The notes beneath the pieces were generated by a model. That model had not been told where the DNA came from. It searched no databases and saw nothing but the letters and a program-made list of their open reading frames with translations. A stretch of DNA of 64,000 nucleotides from positions 62,001-126,000 of IMG/VR virus record IMGVR_UViG_3300023174_000046, one strand, 5' to 3'. How positions within the stretch are numbered: the stretch's first letter is position 1; each line of letters opens with the position of its first letter. This document shows positions 1 to 64,000 of this stretch, piece by piece. The position numbers and the translations under genes were made by a program. This stretch comes from a virus.

Positions 1-642
1 AAGTTTCATTTTAATGAACATCATAAGAGTTTTGTAGATAAAGGCCTAGCGGACGAATCACACATACTATTTTGCGACGGTCCTGCAGGATCTGCAAAAA
101 CATACTGTGCAGTGTATGTGGCACTAACGCTTTTAAAAGAAAAGAAGATAGATGAAATTGTTTATATCCGTAGCATAGTAGAGTCTGCTACCAGAAAATT
201 GGGTAGTTTGCCAGGTGAAGCTGATGAAAAATTTAAACCATGGAGCATACCGTTAGTAGAGAAATGTGATGAGCTTGTTGGCAAACAAATAACAAATATG
301 CTGTTTGACAGTGATTATCTTAAATGTACACCAGTAAATTTTCTAAGAGGATCAACATTCTCAAACAGTGTGGTAATAGTTGATGAAGCTCAAAATCTCG
401 AACATAGTGAGCTTGTGACAATATTAACAAGATATGGTAAAAACTGTAAATTGTTTGTAATTGGAGATTCTTTACAATCTGATATTCAGAAATCAGGTTT
501 TGAGAAGATAATGAAAGCTTTTGATACCAATGAAAGTGGTAATAATGGTATTCATGCCTTTCATCTAACAGAAGAAGATATCACACGCAGTAAATTGCTC
601 AAGTTTATTGTTAAAGTAATTGCAAATATCAAGTCAAAATAA
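1..642 (+). CDS. phoH: PhoH-like ATPase, 5' end outside window
   Basis: The reading frame is open from base 1, so the true start lies upstream; the first internal ATG-like start near base 112 would cut off the P-loop. The visible part has a Walker A motif GPAGSAKT near bases 82-105 and the PhoH Walker B region VVIVDEAQNLEHSE, followed by the sensor-like stretch FVIGDSLQSDI. PhoH proteins are NTPases (RNA helicase-like) common in marine and T4-like phages; their role in infection is not settled. It ends one base before the convergent gene at 643. Family assignment is secure, function is inferred. Confidence 0.9.
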   Translation, partial: KFHFNEHHKSFVDKGLADESHILFCDGPAGSAKTYCAVYVALTLLKEKKIDEIVYIRSIVESATRKLGSLPGEADEKFKPWSIPLVEKCDELVGKQITNMLFDSDYLKCTPVNFLRGSTFSNSVVIVDEAQNLEHSELVTILTRYGKNCKLFVIGDSLQSDIQKSGFEKIMKAFDTNESGNNGIHAFHLTEEDITRSKLLKFIVKVIANIKSK

Positions 643-840
643 TTATTCGAGCTGTTTTAGCTCTTCAAGTGCCTTGCGAATATTTTCTCGCGCCTCTGTA
701 CTGTAGCCAGTTTGTTGATTATTGATATTTAATATTGGTGTTGTAAGAGGTTTTTTTCCACCATCAACAATTTCACTCATTTTGCCAAAAACATCCGATT
801 TTAATTTTTGTAGAACTGGATCTTTCTCTTTATGTACCAT
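643..840 (-). CDS. Small hypothetical protein
   Basis: A 65-residue charged protein with a Lys/Glu-rich C-terminal helix (ARENIRKALEELKQLE). Its ATG follows directly after the TAA stop of the QueD gene (TAAATG), so it is probably translated by coupling with queD. No signal peptide, membrane segment or recognised domain is visible. It converges with the PhoH-like gene without any spacer. I do not recognise the family. Confidence 0.6.
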   Translation of the reverse strand: MVHKEKDPVLQKLKSDVFGKMSEIVDGGKKPLTTPILNINNQQTGYSTEARENIRKALEELKQLE

Positions 841-1482
841 TTAAACACTCCAAGATGTACCTGCAAAAGGATTGCTCATGCCTTTGGTAACTTTGGTACC
901 AAGAGGTGCACCCATCTCAACGTTAATGCCTGCATTAACTACATTTACCTGCTCAAGTGATGGTTGTAATGTTGTTGCAATTGTATTGTTTGTAACCACA
1001 TGCTTATCAGAAGCATATGGGTTATGATCCGGTACATGTTGATAGCCTGAACTAACAATTGCAGAATTTTTATCATGCTCCCATACTTCAACCCTACTAA
1101 CCCAACATCTATTATTAGTTATGCCTCTTACATGCGCATCAGCTACATCATAACACCAGTCTGCTGTTCTCTCAATACCAACACCTTTGTCCATAACTCT
1201 TAGATCTGCAGCACCTAAGGTGTGTAAATTTTTAAAATGATCTAGCAAAGGATCATCAGCTGAAATGCATAATGTATGATCAAATTGATTTTCTAAGACT
1301 TGCTTAAGTTCCTTTAAACCACCAAAATCTACAACCCAGTTCTTTTCATCTAGATAATTACATTCAAACCAAAATTTTGCTATCAACCTGTATCCATGGA
1401 TATATTTGCAATGGCTGTCTGCTTTCCACTGTCTAAATGCACAACTTCCTAATTCAATTATCTTTGTACTTTCGTATTTCAT
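841..1482 (-). CDS. queD: 6-carboxy-tetrahydropterin synthase-like protein (QueD/PTPS family)
   Basis: 213 residues. QueD converts dihydroneopterin triphosphate, the product of FolE, to 6-carboxytetrahydropterin on the path to preQ0 and 7-deazaguanines. The family core is visible: CKYIHGYRL near residue 26 matches the CxxxHGHxF box with the catalytic Cys, WVVDFGGLK near residue 48 matches the WxxDFxxLK strand, QFDHTLC is the FDH box, and VEVWEHDKNSA near the C-terminus matches the VxExxxxxAxY end. Two zinc-ligand positions look altered: HGH reads HGY and the upstream AAH box is not obvious. The gene has its own sigma70-like promoter 6 nt upstream of the ATG. FolE lies 1.5 kb away and QueC at 22.8 kb. 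Confidence 0.82.
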   Translation of the reverse strand: MKYESTKIIELGSCAFRQWKADSHCKYIHGYRLIAKFWFECNYLDEKNWVVDFGGLKELKQVLENQFDHTLCISADDPLLDHFKNLHTLGAADLRVMDKGVGIERTADWCYDVADAHVRGITNNRCWVSRVEVWEHDKNSAIVSSGYQHVPDHNPYASDKHVVTNNTIATTLQPSLEQVNVVNAGINVEMGAPLGTKVTKGMSNPFAGTSWSV

Positions 1483-1516
1483 GCTCTTATTATAACTACA
1501 CTTTTATATGAATCAA
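1483..1516 (-). promoter_or_regulatory. Early-type promoter of queD
   Basis: On the minus strand TTGATT (1511-1516), 16 nt, TATAAT (1489-1494), then exactly 6 nt to the ATG at 1482. The predicted transcription start falls on or next to the start codon. Confidence 0.7.
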
Positions 1517-1574
1517 CTCTCAACATACCAACTCTTTATATTACTGTATTATTATAACCGAATTCCAAAAAAAA

Positions 1575-1757
1575 TCAACTGTGTTTTTTAATAATTCTTA
1601 CGACTGCAGCTTCGAACGACTCTTTGACATTAATGTGAAGTGCTGTAACCTGTCTTTTAGCTTTCTCTTTGGACATCGGTTTTTTTGAAAATGTACGATT
1701 AGTCTTTTTATTGACGACCTTAAACCCACTACCACTTTTGCGTATTGAATAAGGCAT
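1575..1757 (-). CDS. Small basic phage protein
   Basis: About 60 residues, starting MPYSIRKSGSGFKVVNKKTN and continuing with a Lys-rich helix (KPMSKEKAKRQVTAL). Short basic proteins of this shape (a beta hairpin followed by a KKKAxxQLxAL helix) are widespread in phage and viral genomes; their function is unknown. I chose the internal ATG at 1757 because it leaves a 4-nt gap after the preceding gene and begins where such proteins usually begin; an upstream ATG at 1781 would add eight residues and overlap the neighbour by 20 nt. Confidence 0.6.
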   Translation of the reverse strand: MPYSIRKSGSGFKVVNKKTNRTFSKKPMSKEKAKRQVTALHINVKESFEAAVVRIIKKHS

Positions 1758-1761
1758 ATCT

Positions 1762-2493
1762 CTATTTGATTCTTTGAGCATTTTGTTGCATTGTATTTAT
1801 TTGCTTCTGAAGCTGCTGTATTTGCTGCACAAGCTGTTGATTGGCAGGTTGTTGACTCAATTGATTTGTAAGGTTTTGTAGTTTGTCCTGCTGTGTCTTT
1901 ACTTGCACAGCTGGCAGACCTACTGCACGTGGTATGCTACCAATTTGTTGTTGCAAACGATATGGATCGCCACCTGCTGCAGCTTTTAGGGACTGACCAA
2001 GAGCTCTTGGTGCATTTGTTATTGCAGAATATGCACCCACACCCTTCTGCAATGCTTTAATTGGTGCTGAAACTACTTTGCCAAGTATATTTGAGGCACT
2101 AGCTCTTGCAGGTGTATTTGCTGCAGCAATGCCTTTATTAGCATATGTTTGTTGTGCTGCAGCCAGCGGATCATTCTGTACTGCCCTCTGTACTGGTTGC
2201 ACTTTTTTTCTTGCAACTGGAGCTGCAGGTGCCTGTACTACCGCACCAGGTTGTGGTTGCGCTGTCACTTTGGGTTGTGGCTGTAAGGTTGGTTTGCCTT
2301 GTGCAGCTGCAGCTTGTGCTGCAACCTGATTGCGGTAATTTTGATTTGCAACTTGCTTGGGTGCATTAAATGTAACAGGGCTTTGTAGATTTGCTGTGCC
2401 AGTAGTTGTGGGATTGCTCTTCATGGCTTGAGCTCTCCTACTCTTTCTCGATTTCTCTGAAATTATATAATTATATAGGTCGTCAAATTTCAT
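1762..2493 (-). CDS. Gln/Ala-rich protein with capsid-targeting-like N-terminus
   Basis: 243 residues, very rich in Gln, Ala and Pro, with PQPKVTAQPQPG-like low complexity in the middle and a C-terminal Gln-rich stretch likely to form a coiled coil (LTNQLSQQPANQQLVQQIQQ). It begins MKFDDLYNYIISEK followed by a basic run. The opening resembles the N-terminal tag of T4 internal head proteins, which ends in (I/L)xE and is cut by the prohead protease. Its start overlaps the stop of the upstream gene by 4 nt, so the two are co-translated from the late promoter at 2901. No enzymatic motif is visible. A packaged head protein is my inference. Confidence 0.6.
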   Translation of the reverse strand: MKFDDLYNYIISEKSRKSRRAQAMKSNPTTTGTANLQSPVTFNAPKQVANQNYRNQVAAQAAAAQGKPTLQPQPKVTAQPQPGAVVQAPAAPVARKKVQPVQRAVQNDPLAAAQQTYANKGIAAANTPARASASNILGKVVSAPIKALQKGVGAYSAITNAPRALGQSLKAAAGGDPYRLQQQIGSIPRAVGLPAVQVKTQQDKLQNLTNQLSQQPANQQLVQQIQQLQKQINTMQQNAQRIK

Positions 2494-2891
2494 TGTAACA
2501 TATATTCCTTGTAAAGATCTTTAAGTTGAGCATCATTAATGCCATTATCCTTGAGAATAGCTTCAATTGAAACAATGTCGTTGAGTTGCATTATCATTGC
2601 TGCAACTGTCTCGTTTCCTATTTTATTTGCGAGAAATGTCTTCAATGCTTCGAGTCGTGGATTTGTTGCATCCATCATAGAGGCAGGCATATTGACCATG
2701 GGATTCATTTCTGCTGCCGGCTTGATAACATACACTGAAACTGCACCTTCACACTCTTCTAATACATAGCCTTCGTAGCCTGCATATGCTTTAAAAGCTT
2801 GATGCTCTTTGTTTAGAGGATCATACTTTATGCGTACTCTTCTCAGATTTTGTTCACTTATGGTTTTTTCAATAATATTAAAAAACTTCAT
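2490..2891 (-). CDS. Hypothetical late protein with capsid-targeting-like N-terminus
   Basis: 133 residues beginning MKFFNIIEKTISEQ, an amphipathic start ending in ISE, as in T4 head proteins processed after (I/L)xE. The middle (GYEGYVLEECEGAVSVYVI) looks like a small beta-barrel and the C-terminus is helical. It is the first gene of a late operon running 2891 to 1575, with a late promoter box 9 nt upstream. I do not recognise a family. Confidence 0.6.
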   Translation of the reverse strand: MKFFNIIEKTISEQNLRRVRIKYDPLNKEHQAFKAYAGYEGYVLEECEGAVSVYVIKPAAEMNPMVNMPASMMDATNPRLEALKTFLANKIGNETVAAMIMQLNDIVSIEAILKDNGINDAQLKDLYKEYMLQ

Positions 2892-2900
2892 CTTCTATAT

Positions 2901-2908
2901 TATTTATT
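2901..2908 (-). promoter_or_regulatory. Late-type promoter box AATAAATA
   Basis: Minus-strand AATAAATA 9 nt before the ATG at 2891. It sits directly beside the -35 box (2910-2915) of the divergent folE promoter. Confidence 0.55.
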
Positions 2909-2909
2909 A

Positions 2910-2945
2910 TTGAAAATTTAAAACCTTAGGTTATATTATGTAAAT
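2910..2945 (+). promoter_or_regulatory. Early-type promoter of folE
   Basis: TTGAAA (2910-2915), 18 nt, TATTAT (2934-2939), then 6 nt to the ATG at 2946. No Shine-Dalgarno sequence is present. Confidence 0.55.
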
Positions 2946-3596
2946 ATGTCTAAGAAAGTATTAATTCCATACGCAAATCATAACCATCCTCGCTCTGAAC
3001 AAGAGAAGAATGAGATTATTGATCATGCCGCAAAAGCTTATGAAGCTTATCTTGATGCGCTTTGTATTGATTGGCGCAATGATCCAAATAGCTCCAACAC
3101 ACCTCACCGAGTTGCAAAGGCCTTTGTTGAAGATCTAGCTTCTGGTTGCTACAGCACACCACCCAAAGTAACTGCATTTGCTAATGTGGATCAATATGAT
3201 GGCATTGTGTGTCAAAATAATATTAAAGTAACTTCACTTTGTTCACATCATCATGCAGCGTTCACTGGTGTAGCACATGTAGCATACATACCTTCTCGTG
3301 ATGGTAAGGTCATTGGCTTGAGCAAGCTCAATCGCATTGTAGATTGGTTTTCACGCAGACCACAAGTGCAGGAGAATCTCACCATGCAAATTCACCAGCA
3401 TATTGATCAAGCTTGTGAATTAAACAATGGTGTGGCAGTTATGATTGAGGCAAAGCATACTTGTTGTTCCAATCGTGGCATCAAGCATGACTCTACTATG
3501 CGCACTGCGCGCATGTCTGGTGCGTTCTTGGATAACAATGACAACTCTCGTTCTGAGTTTTACAAGTTTATTGAATTTGCACAAAATAGGGATTAA
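2946..3596 (+). CDS. folE: GTP cyclohydrolase I
   Basis: 216 residues, normal for the family. FolE converts GTP to dihydroneopterin triphosphate, the first step to both folate and 7-deazaguanine (preQ0). Visible motifs: SLCSHHHAAF near residue 98 (zinc Cys and following His), IGLSKLNRIVDWFSRRPQVQ (the most conserved family block) and HTCCSNRGIKHDSTMRT near residue 171 (second zinc Cys and catalytic region). The N-terminal 70 residues form the usual helical part. In this phage it most likely feeds QueD and QueC rather than folate synthesis, because no other folate gene is seen. The assignment is secure. Confidence 0.96.
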   Translation: MSKKVLIPYANHNHPRSEQEKNEIIDHAAKAYEAYLDALCIDWRNDPNSSNTPHRVAKAFVEDLASGCYSTPPKVTAFANVDQYDGIVCQNNIKVTSLCSHHHAAFTGVAHVAYIPSRDGKVIGLSKLNRIVDWFSRRPQVQENLTMQIHQHIDQACELNNGVAVMIEAKHTCCSNRGIKHDSTMRTARMSGAFLDNNDNSRSEFYKFIEFAQNRD

Positions 3597-3598
3597 GT

Positions 3599-4180
3599 GT
3601 GGACCCATATTATACACATAGACCCCACCTTACCAAGATATTAGAGCAGCTAGATTTTACTAAAACAGTTAGATGTGTAGAGTTTGGTTCAGGTGATGGC
3701 TCGGGAGAAGTTTTTAAACAGTTTACGGAGCGCTACCCAAATCTTAAAGTTGTTTGTCTTGAATCTGACAGGGAGTGGTTTAACAGAACATCAGTAAAGT
3801 ATCAATCAAATAATTATAGGTATAAATTTGTGGAAAATTGGACCAATACAATTAAAAGTATTAGTCCAGAAGAAGTATTTGACCTTGCTTTTATTGACAA
3901 TGGACCGACTTGGGATACACGCATTCAAATTCTGGAACAAATTAAAAATCAATGCAAGCATATCATTATTCATGATTATGATTATTATAATAAAGGCCAC
4001 ATGGGTTTAGCAGATGGTCTCAATCTTGAGTATTATGAAGCATACCGCAACACTGAGCATGATATCTATTCTGTAGGTGCAAATAGTTTTTTTGGTAAGT
4101 ATGCAAAAAATTTTATACTTGAGGCACATAGCACAGAGCTACCACCAACACTTGTATTAACAAATAAGACTTTAATTTAG
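3599..4180 (+). CDS. Class I SAM-dependent methyltransferase-like protein
   Basis: 193 residues from a GTG start two bases after the folE stop. The N-terminal half has a Rossmann-type motif I, VEFGSGDGSGEVF, then VVCLESD (acidic end of strand 2), FDLAFIDNG (motif IV-like) and a His-rich IIIHDYDYY segment, an order typical of FkbM/TylF-like methyltransferases. The substrate cannot be told. Translation is probably coupled to folE, which could hint at a link to pterin or nucleotide metabolism, but that is only position. Confidence 0.6.
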   Translation: MDPYYTHRPHLTKILEQLDFTKTVRCVEFGSGDGSGEVFKQFTERYPNLKVVCLESDREWFNRTSVKYQSNNYRYKFVENWTNTIKSISPEEVFDLAFIDNGPTWDTRIQILEQIKNQCKHIIIHDYDYYNKGHMGLADGLNLEYYEAYRNTEHDIYSVGANSFFGKYAKNFILEAHSTELPPTLVLTNKTLI

Positions 4181-4225
4181 CTAAGGTGCTGGTGGTGTAA
4201 CAGTTGGTGTTAGTGTTACTGTTTA
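4181..4225 (-). other. Orphan Pro/Thr coding remnant after the adhesin stop
   Basis: Read on the minus strand in the frame of the adhesin gene, the sequence after two tandem TAA stops (4226-4228 and 4223-4225) encodes TVTLTPTVTPPAP and then a TAG. This matches the Pro/Thr stalk repeats of the adhesin itself, yet it lies at the far end of the gene. It looks like the leftover of another stalk copy after recombination. Confidence 0.5.
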
Positions 4226-7168
4226 TTATATGTACCTTGTTGCAAATGTTGCATAATATGTTCTAATCGCTCCTATATTACAGTATAGCGGGCCACTAGC
4301 GTACGACCAAACACCGCCGGTACTTCTTTTAAGAACATGAAACGAGTTATCAAAATTAGGACTGCCTTCAAAAGTACTTACAAAAAGCCCTATTGAATTG
4401 TCTGAAAAGACATTAAGCTTTAATGATTGTATGCAACTGGCTGCAGCTGGATTTAAAGAAATTCCTCCCAGACCTGCACTCTGGATAGTTGCAATAACTG
4501 TATTTGATATGACTGTGTTTGTAGTAAAATTATATTCTATGAATCCTATTCCACCTCGTATAAAGGAGCTCGTCTTCTTTGTATATGCAATATATGCTAT
4601 ATTTTTATCTGTTTTACTGAAATCTAGTCTAATAAGAGGTGATCTACCGTCAGTATTGACACCACCACCAATGCCAGGATCAGTTTTATAATCAGTAGTT
4701 ATGCTAGCATCTGTATATATAGCATTACTATTAAAATATAGTGCACCGTTTGAATAGCATGCAATATGATAGTTTCCAGAGTAGTCGCAATTGTAATCAT
4801 AATTATAAACAATACTTGGACCACTAAAGATAGCAGTATTGCCTGGGTATGCATATATTGTGCTGCTATTTCCTGCTGGATAAGCCCAGCTATAGTTCAG
4901 CAAATTATTTTTACTCTGTACAGCGACTACCGGAGATCCGTTTACAAAAAAACTATATACAGATGAATTTAACAGCGTTGGTGTCGCCCATGTAACACCC
5001 CTATCATTTGAAGATGAAACATATAGTGATACACCATTAGTAGAGCTGTAATTATTAAAATATATATAATAATACGTATTCATACCGTCTATAAAGAGGT
5101 TATCGTTACAAGGGGAAAATGTTGCAGGTGGTGCAAGATTGGCAGGTGTCGAAATGGTATCCCACGATGCACCGTTCCATCTTTTGAGAGTTCTTACGAG
5201 ATTCGTCCCATCTGTAATCATTGCAACTAAGTTATTATTCGCGTCGTTCTCATAAGCCATAACCATTTGTGTTCTACTGTTTCCCGTATACGGGAGTGTT
5301 GTAACTCTGCTAAGTGTTGCGAGATCATTTGTATATTCTCTTATTTCAAAAGGACTGTTTGCAAGAGAAGTTCCTTGAGCTAAGAAAGACATTTTCTGCA
5401 GATTGCTACCAACAGCACCAAGAGAGAATTCATAGTAATAATTAATGGCTACTGCAGGGCTGAAATAATTTGCCGATGTACCTACAGCTATGAATTTGTT
5501 TATTCCTGGGCAATAACATATATCATTTATAGTTCCCAGACCACCAGCAGTTTCATCTGGTATATCGAGAGAATACCATGTTTGAAGATCAAAGCTATAT
5601 CTACATCCCCTTTTATTTGTATTAAAGTTAATAGGACCTACTAAAACATATACACCGTTACCATATATAATTTTCCAAAACGCATTATTAACAGCAACCG
5701 CTCCTGCATTAACATCAACACTTACCCAATTATTGTTTTGTAGTAATCCAATATCACTTGTTGCACTACCTGTGCGATTGATGGCCATTGTGAAACCTAT
5801 CCAGCTACCATTCACATAATTAGCTGCTTTATATTTTTGATTGTCGGTAAATGCAAGAGGACCAGTTACTGGCGTGCCACCACCATCTGCAAGAGTTGTC
5901 TTTAGATACCCGTTAACTAAAAATTGCGGGCTTGCTATATTATTATTAAATGCAGCACCGTATGTGTTTTGATATACACCCTGCGAAAATTCATATGGCT
6001 TTGTCCAGCTTGTACCGTAGTTACTTGTTTCCTGGATGGCGTTATAAGTTTCTCCTATCAGCGCTATTTTGCTCGAACCGCTGCATATAACATCAATGTG
6101 TGACTGACTACCAAATCCGTTATCTGGCAGTACACTCGATGTCCAAGATATGCCATCGTTTGAAGTATATAAATATCTTGTAGCACCACCGGTACCACCA
6201 TATGTAAGACCGAAAAATTTATTTAATAGAGTTGAGAATTTAACATTACAGCCAGTTGCGCTACCAGGGTTTGGACACATTTGATTGCCCTGCGTCCATG
6301 TTGTGCCGCCATTTGTAGAATAAAAAGATTTTTGCCCAGATTCAAGAACAGGATTTATAACTATTGTAGTATCGTTAGCCGCTACACTGCCCCAGACTTT
6401 TGTAGCGGGTAGAGTTACTTTTTGAAAGCTTACAGTAGCAGGTGTAACAGGCTTGGTCGGTGTGGGTGTTATTGTTGGTGTAGGTGTCAGTGAAATTGTA
6501 GGTGTTACTGTAGGTGTTAGTGAAATTGTAGGAGTTACAGTTGGCGTGGGTGTTAAAGAAATTGTAGGTGTTAGTGAAATTGTGGGGGTTACAGTTGGCG
6601 TGGGTGTTAATGAAATTGTAGGTGTTAGTGAAATTGTGGGGGTTACAGTTGGCGTGCAGGTGCGTGTTGGCGTAAGTGAAATTGTAGGTGTTACTGTTGG
6701 TGTTGCAGTGGGGGTTCCTGTGGGTGGTGGTGGCGTTACAGTTGGTGTTGGTGTCACAGTTGGTGTGCAGGTGCGCGTTGGTGTTAATGAAATTGTAGGT
6801 GTTACTGTTGGTGTAACAGTTGGTGTACAGGTGCGCGTTGGTGTAACAGTTGGTGACACCCCCGGTGTAGGTGTTGGTGTTACAGTTGGAGTACGCGTTG
6901 GTGTAACAGTCGGTGTACAGGTGCGTGTTGGCGTAAGTGAAATTGTAGGTGTCAGTGAAATTGTGGGTGTTGGTGTCAAAACTGGAAGCGGTGTATTGGT
7001 TGGGTTTGGTGTTACATTTGGTGGTGGGGTTACAGGAATTACTTGGTAATCTGTATATACATTTGTAACATTTACTACTGAAGCAAGATTTGTTTTTTTA
7101 TACTGTACACCGTTAATAGTTACATAATTACAGTCTGACGGCACTGCAGCGTCAGGTAGAATTATCAT
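4226..7168 (-). CDS. Large Asp-box (BNR) beta-propeller adhesin with Pro/Thr stalk
   Basis: 980 residues in three parts. Residues 1-45 form a short N-terminal anchor. Residues 46-245 are a Pro/Thr-rich stalk built of [12 protein letters not shown] and TVTPTP units with four regularly placed Cys. The rest is beta-rich and contains sialidase-type Asp boxes: STNGGTTW (about 285), SNDGISW (about 338), TSNYGTSW (about 383) and SSNDRGVTW (about 723), which suggests one or two beta-propellers. No catalytic sialidase residues were recognised. Such proteins are typically tail fibres or surface adhesins. Its start overlaps the stop of the retropepsin-like gene by 4 nt. Function is inferred from architecture. 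Confidence 0.7.
6433..7036 (-). repeat. Pro/Thr stalk repeat tract
   Basis: Degenerate direct repeats encoding TPT-rich units inside the adhesin. The clearest case is a 54-bp tandem duplication, 6547-6600 and 6601-6654, differing at a single base. The tract is the likely site of slippage or recombination. Confidence 0.8.
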
Positions 7169-7578
7169 ACCTGCCTGCTATTAATATCGATAAGTGCATC
7201 CAAGCTTTTCAAAAACTCTCTTCCCAACAAAACAGGTGTTTCATTTTTGCTTCTATCTGCAATAGAGAATTTTACTTTATTATATTTTTTGCCTTTGAAA
7301 GTGATATCAAACTCTACAATAGGTCTATCTTCATTAACACCCGATCCTATGTGTATTACAATTGTATCAGCAATATCCTTGTGTAGCGGTAAATTTTTTG
7401 TTGTTGAAACAAATCTTACCTTATTACCATCCATTTGTATCTCTCGACCGTCAAGAACGTTAAAAGCACTGTTACCTGAATCGGCCATGCTTTCAACTGT
7501 ACCAACACCTTCAATGGTAATGGGTTCTATTAAATTAACTACGCTTTTTTCGGAATAATAGCAACGAAAGGGCTTCAC
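7165..7578 (-). CDS. Retropepsin-like aspartic protease (RimB/DUF785-type)
   Basis: 137 residues from a GTG start. The protein shows ESMADSGNSAFNVLDG near residue 29, matching the D(S/T)G active-site loop, and a later TPVLLGREFLKSLDALIDI segment, matching the VLLGRxFL block of the family often annotated as ATP-dependent zinc protease but now seen as retropepsin-like. Several beta strands lie between. It is directly upstream of and overlaps the adhesin gene, so the two are co-expressed; processing of the adhesin or another virion protein is a reasonable guess. A late box lies 5 nt before the start codon. Confidence 0.65.
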   Translation of the reverse strand: MKPFRCYYSEKSVVNLIEPITIEGVGTVESMADSGNSAFNVLDGREIQMDGNKVRFVSTTKNLPLHKDIADTIVIHIGSGVNEDRPIVEFDITFKGKKYNKVKFSIADRSKNETPVLLGREFLKSLDALIDINSRQV

Positions 7579-7582
7579 CCCT

Positions 7583-7792
7583 TTATTTATTGTTTTTATT
7601 GTATGAAAGCTTAGTAGGCTTCTCTATATATTCACCCAAGTGTTTTGAGAATAATTTTACTTGATCAACAATAATATCTTTCTCTTCACCCTTCAATTTC
7701 TTTGTGCGTTCATATAAATCTAGTATAAAATCAGAGCTTATCTTAATATAGCTCACACCATCTTTGAGCTGATTTTTGTGATGAAATTTCAC
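7583..7792 (-). CDS. Small hypothetical protein
   Basis: 69 residues from a GTG start, beginning MKFHHKNQLKDGVSYIKI, charged and mainly helical (FILDLYERTKKLKGEEKDII). Its last codons overlap the promoter box of the next late gene. A degenerate late-like box TTAAGTA lies 5 nt before its start codon (7798-7804). No family recognised. Confidence 0.5.
   Translation of the reverse strand: MKFHHKNQLKDGVSYIKISSDFILDLYERTKKLKGEEKDIIVDQVKLFSKHLGEYIEKPTKLSYNKNNK
7584..7591 (-). promoter_or_regulatory. Late-type promoter box AATAAATA
   Basis: Minus-strand AATAAATA with a 5-nt spacer before the GTG at 7578. It would drive the protease and adhesin genes. Confidence 0.55.
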
Positions 7793-7855
7793 CTAAGTAC
7801 TTAAGAGAAAAGTTGATAAGTCTACTATTTATTAAAAAATTTTGCCCCATGTTTG

Positions 7856-7863
7856 CATAAATA
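7856..7863 (+). promoter_or_regulatory. Late-type promoter box CATAAATA
   Basis: CATAAATA followed by a 5-nt spacer to the ATG at 7869. It supports that ATG over upstream alternatives. Confidence 0.55.
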
Positions 7864-7868
7864 TTAAT

Positions 7869-8396
7869 ATGTACAGGAATGATATAGAAAATCTAAATAA
7901 TGCTTTCTTTAAAATACTCAATGAAGGTACTGCAGATTTGGGTCCACAGGCAGATTCTCAGCAAGGCCTTTCACCTGTTATACCAACTATAATCAAAACA
8001 AAAGAAGACGAAGAATGTGAGAATTGTAGTTGTGGTGATTCTGCTGCACCTGCTACAAGAGATCCCGATGAAATAGAGATGTCAAGAAGTGAACTATATA
8101 ACACAATTCATCATGCCGTTAGCTTATATTCAAAGCTCAAGACAATCAATAATCTTGAGGCTTGGGCAAGAGCAAAAATAACAAAAGCAGCCGATTATTT
8201 GAATTCTGTCAAACATTATCTTGATCATGAAGAAGTACAGAGCGAACAAAATGAAGAGATAGATCTCTTTAGCGCGTTTGATAAAGGATCAACAGATATC
8301 ATTGGTAAGCTTTCTGGTATTCTCTCTAGAGAGAGCAAAGAAAATCTCGAAAAGATTCTTTTTGAAGTTGTGCAGTTAATCGAAAAGAAGTCTTAG
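7869..8396 (+). CDS. Hypothetical virion protein with cleavable-type N-terminus
   Basis: 175 residues starting MYRNDIENLNNAFFKILNEG, an amphipathic opening that ends in an LNE-Gly site like the T4 prohead protease target. A Cys cluster ECENCSCG follows near residue 48, then a long helical region (SRSELYNTIHHAVSLYSKLK). An upstream TTG at 7842 is in frame, but the late box at 7856 and the match of the opening to T4-like proteins favour 7869. Its TAG stop shares the TTAG tetranucleotide with the convergent gene. Packaging in the head is inferred. Confidence 0.6.
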   Translation: MYRNDIENLNNAFFKILNEGTADLGPQADSQQGLSPVIPTIIKTKEDEECENCSCGDSAAPATRDPDEIEMSRSELYNTIHHAVSLYSKLKTINNLEAWARAKITKAADYLNSVKHYLDHEEVQSEQNEEIDLFSAFDKGSTDIIGKLSGILSRESKENLEKILFEVVQLIEKKS

Positions 8397-9181
8397 TAAT
8401 TCATTCTGCCTACAGTTAATTCACCATCAGCCTGATAAGGTGGGTTAGTAAGCTTGTCGTTATATGCTTTATCTCTATCCTTGATTAACTCTTTATTCAT
8501 AAAGCTACTCATTTCATTCTCTTCGCTGCTTTGAATGGTAAGATGTTTATCAAAAATTTTCTTTATCTTATCGTAGTTTTTAATGTAAAGTTTTTTAATT
8601 AAATTTATTTTTTGATTATCATTCAGTGTGCTATAAAGATTGCGTAATTCAGATGCACTTTTAATATTTTTGCCAAAAATTTCACTACCAAATTCTATTG
8701 TTGGGAATGTATAAATGTAGCCATGCTTTGCAAATGGTTCCATATTTTCTTTTGAAAAATCTTGAAAATAAGAAGGTGTACCGTCTTTCTTGACGCGTGT
8801 AAAGAGTGATTTCCTTGTGGGGTCTTGTTTTTCCTTATCACTCATAGCAAATATAACCTTATCTTTCTCTGGGTTATATTTTTTCAGAATCTCTTCTGAC
8901 CTAAACGGTGATTTTACTTCTATGATTTTATTAGGGTCTATTCCTGTAGATGAAATAATAAGTTTCTTCTCTTGAGCTGTAAACGGTCTTTCTTCAGTAT
9001 AGCCTGTTATTGCAATATATGAATCTGCATCGGGAAATGTTTTCTGTATATTTTCAAAAATGCTTTTATGACCTAAATGAAAAGGATGAAAGCCACCTGG
9101 AAAAATTACTATTGTTTTTCCTGCCGACTCAACAATGAAATGTTTCTTAAAGATATTTTCTACTAACAGATCAAATTTCAT
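8393..9181 (-). CDS. Cytidylyltransferase-like nucleotidyltransferase
   Basis: 262 residues. After a 20-residue leader (MKFDLLVENIFKK then FIVES) the catalytic domain begins with IVIFPGGFHPFHLGHKS, carrying the HxGH motif of the nucleotidylyltransferase superfamily that transfers NMP groups. IKSASELR near residue 180 matches the second nucleotide-binding motif (usually ISSTxxR). The substrate is unknown. T4-like phages often carry such enzymes, some annotated as NMN or cytidylyl transferases. The leader ends in IVE-Ser, like a prohead-protease site, which suggests that the enzyme is packaged and injected. It overlaps the upstream gene by 4 nt. Confidence 0.8.
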   Translation of the reverse strand: MKFDLLVENIFKKHFIVESAGKTIVIFPGGFHPFHLGHKSIFENIQKTFPDADSYIAITGYTEERPFTAQEKKLIISSTGIDPNKIIEVKSPFRSEEILKKYNPEKDKVIFAMSDKEKQDPTRKSLFTRVKKDGTPSYFQDFSKENMEPFAKHGYIYTFPTIEFGSEIFGKNIKSASELRNLYSTLNDNQKINLIKKLYIKNYDKIKKIFDKHLTIQSSEENEMSSFMNKELIKDRDKAYNDKLTNPPYQADGELTVGRMNY

Positions 9182-9501
9182 TTATTTATATCTATATCCG
9201 GGTCATATTTTCTTACGAGGGTAATAATTTGCGAGAGGACGTCCTTTGCATTTTCAGGATTTACATCCGGCATCTCAAGAATTGTATCTGTATCTGTGGT
9301 ATCGGGTTTAATTACAAGAGCTTTCTTGAGCAATCTTACCAGCATTGCTTCTCCTTCTGATGTAAGTGGTGCGGCTTGAGGTGCTTCTGGAGCAGGTGCA
9401 GCTGCTGGAGGCATTGCTGCGTCTTGTTCTGGTGGTAGTGCAGAAGCAGGTTCTTGCTCAAGTAAAGGTTGATATTTTTTTAGTGTTTCTGTGAATTTCA
9501 T
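9178..9501 (-). CDS. Pro/Ala-rich protein with capsid-targeting-like N-terminus
   Basis: 107 residues: an amphipathic start MKFTETLKKYQPLLEQE, then a flexible Pro/Ala/Glu linker (AAAPAPEAPQAAP) and a compact helical C-terminal domain (EAMLVRLLKKALVIKP through LVRKYDPDIDINK). The start resembles tags cut after LxE in T4 head proteins. It sits between two late genes and overlaps the nucleotidyltransferase start by 4 nt. No known domain. Confidence 0.6.
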   Translation of the reverse strand: MKFTETLKKYQPLLEQEPASALPPEQDAAMPPAAAPAPEAPQAAPLTSEGEAMLVRLLKKALVIKPDTTDTDTILEMPDVNPENAKDVLSQIITLVRKYDPDIDINK

Positions 9502-9504
9502 AAA

Positions 9505-9981
9505 TTAGGTTTGTATTTGATTTGCAACATTTTTTATTTTAGTAGAAAGCTTTTTGAGAAGAACACCGTAAGATCTTTCAATATCTTTCTGCGGGTTATC
9601 AAAAGGATTCAAGCCGCCTCTTGCTTGACCACCTGCAAGAGTTTTTACTAATGCAAGATCATTTGCTGAAATTGTATTTTTACCGAGTATACTTGAAATA
9701 TTCTCTGCATTTTCTTCACCACCCTCTTCTGTGCTGTCTCCTTGCGGTGCAAAGATATCAACAACAAGATTACCATCTTCATCCATATCTACAATGTTAT
9801 AACCTGCAGAATGCTTGCGCATCATGCAATGACACTTCTTTTTAGATGTAGGGTGTTCATAGCTATGTACAATATCAAATTCGTCCGAAATATCAGGCTG
9901 ATTGCCACGTTTTTCGTGTGTCTCTTTGACGAGGTTTAAATTGTCATATATGGAAGATAGTTTAACAAGATACTTGCTCAC
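9505..9981 (-). CDS. Hypothetical late protein
   Basis: 158 residues from a GTG start. The middle contains CHCMMRKHSAGYNIVDMDEDG, with paired Cys and a beta-rich stretch, followed by an acidic linker and a basic helical C-terminus (GVLLKKLSTKIKNVANQIQ). It heads an operon with the two following genes on the minus strand, behind a late box 5 nt upstream. No family recognised. Confidence 0.6.
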   Translation of the reverse strand: MSKYLVKLSSIYDNLNLVKETHEKRGNQPDISDEFDIVHSYEHPTSKKKCHCMMRKHSAGYNIVDMDEDGNLVVDIFAPQGDSTEEGGEENAENISSILGKNTISANDLALVKTLAGGQARGGLNPFDNPQKDIERSYGVLLKKLSTKIKNVANQIQT

Positions 9982-9986
9982 ATATA

Positions 9987-9994
9987 TATTTATT
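9987..9994 (-). promoter_or_regulatory. Late-type promoter box AATAAATA
   Basis: Minus-strand AATAAATA, 5 nt before the GTG at 9981. It touches the stop codon of the upstream gene. Confidence 0.55.
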
Positions 9995-10559
9995 ATTTGA
10001 GAAGCAGTTGTTTTGATTTAATTGCATTAAAGTAGATGTTAGATAAGAAGGTTAACCCGTATTTTTGTGAAAAAATGCGTATTTTTTGAAATGTAAACCT
10101 CTCGTAATTAGTCTTTTCAATAAAAGCTTTAATATTGAAGAGAATCTCTATGCCTTTTGCTTCATTTCTTTTCATTAAATGTGTAAAATATTCAAACGAA
10201 TAGCTTGTGATAAAGATCTTAATTGGAAGCAGTTTTGTTATTTTGCGGAGTAAAAGTTCAATAAAGAGAATAAGCTCTTCTTCAGGGACATACTTGTTGA
10301 GATCTGTTTTTGGAAGACTATTTGTATTATAAAAAACTACCACTTTCTCATTACTTTTTGCATGCAACACTTCTTCACATAATGCATATATTATGTTGTG
10401 ATACAATAATTTCTTGATATCTTTATTTCTTAGCTTTATATCTGTTAATTTATACTCGCCTAGATGTGTAAAAAAGTTGTGCAGGAACTTGCCGTTATAT
10501 ATTCTCGTAAAGTTTATAACATTTAAATTGTGATTTGGTAGTGATAGACTATCTATCAT
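9993..10559 (-). CDS. Hypothetical protein
   Basis: 188 residues, Lys/Phe/Ile-rich, mixed alpha/beta, with a central VVVFYNTNSLP strand and a C-terminal FTFQKIRIFSQKYGLTF segment. The VVVFYNT strand followed by helices and a second strand (IKIFITSYS) is compatible with a Rossmann-like or PIN-like fold, but I see no diagnostic catalytic set. Unlike its minus-strand neighbours it follows a sigma70-like promoter, so it may be expressed early. Function unknown. Confidence 0.6.
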   Translation of the reverse strand: MIDSLSLPNHNLNVINFTRIYNGKFLHNFFTHLGEYKLTDIKLRNKDIKKLLYHNIIYALCEEVLHAKSNEKVVVFYNTNSLPKTDLNKYVPEEELILFIELLLRKITKLLPIKIFITSYSFEYFTHLMKRNEAKGIEILFNIKAFIEKTNYERFTFQKIRIFSQKYGLTFLSNIYFNAIKSKQLLLK

Positions 10560-10594
10560 ATCTTACAGTATAGGTGATCCTATATATTATTCAA
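10560..10594 (-). promoter_or_regulatory. Early-type promoter inside the end of the upstream gene
   Basis: Minus-strand TTGAAT (10589-10594), 16 nt, TATACT (10567-10572), then 7 nt to the ATG at 10559. The -35 box overlaps the 3' end of the GIY-YIG-like gene. Confidence 0.5.
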
Positions 10595-11012
10595 CAAATC
10601 GACTTTTAAATTCAGCAGGCGGTGTACCAATTCTCACATTTATTATTCCATTATAATAATCATCTCGAAGTAGCACATCTCGAGATATCTGTTCTTTTAT
10701 TTCAAAATAAGCCAACTCCCACTTTGAATTGCATGTACGTAAAATCTTAAAAGTAAATTTCTCTTTACCAAGCTTTAGAATATCTGCGTTAAGATCGTTT
10801 GAGGAGCTTGTATAACCCTTCCAGTCCGATTCTTTCATTTCAATTCTATTTCTCGTTTTACCCTTAAGAGGCTTTCTTTTTAACCTGGATTTGCATTGTT
10901 TTTTACCGATGTATTTTTTATTTGTAATTACATTTGTTATTTCATATATAAAACCGAATGTTGTTTCGTCTAAAACGACACCTTCGTGCAGAAGCCAGTG
11001 ACCTGTATCCAT
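10587..11012 (-). CDS. GIY-YIG-like nuclease
   Basis: 141 residues. FGFIYEITNVITNKKYIGKK near residues 19-38 is the GIY-YIG core (here GFIY and KYIG), followed by a basic stretch, then WKGYTSSSNDLNADI and a conserved Glu region. Proteins of this kind are common in T4-like phages as free-standing nucleases, either homing endonucleases or DNA-processing enzymes. No C-terminal DNA-binding repeat (NUMOD) is seen, which argues against a typical homing enzyme. It has its own late-type box 5 nt upstream. Confidence 0.72.
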   Translation of the reverse strand: MDTGHWLLHEGVVLDETTFGFIYEITNVITNKKYIGKKQCKSRLKRKPLKGKTRNRIEMKESDWKGYTSSSNDLNADILKLGKEKFTFKILRTCNSKWELAYFEIKEQISRDVLLRDDYYNGIINVRIGTPPAEFKSRFVE

Positions 11013-11017
11013 TACGC

Positions 11018-11025
11018 TATTTAAC
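11018..11025 (-). promoter_or_regulatory. Late-type promoter box GTTAAATA
   Basis: Minus-strand GTTAAATA with a 5-nt spacer before the ATG at 11012. Confidence 0.5.
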
Positions 11026-11041
11026 TACCGGCTCGCAAAAG

Positions 11042-11302
11042 TCACATGCCAATAAAAGGTCTGCGTATAACAACCATCTTTGATTTATTTTTGCCTTTAG
11101 TTTTTTTGGCGCCCAAAGCAACCGGTTTGCGAAAATCGCCTTCTGCATACTTATCTTTACCGGGTGTACCTGAGGGATTGTCCTTCCAGTCTGATGTCTG
11201 GAATGTGCCCAGCGAACCGCCAGAACCAGCTGTATTTGAGGCAGCAGGTGCACCGCCTATATCCTCCATAAGCTTGGCAAACAATACGTCAAACATTTTC
11301 AC
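11042..11302 (-). CDS. Small basic protein with capsid-targeting-like N-terminus
   Basis: 86 residues from a GTG start, beginning MKMFDVLFAKLMEDIGGAPA: an amphipathic opening ending in LME, then a Gly/Ser-rich linker and a strongly basic C-terminal tail (GAKKTKGKNKSKMVVIRR). A cleavable tag followed by a basic tail fits a DNA-associated internal head protein. A perfect TATAAATA lies 6 nt before the start codon. A longer overlapping frame at 11017-11253 is judged a shadow. Confidence 0.62.
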   Translation of the reverse strand: MKMFDVLFAKLMEDIGGAPAASNTAGSGGSLGTFQTSDWKDNPSGTPGKDKYAEGDFRKPVALGAKKTKGKNKSKMVVIRRPFIGM

Positions 11303-11336
11303 TTTAATTATTTATAACATATACTATAATAAAGAT
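11303..11336 (+). promoter_or_regulatory. Early-type promoter of uvsY
   Basis: A perfect TATAAT (11325-11330) stands exactly 6 nt before the ATG at 11337. The -35 position holds only a weak TTTAAT (11303-11308). Confidence 0.55.
11309..11316 (-). promoter_or_regulatory. Late-type promoter box TATAAATA
   Basis: Perfect T4 late consensus on the minus strand, 6 nt before the GTG at 11302. It lies inside the spacer of the divergent uvsY promoter. Confidence 0.7.
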
Positions 11337-11735
11337 ATGGAATTTAATATTCAGAAAATATTAATCGAAATTGAGAAAGACGTTGCTGTAGATGAATTAA
11401 ATCTACGGGAAGTGCAGTTCAAGCTACCTGCAATTAAGCATAAGTATGCTGGTCTTTTGATTAGATCGAAGATTGAGCTCAATAATAAGAAGAAGGAGCT
11501 TGATGAGCAGCGCAAGAGCGCTGTAGAGCAGATAAAAGAGAAAAGCCCTGTTAAATTAGCACCCAATACACTATTTGATACTGCAAATGAACTACCTAAT
11601 CTCAAAAAAATACGTAGCGAGATAGAAGAAATTGACTTGCTCATAACATTGTTAGAGAAAACTGAAAAGACCCTTTCTTCAATGACCTATGATATAAAGA
11701 ATATTATTGAAATACAAAAGCTTGAGACAACATGA
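11337..11735 (+). CDS. uvsY: UvsY-like recombination mediator
   Basis: 132 residues, close to the 137 of T4 UvsY, which loads UvsX recombinase on gp32-coated single strands. The N-terminal IEIEKDVAVDELNL and the following Lys-rich helix align by eye with the T4 protein, and the C-terminal IKNIIEIQKLE resembles its IKHIQDM end. The next gene is uvsW, the T4 neighbour, overlapping by 4 nt (ATGA). I start at 11337 because the promoter geometry fits and because the upstream extension of the frame is antisense to a real gene. Assignment rests on length, pattern and synteny. Confidence 0.7.
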   Translation: MEFNIQKILIEIEKDVAVDELNLREVQFKLPAIKHKYAGLLIRSKIELNNKKKELDEQRKSAVEQIKEKSPVKLAPNTLFDTANELPNLKKIRSEIEEIDLLITLLEKTEKTLSSMTYDIKNIIEIQKLETT

Positions 11736-13195
11736 TAAAAATTGATTTTGATGGTAAAAAGAATAAGGCTATTCTCTCTGGTGATCATTTTGATGAAATA
11801 AGAGAAAATTTTTCTGTAAAAAATAAAGCCGCAGTTTTTTTAAAAAGATATGCCCGTTACATTCCGTCACGCACCTACAGTATTACTCCCACAGGAAGAT
11901 TTGATCCCTGTCTAACCCCGGAATTACAAAAGTTTTTTCTTGAAAAGCAGTATTCATGTTCTGTTGAAATTTCAGAGGATATTAAAAATATCATAACACC
12001 CGCTCTTTTTACATGGAAAAAAAATGCAAACTTCTCTGATACACCCTATAAACTAAAGCTCGATTTGCGCGATTATCAAGAAGAAATAGTTAAACAATGT
12101 CTTTCTTCTGGCAGAGGAACAGTAGTCCTTGCAACTGCAGGTGGGAAGACACTTGTAATGGCTTCATTAATATCATCTGTCTACCGCTTTAATAATAGCA
12201 AATTTAAATGTTTACTCATAGTACCAGATCGAGGCCTTGTAGAGCAAACATATAATGATTTTGTTCAATACGGTGTACCGTTCTCATTTTCAAAATGGAC
12301 AGGCGATAATAAGCTTGACTTGACTTCTAATATTATAATTGCAAATCTCGGCATTCTACAGAGTAAGAATTCAAATCTATCTTGGTTAGAGAATATTGAT
12401 ATGGTAGTAGTCGATGAAGTGCATAAGATTCGAAAAGGGAATGAAGTTAATAAACTTTTAGCATTAGCCAAAACAGCACATAAATTTGGATTTACAGGGA
12501 CTTTACCTGAGGAGAAAGAGGATCAGTGGAACATTATTGGTAAGATTGGACCAATATTGTATGAAAAGAATAGTTATGAACTACGAACTGAGAATTATGT
12601 AAGCAACGCGAATATACAGATGCTAAATGTTTTCTATAAAACTGTACCTAAGCGTGAAAGCAGCAATTTTAATCCCACAGATTTTTACAAGAAAGAGCTC
12701 GACTTTATTATTGAAAATAAATTCCGAAACGTATTATTATCAAAAATTGTTAATAAAGTTGAAAAAAACGTACTCATTTTAATTGATTTTATAAAGCATG
12801 GTGAAATACTTGAATCGGTTCTCAAGTTAAACTGCAACAATAAGAGGGTATTTTTTATTCGTGGCGAAGTAGAAGTCGAAGAAAGAGAGAAGATTAAAAA
12901 TATTATTGAAACTGATGATAATGTTGTTGTTATAGCTATTTCAAAAATATTTTCTACAGGTATTAATGTTAAGAATTTACACTACATTGTTTTTGCAGGC
13001 GGTGGCAAGGCGAAGATCAAGACTGTACAATCCATTGGTAGAGGTTTACGCTTGCATATCAACAAGGATAAGCTTATAATATTCGACATATCAGATCAAC
13101 TCTATTATGGTATACAACATACCAATAAAAGAAAACAAATTTATGAAAAAGAAAAAATCCAATACTACACCACCGACCTCCACGAAAAAGCCTAA
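11732..13195 (+). CDS. uvsW: UvsW-like superfamily 2 helicase
   Basis: 487 residues. After an N-terminal domain, LRDYQEEIVKQCLSSGRGTV forms the Q-motif region, ATAGGKT near residue 134 is the Walker A, VVVDEVHK near 226 is motif II (DEVH), FGFTGTLPE is motif III, and ALQSIGRGLR-type motif VI appears as VQSIGRGLRLH. UvsW unwinds branched DNA, reverses forks and dissolves R-loops, switching T4 from origin to recombination replication. It follows uvsY and runs 53 nt into the gp55 gene. Confidence 0.88.
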   Translation: MIKIDFDGKKNKAILSGDHFDEIRENFSVKNKAAVFLKRYARYIPSRTYSITPTGRFDPCLTPELQKFFLEKQYSCSVEISEDIKNIITPALFTWKKNANFSDTPYKLKLDLRDYQEEIVKQCLSSGRGTVVLATAGGKTLVMASLISSVYRFNNSKFKCLLIVPDRGLVEQTYNDFVQYGVPFSFSKWTGDNKLDLTSNIIIANLGILQSKNSNLSWLENIDMVVVDEVHKIRKGNEVNKLLALAKTAHKFGFTGTLPEEKEDQWNIIGKIGPILYEKNSYELRTENYVSNANIQMLNVFYKTVPKRESSNFNPTDFYKKELDFIIENKFRNVLLSKIVNKVEKNVLILIDFIKHGEILESVLKLNCNNKRVFFIRGEVEVEEREKIKNIIETDDNVVVIAISKIFSTGINVKNLHYIVFAGGGKAKIKTVQSIGRGLRLHINKDKLIIFDISDQLYYGIQHTNKRKQIYEKEKIQYYTTDLHEKA

Positions 13196-13646
13196 AAAAG
13201 ATAAACCTTTTTATGTTAGCCCGAAGGAATTCGAAGCTGAGATTACTATCTATTACAATACCGGTAACATGTCAATTAATCTTGGTGAATCCATTACTAA
13301 GATTGCAAATGGATTGAGCTACGCACCTAATTTTATTAATTATACATACAAAGACGATATGGTTGGCGATGCAATTGTGAAGATGTTTTCTGCATTAAAG
13401 AATAAGAAATTTAAACTAAATAGCGGGTTTAGTCCTTTTTCATATTTTACTACTATTGCTTTTCATGCATTTATTAATAGAATTAAAAAAGAAAAGAAAC
13501 ACCACGCTGCAATTAATGATTACAGAGAAAAAGTTTATACAGATTTAATTCATTCATGCCCCGGTGGTGAGCAAATTTACGTAAAGCCTTCAGACAGTAA
13601 TAATGAAGATGGTGAAAATGATGTCTTTAGTAATTTGAATGGTTAA
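13143..13646 (+). CDS. gp55: Late-transcription sigma factor (T4 gp55-like)
   Basis: 167 residues from the ATG at 13143, within the 3' end of uvsW; an earlier in-frame start at 13107 is less likely. A basic N-terminus is followed by a sigma region 2-like block (DDMVGDAIVKMFSAL, FSYFTTIAFHAFINRIKKEKK) that matches the same block of T4 gp55. gp55 directs RNA polymerase to TATAAATA boxes, and many such boxes occur in this window. The acidic C-terminus ends ENDVFSNLNG, where T4 gp55 carries its sliding-clamp contact. The link between this protein and the late boxes is a strong inference. Confidence 0.82.
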   Translation: MKKKKSNTTPPTSTKKPKKDKPFYVSPKEFEAEITIYYNTGNMSINLGESITKIANGLSYAPNFINYTYKDDMVGDAIVKMFSALKNKKFKLNSGFSPFSYFTTIAFHAFINRIKKEKKHHAAINDYREKVYTDLIHSCPGGEQIYVKPSDSNNEDGENDVFSNLNG

Positions 13647-14688
13647 ACTTAATAACAAGAAAGTATGCTGTTTTTCTGATGTACATATTGGAGTACATCA
13701 GAATAATGTTTTTTGGTATAATGTTGCGCAGAAGTTTTTTACTTGGTTAAGCGAAGAACTCAAAAAAAGACAAATTGAAGACATCATTATTTGTGGTGAT
13801 CTTTTCCACTACCGAGACGAAATATCCGTAAATACTATTCACCTTGCATCACAGCTTCTCGAGAAACTAAAAGACTTCAATATTATAATGTTGGTAGGTA
13901 ATCACGATGCTTATTACAAGGATAGATCGGATATCAATTCATTAGCACCTTTTGCAGGCTGGCCAAACATAAGAGTTATTTCACAAGTTGCATCTTCATT
14001 TAATTTTAATAGAGAGCTCTCCTTTGTACCGTGGGGTACAGATCCAAAGCATCTACCTGACAGTGAAGTAATGTTTGGTCATTTTGAAATTGAAACGTTT
14101 AAGATGAATAGTCATAAAATTTGTGATCACGGTATCAAGGCATCACAATTACTTGAAAAAGCTAAACTAGTTATCTCTGGGCATTTTCATCTTAAAGATG
14201 AGCGAAAATATTCGGAAGGCACAATTTTATATCTTGGAAGCCCTTATCAAATGGATTTTGGTGATGTAGAGAGCCAAAAAGGTATTCATATATTAGACCT
14301 GGCTACCTTAAAATACGAATTTGTTGAAAGTGGTGACTACCCTAAGCATAAAAAAATTAATTTGTCTGATCTTATCAAAGAAAACGGATTTACTGATAAA
14401 GTTAAAAATGAATTCAAGAATAATATAGTTAAATTTATTGTTGATAAAAACATTACTGCAGATGAAATAGACTTCTTACTAAAAAAGCTTTCAGCGCTTA
14501 ATCCCTTATCGATTAACGTTGATTATGCTGCAAATTTTAACAAGTTTAATGTACAGAATGATCCTAACTGTGACTTGTCGGGCGTAGATATTCCAAAAGC
14601 TATTGAAGAATTTGTGAATATGCTTGATCTTAATAATAAAAGAGAGATAATAGATTATACCACAGAACTATTTAAAAAGGTGCGATGA
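13639..14688 (+). CDS. gp47: Recombination endonuclease subunit gp47 (SbcD/Mre11-like)
   Basis: 349 residues. Metallophosphoesterase motifs appear in order: FSDVHIG (about residue 12), CGDLFHYRDE, LVGNHDAYY and GHFHLKDER, which bind two metal ions. With gp46 it forms the Mre11/Rad50-type complex that processes DNA ends for recombination-dependent replication. It overlaps gp55 by 8 nt and gp46 by 4 nt, so the three are translationally linked. Length matches T4 gp47 (339). Confidence 0.93.
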   Translation: MVKLNNKKVCCFSDVHIGVHQNNVFWYNVAQKFFTWLSEELKKRQIEDIIICGDLFHYRDEISVNTIHLASQLLEKLKDFNIIMLVGNHDAYYKDRSDINSLAPFAGWPNIRVISQVASSFNFNRELSFVPWGTDPKHLPDSEVMFGHFEIETFKMNSHKICDHGIKASQLLEKAKLVISGHFHLKDERKYSEGTILYLGSPYQMDFGDVESQKGIHILDLATLKYEFVESGDYPKHKKINLSDLIKENGFTDKVKNEFKNNIVKFIVDKNITADEIDFLLKKLSALNPLSINVDYAANFNKFNVQNDPNCDLSGVDIPKAIEEFVNMLDLNNKREIIDYTTELFKKVR

Positions 14689-16490
14689 AAAAAATTATCT
14701 TTAACAAAATTTCAATAAAAAACTTTCTTTCTGTAGGAAGCGAGCCTGTCGTAATTGATTTTAAGACAGGGTTACATATTATTACAGGTCTTAATAAAGA
14801 TAAGGAAGACCGTCGTAATGGTGTTGGTAAATCTACTGTTGCTGATGCTATATACTTTGCTATTTTTGGTTCTACGTTGAGAGAGCTTAAGAAAGAGCAT
14901 ATTGTTAATAATACTAATAGAGAGAACTGTGAAGTTATCCTAGATTTTGATATTGAAGGATTTGATAGAAAAGATGAATATCAAATTATAAGAATGCTTG
15001 AACCGTCACGTTGCTATGTGTACAAGAACGGTGAAGACAAGACACGAGACAGCATTATTAATACTACTGAATATATTTTTGAAAAGATTAATTGTTCACC
15101 TGATATTTTTCAGAATTGTGTTATTATGACTGTTAATAATACTATACCTTTCATGGCAAAGAAGAAGATTGAAAAGCGAAAATTTATTGAAGGGATTTTT
15201 AATTTAGAAGTTTTTAGTACTATGTTGCAACGTCTTCGTGATGAATACAATGAATCAAAGAGAAACTTTGATATTGAATCAACAAAATGTACAGAGATTG
15301 AAAATAGCTTATCTCTACAGGTTACAGCAAAAGAAGTTTACAATAAAGAGCGTGACGCCAAAAGAGAGAAATATACCGGTCGTAAAGAAAGCAACATAAA
15401 GGAACTACAGCTACTTGACAAAAAAATAAATGAATTTACTGCTTTAGATATTAAGAAGATTGAGAAAGACATTAGCACACTTACAACAAAAGCTGAAAAA
15501 ATTGATCAAGAAATTAAAGTGTTGCGTGACAAGACTTCCTCATATCGCACACAGATTGAATTAAAAGAAAAAGACTACAAGCGAATTGGAACAGATAAAG
15601 ATGCTTGCCCTACATGTTTACGTGCACTAGAAGATAAAGATAAAAATCATATTAAAGAGGAGAAACAAAAAATTAAAAAAGAGATTAGTGATTTTGAAAA
15701 TAAGATCAACACTAATGTTGCAAAAGAAGAAGAGTCTTCTGCACTAGAGCTTAAGCTGTATGGAGCAGTAGAGAGCTTGAAGGGCAAGATTAATGCTTTT
15801 AATCTAGAGCAAAAAGAATTAGAGAGTATTAAAACTCGAATAAATCAATTAAATGTATGGCAAAAAGAGCTAGATATTGATCTCGCAGAACTTAGCAAGA
15901 CAAACAATCAACACGATACAAATATTGAAGATATTACAAAGCGACTTGAGGAAATAAAGAGTGTGCTTGAAAAGACAAAGATACATTTCAATATGCTTGA
16001 TGCTGTAAAATTTGTGTTATCTGAAGAAGGCGTAAAATCATATATTGTAAAAAAGATTCTTCAGCTCTTTAATAGCAAACTTGCTTATTATCTAAAGAAA
16101 ATGGATTCGAATTGCATTTGTATTTTTAATGAATATTTTGAAGAAGAGATTATTGATGAAAAGGGCAAACCATGTTCTTATTTTAATTTTAGTGGTGCAG
16201 AACGGAAGAATATAGATCTAGCATGTTTGTTTGCTTTTATGGATATAAGACGTTTACAAGGTAATGTCGCATTTAATTTTAGTGTGTATGATGAGCTGTT
16301 TGATTCATCTCTCGATGAAAAGGGTGTAGAGCTTGTACTGGGTATTTTACGAGAAAGAATTGAAAAATATAATGAATGTATTATGGTGATTAGTCACCGC
16401 AAAGAGAGTGTAAAATTTGCTTCAGGTGATATTATTTTTCTAGAAAAGAAAAACGGTATTACTAAACGTATTGAATACAGCGATTATTAG
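14685..16490 (+). CDS. gp46: Recombination endonuclease subunit gp46 (SbcC/Rad50-like)
   Basis: 601 residues. Walker A GVGKST near residue 45, long coiled coils around a CPTC zinc hook near residue 307, the ABC signature NFSGAERKNIDLA near 505 and Walker B VYDELFDSS near 533, followed by VISHRKE. The ATPase works with gp47 at DNA ends. Start ATG is preceded by AAAGGTGCG, one of the few Shine-Dalgarno-like sequences here. Its TAG stop shares a TTAG with the convergent gene. Confidence 0.94.
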   Translation: MKKIIFNKISIKNFLSVGSEPVVIDFKTGLHIITGLNKDKEDRRNGVGKSTVADAIYFAIFGSTLRELKKEHIVNNTNRENCEVILDFDIEGFDRKDEYQIIRMLEPSRCYVYKNGEDKTRDSIINTTEYIFEKINCSPDIFQNCVIMTVNNTIPFMAKKKIEKRKFIEGIFNLEVFSTMLQRLRDEYNESKRNFDIESTKCTEIENSLSLQVTAKEVYNKERDAKREKYTGRKESNIKELQLLDKKINEFTALDIKKIEKDISTLTTKAEKIDQEIKVLRDKTSSYRTQIELKEKDYKRIGTDKDACPTCLRALEDKDKNHIKEEKQKIKKEISDFENKINTNVAKEEESSALELKLYGAVESLKGKINAFNLEQKELESIKTRINQLNVWQKELDIDLAELSKTNNQHDTNIEDITKRLEEIKSVLEKTKIHFNMLDAVKFVLSEEGVKSYIVKKILQLFNSKLAYYLKKMDSNCICIFNEYFEEEIIDEKGKPCSYFNFSGAERKNIDLACLFAFMDIRRLQGNVAFNFSVYDELFDSSLDEKGVELVLGILRERIEKYNECIMVISHRKESVKFASGDIIFLEKKNGITKRIEYSDY

Positions 16491-17374
16491 TCTGAAGAAG
16501 TATAATTTCTATCGCCAACTGCTTGCGGTATAACTCTTCTACCAAATTCTCTTCGCGCAATATCCTCAATATCTGGCTCAAGTCCTGTTTCGAGAGCCTC
16601 TGGCTCTTTTGTTATGTCTTCAGGGTTAGCTAGCTTATAATAATCAACAGCTAGATCTACAAAGTTTTGAAAATAATCAAAATTATCTTTTGGATCAACC
16701 TTAAAAAACTCTTCTTTTTCTTTCTTATCCAACATATCTTCTGCTGTACTACGTGCTGCAGCTTCAATTTGTTTTCTTAGTTCTTCCGGATTGCTTGTTT
16801 CAAATGTATCAGACAATTCATCGTATACTCTTGGACTTATTTTATCATATTTGCCAAAATTTGGTGTTCCTGTTCTTGTAAAAATCTTTTCTGCTTCAAT
16901 GGTTGCAGGCACATCACTCTTTGATATTTCTTTATTTTTTGCTCCTGCTTCTACAGCCTTTTTAACTGCAGCTGGTGATGTGGCATTACCGCCTTCACCA
17001 TCTGTTCGTATAACATTAAGCAAGTTATCTGCAATACGAGCTGTATAACCAGCCTGAGTTTTGCCAAGCTTAAGCTCATTCTTAACAAGATCTATCAATT
17101 CAGCGCGAAACTTATCTTTGCTCCCCGGGTAATAAAGCTGATATTCAACACCATCAACTGTATGTGATGCAGGCTTAAAAAGTTTTGTTTTAATTGTATC
17201 AATTAGTCCCTTGACTTGATCATCAGATAAACCCTTAAAACCATAACCGCCACCTGCGCTTGCCCGTGGATCAGACGAGAAACCTAGATCACCTGGCCCA
17301 AAAACAGGTATTTCACTAATTAATTGTGTTTTTGCGTAAGCTTCAAAAATTAGCTTAGAGTCTTTATTATTCAT
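16487..17374 (-). CDS. Hypothetical late protein with cleavable-type N-terminus
   Basis: 295 residues, acidic and hydrophilic. The start MNNKDSKLIFEAYAKTQLIS contains two candidate prohead-protease sites (IFE-Ala and ISE-Ile). A central block (KDKFRAELIDLVKNELKLG) and a C-terminal acidic helical part follow; no enzymatic motif is evident. It is a single-gene minus-strand unit between replication genes, driven by a late box 8 nt upstream. A head or core component is the most likely role, by inference only. Confidence 0.6.
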   Translation of the reverse strand: MNNKDSKLIFEAYAKTQLISEIPVFGPGDLGFSSDPRASAGGGYGFKGLSDDQVKGLIDTIKTKLFKPASHTVDGVEYQLYYPGSKDKFRAELIDLVKNELKLGKTQAGYTARIADNLLNVIRTDGEGGNATSPAAVKKAVEAGAKNKEISKSDVPATIEAEKIFTRTGTPNFGKYDKISPRVYDELSDTFETSNPEELRKQIEAAARSTAEDMLDKKEKEEFFKVDPKDNFDYFQNFVDLAVDYYKLANPEDITKEPEALETGLEPDIEDIARREFGRRVIPQAVGDRNYTSSD

Positions 17375-17376
17375 GC

Positions 17377-17410
17377 TTGAATTATTTATTGTTTGTATTA
17401 ATATATTTTC
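17377..17410 (+). promoter_or_regulatory. Early-type promoter of the glycosyltransferase gene
   Basis: TTGAAT (17377-17382), 16 nt, TAATAT (17399-17404), 6 nt, ATG at 17411. Confidence 0.6.
17383..17390 (-). promoter_or_regulatory. Late-type promoter box AATAAATA
   Basis: Minus-strand AATAAATA 8 nt before the ATG at 17374. It lies within the 16-nt spacer of the divergent early promoter. Confidence 0.55.
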
Positions 17411-18628
17411 ATGGTTTCTCCCTTTGCTTCGCCCTTTGCATCACCTTTTGCACAACCCTTCCAAGCAGTACCAACAGGGCCCCAGGCTGCGCCACAGCAA
17501 ATGCCTTCTGTACCGCCTGAGGCAAATTTACCACGCGCAATAAATTACCTTGCAGATTATAGTGGTTGTGGTTTCTGGCGATTAATTTGGCCAGGGCACT
17601 TGCTTTGTGCACACCAAAAAGCTATTGTACATGCTTCTACAGTTATGTGCTTTGATCCACGCTGGTACGGTAACACACAAGCAATTCGCATTCAAAGACA
17701 AGCCACTGGACATCAAAGACAATTTTACGAGTTTCTTAAAAAACTTAGCGGTGAGATGGGATTTAGACTCATATACGAAATTGATGATATTATGTTTCAC
17801 GAAGATATTCCGGAATATAATAAGTTTAAACCTGCATTTAAGAATGATGAGATAAGAAACAATGCAATTGAAATGATGCGCATGTCAGATGAAATTACTG
17901 TTACATGTGATTTCATGAAAGAATATTATATGAATAAAACAGGCAACAAAAATGTTACTGTTATTCCGAATTACCCACCAAAATGGTGGATTGGGCACTT
18001 TTATAATGAAAAGAAAATAAGCCAAAATTATGATACACATCGCAAGCGTCCTCGTATTTTATACGCAGGCTCCGGTGCACACTTTGATGTTGAAAATAGA
18101 GTAAATCAAAATGATGACTTCCGTCACGTATTACAATCGATTGTTGATACACGACACAAATACCAGTGGGTATTTTTAGGAGCGTTTCCTCTCGCCTTAC
18201 AACAATTTGTTAAAGACGGTACATTTGAATACCATCCATGGGAATTACTCTATAGGTATCCAGAAAAAATTTATAACTTGAATATTAACATGATGGTTGC
18301 TCCTTTGCAGGATAATAACTTTAACAAAGCAAAGAGCGATCTCAAGTATATTGAGGCGTGTAGCTACGGCATACCCATTGCTTGTCAAGACCTTTGCACA
18401 TACGCGCAAGCGCCATTTAAATTCAAGACTGGTGAAGAAATGATTCAAAGAATTGAGGAAGTGTTAGAAAAGAAATCCAAATATATGACATACTGCCAGC
18501 ATGCAAGAGCATATGCTGAGACAAGATGGCTAGAAAATGAAGACAACATTAATACCTATCATGAATTGTATACGTTACCTTACGGGCACAAAGATAGAAA
18601 ATTGCTGAATAAAATTAATGGCTTGTAA
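17411..18628 (+). CDS. Glycosyltransferase, GT-B type (family 4-like)
   Basis: 405 residues. The N-terminus is a low-complexity repeat (SPFASPFASPFAQPF) with a Pro/Gln linker, unusual for such enzymes. The core follows a GT-B plan: IDDIMF near residue 122, a VIPNYPP linker, ILYAGSGAHFDVENR at the start of the nucleotide-sugar domain and KSDLKYIEACSYGIPIA near 310, the EX7E-like donor-binding motif. The acceptor is unknown: DNA bases, virion proteins or host glycans are all possible. It is expressed from its own early promoter, just before DNA polymerase, which slightly favours a DNA-linked role. Confidence 0.72.
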   Translation: MVSPFASPFASPFAQPFQAVPTGPQAAPQQMPSVPPEANLPRAINYLADYSGCGFWRLIWPGHLLCAHQKAIVHASTVMCFDPRWYGNTQAIRIQRQATGHQRQFYEFLKKLSGEMGFRLIYEIDDIMFHEDIPEYNKFKPAFKNDEIRNNAIEMMRMSDEITVTCDFMKEYYMNKTGNKNVTVIPNYPPKWWIGHFYNEKKISQNYDTHRKRPRILYAGSGAHFDVENRVNQNDDFRHVLQSIVDTRHKYQWVFLGAFPLALQQFVKDGTFEYHPWELLYRYPEKIYNLNINMMVAPLQDNNFNKAKSDLKYIEACSYGIPIACQDLCTYAQAPFKFKTGEEMIQRIEEVLEKKSKYMTYCQHARAYAETRWLENEDNINTYHELYTLPYGHKDRKLLNKINGL

Positions 18629-18656
18629 TAGTTAGCTTTTCATTTATTATTATATT
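18623..18656 (+). promoter_or_regulatory. Early-type promoter of DNA polymerase
   Basis: TTGTAA (18623-18628), 16 nt, TATTAT (18645-18650), 6 nt, GTG start at 18657. Confidence 0.6.
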
Positions 18657-21233
18657 GTGTATAGGAATGCTGTCTACTTACCTAAGAATGAATGTGTGCG
18701 TGTGTACACATGGGATGCAAATGGCAGGCGAACGTTTTATGACGCAACTTATAGGCCCTACCTTTACATAGAAAGTAATAATGGATCTGATCTAAAGTCA
18801 ATCTTTAATACTAATCTAAAGAAAATTTCCTTTAAGACGCAATATGACCGCAATGAATATATCAAGCGTGGCGCCACGCGAATATTTGAAAACACACCAC
18901 CCATACAGCAGCATTTAATTGATTCATATTGGGAGAAGAACGAAGATAAAGATTTTAGTGAGAATCCGCTCAAGCTTTATTTGCTTGATATTGAAACTTA
19001 TAGCCCAGATGAGTTCCCAGTACCTGACCAAGCTAAACACACAATTAACATCATAACAGTCTACGACTCACTGCAACAGCATTATTATACATGGGGCCTT
19101 AAACCGTATGTCAAGAAGGAAAAAAATGTAACGTATGTAAAGTGTGATAGTGAGAGCGAATTACTTAAGAAATTTATCAAATTTATTGAAATGGATCATC
19201 CTGATATTCTTTCAGGTTGGAATTGTGAATTTTTTGATATACCTTATATTATTAATAGAATAAAAAACATATTAGGCGACGAAGAAGTATTAAAACTTTC
19301 TCCTGTATTGAAACTGTACCCACGGTCTATTAAGGGTAAGTTCGGACAAGATCAAGTAAGATGGCATATTGAAGGCATATCTGTTATTGATTATCTAGAC
19401 ATTTATAAAAGATTTTGCATGGTGCAGAGAGAGAGCTACAAGCTTGATAATATTGCTCAGATTGAATTAAATGAAAGCAAGGTCGATTACGGTGATACTA
19501 ATCTTTCTTCGCTAGCCGATGATAACTGGGAAACGTTTGTTGATTATAATATACAAGACGTAAAGATTTTAGTTAAGCTTGAAGATAAACTAAGATATCT
19601 CGAATTGCTTCGAATGCTTGCATACACAGGGTTAACTACATTTGAAGCGGCAATGGGATCACTGTCTGTTATTACAGGCGCTACTGCAATACGTGCGAGA
19701 TATAGGCAGCAGAGAATTCCTACATTCATCAGAAATGATACTAATAAAGCAAAAAATCCCGGAGCTTACGTGAGCGAACCACAACAAGGCTTTCAAGAGC
19801 ATATTGTATCATTTGATGCAAACAGTCTATATCCCAACACGATGATATCCCTCAATCTTTCACCCGAGACAAAGATGGGTAAAATTGAAAATATTGACAA
19901 AGATACAGGTAACGTTCTCTTTAGAGATGTCAATGGAACATCTTTCACTCTCTCGAGAGAAAAATTCGCACAGCTTATTAAAAAAGAACAATTATCTATA
20001 TCCAGATCAAAGGTTCTTTTTTCACAGAAAAAGAAAGGAATTATACCGGAGATTGTTGATAGGTATTATTCACAGCGAGTTGAGATTAAGCACGAACTCA
20101 AAAAGCTGAAGAAGGTACTCGCAACTCTTGATAAAAAAAGTCAGGAATATATTGATACACAAGCTGAAGTGAATAGATTAAACATCAAACAGCATACAAT
20201 AAAGATTTTTATTAATACGATTTATGGTTACTTTGGTAACAAGCATGCACCCATTGGTGATGATGATTTGGCTTCTTCAATTACTCTTACTGGGCAATCT
20301 GTTATTAAGCAGTGTAACGAATTGGTACGAAATTTTATTAAAGAAAAAATTAATATTGCGGAATTGCCAGTAGATCCTGTCATATATAATGACACCGATA
20401 GCGTATATGTTACGCTTAAGAACCTTGTAACCAATCTCAATGTACCAGTGTTAGATAAGAACAAGCATGTCACAAAAGAATATCACAAACTCGTGGATGA
20501 ACTTGAAGCCTATCTCAATAAGCATATTACTAAGTGGGGTACCGATTCATTGAATTCAACAGATTGTCGGTTTGTCTTTAAGCGCGAAGCAATTGCAGAT
20601 GTTGGTATTTTCTTGCAGAAAAAAAGATACATTCTTCACTTACTCGACGAAGAGGGCATACCTTGCGACAAATTTAAATACACCGGTGTTGAAGTTGTTC
20701 GAACAACAATGCCAAGAGCAATTAAACCACACGTTAAGAAGATTATTACAACAATGCTAATGTCAAAAAATCAAACCGAAACAAATAAAGTTTTAAATGA
20801 GACGTATGATATATTTAAAAATCTTCCTCTAGAAGATATATCTTTTGTGTCGGGTATTAAGAACTACGAAAAATATGCTGCACAGTGTGACAATTTTAGA
20901 GTAGTAAAAGGAATGCCTAACCATGTTAAGGCTGCATACTATCACAATTTCTTGCTTAAAAAACTCAATATCGATAAAAAATACGAAAGTATTAATTCGG
21001 GTGATAAAATAAGATTTTTTTATGTCCGCAAACCCAATCCGTACGGCTTAACATCAATCGCTTTCAAGTACTATTACCCGAAAGAATTTACAAACGTCTT
21101 TGAACCTGACTATGAGCTTATGTTTAACAAAATTGTATTTAGCGCAATAGAAAGGTTATATGACGCTGTGCAATGGAAAGCTATTGAACCTGGACAACAG
21201 GTACAATGTGATTTATTTGAATTACTATCTTGA
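18657..21233 (+). CDS. gp43: DNA polymerase, family B (T4 gp43-like)
   Basis: 858 residues from a GTG start. The 3'-5' exonuclease motifs are DIET (111-114), SGWNCEFFDIPYI and YNIQDVKIL. The polymerase motifs are DANSLYPN (387-394, motif A), KIFINTIYGYFGNK (motif B) and YNDTDSVYV (DTD 579-581, motif C). All catalytic Asp residues are present. The C-terminus ends QCDLFELLS, resembling the clamp-binding tail of T4-type polymerases. It replicates the phage genome together with gp45, gp44, gp41 and gp61. If the phage uses 7-deazaguanine in DNA, modification is presumably added after synthesis or tolerated here. Confidence 0.97.
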   Translation: MYRNAVYLPKNECVRVYTWDANGRRTFYDATYRPYLYIESNNGSDLKSIFNTNLKKISFKTQYDRNEYIKRGATRIFENTPPIQQHLIDSYWEKNEDKDFSENPLKLYLLDIETYSPDEFPVPDQAKHTINIITVYDSLQQHYYTWGLKPYVKKEKNVTYVKCDSESELLKKFIKFIEMDHPDILSGWNCEFFDIPYIINRIKNILGDEEVLKLSPVLKLYPRSIKGKFGQDQVRWHIEGISVIDYLDIYKRFCMVQRESYKLDNIAQIELNESKVDYGDTNLSSLADDNWETFVDYNIQDVKILVKLEDKLRYLELLRMLAYTGLTTFEAAMGSLSVITGATAIRARYRQQRIPTFIRNDTNKAKNPGAYVSEPQQGFQEHIVSFDANSLYPNTMISLNLSPETKMGKIENIDKDTGNVLFRDVNGTSFTLSREKFAQLIKKEQLSISRSKVLFSQKKKGIIPEIVDRYYSQRVEIKHELKKLKKVLATLDKKSQEYIDTQAEVNRLNIKQHTIKIFINTIYGYFGNKHAPIGDDDLASSITLTGQSVIKQCNELVRNFIKEKINIAELPVDPVIYNDTDSVYVTLKNLVTNLNVPVLDKNKHVTKEYHKLVDELEAYLNKHITKWGTDSLNSTDCRFVFKREAIADVGIFLQKKRYILHLLDEEGIPCDKFKYTGVEVVRTTMPRAIKPHVKKIITTMLMSKNQTETNKVLNETYDIFKNLPLEDISFVSGIKNYEKYAAQCDNFRVVKGMPNHVKAAYYHNFLLKKLNIDKKYESINSGDKIRFFYVRKPNPYGLTSIAFKYYYPKEFTNVFEPDYELMFNKIVFSAIERLYDAVQWKAIEPGQQVQCDLFELLS

Positions 21234-21263
21234 TTTTTTTATTCTTTATTATAATATTTAAAT
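21230..21263 (+). promoter_or_regulatory. Early-type promoter
   Basis: TTGATT (21230-21235), 16 nt, TAATAT (21252-21257), 6 nt, ATG at 21264. It overlaps the last codon and stop codon of the polymerase gene. Confidence 0.6.
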
Positions 21264-21650
21264 ATGAGCAAAACATTAAACGTTACTACATTCGTTGACC
21301 ATATTGGTCGCGTTATTCTTGGTGAAGTTGTATCTGATACAAAAGATACACTCAAGATTAAGAACCCTGCAATCGTCCATATTGGACAAAACCCACAAAC
21401 TGGTCAAATCCAGGTACAGACAATTCCTTATTTCTTTAGGGAATTTGTTGCTGCAAATGCACAAAAAGAAGGTACAACGTGGAACTTTGGCAAAGATAAG
21501 ATTGTTACTGGCGATGTTGAGCTTGATTCCAGGCTTATTGAGCAGTACGAGAAGCTCTTCAGTGGCGTACCACAAGCGGTAGCCCCTGCACCTCAGCAGA
21601 GATCTGCTGGTGCCGATAAAGCTGAAGTTATTAAGTTGTTTGACGAATAA
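21264..21650 (+). CDS. Conserved-type small beta-barrel protein upstream of uvsX
   Basis: 128 residues. The first 70 residues are beta-rich (FVDHIGRVILGEVVSDTKDT, then KIKNPAIVHIG), like an Sm/Lsm-type or small RNA-binding barrel. A Pro/Ala/Gln linker and an acidic tail KAEVIKLFDE follow; gp32 ends with a similar acidic motif. It overlaps the uvsX start by one base, so it is made together with the recombinase. Proteins like this are found beside uvsX in related phages but have no assigned role. The fold suggestion is mine. Confidence 0.6.
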   Translation: MSKTLNVTTFVDHIGRVILGEVVSDTKDTLKIKNPAIVHIGQNPQTGQIQVQTIPYFFREFVAANAQKEGTTWNFGKDKIVTGDVELDSRLIEQYEKLFSGVPQAVAPAPQQRSAGADKAEVIKLFDE

Positions 21651-22801
21651 TGTCTCTCAATAAAGATATCCGGAGCGTACTTGATACTATTGATAGTATC
21701 AATCCACATGCAACCTACCTTTCGGAAGGCACTCTTTCAAAGGTAGACGGTTGGATTAGTACAGGTTCATATGTATTAAACGCTATTATTTCAGGTAGCA
21801 TCAATAAAGGTGTGCCTAGAAATAGAGTAACTTTGTTTGCAGGAGAGAGCATGACTGGTAAAACCTATGTTATTACTAAAATCCTCGCTAATGCTCAAAA
21901 GGAAGGGTTAGTTCCGGTTATTTTTGATACCGAAGGCGCCATTGATTCTGAATCAGCAGCTAAGCTCGGCCTTGACACAACAAAAGTAAAATATGTTCCC
22001 TGTTTTTCAATTGAAGAGACAAGAAACACAATTTATAATTTCCTTACAAAAGTTAAGGAAAATGGTCAAGAGGGAAAGTTTATTATTGCTATTGATTCTC
22101 TTGGTAATCTTGAGAATCAGCTCTCTTTAGATAGAATGACTAAAGAGAGCAGCTCAACTGATATGGGTACAAGAGCAAGAGCAATTAAGAGCTTGCTCAA
22201 GACGTGCACAAATATGTCACGCTTAACTAAGACAACATTCTTAATTACCAACCATACGTATGATGACCCAAGTGCAATGTATGAAAGTATGATCAAGCAG
22301 CAACCAGGCGGTAAAAGTGTTTGGTATTTGTCAGATGTAACAGTACAATTAGCACGTAAGCCTGAAAAAGATGACGGCGGTAAAGCAGTAGATAGCAAAT
22401 TAGCTGTTGGTCAACGCAATTACCCAGGTGTCATTCTCCGTGCACTTACTGTTAAGAATAGATTTGTCCGCCAATACCTACAAGGTGAAATGTATTTGAG
22501 TTTTGAGTCTGGTCTTAACAAATACTATGGTCTACTGGACCTTGCAGTTGGTTTCGGTATTGTTGTACAGAATGGTGCAACATATGCTCTTGCTGATGGC
22601 ACTAAGTTGGGATATTATAAGACATGGAGAACAGATGAAGAGCTTTGGAATACGAAATTGTTACCTGCTATTGAAGCTAAGATTAATATCGAGTGGCAGT
22701 ACGGTAATTCAGATGAAGTACCGGACGAACTACCTTCTGAAGAAGCACCAGTTGCAAAGAAAACAAAAGGTGCTAAACTGGCTGAAGATGTCGACGAATA
22801 A
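21650..22801 (+). CDS. uvsX: UvsX RecA-like recombinase
   Basis: 383 residues, the size of T4 UvsX (391). Walker A GESMTGKT near residue 64, FIIAIDSLGNL (Walker B) near 147, a tolerant loop around KQQPGGKSVWYLSDV (loop L2 region) and an acidic C-terminus (EDVDE). UvsX carries out strand exchange for recombination-dependent replication, helped by UvsY. The 3' end overlaps queC by 14 nt. Confidence 0.95.
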   Translation: MSLNKDIRSVLDTIDSINPHATYLSEGTLSKVDGWISTGSYVLNAIISGSINKGVPRNRVTLFAGESMTGKTYVITKILANAQKEGLVPVIFDTEGAIDSESAAKLGLDTTKVKYVPCFSIEETRNTIYNFLTKVKENGQEGKFIIAIDSLGNLENQLSLDRMTKESSSTDMGTRARAIKSLLKTCTNMSRLTKTTFLITNHTYDDPSAMYESMIKQQPGGKSVWYLSDVTVQLARKPEKDDGGKAVDSKLAVGQRNYPGVILRALTVKNRFVRQYLQGEMYLSFESGLNKYYGLLDLAVGFGIVVQNGATYALADGTKLGYYKTWRTDEELWNTKLLPAIEAKINIEWQYGNSDEVPDELPSEEAPVAKKTKGAKLAEDVDE

Positions 22802-23525
22802 GAAACCTGCTATAGTAGTTCCTGTTAGTGGTGGTATGGATAGTACCGTGCTGCTATATAAAGCTGCAGGTGAGTTTGAAAAACTACACTGCATAAGCTT
22901 TGACTACAATCAAAAGCATAGAAAAGAATTAAATTATGCAACACTGCAAGTAGGCTTAATAAGAGATAAAATTGGTAAAGAAAATATTACTCACGATATA
23001 ATTGATCTATCTTTTTTTAAAGATATTGCTTCGACATCTGCTCTCACAAATACTAATATTGCTGTTGCAAAAGCTCGTAATGTAATGGGCGATCCACAAA
23101 CAGTAAATTATGTACCGTTTAGAAATTTAATGCTACTTAGCATATGTCTTGCACATGCTGAAAGTCATAACACTACAACAGTATGGCATGGGGCTGCGCA
23201 AGCTGATAGTATTGCTGGTTATTGGGATGGCAGTACTGAGTTTATTACCGAGCTCAATAAAGTGGCTAGTTTGAATCGTAGATTACGAATTAATGTGGAG
23301 GCGCCTTTATTAACAAAGTCAAAGTTAGATATTGTTACATTGGGTGTACACTTGAACGTACCCTTTAAAGATACATGGACATGCTATGAGGGTGAACAAG
23401 AAGCATGCGGTGAATGTACTGCATGCAGTCTTCGCTTACAAGGTTTTATTAAAGCAGGCTTTATTGATCCTATCCCTTATAAGAAAGAAATAGACTGGAA
23501 TTCTTTCAACTGTATTCCATTATAA
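22788..23525 (+). CDS. queC: 7-cyano-7-deazaguanine (preQ0) synthase
   Basis: 245 residues starting at the ATG inside the end of uvsX; longer upstream frames are shadows of uvsX. PP-loop SGGMDST (residues 13-19), FDYNQKHRKEL, NYVPFRNLMLL and a four-Cys zinc site WTCYEGEQEACGECTACSLR near 197-213 are all diagnostic. QueC turns 7-carboxy-7-deazaguanine into preQ0 with ATP and ammonia. The next gene, 4 nt away, is a class II glutamine amidotransferase domain; in Gat-QueC proteins these two domains are fused and make the amidino form. QueE is not in the window. Confidence 0.95.
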   Translation: MSTNKKPAIVVPVSGGMDSTVLLYKAAGEFEKLHCISFDYNQKHRKELNYATLQVGLIRDKIGKENITHDIIDLSFFKDIASTSALTNTNIAVAKARNVMGDPQTVNYVPFRNLMLLSICLAHAESHNTTTVWHGAAQADSIAGYWDGSTEFITELNKVASLNRRLRINVEAPLLTKSKLDIVTLGVHLNVPFKDTWTCYEGEQEACGECTACSLRLQGFIKAGFIDPIPYKKEIDWNSFNCIPL

Positions 23526-23529
23526 TAAA

Positions 23530-24180
23530 ATGTGTGGTATATTTGGAGCTACAGATAAAGAAAGATTTAAATCTCTTTATAATTTAAATAAGCAGAGAGG
23601 TAATTTTTCTTTTGGTTGCTGCTTCTTAACACAAGATAGACGGTCTCAGTATTGTGAATCTGCACCTGGTGAAGTTAATCTTGATGATTTAATGAGCGAT
23701 AATTACTACTATCTTCTAGGTCATACACAGGCCCCTACTTCATCAGCTCGTGGGTATGATAGAGCCACTTCACATCCTTTTGTGGATGGTGATTGGGTTG
23801 TTGCACATAACGGTGTATTATCTAATTTTGAAATCTTAAAGCAAAAATATGTACCAGAGCACGCAAACCCTGTCGATAGTAGCATCATACCAGTGCTCTT
23901 AAGCTATATGCAGGAAGATGATGAGGTACAGACAATTAAAAATGTATTAGAAGCTATTGAGGGAACTTATAGTTTGTGGCTCTTCAATCATGTTAGTAAA
24001 AATATCTATGTTGTACGGTGCGGTAGTACACTCTATGGTGATATTATTAAATGTGAGTTCTCATCATACCCAGATATTGGCTTGAGTGAACTTGATGATA
24101 ATGCTCTTTATTTGGTTACACAAGAGGGGTTAACAAAGGTCTCAGGATTTGATGGCAACAGCCCGTTTTTTATTATATGA
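23530..24180 (+). CDS. Class II glutamine amidotransferase (stand-alone)
   Basis: 216 residues. The Ntn-hydrolase start MCGIFGA has Cys2 as catalytic nucleophile after Met removal. LLGHTQAPTS corresponds to the GHTRWAT box, with Gln in place of Arg, and VDGDWVVAHNGVLSNF is the conserved HNG block. It lacks the sugar isomerase or asparagine synthase domain that would define GlmS or AsnB. Stand-alone position directly after queC suggests that it supplies ammonia to a deazaguanine intermediate, as in Gat-QueC enzymes. That role is inferred from context. Confidence 0.83.
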   Translation: MCGIFGATDKERFKSLYNLNKQRGNFSFGCCFLTQDRRSQYCESAPGEVNLDDLMSDNYYYLLGHTQAPTSSARGYDRATSHPFVDGDWVVAHNGVLSNFEILKQKYVPEHANPVDSSIIPVLLSYMQEDDEVQTIKNVLEAIEGTYSLWLFNHVSKNIYVVRCGSTLYGDIIKCEFSSYPDIGLSELDDNALYLVTQEGLTKVSGFDGNSPFFII

Positions 24181-24851
24181 ATATTTGTATTTTTAGCTGT
24201 ACTACTAAGAGCGATGAGACACAGACAGATCTATATAAGAGTTGTTTAGAATTTGAGCATCTAGATGTGTATTTTAAGAAGGAAAACGCAGATGGGTTAT
24301 CTAAATCGTATAATAATTTTTTATATAGTAAGGAGGCTAGCGAATATGATATTGTTGTTTTTTGCCATGATGATGTTTTTATCGATGATCTTAAGCTAAA
24401 AAACAAATTACAAGCTGCAACTGACCTTGGTTACGATATTATAGGTCTTGCTGGCTGTGTTAATCCGAAAATTATAAGACCTGCACTATGGCATCTTATG
24501 GCAGGCGGATTTAATAGCAATAATTTAAGAGGAATTGTAAATCACTATCAGGATGAAACACGCGCGCATCATTTTGCAACAAATTTTGGACCTACACCTT
24601 CGCGGGTTGCATTATTAGATGGTCTTTTTCTTGCTGTTAACGTTGGAAAGGCAAAAGAGGTTGGATGGGGCTTTAATGAAAACTACAATTTTCATCACTA
24701 TGATATTGCCTCTTGTCTAGACGCAAATAATAAAAAATTAAAATTAGGCGTTTACCCTATAAATGTTATTCACTGCTCGCACGGGCTCCGATCTTTTGAT
24801 GACAACTTTAAGAATAGTGAAGATGCCTTTATGCGAGAATATTCTCGTTGA
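24177..24851 (+). CDS. Glycosyltransferase, GT-A type (StrF/family 2-like)
   Basis: 224 residues. YDIVVFCHDDVFIDD near residue 58 is the acidic metal/nucleotide site typical of StrF-like family 2 enzymes (HDDV). It is followed by IIGLAGCVNP and LLDGLFLAVNVGKAKEVGW, where the acceptor-side Asp lies, and a His-rich YNFHHYDIASCL. It overlaps the amidotransferase by 4 nt and so belongs to the queC operon. A role in DNA base or virion glycosylation is possible; nothing in the sequence decides it. Confidence 0.68.
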   Translation: MNICIFSCTTKSDETQTDLYKSCLEFEHLDVYFKKENADGLSKSYNNFLYSKEASEYDIVVFCHDDVFIDDLKLKNKLQAATDLGYDIIGLAGCVNPKIIRPALWHLMAGGFNSNNLRGIVNHYQDETRAHHFATNFGPTPSRVALLDGLFLAVNVGKAKEVGWGFNENYNFHHYDIASCLDANNKKLKLGVYPINVIHCSHGLRSFDDNFKNSEDAFMREYSR

Positions 24852-24881
24852 TTAATTTATACTTTCTTTTATTATTAAATT
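24848..24881 (+). promoter_or_regulatory. Early-type promoter of gp41
   Basis: TTGATT (24848-24853), 16 nt, TATTAT (24870-24875), 6 nt, ATG at 24882. This is the clearest example of the early consensus. Confidence 0.68.
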
Positions 24882-26216
24882 ATGCAAGACCGTGCTTTAG
24901 ATTTGGATTTCTTTGAGCATGTTGTTTTATATAAATCGCTTACTGACGAAAAATTTTTAGGCTCGATTGTAGATATTGTTAAGCCAGCTTTCTTTAAAGA
25001 CAAGAATATTAAGAGTATTTTTAGTATTATTAAAGAATTTTATATTAAAAATACCACAGTACCTACCTTAACTGAAATTAAGGCTTACTTGAGCACTGAT
25101 AAGCTTAAAGAAAGCTTCAAAGAATCAATTTCGAAATTTAAAGATATTGACAAAAACTTTAATGAAGAAGAACTTTACCGCAATACAGAAAGATTTTTAA
25201 GAGAAAAAGCTGTTTATACAACAATGCTTGAAGTTGCAGATAAATGCTCAAAAGGTGAGATCAATACTGCAGAAATTTTGGAAAAGTTTGATAGTTCTTG
25301 CAGTATTAATCTGTCAGTAGATCTTGGTATAGAGATACTTTCAAACTCACAGCTCATTGTTGATGATTTAAATAAAGTTGAAAGCTTTATTTCTACTGGG
25401 TACCCTTGGATTGATCAACGTATAGGTGGAGGCTTGCAAGAAAACGGCAGGTCTTTGTATGTTTTTGCAGGTGAAACAAATATTGGCAAGTCAATTTTTC
25501 TCGCTAACGTCGCTACTAATATTGCAAAACAAAATAAAACGGTTTTATTGATTTCACTAGAAATGCCTGAATTGATATATGCAAAACGACTTTCGTCTAA
25601 TATTACAAAAATTCCAATCTTTAGATTAAAGGGTGAACAGGATCAGCTCAAGATTGGCTTGGATGAATTTAATAGAAAAAACCCTAATGCCCGGATTTAT
25701 GTAAAAGAGTTTCCACCATCGACTATTTCACCCTTACAACTAAATGCATTTATTAAGAAGTTTATTGCAAAAGGAATAAAAGTAGATGCAATTGTATTAG
25801 ATTATCTCAATCTCATACACTCTCCTACAGGGACCAATTCATATGAAAGGGTAAAATATGTTACTGAAAAGATTCGAGCTTTGTCTTATATTTTTAATTG
25901 TCCTATTATTTCAGCAACACAATTAAATCGCTCTGGTTATAGTGAATCAGACCCATCTATAGCCACAATTAGTGAAAGCATTGGTTTAGCTGCGACTGCA
26001 GATGTTGTCATGAGTATTTTTCAGACAGATGAAGAAAGAGAGCTGGGAGTTATTCACTTAGGTATGATGAAAAATCGCTTTGGACCAAATTTTGGAAACG
26101 TTTTATTGAGAATAGATTACCCCACATTAACAATTTCACAAGATGATACTATAAATGATACTGACGAAAGCAATTCGTTGACGTCAACCCTCAAAGTATT
26201 AGCAGATAACAATTGA
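24882..26216 (+). CDS. gp41: Replicative DNA helicase (DnaB-type, T4 gp41-like)
   Basis: 444 residues. The N-terminal helical domain is followed by a RecA-fold ATPase: GETNIGKS near residue 197 (Walker A), LLISLEMPE (motif 1a), VDAIVLDYLNLI near 300 (Walker B) and PIISATQLNRSG (motif 3), the DnaB_C signature. It unwinds the fork 5' to 3' and pairs with primase gp61. Length is close to T4 gp41 (475). The helicase loader gp59 is not clearly recognised nearby. Confidence 0.94.
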   Translation: MQDRALDLDFFEHVVLYKSLTDEKFLGSIVDIVKPAFFKDKNIKSIFSIIKEFYIKNTTVPTLTEIKAYLSTDKLKESFKESISKFKDIDKNFNEEELYRNTERFLREKAVYTTMLEVADKCSKGEINTAEILEKFDSSCSINLSVDLGIEILSNSQLIVDDLNKVESFISTGYPWIDQRIGGGLQENGRSLYVFAGETNIGKSIFLANVATNIAKQNKTVLLISLEMPELIYAKRLSSNITKIPIFRLKGEQDQLKIGLDEFNRKNPNARIYVKEFPPSTISPLQLNAFIKKFIAKGIKVDAIVLDYLNLIHSPTGTNSYERVKYVTEKIRALSYIFNCPIISATQLNRSGYSESDPSIATISESIGLAATADVVMSIFQTDEERELGVIHLGMMKNRFGPNFGNVLLRIDYPTLTISQDDTINDTDESNSLTSTLKVLADNN

Positions 26217-26247
26217 TTATCAATAGATTTTCCTAAATACTTATAGA
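26213..26247 (+). promoter_or_regulatory. Promoter of uncertain class
   Basis: TTGATT (26213-26218) and TAAATA (26234-26239), the latter 8 nt before the ATG at 26248. It could be an early promoter with an odd -10 box or a late-type box CCTAAATA. Confidence 0.4.
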
Positions 26248-27132
26248 ATGCAGGGAAAATACTGTTTTGTGGTGCCATCAAATATTGAGGCAGCCGCTTG
26301 TGTATTGTCATTTTTATGGCTTACCAAGAAAGAGGATATTACCACAATTGTGTCTTCAGAAAATAATTTACAAAAAGATCTCGAAAAAATAAAATTAGAT
26401 TCTTTTAAGTTTGTTTATATTGTTGGTTTTTATGATTTTAAAAACTTTAACCATGCATATGATCGCAAGAATGTTTACATTATTAATAAGAAAATTACCA
26501 ACATGCCTAGTTTCAATGAAGCACACATCATTACAGACGGTGATACAACTCTTGATTTATTAATAAATTTACTTCAAAAACATACTGAAAACAAATTTAG
26601 CAATAACCAAGAAATCTTCTTAGATAATATTAAAAAATACTTAACTTTTACGTTTGATAACGATCTTATACCGTTAAAGTTGTTTTATTACTTTAAAACA
26701 CAACCCGATATGAATAAGGTTGATGCGTTTATACGTAAATTTAATTCCGGTTTAATTTTATTCAGTGAAACAGAAAACTACAAAATAAACTTACTACTTA
26801 AAGAGTTAGCTATAACACTTAAATCGCTAAAACTATTCAAAGGTACTTTAAATCACAACAATAAAACCTTATCTGTAGTTTCTACTTTTAGTGCTAAATT
26901 TAAAAATGAAGTTGCACACAAGATTCTCAAGAAAGGTTTTAACATCTCTCTTGTATTGGATCTTGAAAAGAAAACAGCACATTTCCGAAAAAGTAAAGGG
27001 ATTGACATTGACTTAGGAGATTATGTGCATAAATGTTTTTCAGGCTATGGAACAGAATATGCAGCATTTTGTAAGCTCAACGAACAAATTATTGACTTAA
27101 CTAAGAACTTCTTCCCACTAAATGAACATTAA
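26248..27132 (+). CDS. Possible degenerate DHH-family protein
   Basis: 294 residues. The N-terminus (SNIEAAACVLSFLWLT, then DITTIVSSE) is shaped like the first strand-helix of DHH phosphoesterases, but the catalytic Asp/His set is missing. The C-terminal AHFRKSKGIDIDLGDYVHK and following FSGYGTEYAAF resemble the DHHA1 nucleic-acid-binding motif (RS, xVDV, GGGHxxAAG) with glycines lost. If right, this is an inactive RecJ/Cdc45-like protein next to the replicative helicase. The evidence is pattern only, so the call is tentative; it could be an unrelated phage protein. Confidence 0.4.
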   Translation: MQGKYCFVVPSNIEAAACVLSFLWLTKKEDITTIVSSENNLQKDLEKIKLDSFKFVYIVGFYDFKNFNHAYDRKNVYIINKKITNMPSFNEAHIITDGDTTLDLLINLLQKHTENKFSNNQEIFLDNIKKYLTFTFDNDLIPLKLFYYFKTQPDMNKVDAFIRKFNSGLILFSETENYKINLLLKELAITLKSLKLFKGTLNHNNKTLSVVSTFSAKFKNEVAHKILKKGFNISLVLDLEKKTAHFRKSKGIDIDLGDYVHKCFSGYGTEYAAFCKLNEQIIDLTKNFFPLNEH

Positions 27133-27409
27133 AGAACTCAATCCTTCCTTTAAAATGGTTGAGTCAGAAACAATGCATAACTTCCTATCTTTTTGCACCT
27201 TTATATACCTTATCAATGGAAAAAAGCTTAATCTTGCTAATATTTTTCTATTATGCCTAAAAAACGAAAACATCAAAAAGCTCTATAAAAGAATTTTAGA
27301 AGTGGATAATGATTTTTATGCATTTAAAATGTTCTTTGAATTTGATCCAACCCTGTACAAGAGTAAATATATAATGAAATTTTTAAGTAAGGATAAATGT
27401 GAGAAATAA
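27122..27409 (+). CDS. Hypothetical protein
   Basis: 95 residues, helical, Lys/Phe-rich. It overlaps the preceding gene by 11 nt and the bS21-like gene by 11 nt. The segment YAFKMFFEFDPTLYKSKYIM near residue 66 looks by eye like part of T4 gp59 (AFKEIFEYNP then SSYIFKLL), the loader of helicase gp41. The match is short and could be chance, although the position between gp41 and gp32 would fit a replication accessory protein. Confidence 0.5.
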   Translation: MNIKELNPSFKMVESETMHNFLSFCTFIYLINGKKLNLANIFLLCLKNENIKKLYKRILEVDNDFYAFKMFFEFDPTLYKSKYIMKFLSKDKCEK

Positions 27410-27602
27410 TGCTGAAGTAAAACTAGAGCTGAAGAAATCTTCTAATAAAGAATATTTTGACAAAAAGCTAAATGCATTTTCAAAATTAGTCAAGAGAAGC
27501 GGCATACTCGAAGACTTGAAGTGGAAGAAGTGCGCCTACAAACCATCAATGCTTAAGAAATTAAAGAAAAAGAATGCACACTTGAAGTGGAAGTTCTATT
27601 GA
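27399..27602 (+). CDS. rpsU: Ribosomal protein bS21-like
   Basis: 67 residues from a GTG start preceded by AAGGATAA. The pattern is that of bS21: YFDKKLNAFSKLVKRSGIL matches the FDxALRRFKRxxxKxGxL helix, KWKKCAYKPSMLKKLKKKNA matches RRREFYEKPTxxRKRKxxxA, and the basic tail ends in KFY. bS21 sits at the mRNA exit near the anti-Shine-Dalgarno helix; phage versions are known in marine phages and large phages and may redirect ribosomes to phage mRNAs. The gene lies among replication genes and overlaps both neighbours. Confidence 0.75.
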   Translation: MRNNAEVKLELKKSSNKEYFDKKLNAFSKLVKRSGILEDLKWKKCAYKPSMLKKLKKKNAHLKWKFY

Positions 27603-28234
27603 TGTTAAGCGATTTCGAAAAATTCATTTATAATAAACATTTAAGCTGCACGAAGAGGGTACAAAATAAGCCCTACACTCTTCGTAAAGACTTCTCCAAT
27701 GTTGATAATTCTACCGCTTTTTATCTTAAAAAGTTGGGTCTTTTTTTTAATAAATTTAAACAAATAGAGATAGATGATTTTTTTAACGCCCCGTTCAAGC
27801 TGTATAAAGATGAAAATTATTTTGACTTAAAATATTACATCTCACCGAAAGCAGTTAACACATATAACATATATAAAAAACAAAAAGAGACGCAGGATCC
27901 CGATACTACTGAAATTCTCAAACACACATTATCCTCACTAAAATTTATAAAAGATTATTGCTGTCAGCATAATATACAAATAAAAGATTACTTAAACTTT
28001 ACTGAAGACAATAATACTTTACCTGCATTTATAGGACATCTTCAAGCACACAGTATTAATTTTTACTCACTAATGGGGTTCAGCAATTTTATGAAGAAAT
28101 TAACACAAAATTTTGAAACCCATAAATTTGTTCTCGGAAGCGTTCTCGACAATATAAATGAAATTTATGGCAATTTTGTGCGGTCGAAAAAACTAAAAGT
28201 TTTAGTAAGAGAAGGTATAAAGAAAATCGCTTGA
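27602..28234 (+). CDS. Hypothetical protein upstream of gp32
   Basis: 210 residues; the ATG overlaps the bS21 stop (TGATG), which I prefer to a start five codons earlier. Lys/Phe/Tyr-rich and mainly helical, with KPYTLRKDFSNVD near residue 26 and FFNAPFKLYKDENYFDLKYY near 62. In T4 the gene before 32 is 59 (helicase loader), and this protein has the right size (gp59 is 217), but I cannot align it convincingly. It belongs to the operon that begins at 26248. Confidence 0.55.
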   Translation: MLSDFEKFIYNKHLSCTKRVQNKPYTLRKDFSNVDNSTAFYLKKLGLFFNKFKQIEIDDFFNAPFKLYKDENYFDLKYYISPKAVNTYNIYKKQKETQDPDTTEILKHTLSSLKFIKDYCCQHNIQIKDYLNFTEDNNTLPAFIGHLQAHSINFYSLMGFSNFMKKLTQNFETHKFVLGSVLDNINEIYGNFVRSKKLKVLVREGIKKIA

Positions 28235-28266
28235 TATATTTTAAGCTTCCTATATTATATTTAAAT
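28231..28266 (+). promoter_or_regulatory. Early-type promoter of gp32
   Basis: TTGATA (28231-28236), 16 nt, TATTAT (28253-28258), 8 nt to the ATG at 28267. The -35 box overlaps the stop of the preceding gene. Confidence 0.55.
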
Positions 28267-29115
28267 ATGAATGACATCACCAAATCAATGTTTGAAAGCA
28301 TTAAAACCGCATTAGTCCGTCAAGATAGTAACAATTCCTCTTATCGAGATATTCTTAGAATGGAAGCCGATAAGACATATGTTGTACGCTTGCTTCCTAA
28401 TATTAAGGATCCTGCTAAAACGTTTTTCCACTTTTATCAACATGCTTTCAATAGCTTTGCATCAGGTAAGTTTATGTCAGTTGTTTCACCTTCTTCTTTT
28501 GGTGAAAGAGATCCCATCTCTGAGCTCAAGTATAAACTACTACGCACAGGCTCAGAAGAAGATAAGAAGAAAGCAAGCTCTTTGGTATGGTCTGAGCGCT
28601 GGCTTGTTAATGCATATATTGTTGATGACCCTACTAATCCTGATAATAACGGGAAAGTTAAGATTGTTCAGTTCGGTAAGCAATTACATAAAATTATTAT
28701 GCGCGCTATTGATGGTGATGATGCTGATGATCTAGGTGCAAAAGTCTTTTCCTTAAAAGCAGATGGTGTTAATCTCAAGATTACCTGTGAAACACAGGGC
28801 GGGTATAAGACGTATACTTCTTCGAAGTTTTCGATGCCAAGAGCTATTGATGGTGTTACTGATAAGAACATCGATGAAATCCTCGGCGGTATCCATGATC
28901 TCGAGAAAATTAACCCTGTTAAGACATACGATGAACTTAAGAAGATTCTTGATGAGCATTTTCTCTGTGTAGAATCAACTGATAATGATACACAGGAAGC
29001 TGTAACCAAGCCAGTTGAAAGACAACCTGTGGTAGCAGCTGCAGCTACTTCAAAACCATCAACAGCTGTTGATGACGATGAAGTAAAGAGACTGCTTGAC
29101 GGTTTAGATGAATAA
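28267..29115 (+). CDS. gp32: Single-stranded DNA-binding protein (T4 gp32-like)
   Basis: 282 residues from the ATG at 28267; a start 12 codons upstream is in frame but lies in the promoter. The body has the phage OB-fold pattern (YVVRLLPNIKDPAKTFFHFY, then a Lys/Ser-rich loop) and ends with a linker of Pro/Ala/Thr and an acidic tail DDDEVKRLLDGLDE, as in T4 gp32, whose tail recruits replication proteins. I do not see an intact CxxH-type zinc site. Location beside gp45 and gp41 supports the call. Confidence 0.85.
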   Translation: MNDITKSMFESIKTALVRQDSNNSSYRDILRMEADKTYVVRLLPNIKDPAKTFFHFYQHAFNSFASGKFMSVVSPSSFGERDPISELKYKLLRTGSEEDKKKASSLVWSERWLVNAYIVDDPTNPDNNGKVKIVQFGKQLHKIIMRAIDGDDADDLGAKVFSLKADGVNLKITCETQGGYKTYTSSKFSMPRAIDGVTDKNIDEILGGIHDLEKINPVKTYDELKKILDEHFLCVESTDNDTQEAVTKPVERQPVVAAAATSKPSTAVDDDEVKRLLDGLDE

Positions 29116-29548
29116 AACACAACAAGAAGAATATCAAGAGAAAGTAGATTTGCTTAAGTTTTTTGGAGCTGTAAAAGGCTCTTTAAACGAAATCAATACT
29201 AAAGTTATTGATGGCAGTAATCTGCGACCTGCAAATTTTGATATTCAAAAACTTGCTTTAGAACACGACAAAGCAACAGGTGCACCTGTCGCGGCAGGTG
29301 CTAACCAGCAGATATCACATCAACAACTGCCTAATGCTGATTTTGTTCCTCTACAATACCCTGTATTAACGACTGATCAATCCCACCAACAAGAAGACCC
29401 AAATCAACTGGCACTACCTTTTGATAAAAAGTATGACCTAAATGATATTTTTTCAAAAATAGACGATGTTTATAGAAAAATAATAACTCTTGAAAATGAA
29501 GTATATAAATTAAGAGAGTTAGTTGAAAATAAAAAAAAAGAACTATAA
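29108..29548 (+). CDS. Hypothetical protein with clamp-binding-like motif
   Basis: 146 residues overlapping gp32 by 8 nt. The N-terminal third is helical, the middle is Gln/Pro-rich, and the C-terminal 40 residues form a likely coiled coil (FSKIDDVYRKIITLENEVYK). At residues 100-105 it carries QLALPF, very like the QLSLPL-type beta-clamp-binding hexapeptide of bacteria. The sliding clamp gene follows 9 nt later. A clamp-associated accessory factor is a possible role. Confidence 0.55.
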   Translation: MNKTQQEEYQEKVDLLKFFGAVKGSLNEINTKVIDGSNLRPANFDIQKLALEHDKATGAPVAAGANQQISHQQLPNADFVPLQYPVLTTDQSHQQEDPNQLALPFDKKYDLNDIFSKIDDVYRKIITLENEVYKLRELVENKKKEL

Positions 29549-29557
29549 TATACCAAG
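29523..29557 (+). promoter_or_regulatory. Early-type promoter of gp45
   Basis: TTGAAA (29523-29528), 17 nt, TAATAT (29546-29551), 6 nt, ATG at 29558. Confidence 0.5.
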
Positions 29558-30298
29558 ATGGTTCTCAAGATTCATAACCTAAAAAACTTTAATAACGGGT
29601 TTTTAAACAACATATCTAAATTAACAGATAGTTGTATTTTAAGATTCGAAAAAAATGACGCATCATGTATTGCAAGCAATAACGACAACACTGTCGTCTA
29701 TTATAGTTCTACTAATCAAGATGATTCGTTTATAAGTGACAATCTTATCACACTCAATATACCTGATGTAAAGAAGCTAATAAAAATATTTTCTTGTATT
29801 GAAGAAAACAGCATTCAACTTAATATTGAAAATAATAATATATCTTTTGCAAACAACTATTTCAAATTTAAATACCACCTTTTAGAGGATGGTATTGTTG
29901 TTGTACCGAAGATAAACATCTCGAAGATATTTGCTTTGCAATTTAATACCATATTTAAAATTAGAAAGAATGAATTGCAGAATATTCTCAAAGCTAGCAC
30001 TATTGCATTAGATGTTACTAAGCTTTATCTTTACAGTGATGATAATGGCATATTCTGTGATTTTACTGATAATAATAGACATAATGTTGATAGTATTGCG
30101 CTAAAGATTACAGATGCGTTTGAAGGTGATAAAATTAAGCAACCTGTACCAATTAATTTTGAAATCGTGAGGTTGATATCTTCTTCAAAATCTAACGAAC
30201 TAAACATAAGATACAATAATAGTCTCGGTGTATTTCTTTTTGATCTTGAAGAATCTGGATACACCTGTAAGTATATTGTATCAGCACTTGTAAATTAA
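29558..30298 (+). CDS. gp45: Sliding clamp (T4 gp45-like)
   Basis: 246 residues, against 228 in T4. The all-beta/alpha pattern of two clamp domains is visible: an N-terminal LKNFNNGFLNNIS helix, IPDVKKLIKIFSCI in the middle as the equivalent of the gp45 LNGFLGIL segment, and FKIRKNELQNILKASTIALD at the start of the second domain (T4 IKAEDLQQLLRVSRGLQID). It encircles DNA for gp43 and, in T4, activates late transcription with gp55 and gp33. Its overall divergence is high but size, order and neighbours agree. Confidence 0.8.
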   Translation: MVLKIHNLKNFNNGFLNNISKLTDSCILRFEKNDASCIASNNDNTVVYYSSTNQDDSFISDNLITLNIPDVKKLIKIFSCIEENSIQLNIENNNISFANNYFKFKYHLLEDGIVVVPKINISKIFALQFNTIFKIRKNELQNILKASTIALDVTKLYLYSDDNGIFCDFTDNNRHNVDSIALKITDAFEGDKIKQPVPINFEIVRLISSSKSNELNIRYNNSLGVFLFDLEESGYTCKYIVSALVN

Positions 30299-30302
30299 AA
30301 TT

Positions 30303-30671
30303 ATGAAATTAGCTAAAAATAAAATTCGTACAGCTGGTTATTTTATTAAGAGATTAAGAGATAACGGCTTTATTGTTCTGAAGATGTTCTTTAGATATGG
30401 CAAACATGATCCACGCCGCTGGACATTGTTAGTTGACCCTAGCGGTGCATCTGTCTTTATTACTTGCTATGAGAATAAGGATTTTATGGATGAAATTATG
30501 TTTGAATTTAATGATGGTGGTGTTAAATTTCCTAAGAATTATAGCATCAAAACAGATTCCCTGGAGGTTATCATACAACATCTTATTACAAATGGTGTTT
30601 GCAATAACTATCCCAACAGTTTATACCTAAAGAAACCAATAAATATTATTAATGAAAAAGAGGAAGGATAA
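30303..30671 (+). CDS. Conserved T4-like phage protein of unknown function
   Basis: 122 residues: IRTAGYFIKRLRDNGFIVLK, then DPRRWTLLVDPSGASVFITC and a C-terminal helical part (TDSLEVIIQHLITNGVCNN). I recognise the pattern from cyanophage-like T4 relatives, where it also sits near the clamp genes, without a known function. It follows gp45 by 4 nt and overlaps the next gene by 20 nt. Confidence 0.65.
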   Translation: MKLAKNKIRTAGYFIKRLRDNGFIVLKMFFRYGKHDPRRWTLLVDPSGASVFITCYENKDFMDEIMFEFNDGGVKFPKNYSIKTDSLEVIIQHLITNGVCNNYPNSLYLKKPINIINEKEEG

Positions 30672-31008
30672 TTCTAATCCGGGTGATGATGGTGAGAATA
30701 TGAAGAAGAAGAAAGAAGACAATCTCAAGCAATCACAGGAATTAGATAAAATTCTTAAGACTGCTCTTAATAACTATTTGATGTCGCAAGCATCAGAGGT
30801 TAAGAGCAAGACTCGCGATATTGATGCACTGAGAGCAACCATAGAAGAGTTTTTAAACAGCTATATTCTCCTGGGGTACTCACCGGTAGGTGAACCGGTG
30901 CATGTTATTTCAGCTCACAATCAACAAGAAGCAGATTCACTTTCTGCTTTACTAAATAAATTTCTTTTGAATCAAAGCGATAGGCCCGAAAAAGATTTTC
31001 CCTTTTAA
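30652..31008 (+). CDS. Hypothetical protein
   Basis: 118 residues with a very basic N-terminus (MKKRKDNSNP, then MKKKKEDNLKQ), a central helix and a GYSPVGEPVHVIS segment; it ends EKDFPF. Overlaps the previous gene by 20 nt. Size and clamp-operon position would fit the late co-activator gp33, which I otherwise do not find, but no sequence similarity is evident. Confidence 0.5.
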   Translation: MKKRKDNSNPGDDGENMKKKKEDNLKQSQELDKILKTALNNYLMSQASEVKSKTRDIDALRATIEEFLNSYILLGYSPVGEPVHVISAHNQQEADSLSALLNKFLLNQSDRPEKDFPF

Positions 31009-31019
31009 ATTCTAAAACA

Positions 31020-31877
31020 ATGATTGTTATTCTTGGTGGCGGATTTGTCGGTAAGCATCTATATAATTTTTTACAAGATAAATATTTTAACGTAAAGCTC
31101 GTAACTAAATCTGAAGTAGATTATTCTGATGAAAAGGTTTTAACTGATTTCTTTTTTAGTTGCAAGCCACGTTTTGTTATTAATTGTTCTGGTTATACCG
31201 GTTACCCTAACGTTGATGGTTGTGAAGCAAATAAAGAAGATTGTTTATTCTACAATGTACAAGCACCACTCAACGTATGCAATGTATGTTCAAAGCTTAA
31301 TATTAAAGTTATACACATTTCTTCAGGCTGTATATACAGCGGCTATGAAAAATACTTTACAGAAGAAGATGTACCTAACTTCGGTATTTTTAATAGTGAG
31401 TCGAGCTTTTATTCAAAAACAAAGCATTTGTTCGAAGTTGCATGTGCCCCATTTAAAGACAATACTGCTATATTACGTGTACGGATGCCTTTTACAAATA
31501 CAATAGATCGCAAGAATTATCTCTATAAATTATACAAATATAACAATCTTATTAGCCTTAAAAACAGTGTGACATATCTTGAGGATTTAAATCGGTTTAT
31601 TTTTACACTGTGTCAAGGTAATAATTTTAAAGGCGGTATATACAATGTAGTCAGCTCAGAGCCCATACTTGCAACTGATGTTGTCTCTATTTTTAAAAGC
31701 AATGGAATCGAGAATACTGAATGGCGCTATGTGGATTTAAACGAACTTGATATCAAAGCTAATCGATCAAACTGTCTTCTTTCTAATGACAAGATAACCA
31801 ACCTTGGGTTTACCTTTCCAAATGCGCATGATGTTATTGATAAGTGCGTTAAAGATATCAAGCAGCTAATTGTATGA
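31020..31877 (+). CDS. NAD(P)-dependent sugar reductase/epimerase (RmlD-like)
   Basis: 285 residues. Extended SDR with GGGFVGKH (residues 5-12, Rossmann loop), VINCSGYTG, a Ser in HISSGCIYSG and the catalytic pair YSKTK near residue 130. The overall plan matches dTDP-4-dehydrorhamnose reductases, which finish dTDP-L-rhamnose. With the glycosyltransferases at 17411 and 24177 this suggests that the phage builds or alters a sugar nucleotide. The exact substrate is not visible. Confidence 0.78.
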   Translation: MIVILGGGFVGKHLYNFLQDKYFNVKLVTKSEVDYSDEKVLTDFFFSCKPRFVINCSGYTGYPNVDGCEANKEDCLFYNVQAPLNVCNVCSKLNIKVIHISSGCIYSGYEKYFTEEDVPNFGIFNSESSFYSKTKHLFEVACAPFKDNTAILRVRMPFTNTIDRKNYLYKLYKYNNLISLKNSVTYLEDLNRFIFTLCQGNNFKGGIYNVVSSEPILATDVVSIFKSNGIENTEWRYVDLNELDIKANRSNCLLSNDKITNLGFTFPNAHDVIDKCVKDIKQLIV

Positions 31878-32158
31878 ATATTGTAAAGCACGTTAAGAAA
31901 CTATTTAAACGTTATAATCCCGGTTCCATACTTGCATATAAAAAGGGTCTTTACACAGGTAAGATGATTGCATTAATTTGTATCAATAAGAGTGACAAGA
32001 CCTTTTTTTTATTACCAGATATGCTGCCGTATAATATTACAAATAGTGATTTTAACTATTTACTTGCTACAGATGAACTTGAATATATAGAAGAACTGCC
32101 AGTTGATGTTTTTGACGTAATAAAAGCTCAGTATTTAAAAAACATCCACGCGGTGTAA
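31874..32158 (+). CDS. Hypothetical protein
   Basis: 94 residues overlapping the reductase by 4 nt. Basic N-terminus (KHVKKLFKRYNPGSILAYKK) and a beta-rich middle that could be an SH3-like barrel, then an acidic C-terminal helix. No family recognised. Confidence 0.5.
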   Translation: MNIVKHVKKLFKRYNPGSILAYKKGLYTGKMIALICINKSDKTFFLLPDMLPYNITNSDFNYLLATDELEYIEELPVDVFDVIKAQYLKNIHAV

Positions 32159-32161
32159 ATA
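32154..32161 (+). promoter_or_regulatory. Late-type box TGTAAATA
   Basis: TGTAAATA overlaps the stop of the previous gene and precedes the ATG at 32167 by 5 nt. It is weaker than other boxes. Confidence 0.35.
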
Positions 32162-32166
32162 ATAGC

Positions 32167-32373
32167 ATGAATAATCATAATAATAATCCTGGTAATTTTG
32201 TCAGACCAGCAAAGATAGTCTCGCCTATAAGTGGCCAATCTTCTACACCTAAAATTGTAGAGCGTGTTGTCGGTGATAAGCTTCACGTAGAAGCACATTG
32301 GTATGATCCTGCTAGCGGCGCCTTCATTCGCAAGGGCACTATCGAAATAAGAGATTTGCCCTCAAACAAATAA
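32167..32373 (+). CDS. Small hypothetical protein
   Basis: 68 residues with an Asn-rich start (MNNHNNNPGNF) and a beta-rich C-terminal half (DKLHVEAHWYDPASGAFIRK). Neither a membrane segment nor a signal peptide is present. Possibly a small structural or regulatory protein; unknown. Confidence 0.5.
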   Translation: MNNHNNNPGNFVRPAKIVSPISGQSSTPKIVERVVGDKLHVEAHWYDPASGAFIRKGTIEIRDLPSNK

Positions 32374-32375
32374 TA

Positions 32376-32409
32376 TTGTTTTTTTAAAAACTTCATACAT
32401 AATAAGTGT
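32376..32409 (+). promoter_or_regulatory. Early-type promoter of primase
   Basis: TTGTTT (32376-32381), 16 nt, CATAAT (32398-32403), 6 nt, GTG start at 32410. Confidence 0.55.
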
Positions 32410-33453
32410 GTGATATTATTGCCCGAAGAGTTTGTTGTAACTAAATTTTTACAATATGCAGGTTATGCCAAGTATAAGCGATTAGCAAATGTATATGAGG
32501 GTGGCTGTCCTATATGCAGGGAAGGCAAGAGTTGGGGCAGTAAGCGCAGATTATTCTATCTGCCAAAAAAGAAAGTAATTTGTTGTCATAATTGTGGTTG
32601 GTATAGTGCGCCTTTAACGTGGATAAAAAAAGTAAGCGGGTTGGATGATATTGAGATTATAAAAGAAGTTAAAGGATTTAGCCATATTATTGTACAGGAT
32701 TTAACTAAAGAGAGTGAAGAACCAAAGAAAGAAGTTATTAAGAGCACTCTACCAGATAATTGCATCAATTTAAATGACCCGTCACAAATAAACTTTTATA
32801 AAAATGAAAAGGTTGTCAAGCTTGCATTGGATTATCTCAAAGAAAGAAGACTTGATACGTGTATAAATCCACCACCAGCATTTTACGTTTCTTTAACTGA
32901 TAAGGTGCATAAGAACCGATTGGTTATCCCTTTCTTCTACAACAAAGAAATTGTTTTTTATCAAACCCGTACCCTGCTACAATCAGACAATAAAACTAAA
33001 CCTAAATATCTTTCAAAAATTTCCGGTGAAAAGTCTCTCTTTAATATTGACAACATAAAAGATGATTTGGATTATATTTTTATTTTTGAAGGACCCATCG
33101 ATTCTTGTTTTCTTAAGAATGGTGTCGGTGTTACAGGTATTCAAGAGCGAAGCAAACAAACGTTCAATGAGCTGCAAAAGAAACAGCTTGACCAATACAA
33201 GTTTCATAAGCAAATTTTTATATTAGATTCGCAATGGCAAGATGAAGCTAGTTTAAGAAAAACAAAAATTCTGTTACAACAAAATGAAAAAGTATTCTTA
33301 TGGCCAGAAAAACTGGGCAAAAAATTTAAAGATTTTAACGATATCTGTGTTAACACGAAACGAGATTTTATTAAACCTGAGATTATTCTAAATCACACTT
33401 TTGAGGGTGTTAAGGGTTTGGTACAATTAAGTAAAATTAAGCGTTATCGTTAG
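32410..33453 (+). CDS. gp61: DNA primase (T4 gp61-like, DnaG type)
   Basis: 347 residues from a GTG start, matching T4 gp61 (342). An N-terminal zinc ribbon uses CPIC near residue 33 and CHNC near 59. The TOPRIM fold follows: IFIFEGPIDSCFL near 223 carries the catalytic Glu and FILDSQWQDEAS near 272 the acidic metal site. It makes RNA primers for lagging-strand synthesis with helicase gp41. The 3' end overlaps the convergent gene by 17 nt. Confidence 0.9.
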   Translation: MILLPEEFVVTKFLQYAGYAKYKRLANVYEGGCPICREGKSWGSKRRLFYLPKKKVICCHNCGWYSAPLTWIKKVSGLDDIEIIKEVKGFSHIIVQDLTKESEEPKKEVIKSTLPDNCINLNDPSQINFYKNEKVVKLALDYLKERRLDTCINPPPAFYVSLTDKVHKNRLVIPFFYNKEIVFYQTRTLLQSDNKTKPKYLSKISGEKSLFNIDNIKDDLDYIFIFEGPIDSCFLKNGVGVTGIQERSKQTFNELQKKQLDQYKFHKQIFILDSQWQDEASLRKTKILLQQNEKVFLWPEKLGKKFKDFNDICVNTKRDFIKPEIILNHTFEGVKGLVQLSKIKRYR

Positions 33454-33847
33454 AACCAGCAATCAAGTAGCCCTTGAATGATTCTGCAAGCGAGCTCAAA
33501 TCAACGGCAACACGTGCAATTTTCTTTGTTTCACTACGTGCGATTTTTTCAAATAAAGAATCACAACCAGAGCTATGTAATTTTGTTTGAATAGAGTCAG
33601 CATTAACACCGTTGAGGTAATTGATAAATTCATCAATTCTGCCAATCCATGATTCTAATTCTACTAATTGTTGTGTTTGTGATTGTTTTTTAGCTTGCGA
33701 TACTTGATCACTGCCAGGTGTTGCACCTAATTCCTTAACATCTGTTGTCTGAAGCTGTTGATTTGCAGCTTCTTGATCAGTTGTTGGCTGCACTTCGTCT
33801 GCTTCAAATAAAGAAATAAATCTATCAGAAAAACTTTTCATAGTCAT
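33437..33847 (-). CDS. Hypothetical late protein with capsid-targeting-like N-terminus
   Basis: 136 residues; either ATG at 33847 or the one two codons later (MKSFSDRFISLFEADE) may be used. The opening ends in LFE-Ala, an excellent match to the T4 prohead protease site. A Gln/Thr-rich linker and a helical C-terminal domain follow. A perfect late box lies 12 nt upstream, overlapping the opposing late box of the neighbour. Unknown family; a packaged head protein is inferred. Confidence 0.6.
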   Translation of the reverse strand: MTMKSFSDRFISLFEADEVQPTTDQEAANQQLQTTDVKELGATPGSDQVSQAKKQSQTQQLVELESWIGRIDEFINYLNGVNADSIQTKLHSSGCDSLFEKIARSETKKIARVAVDLSSLAESFKGYLIAGSNDNA

Positions 33848-33853
33848 AATTAT

Positions 33854-33861
33854 ATTAAATA
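33854..33861 (+). promoter_or_regulatory. Late-type promoter box ATTAAATA
   Basis: ATTAAATA with a 5-nt spacer before the ATG at 33867. Confidence 0.5.
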
Positions 33862-33867
33862 TTTATA
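33860..33867 (-). promoter_or_regulatory. Late-type promoter box TATAAATA
   Basis: Perfect consensus on the minus strand, 12 nt before the ATG at 33847. It overlaps the plus-strand box by two bases and the first base of the opposing gene. Confidence 0.55.
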
Positions 33868-34235
33868 TGATCTCGTTCAAAAAAATGTGTGAAGATGCAC
33901 AAATGTATTCTGCTGATAGGTACGTTGCAGGTATAGCCTCCAGGGATCTCAAGTCAAATCCTGTTAGTTTAGCGGATCTATATGGTAGACAAGAGCAATA
34001 CCCCAACAAGCAGAATGTTGCGCGTGTTACCCCTTCTGAATTAACAAACATCATAGATCAACTCGGTCAATTGTATTTGGTATGCGAGAACTTGTTTGCA
34101 AAATATAATCTTGCGTTGAACAACCCAACAATAAAGAATAAAGCGCTTTTAAAATTAGCTTTGCTTATTGTTCGGAAGATGTATGATGCGACTAAAAAAT
34201 TAGCATTTATAACAAGAAAAGTAGTTGATAGTTAA
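33867..34235 (+). CDS. Hypothetical protein
   Basis: 122 residues beginning MISFKKMCEDAQMYSADRYV; helical, with a C-terminal KALLKLALLIVRKMYDATKK that is amphipathic rather than transmembrane. Behind a late box at the tight spacing, hence probably a virion or assembly protein. No family recognised. Confidence 0.5.
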   Translation: MISFKKMCEDAQMYSADRYVAGIASRDLKSNPVSLADLYGRQEQYPNKQNVARVTPSELTNIIDQLGQLYLVCENLFAKYNLALNNPTIKNKALLKLALLIVRKMYDATKKLAFITRKVVDS

Positions 34236-34258
34236 GACATTTCCGTTATAATAAGTTT
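34225..34258 (+). promoter_or_regulatory. Early-type promoter
   Basis: TTGATA (34225-34230), 16 nt, TATAAT (34247-34252), 6 nt, GTG start at 34259. The -35 box overlaps the end of the previous gene. Confidence 0.62.
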
Positions 34259-34633
34259 GTGAATAATATATTAAAAAGCGTTATAACGACTTTTGTAGTT
34301 AGCATTGCAGTCACAATATTGCTTCTCCCTGTACAACCTCATTATTTTATTGTCTTTGTATTGGCTACTATAATACAGTTTGTTATCTTCTATATTATAG
34401 GCAGCATTATGGAGTATATTGGTGAGATAAAATTGAAGGAAATTAATGCTTTTAAATTATCAGAACTTTCCAAACAAAGCATGCAGTTAGAATGCCCTTG
34501 CTTTAAGAAAGTAAAAGAAATTGTTCCGATAAATTTAAATGCAAAAAACACCTACAAGTGCAGTGAATGTGACAAAACAAATACTGTTTTAATTACAACT
34601 GAAACTGCACATACCACAGACCCTATTGTATAA
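34259..34633 (+). CDS. Membrane protein with C-terminal zinc ribbon
   Basis: 124 residues from a GTG start. Two transmembrane segments span roughly residues 7-24 and 28-52 (VITTFVVSIAVTILLLP; FIVFVLATIIQFVIFYI). A cytoplasmic-type tail holds CPC near residue 79 and CSEC near 101, a treble of Cys pairs typical of zinc ribbons. Expressed from an early-type promoter, so it may act on the host membrane soon after infection. No homologue recognised. Confidence 0.6.
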   Translation: MNNILKSVITTFVVSIAVTILLLPVQPHYFIVFVLATIIQFVIFYIIGSIMEYIGEIKLKEINAFKLSELSKQSMQLECPCFKKVKEIVPINLNAKNTYKCSECDKTNTVLITTETAHTTDPIV

Positions 34634-35001
34634 TGGAATTCAAGGAAGTACCATCCACATCAATCAATGTCCCGTTGCCTGTGATAAAAGATTTCGGTGA
34701 ATTGAGACCCTTTGTAGAGAACTTTTTTAATAAAAAAGATATTAATAACGGTGTCATCTTGAGTTACCCGTCGACTACTGTAGGTGAGTTTATTGATATT
34801 CTTTTTCTTCTCTTAAAAGAAGTAACAATTAAAGATGCTACAACAGACAATGAACTGTTCAAGGCACAATCTATTCTTAAAGCTATCTACAAAGATAATA
34901 ATAATTTAGAAAAACTATTGACTATGTTATTAGGTTCCATTATAAAAATATGTAATGAATACAAAAAGAACAATACAAGTACAGACAAAAGTAAAAACTG
35001 A
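34633..35001 (+). CDS. Hypothetical protein
   Basis: 122 residues, mostly helical, with hydrophobic segment VGEFIDILFLLLKEVTI too short and charged at the edges for a membrane span. It shares one base with the preceding gene and overlaps the next by 47 nt. Unknown. Confidence 0.5.
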   Translation: MEFKEVPSTSINVPLPVIKDFGELRPFVENFFNKKDINNGVILSYPSTTVGEFIDILFLLLKEVTIKDATTDNELFKAQSILKAIYKDNNNLEKLLTMLLGSIIKICNEYKKNNTSTDKSKN

Positions 35002-35296
35002 AGAACTATCAATTGAGTGCACTGCACGGTGGCTTGCACTCATGGAAGCTATTTATATTGTGGGCAAAAAAGCTGATGACATGGGCGTTAATATTGATAA
35101 AAATGTTTCATGGATCAAGCCTATTAGTTTCCAGAAATATATGGATGAAAGATTGCCTTCTATGATTCATGAAATTGAAATGGATCTGGGTATCTTCAAG
35201 GGTGGTCTGGAGCGTGGCGGTAAGCTTGAAGCAAAAATTGTAGAAAAAGAAACAGAAGAAATTGAAGAAGTAGAGAGCGAAGAAGCTTATTCGTAA
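34955..35296 (+). CDS. Hypothetical protein
   Basis: 113 residues. A central helical domain (CTARWLALMEAIYIVGKKAD) and a strongly acidic tail (EKETEEIEEVESEEAYS). It overlaps the upstream gene by 47 nt and converges with gp14 by 10 nt. Unknown family. Confidence 0.5.
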   Translation: MNTKRTIQVQTKVKTEELSIECTARWLALMEAIYIVGKKADDMGVNIDKNVSWIKPISFQKYMDERLPSMIHEIEMDLGIFKGGLERGGKLEAKIVEKETEEIEEVESEEAYS

Positions 35297-36048
35297 TCGC
35301 CGTATACACCGGTATTATTTGTGCCATCAAAAACAGTTGTCTTGGATAACACATTAACATCAAACGGGTAGTTCTTATCAGCACCGGTGACACTGTTATC
35401 TTTGGCATCATCAAATACTTGTGTGTTACCTTTTTCAGCTGTAAGGCCTGGCTCAAAGCTTGTTTCATATCTCTTAGCTTTTAATAACCAAACATAGTGA
35501 CCCAATAGTGGGTTAATCTTGTTAATGTCTTGATCTAAGCGTTCGGTAATTTCAAACATTTTCCCATCTCGTTCACCTGGTCTGTCTGAACCGTATTCAG
35601 TTAGTTTGAATACATCACCAGATTTTGGTTCAATACTGTAACCGTAAAATAAAGCAGATAATGAAGGTGTGTGATAAGCTTCATAAAAGGAGCTTATGTG
35701 GATATACATTGTTATATCATCCTCTGACTGAAAACCATACTTGCTAAGAAGAAGCGAATTTTCATTCAAATCAATATAAGCAATAAAGCTGATAGGTATG
35801 CCATATACGGATAAAGGCTGTTCTCCGTAAAAATTATCACCTGAAAGATTTGGATTATATGTATTAATGAAATATGTTACTTTGGTTCCATAAAGGTTAA
35901 TCTGTTCTCTAAACACATTTGATACCATATCACGCTCACATTGATTATTCTCTTTGTCCATGAACCGAAAACATGCATTCTCAGTTGTGTTTGAGGGAAG
36001 AGGGTAATACCTTACATCTGGATTGCCTGTATATCTGTCGACACTCAT
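35287..36048 (-). CDS. gp14: Neck protein (T4 gp14-like)
   Basis: 253 residues, against 256 in T4. The order of features matches gp14: an early REQINLYGTKVTYFIN strand, the EDDITMYIHISSFYEAY segment (T4 has EVTLSINPNLF), EPKSGDVFKLTEYGSDR (T4 EPKEGDLIYFP) and LLGHYVWLLKAKRYETS (T4 FYQLGQNAIRKITAGKF). gp14 with gp13 closes the head-tail connector after packaging. The start is preceded by AAAAGGTAAT, a Shine-Dalgarno-like sequence. It is on the strand opposite to most tail genes. Confidence 0.72.
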   Translation of the reverse strand: MSVDRYTGNPDVRYYPLPSNTTENACFRFMDKENNQCERDMVSNVFREQINLYGTKVTYFINTYNPNLSGDNFYGEQPLSVYGIPISFIAYIDLNENSLLLSKYGFQSEDDITMYIHISSFYEAYHTPSLSALFYGYSIEPKSGDVFKLTEYGSDRPGERDGKMFEITERLDQDINKINPLLGHYVWLLKAKRYETSFEPGLTAEKGNTQVFDDAKDNSVTGADKNYPFDVNVLSKTTVFDGTNNTGVYGDYE

Positions 36049-36049
36049 A

Positions 36050-36406
36050 TTACCTTTTCATTATATATCGATTTGTTTGTTTATCGAGATATACGCTAAT
36101 TCCTGTGTTTCCGAGTTTTTTAACTTCTCCAGGCAAAATTATACCAATATTATATCTTTGTTTAATTTTGTTTAATTCAGAAGGCGACAATACCTTTGTT
36201 CCGGTCTTGCCTTTACGTAAGTTATCTAATTTAGAAAAAGATCCCATATCAGGTTGATGCATGTCTGGTACAAACCCTCTATGCTTCCTATTAATACCTG
36301 AACGTCCAATTGGATGTTGATGACGCTTCTTTGTGCCTATCTTCATGCCCACAATTTTATCTACGCTTCTTTTATTTGATTTAGCGAAGTAATCCTTGAA
36401 CGTCAT
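36050..36406 (-). CDS. Basic hypothetical late protein
   Basis: 118 residues, very basic (MTFKDYFAKSNKRSVDKIV, then KIGTKKRHQHPIGRSGINRK). Its MTFKDYFAKS start resembles the head-protein openings here but lacks the (I/L)xE site. It lies one base upstream of gp14 and behind a late box. It could be a DNA-contacting connector or head protein; not recognised. Confidence 0.55.
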   Translation of the reverse strand: MTFKDYFAKSNKRSVDKIVGMKIGTKKRHQHPIGRSGINRKHRGFVPDMHQPDMGSFSKLDNLRKGKTGTKVLSPSELNKIKQRYNIGIILPGEVKKLGNTGISVYLDKQTNRYIMKR

Positions 36407-36411
36407 ATAGT

Positions 36412-36419
36412 TATTTAAT
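36412..36419 (-). promoter_or_regulatory. Late-type promoter box ATTAAATA
   Basis: Minus-strand ATTAAATA, 5 nt before the ATG at 36406. Confidence 0.5.
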
Positions 36420-36420
36420 C

Positions 36421-36447
36421 AAAAAAAAGCCCCTCTTACGAGGGGCT
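36421..36447 (-). terminator. Rho-independent terminator
   Basis: AGCCCCTC-TTAC-GAGGGGCT (36428-36447), an 8-bp perfect stem with a 4-nt loop. On the minus strand it is followed by eight U (A8 at 36421-36428 on the plus strand), just after the stop of the acidic late gene. Confidence 0.85.
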
Positions 36448-36474
36448 CAAAAATTTATTTTTTAATCTATTTTT

Positions 36475-37410
36475 TTAGAGATTGAATGCTGATTTACCAG
36501 CAACGATCTTTGAGTTAACAACGTTTGCTTTGCCTTTTACTGAGGTAGGAGCACCACCGCTAACACCGCCACCTACTAGTGCATGGCCTTTTTCACCATC
36601 GTTACCAACTTTATCGGTGTACTTACCGTCACCACCCTTACCAGCTTTCTTACCAGCTGTTGATACTTCACTTGGAACGACATTGGAACCGGATGAAACC
36701 TTGTTCAAGCCTTTGGCAAGCTTCTCTGAATCAACCACTGCGTGGCCAATATCTTCTGCATCAACTGCTTCACCAGCAACTTCCTTATCGTCTTCTTTCT
36801 TATCTTCTTGTTGCTCTTGACCGACTTCTAAATTATCTTCTGAAGCACCTTCTTCACCGGCACCTTCTTCATCGCCACCCTCTTCAGAAGGGCACTTTTC
36901 ATGAGCGAGTTGAAGAAGCTCTAATGCCTTAGCGATAAGATCTTTTGAGCTCATCTCGGCTTCGGATTTTTCACCTTCACCGCCGGTATTAATATCGAGC
37001 TCTTGTGCGTCGAGAGTCTCGAGATCTTGTGGTTGGCCTTGGCCACCCATTACATCTTCGTAAAGTTTGTCAAAAATAGATTTATTGTTCATAAAATTAT
37101 TTATATTCTCTTTTACCTTTTTTTGCACATTATTTGAAAATTTTTCTGGCTCAAAGTGATTTTCTTTACCTTTATTGATCTTGGGATCAACAACATTCTT
37201 GTTAATTCCATTGGCGCTCTCTGGGCCTGAGTCTTTTTGGAAGAAAGGTTGCTCTGGCTGACCATCATCTTTGAGTGGTTCTTTAATGCTTACAGTAGGA
37301 ATTGCTTGCAGTGGCTTGCCTGGCTTGGTGCCAAATTTTGCTTTGGGGTCAGACATTTTTGCAGACTCATAGAGAGCTGATAAATCTAATAGATCGCGAA
37401 CTTTATTCAT
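36475..37410 (-). CDS. Acidic low-complexity late protein, possible prohead core component
   Basis: 311 residues. The first 106 (opening MNKVRDLLDLSALYESAK, site LYE-Ser) are polar; from Met107 a second tag-like opening appears (MNNKSIFDKLYEDVMGG) and then a Glu/Gly/Asp-rich domain (EEGGDEEGAGEEGASED). Acidic helical proteins with cleavable starts are typical of prohead scaffolds and core proteins. A perfect late box lies 5 nt before the internal ATG at 37092, so a shorter 205-residue product is likely as well. A strong terminator follows the gene. Confidence 0.65.
   Translation of the reverse strand: MNKVRDLLDLSALYESAKMSDPKAKFGTKPGKPLQAIPTVSIKEPLKDDGQPEQPFFQKDSGPESANGINKNVVDPKINKGKENHFEPEKFSNNVQKKVKENINNFMNNKSIFDKLYEDVMGGQGQPQDLETLDAQELDINTGGEGEKSEAEMSSKDLIAKALELLQLAHEKCPSEEGGDEEGAGEEGASEDNLEVGQEQQEDKKEDDKEVAGEAVDAEDIGHAVVDSEKLAKGLNKVSSGSNVVPSEVSTAGKKAGKGGDGKYTDKVGNDGEKGHALVGGGVSGGAPTSVKGKANVVNSKIVAGKSAFNL
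37098..37105 (-). promoter_or_regulatory. Internal late promoter box TATAAATA
   Basis: Perfect consensus inside the acidic gene, exactly 5 nt before an in-frame ATG (37090-37092) that opens a second tag-like N-terminus. Confidence 0.6.
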
Positions 37411-37417
37411 ATAAGTA
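37410..37417 (+). promoter_or_regulatory. Late-type box TATAAGTA of gp17
   Basis: TATAAGTA, 8 nt before the ATG at 37426. It overlaps the opposing box by two bases. Confidence 0.4.
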
Positions 37418-37423
37418 TTTATG
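37416..37423 (-). promoter_or_regulatory. Late-type promoter box CATAAATA
   Basis: Minus-strand CATAAATA, 5 nt before the ATG at 37410. Confidence 0.5.
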
Positions 37424-37425
37424 GC

Positions 37426-39129
37426 ATGCGTGACAAAGAAAACAAATTTTATTTAGGTAACAAGAATTTACCCACGCCTGAAACAAAATTCGAATGGACA
37501 TCAGAGATGTTGTCCGAGCTTAAAAAATGTAGTAAGAACATTCTACATTTTGCAGAAAACTACTTTTATATTGTTAATTTGGATAGAGGTAAAGAAAAAA
37601 TCAAACTACATAATTATCAAAAAAGAATTTTAAGATCTCTGCGTGATAACCGATTTGTTTGTTTTCTATCATCCAGACAAAGTGGTAAAACCACATTAAT
37701 GACAATATATGCATTATGGATATCGTGCTTCTTCGAAGATCAGCGTATTCTCATTGTAGCAAATAAAGAACAAACCGCCATCAACATATTTAAACGTGTA
37801 CGGTTAGCATACGAACAGCTTCCAAACTATTTAAAACCTGGCGCCATTGAATATGGTAAAACTTCCATGGTACTAGGTAACGGCAGTAGCATTGGCATAT
37901 CTACAACCTCATCTGATGCAGGTCGAGGCGATAGTTGCAACGTTCTTATTCTGGATGAGTTAGCATTTATTGATGATGGCATGGTTCAGGATTTCTGGAA
38001 ATCAGTTTATCCAATTATTTCATCATCCAAGAAATCAAAAATATTTGTCGCAAGCACTCCCAACGGCACAGGAAATCTTTTTCATGAATTATATTCTGGT
38101 GCTATTGAAGACTCAAATGGATGGAAAGCAGAAAGAGTTGATTGGTGGGAAGTACCAGGCCGCGACGAAGAATGGAAAGACAAAACAATTCGCTCTTTGG
38201 GCAGCAGAGAATATTTTGATCAAGAATTTGGTAATGTATTTTTACAGTCTGGTGAAAGTTCTTTATCAGAGAAACTTTTTGAAGAATTAAAAGGCGGTTG
38301 CAAGGATCCTGAATTTGTTTTTGAAAATGGCAAATACAGAGTTTGGGAAGAACCAAACGAAAAAAATATTTATGCAGTAGGAGTGGACGTTGCAGAAGGT
38401 GTAAACAGCAATTACAGTGTTGTGCAGGTACTTGATATTACCAATTTAAAAGAAATTAAGCAAGTTGCAGTTTACGGAGACAACAACATCACCCCTTTCA
38501 ATTTTATTTCTAAACTTCTAGAAATTTTAAAACAGTGGGGATCACCACCAGTTTTAATTGAAAGAAACAATTGCGGCGCGCAAGTAGTGGATCAATTAAA
38601 GCTAACACACAATTATGAGAACATAGTTTCATATTCACCAAAAATTAATGGACAAGAATATGCAAAACGCGCAGGTGTAGTTGCGCATACAAATACCAAA
38701 TATAAAGGTGTCACAAATATGCGTTATTGGCTTAATGAGTTAAAAGTTGTTAAGCTTTTTGATCGTGATACAGTGTTAGAATTAAAAAACTTTGTACGAT
38801 ATCCAAACGGTACATGGGCAGCTCGTCAAGGCGATCATAATGATGATAGAGTAATGTCTCTCATATGGGCTTTAATGATTCTTGAAAATGAAGTATGTGA
38901 AAAGTACTTTGATATTTTAGAGTTTGATGCAAACCGTAAGCCTCTTCTCTTGAAGCTGTTTGACTATGGCATAAGAAGCTTCATGAAACCATCATCCTAC
39001 TTAAATAATGAAAAGGGATATGATGGAAACAATAACAGCATGCCTATTATTATGTCAAATAATACCGGTGATATGTTTGAAATTGATGACCTCAAATCTC
39101 AAGGTTGGAGGATGCTAAATGGCAACTGA
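37426..39129 (+). CDS. gp17: Terminase large subunit (T4 gp17-like)
   Basis: 567 residues. ATPase: SRQSGKTT near residue 84 (Walker A), VLILDELAFID near 173 (Walker B) and FVASTPNGTGN (coupling motif). Nuclease: YAVGVDVAEGVNSNYS near 317 (first catalytic Asp), IERNNCGAQVVDQL and DHNDDRVMSLIWAL near 473 (metal-binding Asp). It packages DNA into proheads and cuts concatemers. The small subunit gp16 is not upstream but 13 kb away on the other strand. It overlaps the following tail gene by 11 nt. Confidence 0.96.
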   Translation: MRDKENKFYLGNKNLPTPETKFEWTSEMLSELKKCSKNILHFAENYFYIVNLDRGKEKIKLHNYQKRILRSLRDNRFVCFLSSRQSGKTTLMTIYALWISCFFEDQRILIVANKEQTAINIFKRVRLAYEQLPNYLKPGAIEYGKTSMVLGNGSSIGISTTSSDAGRGDSCNVLILDELAFIDDGMVQDFWKSVYPIISSSKKSKIFVASTPNGTGNLFHELYSGAIEDSNGWKAERVDWWEVPGRDEEWKDKTIRSLGSREYFDQEFGNVFLQSGESSLSEKLFEELKGGCKDPEFVFENGKYRVWEEPNEKNIYAVGVDVAEGVNSNYSVVQVLDITNLKEIKQVAVYGDNNITPFNFISKLLEILKQWGSPPVLIERNNCGAQVVDQLKLTHNYENIVSYSPKINGQEYAKRAGVVAHTNTKYKGVTNMRYWLNELKVVKLFDRDTVLELKNFVRYPNGTWAARQGDHNDDRVMSLIWALMILENEVCEKYFDILEFDANRKPLLLKLFDYGIRSFMKPSSYLNNEKGYDGNNNSMPIIMSNNTGDMFEIDDLKSQGWRMLNGN

Positions 39130-39727
39130 TTACACACAATCACCTTTCAATAAGCAACGCAAAGATAAATTTCTTTTTGTAATGTCTCTACCTGAGGCAT
39201 TAAAAGACATCAACAAAAAAATTACCCGATCTACCACCTCTATTCAGTTTGATTCAATTTCTTTTTCTGTTTACGGGGTGGTTGTGCCAAGTGTATCGAT
39301 AAATGAGATAGCTACCAGATATGCCGGTCAAACTCTGCATGTATCTTCAGAATCTCGCCCACCTTATACAAATGTAACTGTTAATTTTACCATAGATAAC
39401 TATTTCAATAACTACTGGGCAATATATAGCTGGCTAGATTTAATTAATAATCAAAAATACAATGACCTTGACAACAGGGATTTAGTCAACAGTACTACAT
39501 CAGAAGTATATAAATCTACCTTTACATTGTATGGGTTAGATGAATATGATAATAAAATAATACAATTTGATTTTACCAAGGCATTTCCTACATCTCTAGG
39601 TGAAATAAACTATAGCTATAGAGACGCTGCGCAAATAGATACTTCTTTTGAATTTGCTTTTGATCAGCTTATAACAAAATTGATTGCTCCAACAGAAACA
39701 CAACCAACAACTACAACTAATTTGTAA
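39119..39727 (+). CDS. Tail tube-like virion protein
   Basis: 202 residues starting with ATG after a good Shine-Dalgarno sequence (GGAGGATGCTAA). The pattern SPFNKQRKDKFLFVMSLPEA, then FSVYGVVVPSVSINEIATRY and VTVNFTIDNYFNNYWAIYSW is that of a tail tube-type domain found between gp17 and gp18 in far T4 relatives. It likely builds the tube, tail terminator or baseplate-tube junction. The role is inferred from fold pattern and position. Confidence 0.65.
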   Translation: MATDYTQSPFNKQRKDKFLFVMSLPEALKDINKKITRSTTSIQFDSISFSVYGVVVPSVSINEIATRYAGQTLHVSSESRPPYTNVTVNFTIDNYFNNYWAIYSWLDLINNQKYNDLDNRDLVNSTTSEVYKSTFTLYGLDEYDNKIIQFDFTKAFPTSLGEINYSYRDAAQIDTSFEFAFDQLITKLIAPTETQPTTTTNL

Positions 39728-39754
39728 AAAGCAAAGAATTTTGTGACGGAAAGA

Positions 39755-39762
39755 TATAAATA
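39755..39762 (+). promoter_or_regulatory. Late promoter box TATAAATA of gp18
   Basis: Perfect late consensus, 8 nt before the ATG at 39771. No Shine-Dalgarno sequence lies in between. Confidence 0.75.
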
Positions 39763-39770
39763 ATTTTAAT

Positions 39771-42080
39771 ATGGCAAGAGTAATCCAAAGTCCCGGTGTA
39801 CAGATAAACGAATTTGATCAGTCATTAAGAGCAGCAACCAACGACACAACAAATGTATTAGTTGCTGGTTTTGCATCACAAGGTCCAACCTACGAACCAA
39901 TCGTGGTTTCAACACTTTCAGAATTTGAACAAATCTTCGGTCAACCATCAAATGGTGCCGAGAGATACTTTTATCACACTGCAAAGGCAGTATTAGCAAG
40001 TCCTGCTACAGTTTACGCTGGTAGAATTGCTTATGGCCCTGGCCTTGGTGACGGGTACGGTTCTAAATACTCAGCATTAGTATATCCAGTTCGCGGCAAG
40101 GTTGCAGGTACCGGTGATATACAAACAAATTTACAAATTATTAGCGGTAATGGCGATATGTATGTCTTGGGCAGACCAAACTTGGTTGAACTCTCAGACA
40201 CAGATTATCAAAACGTTTTAAATGGCAGCGCATTCACATGGTCTGCAACTTCTGACAGCGCCAATGGTGTTATTACTTCAATTAGTAATTTTGGTCAAGC
40301 AGGATTAATCATTTTAAACAAGCAAAAATATACCACCAATTCAAACTTTGAAGGTTACTATGTTGGCTTGATTGATAATACCACAGTTAATCCACAAGTT
40401 GATTACCGCGGTATCAATCAAGCTTATACTGTTAGCTTAACTGGTGGTAAGAATGGTGGCTTGAATTCAGGATACACACAACTGCTACCATCAAGACTTA
40501 ATTTTGCATTGAGTGCAACATTTGCAGGTATCGATGGTTCTGTATCACAAGATATGGAATTCACAACATTCAATATCGGCACTACCGCATATAGAGATTG
40601 CTTAAATCTTGGTGTATTCAGACTACGTCAAACAGTATTTTCACCAACTGTATTGACACTAAGCAAAGTTTTAGCTGAACCATATACAGGATCAATCAAC
40701 TACTACCGTCAACAATTTCCACAAAATGGTGGATCACCTCAAAGTTTCTTCATTGGTGATGTTGAAGACAGTTCCACCTCAATTCAAGTTTTAGTTAACC
40801 CTAATATCTCTAAGAGAGATTCAAGCACAAACAATTCTACTGATGCAGGTGACCCAAAAGTTGCTATCCGTGTTCTTGGTGCAGGCCTTCGTTATGCCTC
40901 AGAGTTAGACAGCGCCTTTACTGGTATATCACCTGCACAAGTTGATTCTTTTGTATCATCTGGGAATGGAATCGGTGATGCTGGTGCATTATTCCCACTT
41001 GGTACATACACACTAGATAATCCTTACACAAAGAGTATCGGTAATGTTCCAGGCAAAGTTAATAAGCTCTTACAAAAACTCGACAATTATGATGTTTACC
41101 CTCTAACATTGACAGTTGAAGGTGGTCTCGGAACAATTTATGCAAGCGCATCAGCTAATAATGATATCTTTGATGATTATAAGTATGTAACTGGTTACAA
41201 CGGATTATCATCATCCACTGGTATAACCGGTGATGCAAAAGTCTTGAGAGATGCATATGCAAGCGTATTTGAAGAATTCAGAGTATTTGCTCAAGATTCA
41301 CGCAAAGACCATATGTTTATTGCTGATGCACCTCTACCGATCTTTGTACAAGGTAGAAACACCAAGACAATTGATAGAAACGATACAAACTTTACATCCA
41401 ACATTTACTGGCCATTACGCAATGTGTTTGATCCAATCAATACAAGTTATGCTTGTGTGTATGCAAACTGCGCACGCGTTAATGATCCTGCTTCTAACTC
41501 ACAAGTTTGGGTACCATTCTCAGGTTTCGCAGCAAACTTAATGGCAAGAACTGATACAAACTTCCAACCATGGTTTGCCCCAGCTGGATTCAATCGCGGC
41601 AATGTTGCAGGTGCAGTTGATATTGCACTATATCCTAAACAAAAGCAGCGTGATCAACTGTACAAGATTAGTGTTAATCCAGTTGCATTCTTCCCTGCTG
41701 AAGGATTTGTCGTGTACGGTCAAAAGACACTACAGAGACAACCAAGTGCATTTGATCGTATCAATGTACGTAGATTGTTTATCAATCTTGAGACACTTGT
41801 ACGCAACACAGTTAAGAGCTTCATATTCGAGCCTAACACCCTCTTTACTCGTACACAAGTAATCAACACAATCACACCATTCTTTGAAAATGCAAAGAAT
41901 ACACAAGGCATATATGATTACTTGATCATTTGCGATGAAAAGAACAACACACCTTCAGTAATTGATGATAATACACTTGTTGTTGACATTTACATGAAGC
42001 CAACAAGAACAGCGGAGTATATCTTGGTTAACTTCTACGCAACGAAGACAAGTCAAGATTTCAACGAAATCATCGCATAA
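39771..42080 (+). CDS. gp18: Tail sheath protein (T4 gp18-like)
   Basis: 769 residues, somewhat longer than T4 gp18 (659). The start SPGVQINEFDQSLRAA and VAGFASQGPTYEPIVVSTLS is the conserved sheath N-terminus; the C-terminus VNPVAFFPAEGFVVYGQKTL and INVRRLFINLETLVRNTVKS is the sheath core domain, ending with VDIYMKPTRTAEYILVNF. It forms the contractile sheath around the tube. Codon use is richer in C-ending codons than neighbours, as expected for an abundant protein. Confidence 0.95.
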   Translation: MARVIQSPGVQINEFDQSLRAATNDTTNVLVAGFASQGPTYEPIVVSTLSEFEQIFGQPSNGAERYFYHTAKAVLASPATVYAGRIAYGPGLGDGYGSKYSALVYPVRGKVAGTGDIQTNLQIISGNGDMYVLGRPNLVELSDTDYQNVLNGSAFTWSATSDSANGVITSISNFGQAGLIILNKQKYTTNSNFEGYYVGLIDNTTVNPQVDYRGINQAYTVSLTGGKNGGLNSGYTQLLPSRLNFALSATFAGIDGSVSQDMEFTTFNIGTTAYRDCLNLGVFRLRQTVFSPTVLTLSKVLAEPYTGSINYYRQQFPQNGGSPQSFFIGDVEDSSTSIQVLVNPNISKRDSSTNNSTDAGDPKVAIRVLGAGLRYASELDSAFTGISPAQVDSFVSSGNGIGDAGALFPLGTYTLDNPYTKSIGNVPGKVNKLLQKLDNYDVYPLTLTVEGGLGTIYASASANNDIFDDYKYVTGYNGLSSSTGITGDAKVLRDAYASVFEEFRVFAQDSRKDHMFIADAPLPIFVQGRNTKTIDRNDTNFTSNIYWPLRNVFDPINTSYACVYANCARVNDPASNSQVWVPFSGFAANLMARTDTNFQPWFAPAGFNRGNVAGAVDIALYPKQKQRDQLYKISVNPVAFFPAEGFVVYGQKTLQRQPSAFDRINVRRLFINLETLVRNTVKSFIFEPNTLFTRTQVINTITPFFENAKNTQGIYDYLIICDEKNNTPSVIDDNTLVVDIYMKPTRTAEYILVNFYATKTSQDFNEIIA

Positions 42081-42082
42081 CG

Positions 42083-42090
42083 AATAAATA
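42083..42090 (+). promoter_or_regulatory. Late-type promoter box AATAAATA of gp19
   Basis: AATAAATA, 5 nt before the ATG at 42096. Confidence 0.58.
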
Positions 42091-42095
42091 ATTTT

Positions 42096-42641
42096 ATGGC
42101 AGACGTAAATCAACTCATATCAGACTTTTACAGAGTCGCGCAAGAAAGAGATTTCGCACGCGATTTTCAATTCAGAGTACTATCAATCAATGCAGGTGAT
42201 TCCGGTGTAACATTCGATAATAGTGATCTTGTATACATCCGCACTGCAACATTACCTGAAAGAGCAATTACTAACAAACAAGTACCTTACATGGGTCTTA
42301 ATTTCAACGTTCCAGGAAATGCTACATACCCAAACAGTGAAGCATATCAAGTAGAATTTTATGCTGATGCACAATCACAGCTTCGTCAAAAATTCGAAGA
42401 TTGGTCAAGAAGCACATTTGATGATGCTAATAGCACAGGCAATTACTTTACACCAAAACAAAATTCAACAATTGATCTAGTACAATTAGATTCAAAACTT
42501 GTTAAAGTTGCACAATATCAACTAGTTGGTGTATCAGTTCGTAATGTTGGTCCTCTTACCTATAACATTGCTGATGGTACCGGTGAAATTCTAAGATTTA
42601 CTGCTACATTAGCATATCATTATTGGAAGAGAGTATCGTAA
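42096..42641 (+). CDS. gp19: Tail tube protein (T4 gp19-like)
   Basis: 181 residues (T4 163). RDFQFRVLSINAG, VYIRTATLPERAI and VPYMGLNFNVPGNATYPNSE are the typical tube-protein blocks, followed by QLRQKFEDWSRSTFDD. Hexamers of this protein form the inner tube. It follows the sheath gene as in T4 and has its own late promoter box. Confidence 0.92.
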   Translation: MADVNQLISDFYRVAQERDFARDFQFRVLSINAGDSGVTFDNSDLVYIRTATLPERAITNKQVPYMGLNFNVPGNATYPNSEAYQVEFYADAQSQLRQKFEDWSRSTFDDANSTGNYFTPKQNSTIDLVQLDSKLVKVAQYQLVGVSVRNVGPLTYNIADGTGEILRFTATLAYHYWKRVS

Positions 42642-42656
42642 TTTCCCTAATAGTTC

Positions 42657-42664
42657 ATTAAATA
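42657..42664 (+). promoter_or_regulatory. Late-type promoter box ATTAAATA
   Basis: ATTAAATA, 6 nt before the GTG start at 42671. Confidence 0.52.
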
Positions 42665-42670
42665 TTTTTA

Positions 42671-43597
42671 GTGAACAACCCTATAACCGACGCCGCGTCT
42701 GGCTTAGTACAAAACGCACAAGGTTTAATTACTGGTCAGAATCCATTATTTGCCCCACAAGTTACAAATTTGTTCGGATTTAATATTCCCGCAGTACCTT
42801 TGATTGGTGTTCGTGATTATTTTCTCACACAAATGGAATCGTGGTCCACGTCCATTCCATTACGTACACAGTGGGTTGTTTTAATTGATCGTTATCCTGC
42901 TGCGTTAAATACAAAAATTATACAAGGGTTAGAAATTATTGGTGGTGATAAAAAAGGATACGATATTAATCCTGCATTAGATATTTTAAAAAGCTATCCT
43001 CTACAAAGAATTATAGGTTGTTTGTTTGCATCATCTGTTTCTATACCACCTGAAACACTCGATACAGATTTTGCTACTATTAAAAATAATAGAGGGTTTC
43101 TTGGAGGACCTGTAACTTCCGAGCGTCAAAAATACGGCTCATTTTTACGTATTGGATTTAGAGAAACAAATACATCGTTTGTGGATGTTGTTATAAGGCC
43201 TTGGATAATTCTAGCATCGCATATGGGATTTTCTGCTCGCCCAGGTGATTTAGGTGGTAAACGAGATTATTACAATGTTAAAACTGATATCACTATCATG
43301 CAATATGCACAAACATACCAAAATATTTCCATGGTGCCAAGAAAGGTTTGGCAATTTTATAATTGTGCGCCAATAACATTAGATGCAGAAGAAGCAGTTT
43401 ATGATCCTAGTGGTGAAGTACTTGATATCTTTCAAACTAGCTGGATATTTTCACACTATACTGTAACACCAAACTTGTATTTCCCTCTTGTCAACATAAT
43501 TAAGCGTATAGAACAGGGTCAACTACCTATTATCTCTCCCGTACAAAGCGGGTTTCAAGGCGGTTTTGGTAGTATTAACCCTTACGGCTTGATATGA
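42671..43597 (+). CDS. Tail tube/baseplate junction-type structural protein
   Basis: 308 residues from a GTG start. PLRTQWVVLIDRYPAALNTK and a later VDVVIRPWIILASHMGFSAR segment suggest a tube-like beta domain, and the C-terminal IFQTSWIFSHYTVTPN is typical of tube-initiator-like proteins. T4 gp54 has nearly the same length (320) and caps the baseplate hub. I cannot tell gp54 from gp48 here. Overlaps the next gene by 4 nt. Confidence 0.55.
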   Translation: MNNPITDAASGLVQNAQGLITGQNPLFAPQVTNLFGFNIPAVPLIGVRDYFLTQMESWSTSIPLRTQWVVLIDRYPAALNTKIIQGLEIIGGDKKGYDINPALDILKSYPLQRIIGCLFASSVSIPPETLDTDFATIKNNRGFLGGPVTSERQKYGSFLRIGFRETNTSFVDVVIRPWIILASHMGFSARPGDLGGKRDYYNVKTDITIMQYAQTYQNISMVPRKVWQFYNCAPITLDAEEAVYDPSGEVLDIFQTSWIFSHYTVTPNLYFPLVNIIKRIEQGQLPIISPVQSGFQGGFGSINPYGLI

Positions 43598-44484
43598 TAG
43601 ATAAATTTAAATTACAATTATATATTCCTAGTTTAGATAGTAGAGCTTATTTTAATGAGCTTAAAAACTACCATCTTCTTAATATTTTAAAATTTACAAC
43701 CAATAAAGACAGTAAAGGCCTCGCCGAATACTTTGAATATATTATAGAAGATCTAATACAAGATAAAAAATTATTTTTTAAATTAGATAGTTTTGATAAA
43801 TTTATTATTCTATTACAGTTCAAAGCAATTAATATTAACCCCGAATTAAAATTTAAAATAAATGTTCAAAACGAAAATAAAATACTAGCATATAACATTT
43901 TTCAAGAAATAAAGAGTTTAACAGAAGCTAAGCTAATTAAAGAAAAGGAACTCAAGATTGATGATAATTTTTATGTATATCTAAGTATACCTTCAAAACT
44001 TTATATTGAAAACTTTGATGACATATTTTTTCATTGTATAAAGTTAGTTAAAATAGATGATCAAAATTTTAACTTTGAATCGTTTACTGACGAAGAAAAA
44101 AACAAAATATTTGAAAGTATATCTGGAAACTTTTTAAACCAAATAATAGACTTTTTAAATGAGAGTAAGAAGAGTTGTGAAGATGTAAACTTTCTTAAAG
44201 TTAATAATTTTATAAAAGAACTTAATAGCTTAAAATTAAATTTCTTTAATAATTCAATGCTAGGGTTTTTGGAGCTGGTATATTCAGAAGATTTGAAGAA
44301 TTTATTCGAATTAATATATGTGCTAGTTAATAAAGTTAAACTCGGTATAACAGAATTTTATGACTTGGTACCGTCCGAATCACTGTTATTGTATTCTCTT
44401 TATGCAAAGGATGTTAAGAATCAAAACGAAGAAATGGAAAAATCGACCAAAAAATCTAGCATGCCGTTGCAAACACAGCCCTAA
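43594..44484 (+). CDS. Tail assembly chaperone-like protein 1
   Basis: 296 residues, Lys/Phe/Ile-rich and helical. It begins KLQLYIPSLDSRAYFNELKN, closely resembling the start of the following gene (IDVYIPSLDKEVPFKPLN), so the two look like diverged paralogues. Two such genes just before the tape measure occupy the place of T4 genes 26 and 51 (hub assembly factors) or tail assembly chaperones in other phages. Function is inferred from position and pairing. Confidence 0.5.
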   Translation: MIDKFKLQLYIPSLDSRAYFNELKNYHLLNILKFTTNKDSKGLAEYFEYIIEDLIQDKKLFFKLDSFDKFIILLQFKAININPELKFKINVQNENKILAYNIFQEIKSLTEAKLIKEKELKIDDNFYVYLSIPSKLYIENFDDIFFHCIKLVKIDDQNFNFESFTDEEKNKIFESISGNFLNQIIDFLNESKKSCEDVNFLKVNNFIKELNSLKLNFFNNSMLGFLELVYSEDLKNLFELIYVLVNKVKLGITEFYDLVPSESLLLYSLYAKDVKNQNEEMEKSTKKSSMPLQTQP

Positions 44485-44486
44485 CC

Positions 44487-44494
44487 TTTAAATA
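44487..44494 (+). promoter_or_regulatory. Late-type promoter box TTTAAATA
   Basis: TTTAAATA, 6 nt before the ATG at 44501. Confidence 0.5.
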
Positions 44495-44500
44495 ATTGTA

Positions 44501-45277
44501 ATGAGTTCAGATCTATTGCTGCAAAAGCTTAAAGAAATTAATGGAAAAAGCATAGATGTGTATATACCTTCCTTAGATAAGGAAGTGCCATTTAAACCTC
44601 TTAACATCAGACAGCAAAAAGAAATTATTAAAGCTTCTTTTGATAAGAATATACCTGGTATTTCTTTTAATAATGTTCTTAACATTATAATTAAAGAAAA
44701 TTGCCAAGAGCAAAATATAGAATTGCTTGTTACAGACAGACCTTCAATAGCTATTGCACTACGTAAAAATATTTTTGGCACAAAGATTAAGAACGCTGTT
44801 AAATCAGACACTCTCAACGAAGAGAACATTGAATTCGATCTTGAACAGGTAATTCAAACAAAGTCTAAACTCGATATTGAATTAACAAAAGCAGTAAAAT
44901 CTGAAGGACTAGAAGTTCAATTAAGGATACCTACCCTTACTGCAGACAGTAGAGTCAATAAAGAAAGCCAAAAAGTACTGTCCCATTTAGTTGAACAAAA
45001 TAATTCTATAAAAGATCTTATTAGTGAGTTGTTTGTATATGAGCTTGTTAAGTTTATTGATTTTGTTGAAGTGCTTGATGTAGGAAAAGCTATTTTTTCA
45101 GAAATTAGTGTAGTAGATCAAATTAAGCTTGTGGAAAGCCTAACTGCAGAGGTTAATAAGAATATAATGGAGTATATTGAAGAAGTAAGAGCATTTGAAA
45201 AGAAATACCTCTCCTTTGCAAAAAATAACAAAGAATACAATATCAATTTAGACGCATCATTCTTTAGTAACGAATAA
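44501..45277 (+). CDS. Tail assembly chaperone-like protein 2 (gp26/gp51 position)
   Basis: 258 residues. The start IDVYIPSLDKEVPFKPLNIR with RQQKEIIKASFD is like the baseplate hub assembly protein gp26 of T4-like phages (IGENEYKLTPFITKHEKSIM in T4, same plan). The rest is helical and charged. It directly precedes the tape-measure gene. Paralogous start with the gene upstream. Confidence 0.55.
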   Translation: MSSDLLLQKLKEINGKSIDVYIPSLDKEVPFKPLNIRQQKEIIKASFDKNIPGISFNNVLNIIIKENCQEQNIELLVTDRPSIAIALRKNIFGTKIKNAVKSDTLNEENIEFDLEQVIQTKSKLDIELTKAVKSEGLEVQLRIPTLTADSRVNKESQKVLSHLVEQNNSIKDLISELFVYELVKFIDFVEVLDVGKAIFSEISVVDQIKLVESLTAEVNKNIMEYIEEVRAFEKKYLSFAKNNKEYNINLDASFFSNE

Positions 45278-45291
45278 GTATTAATATACTT

Positions 45292-47187
45292 ATGGCGGAT
45301 AATATTGACGTTGCTCAAGTCGTAGGAGATCTAGTTAATGCACTAGATAAAATGAATGTTAAGCTTGATAAAATGCAAGCCGATTCAATCTATATTGACG
45401 AATTTAAAAGAAGCAAAAATGCAAAATTTAAGACGTTTGCTGACTTAATTAAAAAAGAATTTAAAGATTATCTCAAGAACATGGTTAATGGTATAGGCAA
45501 CCAAACTACTTCTAGTACAGGCAAGAAAGAGGGTCAAGCCTCTGATTTAGTAGAAGCAGGTGCTGAGAAGATAGGTGGTCCTGTTTCGAAGGTAAGAATA
45601 GAAGAAATTAATCCTGCTGTATTTAAAATGCTTCGCGATCTTCTAAAAGATACATTCAAGCAAAAAGAAGAAAAAGAAGAAGTAAAAAAGAAGAGCGGTT
45701 TTGGTTGGGTTTTTGGCTTGTTAGCTTTACTAAGTGGTGTAATTTTAGGAGTAATTGAATGGATTCGTGAGCGATTTCAAGCCATAAAAACAATGCTCAA
45801 AGGAATCAGAATCTTTGATTGGATAGTAGATGGGTTTAGATTCTTAAAGTCTAGAATATTTGCAGCCGCAGAATTTATATACAAGCAGCTTAGAGAGTCT
45901 AGACTATTTAAAAGAATTGAACAAATTTGGGAAGGCATCATTGCATCTATCCGTGAGTCTGCTTTTGTAAAAAAACTTAGAACATTTTTTAGCGAAGAAT
46001 CGTTTCTTGGCAGGCTCTTTAAAGGTATAGGTGAATTTTTTAAAGGTGAGGGCAGAGCGGGTGGTGTTGTACGGTCAATTGGCAGAGCTTTTGAAATTAT
46101 GAAAGATTCTTTACGTGGTGTTGGTAGAGTAATGAAAGGAATTGTTGATGCAATTAAAGGAGCAGGAAGCTTTGCAATGAACTTATTGAAAAATTCACCG
46201 CTATTTAAGATAGGTAAAGTTATAGGTAGAGTTCTTGGTCCACTCTTTTTGGCGTTTGATGTAATCATGAATACAATTGATAGTATTAAAGAGCAAGGAT
46301 TTACTTTTAAAGCAGTGCTGGATGGTGTTTTAGGCGGGTTAGCGAGCTTTTTTACATTAGGTATTTTAAATTTTCAAAATATAAAGAAAATAACTGATCA
46401 AATTACCGAAGCTTTTAAAGAAGGTAATTTTATTGAAGGTATAATGCGAATCCTTCTCGGAATACCTGATTTAATATTTCAAGGCATAGGAAAAATAGCC
46501 ACATGGATATCCGGTTTTTTTGGTGATGATGTAAAGAAAAAGGTTGAAAATTTCTTTAATGTTTCTTTTACTGATCAAGTATTGATGGTAATTAAAGATG
46601 TAATGAATACTCTTCTATGGCCTATTAATAAAACGTTAGAAATTCTTAAAAATGTGTTTAATATTGATGTGGTTAAATGGCTAAGAGAGCATGTACCTGC
46701 ACCGTTGCTCGGTATCTTTGATAAAATAGTAAAAGGTGGTACTGATATTAAGGAAAGACCAGCACAACCTGTCGATCAAGCAAAACTAGAACAAGCTAAA
46801 ATAGCAAAAGAAGAGCAAAAAGCAGGTGGCTGGTTTGATTGGTTCAATAAAAAAGATGAAGCACAATCTACAGATATTGAAAAGGTTGAAGACAGTGATT
46901 ACACTGAAGACGACGAATATACAAAAACATCTGATCTACCCATAGTAACAACTAATAAAGCACCCGAAATAAAAGCAAAAAAAATCGAACAAGAGAATAT
47001 TTTTGATAGCGATAAAATCATTGAAGTGTTACAAAAACAGCTTGAAATAATGACACAAACGAAAAATTACTTAGAGAATCTTAAATCATCAAACAATGTT
47101 GCAACAAGTGTTAATAATCAAAGTGTTGTTAATATGAGTGGCAATACAGGTGTATCATCTTGGCGCCAAGGTGTTATCGCGAGATAA
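45292..47187 (+). CDS. Tape-measure/hub protein (T4 gp29-like)
   Basis: 631 residues (T4 gp29 is 590). Predominantly helical, with hydrophobic spans near residues 139-158 (WVFGLLALLSGVILGVIEW) and a large hydrophobic middle (FLAFDVIMNTIDS; GGLASFFTLGILNF), as expected for a protein that fixes tail length and is released into the host envelope. The C-terminal part is charged and ends with a coiled-coil-like stretch. Position after two chaperone-like genes and before baseplate genes supports the call. Confidence 0.7.
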   Translation: MADNIDVAQVVGDLVNALDKMNVKLDKMQADSIYIDEFKRSKNAKFKTFADLIKKEFKDYLKNMVNGIGNQTTSSTGKKEGQASDLVEAGAEKIGGPVSKVRIEEINPAVFKMLRDLLKDTFKQKEEKEEVKKKSGFGWVFGLLALLSGVILGVIEWIRERFQAIKTMLKGIRIFDWIVDGFRFLKSRIFAAAEFIYKQLRESRLFKRIEQIWEGIIASIRESAFVKKLRTFFSEESFLGRLFKGIGEFFKGEGRAGGVVRSIGRAFEIMKDSLRGVGRVMKGIVDAIKGAGSFAMNLLKNSPLFKIGKVIGRVLGPLFLAFDVIMNTIDSIKEQGFTFKAVLDGVLGGLASFFTLGILNFQNIKKITDQITEAFKEGNFIEGIMRILLGIPDLIFQGIGKIATWISGFFGDDVKKKVENFFNVSFTDQVLMVIKDVMNTLLWPINKTLEILKNVFNIDVVKWLREHVPAPLLGIFDKIVKGGTDIKERPAQPVDQAKLEQAKIAKEEQKAGGWFDWFNKKDEAQSTDIEKVEDSDYTEDDEYTKTSDLPIVTTNKAPEIKAKKIEQENIFDSDKIIEVLQKQLEIMTQTKNYLENLKSSNNVATSVNNQSVVNMSGNTGVSSWRQGVIAR

Positions 47188-47194
47188 TTGCTTG

Positions 47195-47202
47195 ATTAAA
47201 TA
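47195..47202 (+). promoter_or_regulatory. Late-type promoter box ATTAAATA
   Basis: ATTAAATA, 5 nt before the ATG at 47208. Confidence 0.55.
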
Positions 47203-47207
47203 ATATT

Positions 47208-48515
47208 ATGGCCGCTTCTTATCTATGGCAGTTTTCGCAAGATCTTACAAAGACAAAGATATACAAAAGCACACCACCTACTCTAATACCAGCCAATACA
47301 AAAGCTATTAACTCAGAAAGTCCGAATTATCTCAAATCTTCTTTTGCTACACCATATAACGTTGACGTGGTTAACTCTTTTTATTGGACTATTCAAAACC
47401 CTAAAACCCAATCAGGCCAATTGTATAGAAATGAAGTACCAAGAATAGAATTAGTAGAAAAGAGAATTAAGATCAATGCGATTGTAAATCAAGCCTTTTA
47501 CGCTGTTGCAACTGGCGTTTCCAAGACCGGTGATGTATCAAATGAAGTGGGTCAATTCTTTACAGATCAAGCTTCGAAAATTAGCGGCACAGGTGGAAGC
47601 TTGCTGGGTGGACTTGGATCAAGCATCACAAATGCAGTTGATTATTTAAAAAGTGGTGTTGATAAATTAACATCAAAGGTTGGCTTGACAAAAGACTTTA
47701 ATGGTGTGTTGGCACCATATGAAGGGTTGTATCTCACTGAAGATACAGGATGGAAGTATAACATACCATATTTTGAAAACTTAAATAATGAAGTTGGTAA
47801 TGTGTTTGGTGATTTAGATAATAGCGCTTTCGCCGAACTTGCACAAGGAATCGGCGCATTTGTAAAAGCAGGCACTGACTTTATTAATATTAAAGAGCCT
47901 GGCACATATATAGAGAGAACGAAAATGTTTCAGTTTGCTGATGGTGGCGATGATATCACTTTTGAGTTTCCTTTAATCAATACTGGTAACGCTACTTTTA
48001 TTGACGTAGTCAGAAACTGGCAATTGATATTTTTGCTTATATATCAAAACAGACCACAAAGAATTTCAAGAGATATTATTGAACCTTGTGTAATGTACGA
48101 AGCATTAATACCAGGTATTAAATACACACCATTTTCATATATAAAGAAATTAAGCGTAGAATTTATGGGTGCGAGAAGAACAATGTCATTGCCCATCCCT
48201 CAAATAGGCTCCACAGGCCAGTCACTAACAAATACGGAAAGTTTTGAGACCATTGTTCCTGATGCATATAAAGTTTCAATCACGCTTACAAGCTTAGTTG
48301 CTGAGACAAGAAACTTCCTTTATTCAATGTTGTATGAGAAAAAAAATCTTGTTTCGGCATCGTCCCGCTCTGGCTCTGTTGCAGGTATTTTAAATTTTTC
48401 AGATCCTACAAGAAATGCTTTACTTGCAAATGGTGGGACAAATCTTCTAACAGGAGCCACAAACAGCTTAAATGAAGTATTACCAAACTTAGGAGTTAAT
48501 AATATACCTATATGA
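47208..48515 (+). CDS. Baseplate/tail structural protein (gp48-like position)
   Basis: 435 residues. A Gly/Ser-rich middle (GTGGSLLGGLGSSITNAVDY) is followed by a beta-rich domain: MFQFADGGDDITFEFPLINT, YTPFSYIKKLSVEFMGARR and PDAYKVSITLTSLVAETRNF, the last resembling phage tube-like or hub-cap proteins. In T4 gp48 sits on the hub and starts the tube. The next gene overlaps by 4 nt. Family assignment is uncertain. Confidence 0.5.
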   Translation: MAASYLWQFSQDLTKTKIYKSTPPTLIPANTKAINSESPNYLKSSFATPYNVDVVNSFYWTIQNPKTQSGQLYRNEVPRIELVEKRIKINAIVNQAFYAVATGVSKTGDVSNEVGQFFTDQASKISGTGGSLLGGLGSSITNAVDYLKSGVDKLTSKVGLTKDFNGVLAPYEGLYLTEDTGWKYNIPYFENLNNEVGNVFGDLDNSAFAELAQGIGAFVKAGTDFINIKEPGTYIERTKMFQFADGGDDITFEFPLINTGNATFIDVVRNWQLIFLLIYQNRPQRISRDIIEPCVMYEALIPGIKYTPFSYIKKLSVEFMGARRTMSLPIPQIGSTGQSLTNTESFETIVPDAYKVSITLTSLVAETRNFLYSMLYEKKNLVSASSRSGSVAGILNFSDPTRNALLANGGTNLLTGATNSLNEVLPNLGVNNIPI

Positions 48516-48883
48516 ACCCAGATCAAGAAGGTCAGTTTCAAAATTCTATAAATGGTTTGCCTAGACTTTTACCCACCAGGTATGAAAACATATTCAAAAT
48601 GTACAAGACCAACTACAATCAATATTATTATAATATTCTAAATACAGTACAGTTTCCGGAAAATTTAAACCCTTCTGTTTACTACGAAATTACTGTATCT
48701 TCAAAAATGCCTTGGACAATGATAAGTTTTAATGAGTATGAAACTATGGATCTATGGTGGTTAATATGTCTTGTAAATAAAATAGACAACCCGCTTGACT
48801 TTGCAGCTGTTGGCCAAATATTAAAAATTGTAAGAAAAGAGTTTTTAAAGTTTATTTTAGACGAAATCAGAATAAAGATATAA
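48512..48883 (+). CDS. gp53: Baseplate wedge protein (T4 gp53-like), short form
   Basis: 123 residues; T4 gp53 has 196. The diagnostic stretch is TMISFNEYETMDLWWLICLV followed by NKIDNP, the LysM-like motif by which gp53 binds wedge proteins. The N-terminal half (YENIFKMYKTNYNQYYYNIL) has no T4 counterpart I can place, and the C-terminal extension of T4 is missing. It holds the six wedges together around the hub. Confidence 0.72.
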   Translation: MNPDQEGQFQNSINGLPRLLPTRYENIFKMYKTNYNQYYYNILNTVQFPENLNPSVYYEITVSSKMPWTMISFNEYETMDLWWLICLVNKIDNPLDFAAVGQILKIVRKEFLKFILDEIRIKI

Positions 48884-48884
48884 A

Positions 48885-50480
48885 ATGGGCACATTCAATA
48901 CAGCGCTACCATCTCCAAACACGGATAATATATACAGGTTTGGAGACAATACTGAATACTATTACGATCTAATGCTATATAATGCAAACGAAGAGTTTGT
49001 AAGATTAAAGACACAGAGCGTCAAGGAATTAATAATAAACGATAACCTTCTAGATTTCTATCATAAGGGTACACTCACTTTTAGAAATGACATAGATGCT
49101 ATAGAAAAAATTACTACTGAACCAGACGGTACATCACAGAATAGCTTTGGTACTAATTTTGCACCATCTAAAGGTGGTCAAAATACCCTCCTTCCTTTTG
49201 CATTTAGGGGCGATTGCCGTGACTATCTTATTGTAGATATATGCCCCAGACTAAATGATCAAGTGAATTACAATTACGGAGAACAGCTCAATAAAATATG
49301 GAGACTTAAATTTGTTTTTGCTATATATGATATCGAAGATATTACTGGTCAAACAGTAGAAGAAAAATATAAAAAATTACATTTCTGGGACTATAGCTAC
49401 CAAATAATGACAGAAAAAAATATTGATTTTTCTACTACCATGTTCACTAATGCTGTAGATAAGATTAATCTCGATGATAGTGAACGAACAATGAAAACAG
49501 GAGCAGCATTAAAAGAAATAATTAATGCAACTTTCCCATCCCGGGAAGGTTTTACAATTAAATTTGGTGAATTTGACGAAGGCAGTACAGATATTTTCTA
49601 TTCTTCACCTATTGCGTCAAAAGCTCTAATAGATTATCAATATGTAGATTCATTTCATGTAAGCAGCCCTAGCAATAACTATGATTTTAGTCTTTTACGT
49701 AAAGAGAGATTCACAAACGAGTGGACATATAAATCATTAAAAACTTATTTTGATAATGCATACGAAAGAAGAGTTACGAACAATCTTGATGGTGGTGGTC
49801 CTTTACATCTGGAAAAATTTCTCGTCGGCAGTTACAGTGATAGCAACAGTACAAATTACACGAATGTTTCAAGAACTCCGGTAAGTTCAAAAAATAATGC
49901 TTATTTACCTGATTATTCACAAATACAAAAGTATAGATTTTTTCCTACCGCAGGCAACGATGTACAAAATTTTATTACTACAAATCAAGTTCATGCGTAT
50001 GATTTTACTGGTAAAGAATTTGTTATAGATGTACAAGAAAATGACTTCACAAGAATACTAGACATATTTGAAACAAACTATGTTCAAGCATTCAAAGGTA
50101 ATGCTACAGGCCCTTGGTCGACATTAACAAAAAATGAATACCGTAGAAACAATAGAAACTATAATGCTGATTATAGCGTTGCAAATTCTCGTGATCAAAG
50201 ACTCTCTGCTGGGCGAAATGAAGTGTTAAAAAAGGCTCTCTTTTTAAACAATACTATTAATTTTATAGCTCCAGGATTAACTATGAGACAAGCAGGTAGA
50301 TTTATTTCAATTGATAGAGATAGCTCCCAGCCGAGTAATAAATTTGATGATAAATTTCTTGGCACTTATTTTGTTGTAGAAGTAAACCATGTGTTTCGTG
50401 GTAATATGTATGAAACAGAAATGACTTGCGTTAAACCCTACATCTTTTCTAATCCTAAAAATGTGGAGGATGTCATATGA
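48885..50480 (+). CDS. Baseplate hub protein (gp27/late-control D-like)
   Basis: 531 residues. The beta-rich N-terminus (DLMLYNANEEFVRLKTQSVK, then LLDFYHKGTLTFRN) and the C-terminal domain (PGLTMRQAGRFISI, then FLGTYFVVEVNHVFRGNMYE) match the plan of hub proteins such as T4 gp27 and P2 gpD: an assembled OB-barrel receptor for the spike, with a conserved GxxxVxxxxHxF-type strand. It overlaps the next gene by 4 nt. No lysozyme domain is present. Confidence 0.65.
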   Translation: MGTFNTALPSPNTDNIYRFGDNTEYYYDLMLYNANEEFVRLKTQSVKELIINDNLLDFYHKGTLTFRNDIDAIEKITTEPDGTSQNSFGTNFAPSKGGQNTLLPFAFRGDCRDYLIVDICPRLNDQVNYNYGEQLNKIWRLKFVFAIYDIEDITGQTVEEKYKKLHFWDYSYQIMTEKNIDFSTTMFTNAVDKINLDDSERTMKTGAALKEIINATFPSREGFTIKFGEFDEGSTDIFYSSPIASKALIDYQYVDSFHVSSPSNNYDFSLLRKERFTNEWTYKSLKTYFDNAYERRVTNNLDGGGPLHLEKFLVGSYSDSNSTNYTNVSRTPVSSKNNAYLPDYSQIQKYRFFPTAGNDVQNFITTNQVHAYDFTGKEFVIDVQENDFTRILDIFETNYVQAFKGNATGPWSTLTKNEYRRNNRNYNADYSVANSRDQRLSAGRNEVLKKALFLNNTINFIAPGLTMRQAGRFISIDRDSSQPSNKFDDKFLGTYFVVEVNHVFRGNMYETEMTCVKPYIFSNPKNVEDVI

Positions 50481-52096
50481 GTATTAAAACTATGGTACCA
50501 CAACTTTGCGATATTAATCTTGCATCGTCAAAGTTTATACTTGAAAAATATACTAACTATCTCGAATACTTAGGCGATTTTGTAGATCAAATAGAAACAG
50601 CCTTAAAGTATAGAGATACTTTTTTTGATAACGACTCAATAAAAAATAGAATTAATTTCTTTGATAGCTTACAAGATAAATTTGAAACTTTTAGTGATGA
50701 TTTTGTTGCTTATTGGTACGAAATATACAGAAGTAATCCCGATTTTATAAAATCTGAAGTTAATAGCAGTACACTCAAGCTTGATAGTGATAGTATTGGA
50801 AAATTTACCAATTCTACTTATATCATTGATGATAGTATAAGCCCTATTTCTGATTGGTCGATGAATAGCTCCCCACCACCTTCATATATACCTTATAATA
50901 CACTACAAAAGATTTCACCTTGGACAAAGCAAATGATTGAAAGGGCAAGCTTCAGAACTACTAATATGTATCGTAGTAATATTGTAATGGTACAGCCGCA
51001 GGACGCAAGCCCCGTAAGAGCACACGGGACAAACCTCGTTACAGATGAATTATACTTTACAAGAACAGTATCAGAAATTAAAAGAATAGCTGTAGAAAAA
51101 ATTACCAAAAAATTTGAAAAAGAGATAAAAGTATTACTACGTTATTGTAATATTAACGATAACGAAGCCTTAAATTATCAAGATTTAAATCAAAACAAAA
51201 GCTATGTTGGGCAATATACTTTTGAAATAGATGTTGAACGCGTACGGTATCAAGTAGATGTTTTATCAAATAGAATCAAGTACCTTAAAAGTAGAATATC
51301 TAACGAAGAAGTCTTATCATCAGAAAAAATTGCTACTGTTAATATTGAACAAAAATCAACATCTCAATTGGATAGGATTTACAAAAACAATCTACTTACA
51401 CGTTTAGATCAATTGGTACCACGCAATATATACAAAACAGTTTCAGTCATTGAGCAAACAAAAACAATACCAGCTTCTGAAACGTTTGGTGAATTAAATG
51501 TAGCTGCTGAAAATACTGGTAATACACAAACTGCACCCAAGCAAAATATACCTTCAACGTTTCAACATTACCCCGATAACGTATCTCTCCCAACATACCA
51601 AGCCCCAAAGTGGGTAAACGATTTTGCGCAGTGTTTGGGTGTCGGCTCTACACTCAAAGCTTTTGAAGGGTTTGCAGATCCTCTTACAAACTTTGCTAAT
51701 GCTTCTTCTACCGATTTTGATCTTTTCGGTGCATTAAACAAAATTAATCCTTTCGGAATAGATCTAGCAGGGTTTAATATTGAACCTGATGCATTCTTAC
51801 AGCAATTACAGCAAATGCTCAATTCGTTTGATGTATCCACTATACCTGCATTATTCGGTTCAAGCTTCCCAATACCATCATTCACTCTTGGCGAGCTCTT
51901 TGATATGGGTGGCAAAGTTGGTGATCTGAAAGAAGTAGCACTTAAGCAAGCACAAGACATTGCTCTAAACACTATAAAGGATCAAACACTTAACTTGCTC
52001 AATAGCTTAGTTTGCGGCACCGCTCAGAATGTGTTGGCCGGTAGTGGTGGTGGTTTCGGTCCGTTCAATAGCTTGACTAGCGGGCTCATTGGTTGA
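50477..52096 (+). CDS. Baseplate-associated structural protein of unknown family
   Basis: 539 residues, beginning after a strong Shine-Dalgarno sequence (GGAGGATGTCAT). The N-terminal half is helical with charged coiled-coil segments (VERVRYQVDVLSNRIKYLKS); the C-terminal third is Phe/Leu/Gly-rich (FGALNKINPFGIDLAGFNIE) and ends with a Cys-containing helix and a Gly-rich tail. The last 90 nt are antisense to the terminase small subunit gene. It sits between hub and wedge genes; I do not recognise it. Confidence 0.5.
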   Translation: MSIKTMVPQLCDINLASSKFILEKYTNYLEYLGDFVDQIETALKYRDTFFDNDSIKNRINFFDSLQDKFETFSDDFVAYWYEIYRSNPDFIKSEVNSSTLKLDSDSIGKFTNSTYIIDDSISPISDWSMNSSPPPSYIPYNTLQKISPWTKQMIERASFRTTNMYRSNIVMVQPQDASPVRAHGTNLVTDELYFTRTVSEIKRIAVEKITKKFEKEIKVLLRYCNINDNEALNYQDLNQNKSYVGQYTFEIDVERVRYQVDVLSNRIKYLKSRISNEEVLSSEKIATVNIEQKSTSQLDRIYKNNLLTRLDQLVPRNIYKTVSVIEQTKTIPASETFGELNVAAENTGNTQTAPKQNIPSTFQHYPDNVSLPTYQAPKWVNDFAQCLGVGSTLKAFEGFADPLTNFANASSTDFDLFGALNKINPFGIDLAGFNIEPDAFLQQLQQMLNSFDVSTIPALFGSSFPIPSFTLGELFDMGGKVGDLKEVALKQAQDIALNTIKDQTLNLLNSLVCGTAQNVLAGSGGGFGPFNSLTSGLIG

Positions 52097-52522
52097 TACA
52101 TCGATAACGTTAGCTTCTTTTACGAGCTTCTTGAACATATCCTCTCTTGTACCGACAAGCATGTCCTTAGCTTCACCGATAAGATCTTTCTTGATTTCAT
52201 GGTCCATTTTTTTTAAGTCTTTAAGAGTATTGCTCTTTTTATCCTGCACAATTATTTTGTTTAAAGTCTCTATAGCAGTTGATGTTGCATTTAATAATTC
52301 TGCATATGCAGATAAATCTTTTGCATCAGGCGCCGCGTTTAAATAAACATTTAAATTCTTTACTAAATCTAAACCTTCATTAATTACAGTACTAGCACTT
52401 TCAATCACATACTCTTCTAAATTTTCTTTTGTAGCAGCTTTACGAAATTCTTTCTTAACTTCAGTATTTTTTTCTTTTAAAGCATCTATTATATTGTCAA
52501 TGTCATCACTATTATCAGGCAT
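52007..52522 (-). CDS. gp16: Terminase small subunit (T4 gp16-like)
   Basis: 171 residues (T4 164). The T4-like gp16 plan is visible: an acidic disordered start (PDNSDDIDNIIDALKEKN), a central helical pair (VIESASTVINEGLDLVKNLN and LSAYAELLNATSTAIETLNK, like ENLxxLIExGxEAI and HPRAYEVxxxLI in relatives) and a charged C-terminus. gp16 recognises DNA for packaging and stimulates gp17. Here it is separated from gp17 by 13 kb, on the opposite strand, and its 3' end overlaps the hub-region gene by 90 nt. Call is from pattern, not strong identity. Confidence 0.65.
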   Translation of the reverse strand: MPDNSDDIDNIIDALKEKNTEVKKEFRKAATKENLEEYVIESASTVINEGLDLVKNLNVYLNAAPDAKDLSAYAELLNATSTAIETLNKIIVQDKKSNTLKDLKKMDHEIKKDLIGEAKDMLVGTREDMFKKLVKEANVIDVSTNEPASQAIERTETTTTTGQHILSGAAN

Positions 52523-52529
52523 ATATAGT

Positions 52530-52537
52530 TATTTATC
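52530..52537 (-). promoter_or_regulatory. Late-type promoter box GATAAATA of gp16
   Basis: Minus-strand GATAAATA, 7 nt before the ATG at 52522. It abuts the -35 box of the divergent dUTPase promoter. Confidence 0.5.
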
Positions 52538-52570
52538 TTGATTTCTAGAATTCTATATTATTATTAATAT
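52538..52570 (+). promoter_or_regulatory. Early-type promoter of dut
   Basis: TTGATT (52538-52543), 15 nt, TATTAT (52559-52564), 6 nt, ATG at 52571. Confidence 0.58.
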
Positions 52571-53005
52571 ATGAGATCAGTACTAGAATTTATTAAGACG
52601 CATGAAGACGCGGTTTTACCCACGAAAAACCATGTTAATGATACAGGATATGATGTTTATAGTATTAAGAGTGTATGTATACCGGCACGAGGCTCTAATA
52701 TTGTGCCTGTAGGTCTTCAGTTTGCATATATTCCAGAAGATTATTGGGTAAGAGTAGAGTCGCGCAGCGGTTTAGGGTTCAAGCACGGTATAATGGCGCA
52801 TCCAGGTATTATTGATAATGGTTACCGTGGTGATGCAGGTATTAAGCTCTACAATTTAACTGAAAAGGACTATACAGTTTCGCGTGGTGATAGAATTGCA
52901 CAGTTTGTCTTGTACCCATTAATTTCAAATGTAACAGTTGGGTTTACTGAAGTAGTAGCTGAATCAGATAGAGGTGACAAGGGGTTTGGAAGCTCTGGTA
53001 AATGA
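52571..53005 (+). CDS. dut: dUTPase
   Basis: 144 residues, normal for trimeric dUTPases. All five motifs are present: NDTGYDVYS (1), ESRSGLGFKHG (2), GIIDNGYRGDAGI (3, with catalytic Asp and the Tyr that excludes ribose), GDRIAQFVL (4) and DRGDKGFGSSGK (5, the flexible lid). It hydrolyses dUTP to dUMP, keeping uracil out of phage DNA. The 3' end overlaps gp44 by 4 nt, forming an early dut-gp44 unit. Confidence 0.96.
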   Translation: MRSVLEFIKTHEDAVLPTKNHVNDTGYDVYSIKSVCIPARGSNIVPVGLQFAYIPEDYWVRVESRSGLGFKHGIMAHPGIIDNGYRGDAGIKLYNLTEKDYTVSRGDRIAQFVLYPLISNVTVGFTEVVAESDRGDKGFGSSGK

Positions 53006-53934
53006 ATTTTAATAATCTCTGGGTTGAAAAATACCGACCTAAATCTTTGTCTGATATTGTACTTGTTGAAGAGACGAGATCAATAGTTAATTCATTTAAA
53101 GACAAAAAAGAGATACCGAATCTCCTGTTAATCGGCATACAAGGTATTGGAAAAACTTCTCTGGCAAAAATCATTGTCAATGACATCTTAGGGTGTCAAT
53201 ATCTTTATATTAATGCAAGCGATGAGAATGGTATTGATACTATACGAAACAAGGTTGTAAGCTTTTCTAAGACCAAAAGCTTTGATGGTGGTATCAAGGT
53301 CATTATACTAGATGAGGTAGATGGTATTAGCCTAGAAGCGCAAAAAGCATTAAGAAATACAATGGAGGAATATTCTGCTAATACGCGTTTTATTTTGACA
53401 GGAAATTACAAGCATAAAATCATACAAGCGCTGCAAAGTCGTTGTCAGGAGTTAAATCTTATTCCCCCTTTAGAAGGCATGGCTAAGCGAGTATTAACAA
53501 TTTTAAGAAGTGAAAGTATAAAGCTAGATGATGCTCAAAAGAAAGACCTTGTTACTTTAATAAAAAAGCTGTACCCAGACTTTAGAAAAATAATTAACGA
53601 GATTCAAAAATTTAGCAGCTCTGGCTCTCTAACCATACCACAGCTATCCATTAACAACGATATTATTGTGAAGATAGCTGGATTTATAAAAGAAAAGAAG
53701 AGTAATATTGGTAGAAAATATTATATTGAAAATGAAGAAAAATTTCAAGGTGACTACACAACACTATTGCGTGAGCTTTTCAATTTTACAAATGATGCGT
53801 TAGATTTTAATAATGAAAAAGCAAAAAAAGCTTTGCTTGTTATTTCGGAGCATTTATATAGGAGCAGTTTTGTAGTTGATCAGGAGATTAACTTTTACAG
53901 TTGTATTATTGCGCTTGAAGGGCTAATAAGTTAG
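53002..53934 (+). CDS. gp44: Clamp loader large subunit (T4 gp44-like)
   Basis: 310 residues (T4 319). AAA+ motifs: LWVEKYRPKSLSDIV at the start, GIQGIGKTS near residue 45 (Walker A), VIILDEVDG near 99 (Walker B), NTRFILTGNY (sensor 1) and LQSRCQEL near 142 (SRC arginine finger). It opens gp45 onto primer ends. The partner gp62 is not found next to it, unlike in T4. The stop shares a TTAG with the convergent gene. Confidence 0.94.
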   Translation: MNFNNLWVEKYRPKSLSDIVLVEETRSIVNSFKDKKEIPNLLLIGIQGIGKTSLAKIIVNDILGCQYLYINASDENGIDTIRNKVVSFSKTKSFDGGIKVIILDEVDGISLEAQKALRNTMEEYSANTRFILTGNYKHKIIQALQSRCQELNLIPPLEGMAKRVLTILRSESIKLDDAQKKDLVTLIKKLYPDFRKIINEIQKFSSSGSLTIPQLSINNDIIVKIAGFIKEKKSNIGRKYYIENEEKFQGDYTTLLRELFNFTNDALDFNNEKAKKALLVISEHLYRSSFVVDQEINFYSCIIALEGLIS

Positions 53935-54524
53935 CGCTTTGGCAAGTAACGGTGTACGTAGCTAGCTACCGAAGGTGACTTGTCGCCTTCCGCAGGCACT
54001 GCAGGAATCTTAACATTTTTATTAAGAAGCTTTCTATCGCCCTTTATAAGTTTACCTTTACCGTCATCGGAAGTTACTGTATGTGCAATTTGTTGCTCAT
54101 CTTCAGGTTTTTCTTGTTCAGGTTTAATTTGTGTCTTATCTTTTCTCTTTAATGAATCAGGAATAGGTGGTAAGTCCGTGCCATTATTATAAGGTTGTAA
54201 GAATTTTCCTGGAACTGTCAAGTACTCAACATATCTTCCAGGGGCAATTTCTTGTGTAATATCTACATCAAATTCACTGCCTGTAATCTCTGCATTGCCA
54301 CCACCTTGTGTTGTGGGTCTGATAGGCTTCACAGCACCTACTCTCAACAGAAGATCTGATTCTGCCCACGATTTTAACTTATTTTGGTATGCTTCTGTCT
54401 GATCTTTAAAAAAGTCCGATTTAAAAACTTCTGGTTTAATATGCACCATGTAACCATATAAAAACCCGCCACGTGTAAATTGCTGCAGGTATGACTCTAG
54501 CAAACCATTAAACTTTCTTTTCAT
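53931..54524 (-). CDS. Hypothetical late protein with capsid-targeting-like N-terminus
   Basis: 197 residues. It begins MKRKFNGLLESYLQQF, with an LLE-Ser site like that cut by prohead protease. A globular part (FLYGYMVHIKPEVFKSDFFK; APGRYVEYLTVPGKFLQPYN) and a charged, Lys/Glu-rich C-terminus follow. It has a perfect late box 6 nt before the start codon and lies alone on the minus strand between gp44 and gp25. Not recognised. Confidence 0.6.
   Translation of the reverse strand: MKRKFNGLLESYLQQFTRGGFLYGYMVHIKPEVFKSDFFKDQTEAYQNKLKSWAESDLLLRVGAVKPIRPTTQGGGNAEITGSEFDVDITQEIAPGRYVEYLTVPGKFLQPYNNGTDLPPIPDSLKRKDKTQIKPEQEKPEDEQQIAHTVTSDDGKGKLIKGDRKLLNKNVKIPAVPAEGDKSPSVASYVHRYLPKR
53958..53990. repeat. 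Two adjacent inverted repeats after gp44
   Basis: A 12-bp perfect palindrome GTAGCTAGCTAC (53958-53969) and a 20-bp inverted repeat GAAGGTGACTTGTCGCCTTC (53971-53990, one G-T pair). They lie in the C-terminal codons of the minus-strand gene and about 25 nt after the gp44 stop. There is no U-run. Confidence 0.5.
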
Positions 54525-54530
54525 TATATA

Positions 54531-54538
54531 TATTTATA
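54531..54538 (-). promoter_or_regulatory. Late promoter box TATAAATA
   Basis: Perfect consensus on the minus strand, 6 nt before the ATG at 54524. Confidence 0.68.
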
Positions 54539-54571
54539 TCTTTAAAACTAATTTTGTAGATATAATTTGGT

Positions 54572-54579
54572 ACTAAATA
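54572..54579 (+). promoter_or_regulatory. Late-type promoter box ACTAAATA of gp25
   Basis: ACTAAATA, 7 nt before the ATG at 54587. Confidence 0.45.
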
Positions 54580-54586
54580 CTTATAT

Positions 54587-55057
54587 ATGAGTATTAAGAT
54601 AGAGAGCATTAAAGACGTAACTAATGTAAATGATCTTAAGTATCAAGACTTAAAGCTAGATTTTGAATACACATATACACAAAATTCCGAATTTTTAAAG
54701 AAAAATGAAATTATTGATTTGAAGGTAGATTACGATCTAAATGCTATTAAAAATAGTCTTAGAAACATGTTTTTGACTAATCGTGGGGAAAAGCTATTAA
54801 ACCCATATTTTGGCATTGGTTTAGCAAATTTTGTGTTCGATCAAGTCACGCAATCAACTGCCAAAGCGATTGGTGACGCTATTTTAAGCAATATAACCAC
54901 ATTTGAACCTAGAGTTCAAGTAAACAAAGTAAATGTTATTGCAAACGAAGATGACAATAGCTATACAATTAATATAATTTTAAGTGTGCCTCAATTAAAA
55001 GCTGAATTAGTAAATCTAACAGGCCTATTAAATAATAAAGGATTTAATTTTGCCTAA
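54587..55057 (+). CDS. gp25: Baseplate wedge protein (T4 gp25-like)
   Basis: 156 residues (T4 132). The gp25/GPW family core is clear: DYDLNAIKNSLRNMFLTNRG, then EKLLNPYFGIGL and FEPRVQVNKVNV with the EPR motif that contacts the sheath initiator and gp6. An N-terminal extension of about 40 residues is present. It joins the wedge to the first sheath ring. Followed after 2 nt by the gp6-like gene, as in many contractile phages. Confidence 0.92.
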   Translation: MSIKIESIKDVTNVNDLKYQDLKLDFEYTYTQNSEFLKKNEIIDLKVDYDLNAIKNSLRNMFLTNRGEKLLNPYFGIGLANFVFDQVTQSTAKAIGDAILSNITTFEPRVQVNKVNVIANEDDNSYTINIILSVPQLKAELVNLTGLLNNKGFNFA

Positions 55058-55059
55058 TC

Positions 55060-56916
55060 ATGAGCTCAACAATAAACCAAGACGCCAACCTAACAATTAA
55101 CCAGCAAGGGTATGCTGCATTTGATGCAACATCTTTAAAGCAGTTAATCATAGACAGACTTAATAACGGAACACTTTTTACAGATCAAAATTATGAAGGT
55201 AGCAATATTTCTGCAGTTATTGATATTGTGTCTTATGCATATCATGTTTTGCTTTTTTATCTCAACAGAACAGCATCAGAGAGTCTATTTAGTCAAGCAA
55301 CGCTATATGAAAATATAAACAAAATTGTAAAAGAGCTAAACTACAAACCGATCGGCTACCAATCTGCTCTCTTGAGCTTTCAAGCTACAGCTTCTAAAAA
55401 TCTTGTAAAAGATACCTACACAATTAAGCGGTACTCATATTTTACAGTAAACGGTATTAATTATAGCTTTAACAATGATGCTACTTTTGTAAAGAATACT
55501 AACACTGACGAAGTATTAACACTTTTTAGTGAAAACAATCTACTATATCAAGGAACGTATGTAGAATACCCACTATACACTGCAATTGGTGACGATTTTG
55601 AATCACTAAACATAACCTATGTCGCGAATAATGAAAATCAAAAAATAGATCATTTTAATATTGACGTTTATGTAAAAGAAAAAACTACCGGCAAATATTA
55701 CAAATATGCTGAATCATCATCATTATTTTTAAATGATTCCAACGCTCGTGTATTTGAAAAACGTTTTGATGAAAATGAAAGGTATGAAATTAAATTTGGT
55801 AACGGTATCACAGGTAGAAAATTAGAAGCAGGGGATGAGATAGCAATTTATTTCTTACAAACAGATGGCAAAGAAGGCGAAATAGATATTGGCATTTTAA
55901 ATGGTAATAAACTATTTTTATATAATTCTGCTAGATACAATACCATCTTAACTGATACAATATCTGAAAACTTACTCCTCTTACAAGACACTCAAACAAA
56001 ATATATTTCATTCTCAAATACTGACCCATCTACAAAATATCAAGATAAAGAATCAACTGATCAAATTAAATCGAATGCTCCAAAAATTTATAACTCTCAA
56101 TATAGACTCGTCACAGCTAGCGATTATGAAACGTTTGTGAATAGAAATTTTGCCAACATTATAAGCTCTACAAGAGCAGTTAATAATTGGGATTATTTAA
56201 ATGGTCATTTTAGATATTTCTACGATATACAGTTAAACAAACCTAATGATGATTCTCGTGTATTGTTTAACCAAACACGCTTTGCTGATACTTGTGATTT
56301 TAATAATGTTTATATATACGGCATACCAAGACTAGAAAAAATCACATCTCTTACCCAAAGAACAAACTATTTAAATGCCGCGCAAAAAGAACTCCTACTC
56401 AATCAATTGCAGAACTACAAGACGTTAACAGCTGAAATAATTATTACAGACCCGGTTTATGTAGCGGTTGATTTTGGAATAAAAAGAGCCGGTGAAGTGA
56501 CTTCACCAGATTTAACTAATCAGTGCAAACTCGTTATTACCAAGAATGTATTATCACAAATTGATAACCAAACAATTAAAAATAACGCGTATAATATTAT
56601 AAAAACATTCTTTGATTCAACAAATAACAGTTTAGGTATTCTATTTGATATCAACGCACTAACATCACAAATTTTTAATATAGCTGGTGTAGAAGATTTT
56701 TACGTTGAAAGAACAGATGATCAAGGCACATTCAGTGTACCAGGGTTAAATTTTGTTGTATGGAACCCTGTATACCCTGATGGTGATACACAAATAGTTT
56801 CACAAAACTATCAACTACCTTACTTTAAATACCCCTTCCTAAACAACCCATTAGACTTTTTAAACAAAATAGAGGTACTAACAACAACAAATGTTAATAC
56901 AAAAATTGAGTATTAA
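55060..56916 (+). CDS. gp6: Baseplate wedge protein (T4 gp6/baseplate J-like)
   Basis: 618 residues (T4 gp6 660). It carries the J-like pattern: an N-terminal IIDRLNNGTLFTDQNYEGSN then SYAYHVLLFYLNRTASES, a middle beta domain with FGNGITGRKLEAGDEIAIYF (FGDGxxGxxPxxGxxVxVxY motif of J proteins), and RLVTASDYETFVNRNF near residue 345, the conserved RAVTxxDYE block. Dimers of this protein make the ring around the hub that triggers sheath contraction. Confidence 0.88.
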   Translation: MSSTINQDANLTINQQGYAAFDATSLKQLIIDRLNNGTLFTDQNYEGSNISAVIDIVSYAYHVLLFYLNRTASESLFSQATLYENINKIVKELNYKPIGYQSALLSFQATASKNLVKDTYTIKRYSYFTVNGINYSFNNDATFVKNTNTDEVLTLFSENNLLYQGTYVEYPLYTAIGDDFESLNITYVANNENQKIDHFNIDVYVKEKTTGKYYKYAESSSLFLNDSNARVFEKRFDENERYEIKFGNGITGRKLEAGDEIAIYFLQTDGKEGEIDIGILNGNKLFLYNSARYNTILTDTISENLLLLQDTQTKYISFSNTDPSTKYQDKESTDQIKSNAPKIYNSQYRLVTASDYETFVNRNFANIISSTRAVNNWDYLNGHFRYFYDIQLNKPNDDSRVLFNQTRFADTCDFNNVYIYGIPRLEKITSLTQRTNYLNAAQKELLLNQLQNYKTLTAEIIITDPVYVAVDFGIKRAGEVTSPDLTNQCKLVITKNVLSQIDNQTIKNNAYNIIKTFFDSTNNSLGILFDINALTSQIFNIAGVEDFYVERTDDQGTFSVPGLNFVVWNPVYPDGDTQIVSQNYQLPYFKYPFLNNPLDFLNKIEVLTTTNVNTKIEY

Positions 56917-56918
56917 AA

Positions 56919-59900
56919 ATGGCTTTAATCAATACAAATGAACTTTACATTAAAGTTTTCGATCACACTGGCGCCCCTATACTAAGCACATACGCACTAC
57001 CACAGACACCATTAACATTTGTTCCAGATTACTCAATAGTGCAGCTTTTATCCTCTGTATCATTTGTTTCATCACTCACATCTTATACAAATACTTTTTA
57101 TATTCCCGATACAAATGATTACTCAAATATTAAAATAAGATGGGATTTTGGTGACGGCACATATCAAATAAGCCCCACAGGCGTACATGCATACAAATAC
57201 CCCGGTCTTTACAAAGTTAAGCTGTATCTTATTAATGAAAACGGCGAAAGTTTTAAAAACAACTTCGTCGCAAATGTTAATATATACAATTTTTTAAAAG
57301 ATGAATGGAATTTTTCTCCGTATAAAGATTTTATAGTAGACATACCAGCCGGAAGACTTTCAGATAAAATTACCATTAATAGGCAAAATAGTTGGCAAAC
57401 TTATAACGTCTTATCCGGTACAGGTTATACATTCAATCTGTACTCAAGTGGTTCAGGCACTTACTACTATGATGTAAAAAATTATTACATGGATAAATGG
57501 GCACACTTAAAAAAGTTTTTTAAATTTATAGAAAAACAAACAATTAATGATGTCTTGCAAGACGTTATAGTAGATAAAGTAAAAACATCTAATACAGAAA
57601 TTTATGCAAAAAAAGTTTCTGATAATATAGTAATTTGCAATAAAGATGATAGCGGTGCATTTTTTGTAGGCACTACCGGAAGCGCAGATTTTTATTATAC
57701 CGACGATAGCAATAAAAATAACACTTCAACAAATGACCCCATCTTTATTTTTGCAAATTTAGATACAAGTAAATTCTATGATAGTTTAGGATTTGCAGAT
57801 CAAGTATATGATAAATTAACACCTTTAGAATTGAGCTATTTAAATACAATTCCCGCTGTGTTACCGATTATCAAAACGCGATACAATCCCGCAGCAACTT
57901 TTACAATAACCTCTAATGGGCTAGACGGTGAAGGAGACACTACAATTAATAGCTTTGCTTTAAACAAGACAAGTTTTGCAAATACTAAAATACCTTTTGT
58001 TTTAAAGCTAAAAGATCAAGATAATTATACAACAAAAAGCTACCCATATTTATCTTCAACTGATTCCATGCCACTCACTTCATACTTTTTTAAAATAAAT
58101 TTATTAGATGAGAATAACACAATAGTGCCTTCTGTATCATTCTTTAAAACAGATTTCGAAAAAGACATCTTTCAATCTGGTGGATTTTATAGAGGCTATT
58201 TTGTATGCGACCGAGAGGTTCAAAATGCAAAACTTTCTGCATCTGTTTATATTGATGACATACCAAACTTTGAGCAAGACACAGCATTTGTATTTTACTC
58301 GCAACCTTATACACATTATATACCGAGAATTTTCTCTAATATACTTTATAATAGCATCCCCGGTCAACAGTTCGCTACAACAACTACAACATACGACTTT
58401 CTCGATACAATAGACAATAGAAGTATATTCACAATCACTCAAATCCCTTCTTCCAATAACTCTGATAATGATTATTGCTTCTGGGCTGCAGATTCAGACT
58501 CAGATAGGCTATTAAAAATGAGCTATACAGGTGATATACTTGCAACAATAAATCTTTCTGCTGCAACACTAAGTGACGGTACTGTTGCTGATTTGCGCAA
58601 TATATATGGTAGTGCATCACCTTCTAGTATTGCATTGGATAACAACAACAATGCTTTTGTAACATTATTCGATAGTGGTTCTGTTATTCGAATTAATAAT
58701 ATAACAAATTTAATTGATAGAATTGGAATTCCACCGGTAAGCGCTATTACAACAAACACATTTTTAACATCATCAGATTATATAGCTAATCAAGGTTGGG
58801 TTGGAGAATTTACATTATTGCCCTCAAGTGTTGATGTTGACAAAAACGGAGAAGTGTATGTTGTCTATACACATCCACAGTTTACTGCACTCACACGTTT
58901 TGATAACAATTTAAACTATAAAAAAAGAATTTCCGGTTTTTTTGGTCTTAATAATTATGCGCAAAAAATAGTTATTGATAGAAATAATAACATATGGATG
59001 GCTACAACTCGTAAAGATACCAGTTCCACGGGCAGCGCAAACTTGTCAGGTAAAAATGACTTTATTTGGATACTAAAAGACACAGCTGCAACTCCGTTAG
59101 GTATACCTGCTCTAACTACATTTGCAGGGTTCAAGCAAATAAGTGATATCACAGTGGACGGTAATCAAAATTGCTGGGTATCACATGATATTTCTACAGT
59201 AACAAAACTTGAATATAACCCTATTACACAAGAATCTACACGTTACGATTTCAATATGGGTGAAGTTTATGGTAATGCAACAGATTATTTACAGAGCATA
59301 GAAGGTATCTCATGTAATTCTTTAAATGAAATTGTAATTGTTAATAATTTTGATTTAAAAATATATTTTCTAGATGCATCTTCAACAACCCAACCTGTAT
59401 TAAGCAGCTTAAAGCAAATACAACTACAATCAGCACCAAATAATTTCATGGAGTATCCAATATCTGCTTATTATGATAGCAAGTATCAAGCAGGTGGCGA
59501 TTTCTTAGGCTATAACTGGATAAACAAATATTATTATTTCTCATCCAATACAAAGATATTAACAGGCACATCTTCAACCTTCAATATTTACCCTGCATCA
59601 GGATATAATTTGATGTTCAAAGAGAATGAAAACTTTGATGGTGAGCAAATGTACAGAAATATGGCATTAATGGAAACACTTCAAGATAAAAATGTATTCT
59701 TTGATGACTTTTTAGGTAAAATTGTAGGTAATCAGCAATCAAATGCAAATAGCGCATTATTAAAAAAGATCTACGAAAAAATAGCTAATTTTTCCGATAA
59801 TATTGCAAACGTTGACACATGTAATGTTGATTCTTTGATATCCAAATGCAATATGTTTGATGTTACATATGAAAATTATAATTACCCGTACCCTGCATCA

Positions 59901-60425
59901 CTTAAGCGTGTTCTTGACCTTGCAAGTATTAAGCGAAACAAATTATTCGGTAATAAAAATCAAAATAATTACAGCTTTTCGAGCAATTTGCTTGAAACTA
60001 ATCTTGGCAATATCATAAATCTCGAAACTGACACTTTTTCAGCTACAGAAATACTTGTTGCGAAAGAAAAGTTTTCCAGTACTTACAAACCTGTAAACAC
60101 AACAATTATTAATGAGTATTCAGCAACTGATATAATTCCTTTTTCAGAATTTTCCTATGATTGGGGTTGGGGATTGGTAGCACCACAAACACTTTCAGGC
60201 TTGAATATTGGTGGTTATTATGACTTTTATCGTCTTAATATTACAGATCAACAGATTTATGATAATATAATTGATTTTAATAACCAAAATTCAAATATTA
60301 CACCCAATCTCAGCACATACAATGATTTTTACGGTGAAAATGGAATTGTAGATCAAAATATTACATACGCCTTTGTTAACGGCTTGAGATTAATCTCCAG
60401 TGCAATGAACGTATATTACAATTAA
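56919..60425 (+). CDS. Very large baseplate/fibre protein with PKD and beta-propeller-like repeats (gp7 position)
   Basis: 1168 residues. Near residues 69-110 there is a PKD-type Ig domain (IRWDFGDGTYQISPTGVHAY then KYPGLYKVKLYL). Residues about 530-830 hold NHL/SMP-30-like repeats (GSASPSSIALDNNNNAFVTL; SSVDVDKNGEVYVVYTH; IVIDRNNNIWMAT; DITVDGNQNCWVSH), suggesting a beta-propeller. The C-terminus is helical and conserved-looking. In T4 gene 7 follows gene 6 and encodes a 1032-residue wedge protein; the position agrees, while the PKD and propeller domains look like added host-binding or structural modules. Confidence 0.65.
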   Translation: MALINTNELYIKVFDHTGAPILSTYALPQTPLTFVPDYSIVQLLSSVSFVSSLTSYTNTFYIPDTNDYSNIKIRWDFGDGTYQISPTGVHAYKYPGLYKVKLYLINENGESFKNNFVANVNIYNFLKDEWNFSPYKDFIVDIPAGRLSDKITINRQNSWQTYNVLSGTGYTFNLYSSGSGTYYYDVKNYYMDKWAHLKKFFKFIEKQTINDVLQDVIVDKVKTSNTEIYAKKVSDNIVICNKDDSGAFFVGTTGSADFYYTDDSNKNNTSTNDPIFIFANLDTSKFYDSLGFADQVYDKLTPLELSYLNTIPAVLPIIKTRYNPAATFTITSNGLDGEGDTTINSFALNKTSFANTKIPFVLKLKDQDNYTTKSYPYLSSTDSMPLTSYFFKINLLDENNTIVPSVSFFKTDFEKDIFQSGGFYRGYFVCDREVQNAKLSASVYIDDIPNFEQDTAFVFYSQPYTHYIPRIFSNILYNSIPGQQFATTTTTYDFLDTIDNRSIFTITQIPSSNNSDNDYCFWAADSDSDRLLKMSYTGDILATINLSAATLSDGTVADLRNIYGSASPSSIALDNNNNAFVTLFDSGSVIRINNITNLIDRIGIPPVSAITTNTFLTSSDYIANQGWVGEFTLLPSSVDVDKNGEVYVVYTHPQFTALTRFDNNLNYKKRISGFFGLNNYAQKIVIDRNNNIWMATTRKDTSSTGSANLSGKNDFIWILKDTAATPLGIPALTTFAGFKQISDITVDGNQNCWVSHDISTVTKLEYNPITQESTRYDFNMGEVYGNATDYLQSIEGISCNSLNEIVIVNNFDLKIYFLDASSTTQPVLSSLKQIQLQSAPNNFMEYPISAYYDSKYQAGGDFLGYNWINKYYYFSSNTKILTGTSSTFNIYPASGYNLMFKENENFDGEQMYRNMALMETLQDKNVFFDDFLGKIVGNQQSNANSALLKKIYEKIANFSDNIANVDTCNVDSLISKCNMFDVTYENYNYPYPASLKRVLDLASIKRNKLFGNKNQNNYSFSSNLLETNLGNIINLETDTFSATEILVAKEKFSSTYKPVNTTIINEYSATDIIPFSEFSYDWGWGLVAPQTLSGLNIGGYYDFYRLNITDQQIYDNIIDFNNQNSNITPNLSTYNDFYGENGIVDQNITYAFVNGLRLISSAMNVYYN

Positions 60426-60428
60426 ATA
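60421..60428 (+). promoter_or_regulatory. Late-type promoter box ATTAAATA
   Basis: ATTAAATA, 9 nt before the ATG at 60438; it overlaps the stop codon of the previous gene. Confidence 0.45.
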
Positions 60429-60437
60429 ATACATAAT

Positions 60438-63400
60438 ATGTCCGATATTCTAGAGAATAATGTAATAGCAGTATCGGTTCCCGACTCTATAGTCTCGGGT
60501 GTTACACAAAATGCTGTTGACTTCAATAAACCACTATCTTTTACCGAATGGTTGGTGCGTACCAATCCAACTGAAACTGATAATGCTTATTTGATTGGCC
60601 AATACAAGTTATACCTATTAGCTTGGTATAAGAGTAAAAATTTAGATACTAAAAATACAGAAGATTTTGTTCGCTCTTCTTTTATTTCTCTATTAAGAGA
60701 GATTTTATTAAACTACTCAACATTAGAGGAACGTAGATTTGTAAGCAATGCTGATTTTACTAATGATTTAGATCTTTACGCAATTTTACCTTTTTTTGTT
60801 AAAAAAATAAAAGAAATCTGCAATTATTACGCGCTATTAAGACAGAATGTCAATTTTAAAAAATACGAAAACAGCTTGAAGGGCTCACAAGGTGGTGTTC
60901 TTTCTCTCTTAAAAAATGAAATTTATAAAAGCTTGCAAGCAATTCAGATATCATCAGCTGAATCAAACTTACTAAATCTATCTGCAGTTAAAAATAACTT
61001 AACTCTTGAAATAAAAGAATTGTTTGACGATTCACAATACTTTGATTTGAACCCTGCGCTCCCTGCTACAACATACAATCCCACGTTTACATCACAATTC
61101 TACTCATCAAACCTTAACGATTTAAATTCTACCTTATATACTGATTTTGATCAAAGTATAGTAGACGCAATAAAATCTTACCCATTCTTCTTAAATGATT
61201 TTAAAACTTCTTATTCAATTAATGTACAAGTACAAGCAACTGATCTAGAATATCTCAGAGACAAAGACTTTATAAACCAAATTAATAATCAAGATAAAAC
61301 TAATTTAAATCTTAATCTCGAAAAAGAGTTAATAGAAAAATTTATAGGTACCGATTACTACTATATTAGTACTGGAACAACTACAACAGATTTTGTATCT
61401 GGTGTTCTTTTTAAAGCTCAAGATAAAGCATCCAACTTTCTCAATAAACGTTTTCCTTCTGTTGCATCAGTACAAAACGAAAGTGATTTAAAAACTATAC
61501 GAGAGATTGGTGGTTTCTTTTTACCTGATAGATTAGGTGTTTTAAACTTTAATAATTTTAAGTATAAAGTAGAAATTGATAAAACACAACTACAACCTAA
61601 TAAAGTTTATGTTTTTCCGGACCCCTACAAATATGGTAATATTTCAAACCTTTCTTTAACTGATTTTGAAAGCCCTTTAATTTACGAAGAAGATGTGTCA
61701 TGGATGCATTACAACAGAACAGCTCAATATCTTTATGGTAACATTGTAAATAACCCACTCTATAAAAACTTTCACGCCTATCATAGTAGAAGTCAAACAG
61801 TTGGTTATGAGCCCATTGGTGTATCACGTGATATTGATAGCACTGAATTTTTTGAAGGCACAGGTAAAGATATTTGGGCAAATTCAGATGTATTTCCTGT
61901 TGTAGAAAATGTGCTGCCTATAGATGCACGTCAACTCAATTTACTTGCTATAAACAAAACTCTCGTCAAATATAAAAATGATATTTACGGCAATAATTAC
62001 GGGTTGTTTAAAGAAATTAACCCTGTAGGTGTTGGCCCCGATGGTAGCAATCAAGGTGATTTTATTTCTCAAGATGAATTAAACTTTTTTAATTTTACTG
62101 GTGGTCGTGGTGGACTAAACGGTACTGGTCGCAAAGGACTCTCTTATAATCAATTTAACGAACTAAGATCAACACAGAAAAAACCGTGTATGATACTTGA
62201 TGGGTATGTATTTTACGATATAACGGACGGTTATAATTTTAATTACTCAGTACCTAATCCTGACAAAAGAGTGTCTGGTGTCTTTACAAGAACTGTAACT
62301 CAAATACCACCAGGCAGCGGTTACTACACATCTGGACCCAGTATTCTCTCTGCAGCACCCGATCCATATATTAATTATAAAATTTCGTTTCCTTATTCTG
62401 CACCACCTAGCTTTAAGCCACTACCAACACCTTTGCTTCTTGTAGCGTACGGCAAAGGTCATTTTGTGCCTGATGATTTTTGCGATGTTAATACTGTAAG
62501 TTATTGTTTAGTGTTAGATTGTGTTACCTTTCTCGATTCACTGAGCAATGCAAGATTAGACGTATCATCTGATTTACCTTCATGGTCAACCGCTATACCT
62601 GTATATTACAGTGAATTACTCGAAGGCAGCTTAACAACTTCACTAACTAAGCCAAACAATATAGATAGAGCTACCTTCTCTTACACATACCCCGCTTCCG
62701 CGCAAGTAATACAGGAGTTAAATGGTTACAGGTTTAATCTTCAAGGACAAACACCTTGCGCAGTGAATAATACTGCAATTACACCAGGATTGGATTACAA
62801 TATTGATAATTCAAGCTTTGTAAACTTGCCTGTTCTGCCTGCTTTTGAAACCAAGGTTCAAGACTTATCTACTTCTCTTATTGGCAACAAAACCATTTAT
62901 GCAGGCCGTAACGAAGTAGTTGGTACTATGTATTACAAAAACGCTAATACCTCACGGGTAGATCTCATTCAAGATGCACTATCTTCTGTTTTTGCAAAAT
63001 ATCCAATAGATGTTCAAAATAATATATCACAAGGTGTAATCAACTTTGATCTCATTTTCAATGTTATTTTCATTGAAACAGTTAATTATTTTATAATTGA
63101 TAAATTAGACTATGATTACGAACAAAATAATGTTGAACCGTACAATAGCGATAAAAATTTCTTACCTACATACATAGTAGATAAAAATATTGAAAAAATA
63201 AGCAATATTTTCTATAATGAAAAATTAAACGAAGTTGTCTTTACCCGCATGGTATTGCTACCAACAATGAGTGCCAGCAATTTAAAGATTATCTACCCTG
63301 AAATTTATAAAATTGATATAACAACCCCGGTAATTAAAAAACTTTATCCAAATTTTGAATTAACTTATAATAACTTATCGAGCTTTATTCATATTGACGC

Positions 63401-64000
63401 AGATACAAATGTTGAGCGAATTGATAAGCCTATTATTTCATATAATGAAGATTCAAAAACATATCTAATAAATTATCTTGCTAAAGATAGCAATAACGTA
63501 TTTTTTAATGTTTTTGAAGAATTTCAAATAAAGAATAGTGATATTATTTTCTTACAAAACGTATTCTATAAGCCTGAATACTTTATTAAAGATTATAATT
63601 TTACAGTTATCAATTCAATAACTGCACTCCAAGGCAATTTACTAGCCGGTACACTTTCATCTTTTCAAAATATCAATACACACACATATTGGTTCTGTAT
63701 TTCCTCTGAGCCTATAGTTATTGTTCCTGAATACATTGTTTGTTCTTATGGTATAGCGTTTGAACCAATAACTACTCCTGTGCCTACACCTTCTGTGACA
63801 CCAACAGTCACACCAACACCAACACCTACACCACCACCAACACCTACACTTCCTCCGTGGACCAATACATGTTCCACTTACAGCATCCAAGTTAGCGGGG
63901 CAGGTCTACTTGCAGCAAATGGCATGTATATTTTCTCTGCTGGTGACACTCTATTTTTCAGTGATTCATCACAATTTACTGTATTTTATCAATCAACAAG
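60438..64000 (+). CDS. Giant virion protein with Pro/Thr stalk, 3' end outside window
   Basis: Reading through from the ATG at 60438 I find no stop to the window end, giving more than 1187 residues. The N-terminus (SDILENNVIAVSVPDSIV; PLSFTEWLVRTNPTETDNAY) is helical; the middle is mixed and contains YNPTFTSQFYSSNLND-type polar stretches. Bases 63774-63859 encode a Pro/Thr stalk ([20 protein letters not shown] then PPTP), after which a Cys-containing beta domain starts (TNTCSTYSIQVSGAG). The stalk repeats are like those of the adhesin at 4226. It follows the baseplate genes, so it is probably a baseplate or long fibre protein. Confidence 0.72.
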   Translation, partial: MSDILENNVIAVSVPDSIVSGVTQNAVDFNKPLSFTEWLVRTNPTETDNAYLIGQYKLYLLAWYKSKNLDTKNTEDFVRSSFISLLREILLNYSTLEERRFVSNADFTNDLDLYAILPFFVKKIKEICNYYALLRQNVNFKKYENSLKGSQGGVLSLLKNEIYKSLQAIQISSAESNLLNLSAVKNNLTLEIKELFDDSQYFDLNPALPATTYNPTFTSQFYSSNLNDLNSTLYTDFDQSIVDAIKSYPFFLNDFKTSYSINVQVQATDLEYLRDKDFINQINNQDKTNLNLNLEKELIEKFIGTDYYYISTGTTTTDFVSGVLFKAQDKASNFLNKRFPSVASVQNESDLKTIREIGGFFLPDRLGVLNFNNFKYKVEIDKTQLQPNKVYVFPDPYKYGNISNLSLTDFESPLIYEEDVSWMHYNRTAQYLYGNIVNNPLYKNFHAYHSRSQTVGYEPIGVSRDIDSTEFFEGTGKDIWANSDVFPVVENVLPIDARQLNLLAINKTLVKYKNDIYGNNYGLFKEINPVGVGPDGSNQGDFISQDELNFFNFTGGRGGLNGTGRKGLSYNQFNELRSTQKKPCMILDGYVFYDITDGYNFNYSVPNPDKRVSGVFTRTVTQIPPGSGYYTSGPSILSAAPDPYINYKISFPYSAPPSFKPLPTPLLLVAYGKGHFVPDDFCDVNTVSYCLVLDCVTFLDSLSNARLDVSSDLPSWSTAIPVYYSELLEGSLTTSLTKPNNIDRATFSYTYPASAQVIQELNGYRFNLQGQTPCAVNNTAITPGLDYNIDNSSFVNLPVLPAFETKVQDLSTSLIGNKTIYAGRNEVVGTMYYKNANTSRVDLIQDALSSVFAKYPIDVQNNISQGVINFDLIFNVIFIETVNYFIIDKLDYDYEQNNVEPYNSDKNFLPTYIVDKNIEKISNIFYNEKLNEVVFTRMVLLPTMSASNLKIIYPEIYKIDITTPVIKKLYPNFELTYNNLSSFIHIDADTNVERIDKPIISYNEDSKTYLINYLAKDSNNVFFNVFEEFQIKNSDIIFLQNVFYKPEYFIKDYNFTVINSITALQGNLLAGTLSSFQNINTHTYWFCISSEPIVIVPEYIVCSYGIAFEPITTPVPTPSVTPTVTPTPTPTPPPTPTLPPWTNTCSTYSIQVSGAGLLAANGMYIFSAGDTLFFSDSSQFTVFYQST
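63774..63859 (+). repeat. Pro/Thr stalk repeat in the giant virion protein
   Basis: ACA-CCA-type codon repeats ([17 protein letters not shown]) matching the stalk units of the minus-strand adhesin 57 kb away in the window. Confidence 0.7.

Follow-up and report, generated by a model that had tools for sequence, protein, structure and literature searches.

How is a gene translated when its promoter runs almost into its start codon? This question is raised by the gene for a DnaB-like replicative helicase of the T4 gp41 type (24882..26216, plus strand; PHROG 19, E=2e-73) in the genome of an uncultivated T4-like myovirus. A −35 element, TTGATT (24848..24853, plus strand), is read in the sequence in front of this gene, and after 16 nt it is followed by a −10 element, TATTAT (24870..24875, plus strand), which ends 6 nt before the ATG at 24882, exactly as a preliminary description of this DNA had it. 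A sigma70-type −10 element with a 6-nt spacer places the predicted +1 on the first base of the start codon, and the helicase mRNA is thus predicted to be leaderless. Is this arrangement peculiar to the helicase gene, or is it the rule in this genome and in its relatives? Is the motif a promoter at all, and is the start codon behind it the real one?

The stretch of DNA analyzed here, which we call the window, is 64,000 nt long and corresponds to bases 62001-126000 of a 217,413-base IMG/VR record. PHROG matches in the window include T4-type replication proteins (DNA polymerase, UvsX, the gp41-like helicase, ssDNA-binding protein and primase) and T4-type virion proteins (terminase, tail sheath and baseplate proteins), so that the polymerase, helicase, ssDNA-binding protein, UvsX, terminase and tail sheath by which we judged membership of the T4-like phages were all found. 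The DNA polymerase shares about 31% identity with the enzymes of cyanophages and Pelagibacter phages, the terminase is 38-39% identical to those of Sinorhizobium and Rhizobium phages, and by sequence the window phage is a deep branch among T4-like phages. The named phages that come closest by DNA polymerase, helicase, terminase, sheath and NrdA indicate differing host groups, and scans of genome contigs for a host using helicase and bS21 alignments confirmed none. Related helicases, with identities of 47-99%, occur at 71 IMG/VR loci; the relatives used below were chosen by helicase similarity, and several of them are fragments. The genome also carries 16 tRNA genes, all of them outside the window (stretches L004, L009 and L010).

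Across the genome, 245 genes were called by our own codon-usage method, which is blind to ribosome-binding sites, and 244 of them have 60 bases upstream; the start sites are those of this caller, and the N-termini of orthologues usually agree with them. One hundred dinucleotide shuffles and 769 internal in-frame ATGs served as controls. The counts given below hinge on the gene caller and on the motif definitions chosen, which the shuffles and internal-ATG controls share.

Sigma70-type promoters were scored as TTGA plus a −10 element with at most one mismatch that ends 4-9 nt upstream of the start codon. Such pairs precede 20 of the 244 genes (mean 0.55 and maximum 3 in the shuffles) and none of the 769 internal ATGs. 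The spacer between the −10 element and the start codon peaks at 6 nt, in 12 of 31 cases here and 20 of 29 in the relative G006. TTGA itself peaks 29-31 nt upstream of start codons (7, 14 and 8 genes at the three positions; shuffles mean 0.86, maximum 6), which matches an intact −35/−10 pair. The preliminary description had proposed just such a distance check for its leaderless reading, and the −10-to-start distribution is indeed much tighter than in the shuffles, in support of that reading. It had also listed thirteen genes with this pattern. The general pattern stands far above chance, but several of the thirteen sites are weak, and the count of ten with exactly 6 nt falls to seven when the best-scoring promoter is taken (1482, 2946, 11337, 24882, 32410, 34259 and 52571). 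By the same measure the spacer is 7 nt at 10559 and 8 nt at 29558, and the −10 element is ambiguous at 17411, 18657, 21264 and 28267, which have overlapping TATTAT/TATAAT runs. A TTGA box is missing at 11337, 18657 and 32410, and the start at 11337 is uncertain because it is an internal start of the ORF 11046-11735.

Clear examples other than the helicase promoter come from the promoter scoring. TTGATT-16-TATAAT (1489..1516, minus strand) ends 6 nt before the ATG at 1482 of a QueD-like gene, and the promoters of its orthologues lie 4 nt (G006) and 7 nt (the relative G013) from the start. TTGAAA-18-TATTAT (2910..2939, plus strand) ends 6 nt before the ATG at 2946 of a GTP cyclohydrolase gene, with the same spacer in the G006 orthologue; TTGATA-16-TATAAT (34225..34252, plus strand) ends 6 nt before the GTG at 34259; and TTGATT-15-TATTAT (52538..52564, plus strand) ends 6 nt before the ATG at 52571 of a dUTPase gene, the orthologue of which has a 9-nt spacer in G013. 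The promoter of a gp45-like clamp gene, TTGAAA-15-TATAAT (29523..29549, plus strand), ends 8 nt before the ATG at 29558, and in G006 the spacer is 6 nt. As for the helicase promoter, its TTGAT box recurs in relatives whose helicases are 88-94% identical. A perfect TATAAT or TATTAT lies 3-11 nt before the helicase start in 30 of 42 non-redundant relatives and only farther out in none, and a Shine-Dalgarno (SD) sequence precedes this start in 1 of the 42.

Two of these genes belong to a set for 7-deazaguanine synthesis, which in the window comprises FolE (2946-3596), QueD (841-1482, minus strand) and QueC (22788-23525), with QueE and QueF families and DUF366 elsewhere in the genome (stretches L003-L006). 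The set suggests a modified guanine in the phage DNA. QueC is adjoined by a glutamine-amidotransferase-like protein (23530-24180; weak PHROG matches), which may belong to that modification pathway.

Sigma70-type elements are not the only promoters in this position. The preliminary description confined the layout to early-type promoters, and thereby missed a second and larger class: a T4-type late core lies in the same place in 19 genes of the window and 58 of the genome. These 58 of 244 genes (mean 2.8 and maximum 8 in the shuffles) have a TAAATA that stops 4-9 nt short of the start codon; the same is seen at 2 of 769 internal in-frame ATGs. The TAAATA spacer is 5 nt in 30 genes, 6 nt in 14 and 7-9 nt in 13, and beyond 12 nt the core occurs about 0.3 times per position. 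The longer form ATAAATA is found at spacers of 5-6 nt in 30 genes, in agreement with TATAAATA-type promoters. T4 late promoters span positions −13 to −6 (PMC1524935), and for this reason a spacer of 5 nt makes the A of ATG the +1 base. With a spacer of 5 nt for the late and of 6 nt for the sigma70-type promoter, both promoter systems converge on the start codon. Bacterial transcription initiation is expected to favor a pyrimidine at −1 and a purine at +1. At the late sites with a 5-nt spacer, a pyrimidine occupies −1 in 82 of 98 cases in four genomes (23/30, 39/47, 9/9 and 11/12), which fits a transcription start at the start codon.

Late sites occur on both strands of the window. On the plus strand, TAAATA lies 5 nt before the ATGs at 7869 (7858..7863), 42096 (42085..42090) and 47208 (47197..47202), and 6 nt before the GTG at 42671 (42659..42664) and the ATG at 44501 (44489..44494). 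The core is 7 nt before the ATG at 54587 (54574..54579; 5 nt in G013) and 9 nt before the ATG at 60438 (60423..60428; 8 nt in G013), and, within TATAAATA, 8 nt before the ATG at 39771 of the tail sheath gene, gp18 (39757..39762), the orthologues of which have late spacers of 6 nt in G006 and 8 nt in G013. This sheath protein (39771-42080, 769 aa) resembles known sheaths in its C-terminal 40% or so only, and its long N-terminal part is unmatched. On the minus strand, the spacer is 5 nt at the ATGs at 11012 (11018..11023; 6 nt in G013), 36406 (36412..36417; 5 nt in G013) and 37410 (37416..37421; 5 nt in G013), 6 nt at 54524 (54531..54536; 5 nt in G013), 8 nt at 17374 (17383..17388; 9 nt in G006) and 9 nt at 2891 (2901..2906; 6 nt in G006 and 5 nt in G013). 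The protein encoded at 16487-17374 gave no match when searched against phages.

The factors that would read such promoters are encoded in the window. A gp55-like late sigma factor (13107..13646, plus strand) matches T4 gp55 in phmmer at E=3.3e-9, and gp55 homologues are also present in the relatives G001, G006, G013 and G016. A gp45-like sliding clamp (29558..30298, plus strand) was recognized by iterative profile search, in which T4 gp45 appeared at E=1.5e-6 before its inclusion. In T4, gp45 is a cofactor of late transcription. An archaeal-type leaderless promoter was considered as well and rejected, since the elements are a bacterial −35/−10 pair and a gp55-type box.

SD-like motifs, scored 3-12 nt before the start, precede 10% of genes here (5% in the control window) and 5-9% in five uncultivated relatives (control 6-10%), compared with 67% in T4, 57% in the Pelagibacter phage Mosig, 52% in phiM12, 51% in C48C1 and 29% in P-SSM2. 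SD use in the clade is near background. None of the thirteen sites of the preliminary description has an SD, as it had noted, and its remark that some operon-internal genes have one holds for 14685, 39119 and 50477, which are among the SD users. A slight excess of five-base SD words in the genome (5% against about 0%) implies that a few genes do use SD. In this genome 21 genes have SD-like motifs and 72 fall outside every defined class; the leaderless strategy is therefore not universal. A further 70 genes overlap the same-strand upstream gene or sit within 10 nt of it, and these may be translated by coupling. The leaderless class itself comprises 78 genes, 69 of which start with ATG and 9 with GTG.

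Could mere crowding have produced this geometry? The genome is dense and AT-rich, and its compaction alone might have pushed promoters against start codons while leaving the mode of translation unchanged. T4, however, has a similar GC content and shows no spacer peak, and because it behaves differently in this way, with its abundant SDs, compaction fails to explain the SD loss. Moreover, the geometry is kept in long intergenic regions: among genes that have 60 nt or more of free upstream sequence, late cores lie at 4-9 nt in 16 genes versus 15-50 nt in 3, and sigma70 pairs at 4-9 nt in 11 genes versus 15-29 nt in none. The geometry is thus independent of a lack of space, and we consider compaction alone extremely unlikely.

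Another reading takes the AT-rich motif for a translational element, that is, an unstructured A/U-rich leader bound by bS1 on an mRNA that starts farther upstream. It draws on the position of 23 of the 58 late sites, where the distance to the preceding gene, on whichever strand, is 0-25 nt; some such genes may in addition be transcribed from promoters farther upstream, which would make the element an A/U-rich leader. Such an element would hardly take the form of two distinct kinds of promoter, each at a fixed spacing and one of them with TTGA at the right distance, and the motifs keep this position even in front of genes with 60 nt or more of unoccupied upstream sequence. The genome also encodes the gp55 and gp45 homologues, and a leader of this kind, even if transcribed, would be without SD. 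Finally, promoter class is conserved between orthologues. Comparison with the close relative G001 gave 23 late-late, 13 sigma70-sigma70 and no mixed pairs; the corresponding numbers were 16, 9 and 2 for G013 and 9, 8 and 3 for G006. Geometry and class persist even in orthologue pairs that share no more than about 30% identity. We regard a purely translational role of the motif as highly improbable. The most distant relatives, G015 and G016 (47-48% helicase identity; stretches L131-L142), are SD-poor with weaker and broader spacer peaks, and their late-core spacers are spread over 5-9 nt; by sequence they may represent an intermediate state.

It might also be that the promoters drive leadered mRNAs and that the real start codons lie downstream, so that the predicted N-termini extend too far. 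The starts were, after all, called with no information on ribosome binding, and those at 11337 and 18657 are uncertain. Against this, orthologues at 30-65% identity mostly align from residues 1-6 of the called starts, and the N-terminus of the helicase is conserved from residue 6 on in 11 aligned sequences. The median distance to the next in-frame start is 27 codons, and an SD precedes that start in only 1 of 61 leaderless-class genes, and internal ATGs lack the motifs. On the evidence of orthologue N-termini and of the scarcity of SDs before the next start, we rejected downstream starts, which we hold to be the least probable of the alternatives.

Leaderless transcription thus remains the preferred reading. 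It rests on a late promoter that gives the same predicted +1 as the sigma70-type promoter by a different spacing (5 versus 6 nt), on the conservation of class and spacing in orthologues, on the pyrimidine at −1 and on the near-background SD frequency. In this T4-like clade, most separately promoted genes, early/middle as well as late, very likely yield leaderless or nearly leaderless mRNAs, and such messages are probably the templates for many phage proteins.

An outline of the proposed process is as follows. Sigma70-type promoters (TTGA, 15-19 nt, TATAAT, 6 nt, ATG/GTG) would be read by host RNA polymerase and serve replication and nucleotide genes, and late promoters ((T/A)ATAAATA, 5 nt, ATG) would be read by RNA polymerase with the phage gp55-like sigma and gp45-like clamp, the timing classes being those suggested by promoter type. 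The actual 5′ ends are predicted from the sequence to fall on the start codon or within about 4 nt upstream of it, and start selection by RNA polymerase or the gp55 holoenzyme could deviate by a few nucleotides. Initiation at the 5′-terminal AUG or GUG would then be SD-independent, most likely by 70S ribosomes, in a host presumed to tolerate leaderless mRNAs. A 5′-terminal start codon is recognized directly, mostly by 70S ribosomes, according to a review (PMC9031893); the 70S route is inferred here. Translation of leaderless mRNAs reportedly escapes kasugamycin (PMC5230787). Operon-internal genes would probably be translated by coupling via stop/start overlap, and a few from a true SD. A bolder version, in which the clade has abandoned SD for separately promoted genes and also alters host ribosomes or initiation factors so that leaderless messages win, seems to us rather doubtful.

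A ribosomal cofactor was nevertheless an obvious thought, as the window encodes a bS21-like protein (27399..27602, plus strand; PF01165, 23 bits, below the curated cut-off) that had been suggested to affect such translation. This link did not hold: bS21 is not detectable in the leaderless-type G006 and G013, and is present in Mosig, which uses SD. With bS21 also undetected in G005, G008 and G009 (several of the five relatives being fragments), its role as a cofactor was rejected. The gene lies inside the replication cluster of closer relatives (stretches L012-L022 and L075) and was not found at the replication-cluster position of more distant ones.

Known cases of leaderless phage messages are lambda cI and phiYS40; here the layout appears to extend over the whole genome in a T4-like clade that is found in many metagenomes. 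Two unrelated promoter types meet at the start codon, and SD use drops close to background. If borne out, the layout would mean that the T4 late system is able to drive leaderless genes, and it would offer a natural setting for studies of 70S initiation; phage gene finders that rely on SD may then misplace starts in such genomes. The layout yields predictions of transcription starts at base resolution, which can be checked in metatranscriptomes without culturing.

How does this system compare with known ones? In published work, bacterial leaderless (TA-led) genes are marked by TANNNT some 10-12 bp ahead of the start codon; those of Actinobacteria and Deinococcus-Thermus likewise have no SD and carry a −10-like signal at a distance of about 12 bp (PMC3160421). 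In the present genome the spacer peak of 6 nt puts the first T of the −10 element at −12, in a number of genes beyond any shuffle, and SD is missing both at the thirteen sites first described and, to near background, in the clade. Unlike TA-led genes, those described here belong to a phage genome, have a full TTGA −35 element and include a second class with a non-sigma70 late promoter. The middle and late transcripts of Thermus phage phiYS40 are mostly leaderless, and its infection is reported to raise IF2 and lower IF3 (PMC3594737); leaderless genes abound in the phylum of its host, Deinococcus-Thermus (PMC3160421). Both are large phages with leaderless mRNAs, predicted from sequence in our case, but the phage studied here is T4-like, has a gp55-type late promoter and includes replication genes in the layout. 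Lambda cI is named as the classic leaderless phage mRNA in PMC3160421 and PMC9031893. It is a single transcript, in contrast to a genome-wide layout. Late transcripts of phiKZ reportedly begin at the start codon. A search of the open-access literature turned up no T4-like phage described as leaderless, which is not proof of absence. Bacteroidetes phages that encode bS21 are large and aquatic, and their predicted hosts are largely without SD (PMC9723584); the present phage is likewise large and aquatic with a bS21-like gene, but its promoters are sigma70-like (TTGA/TATAAT) and the presence of bS21 does not follow the geometry. With T4 itself it shares the gp55-type late sigma, the gp45 clamp, the TATAAATA late promoter and the T4-type replication, terminase and sheath genes. 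The mRNA layout of T4, leadered and with SD, is not found here: T4 keeps leaders and SDs, with SD-like motifs in 67% of its genes as against 10%, and has no spacer peak, whereas in the present phage the late promoter abuts the start codon.
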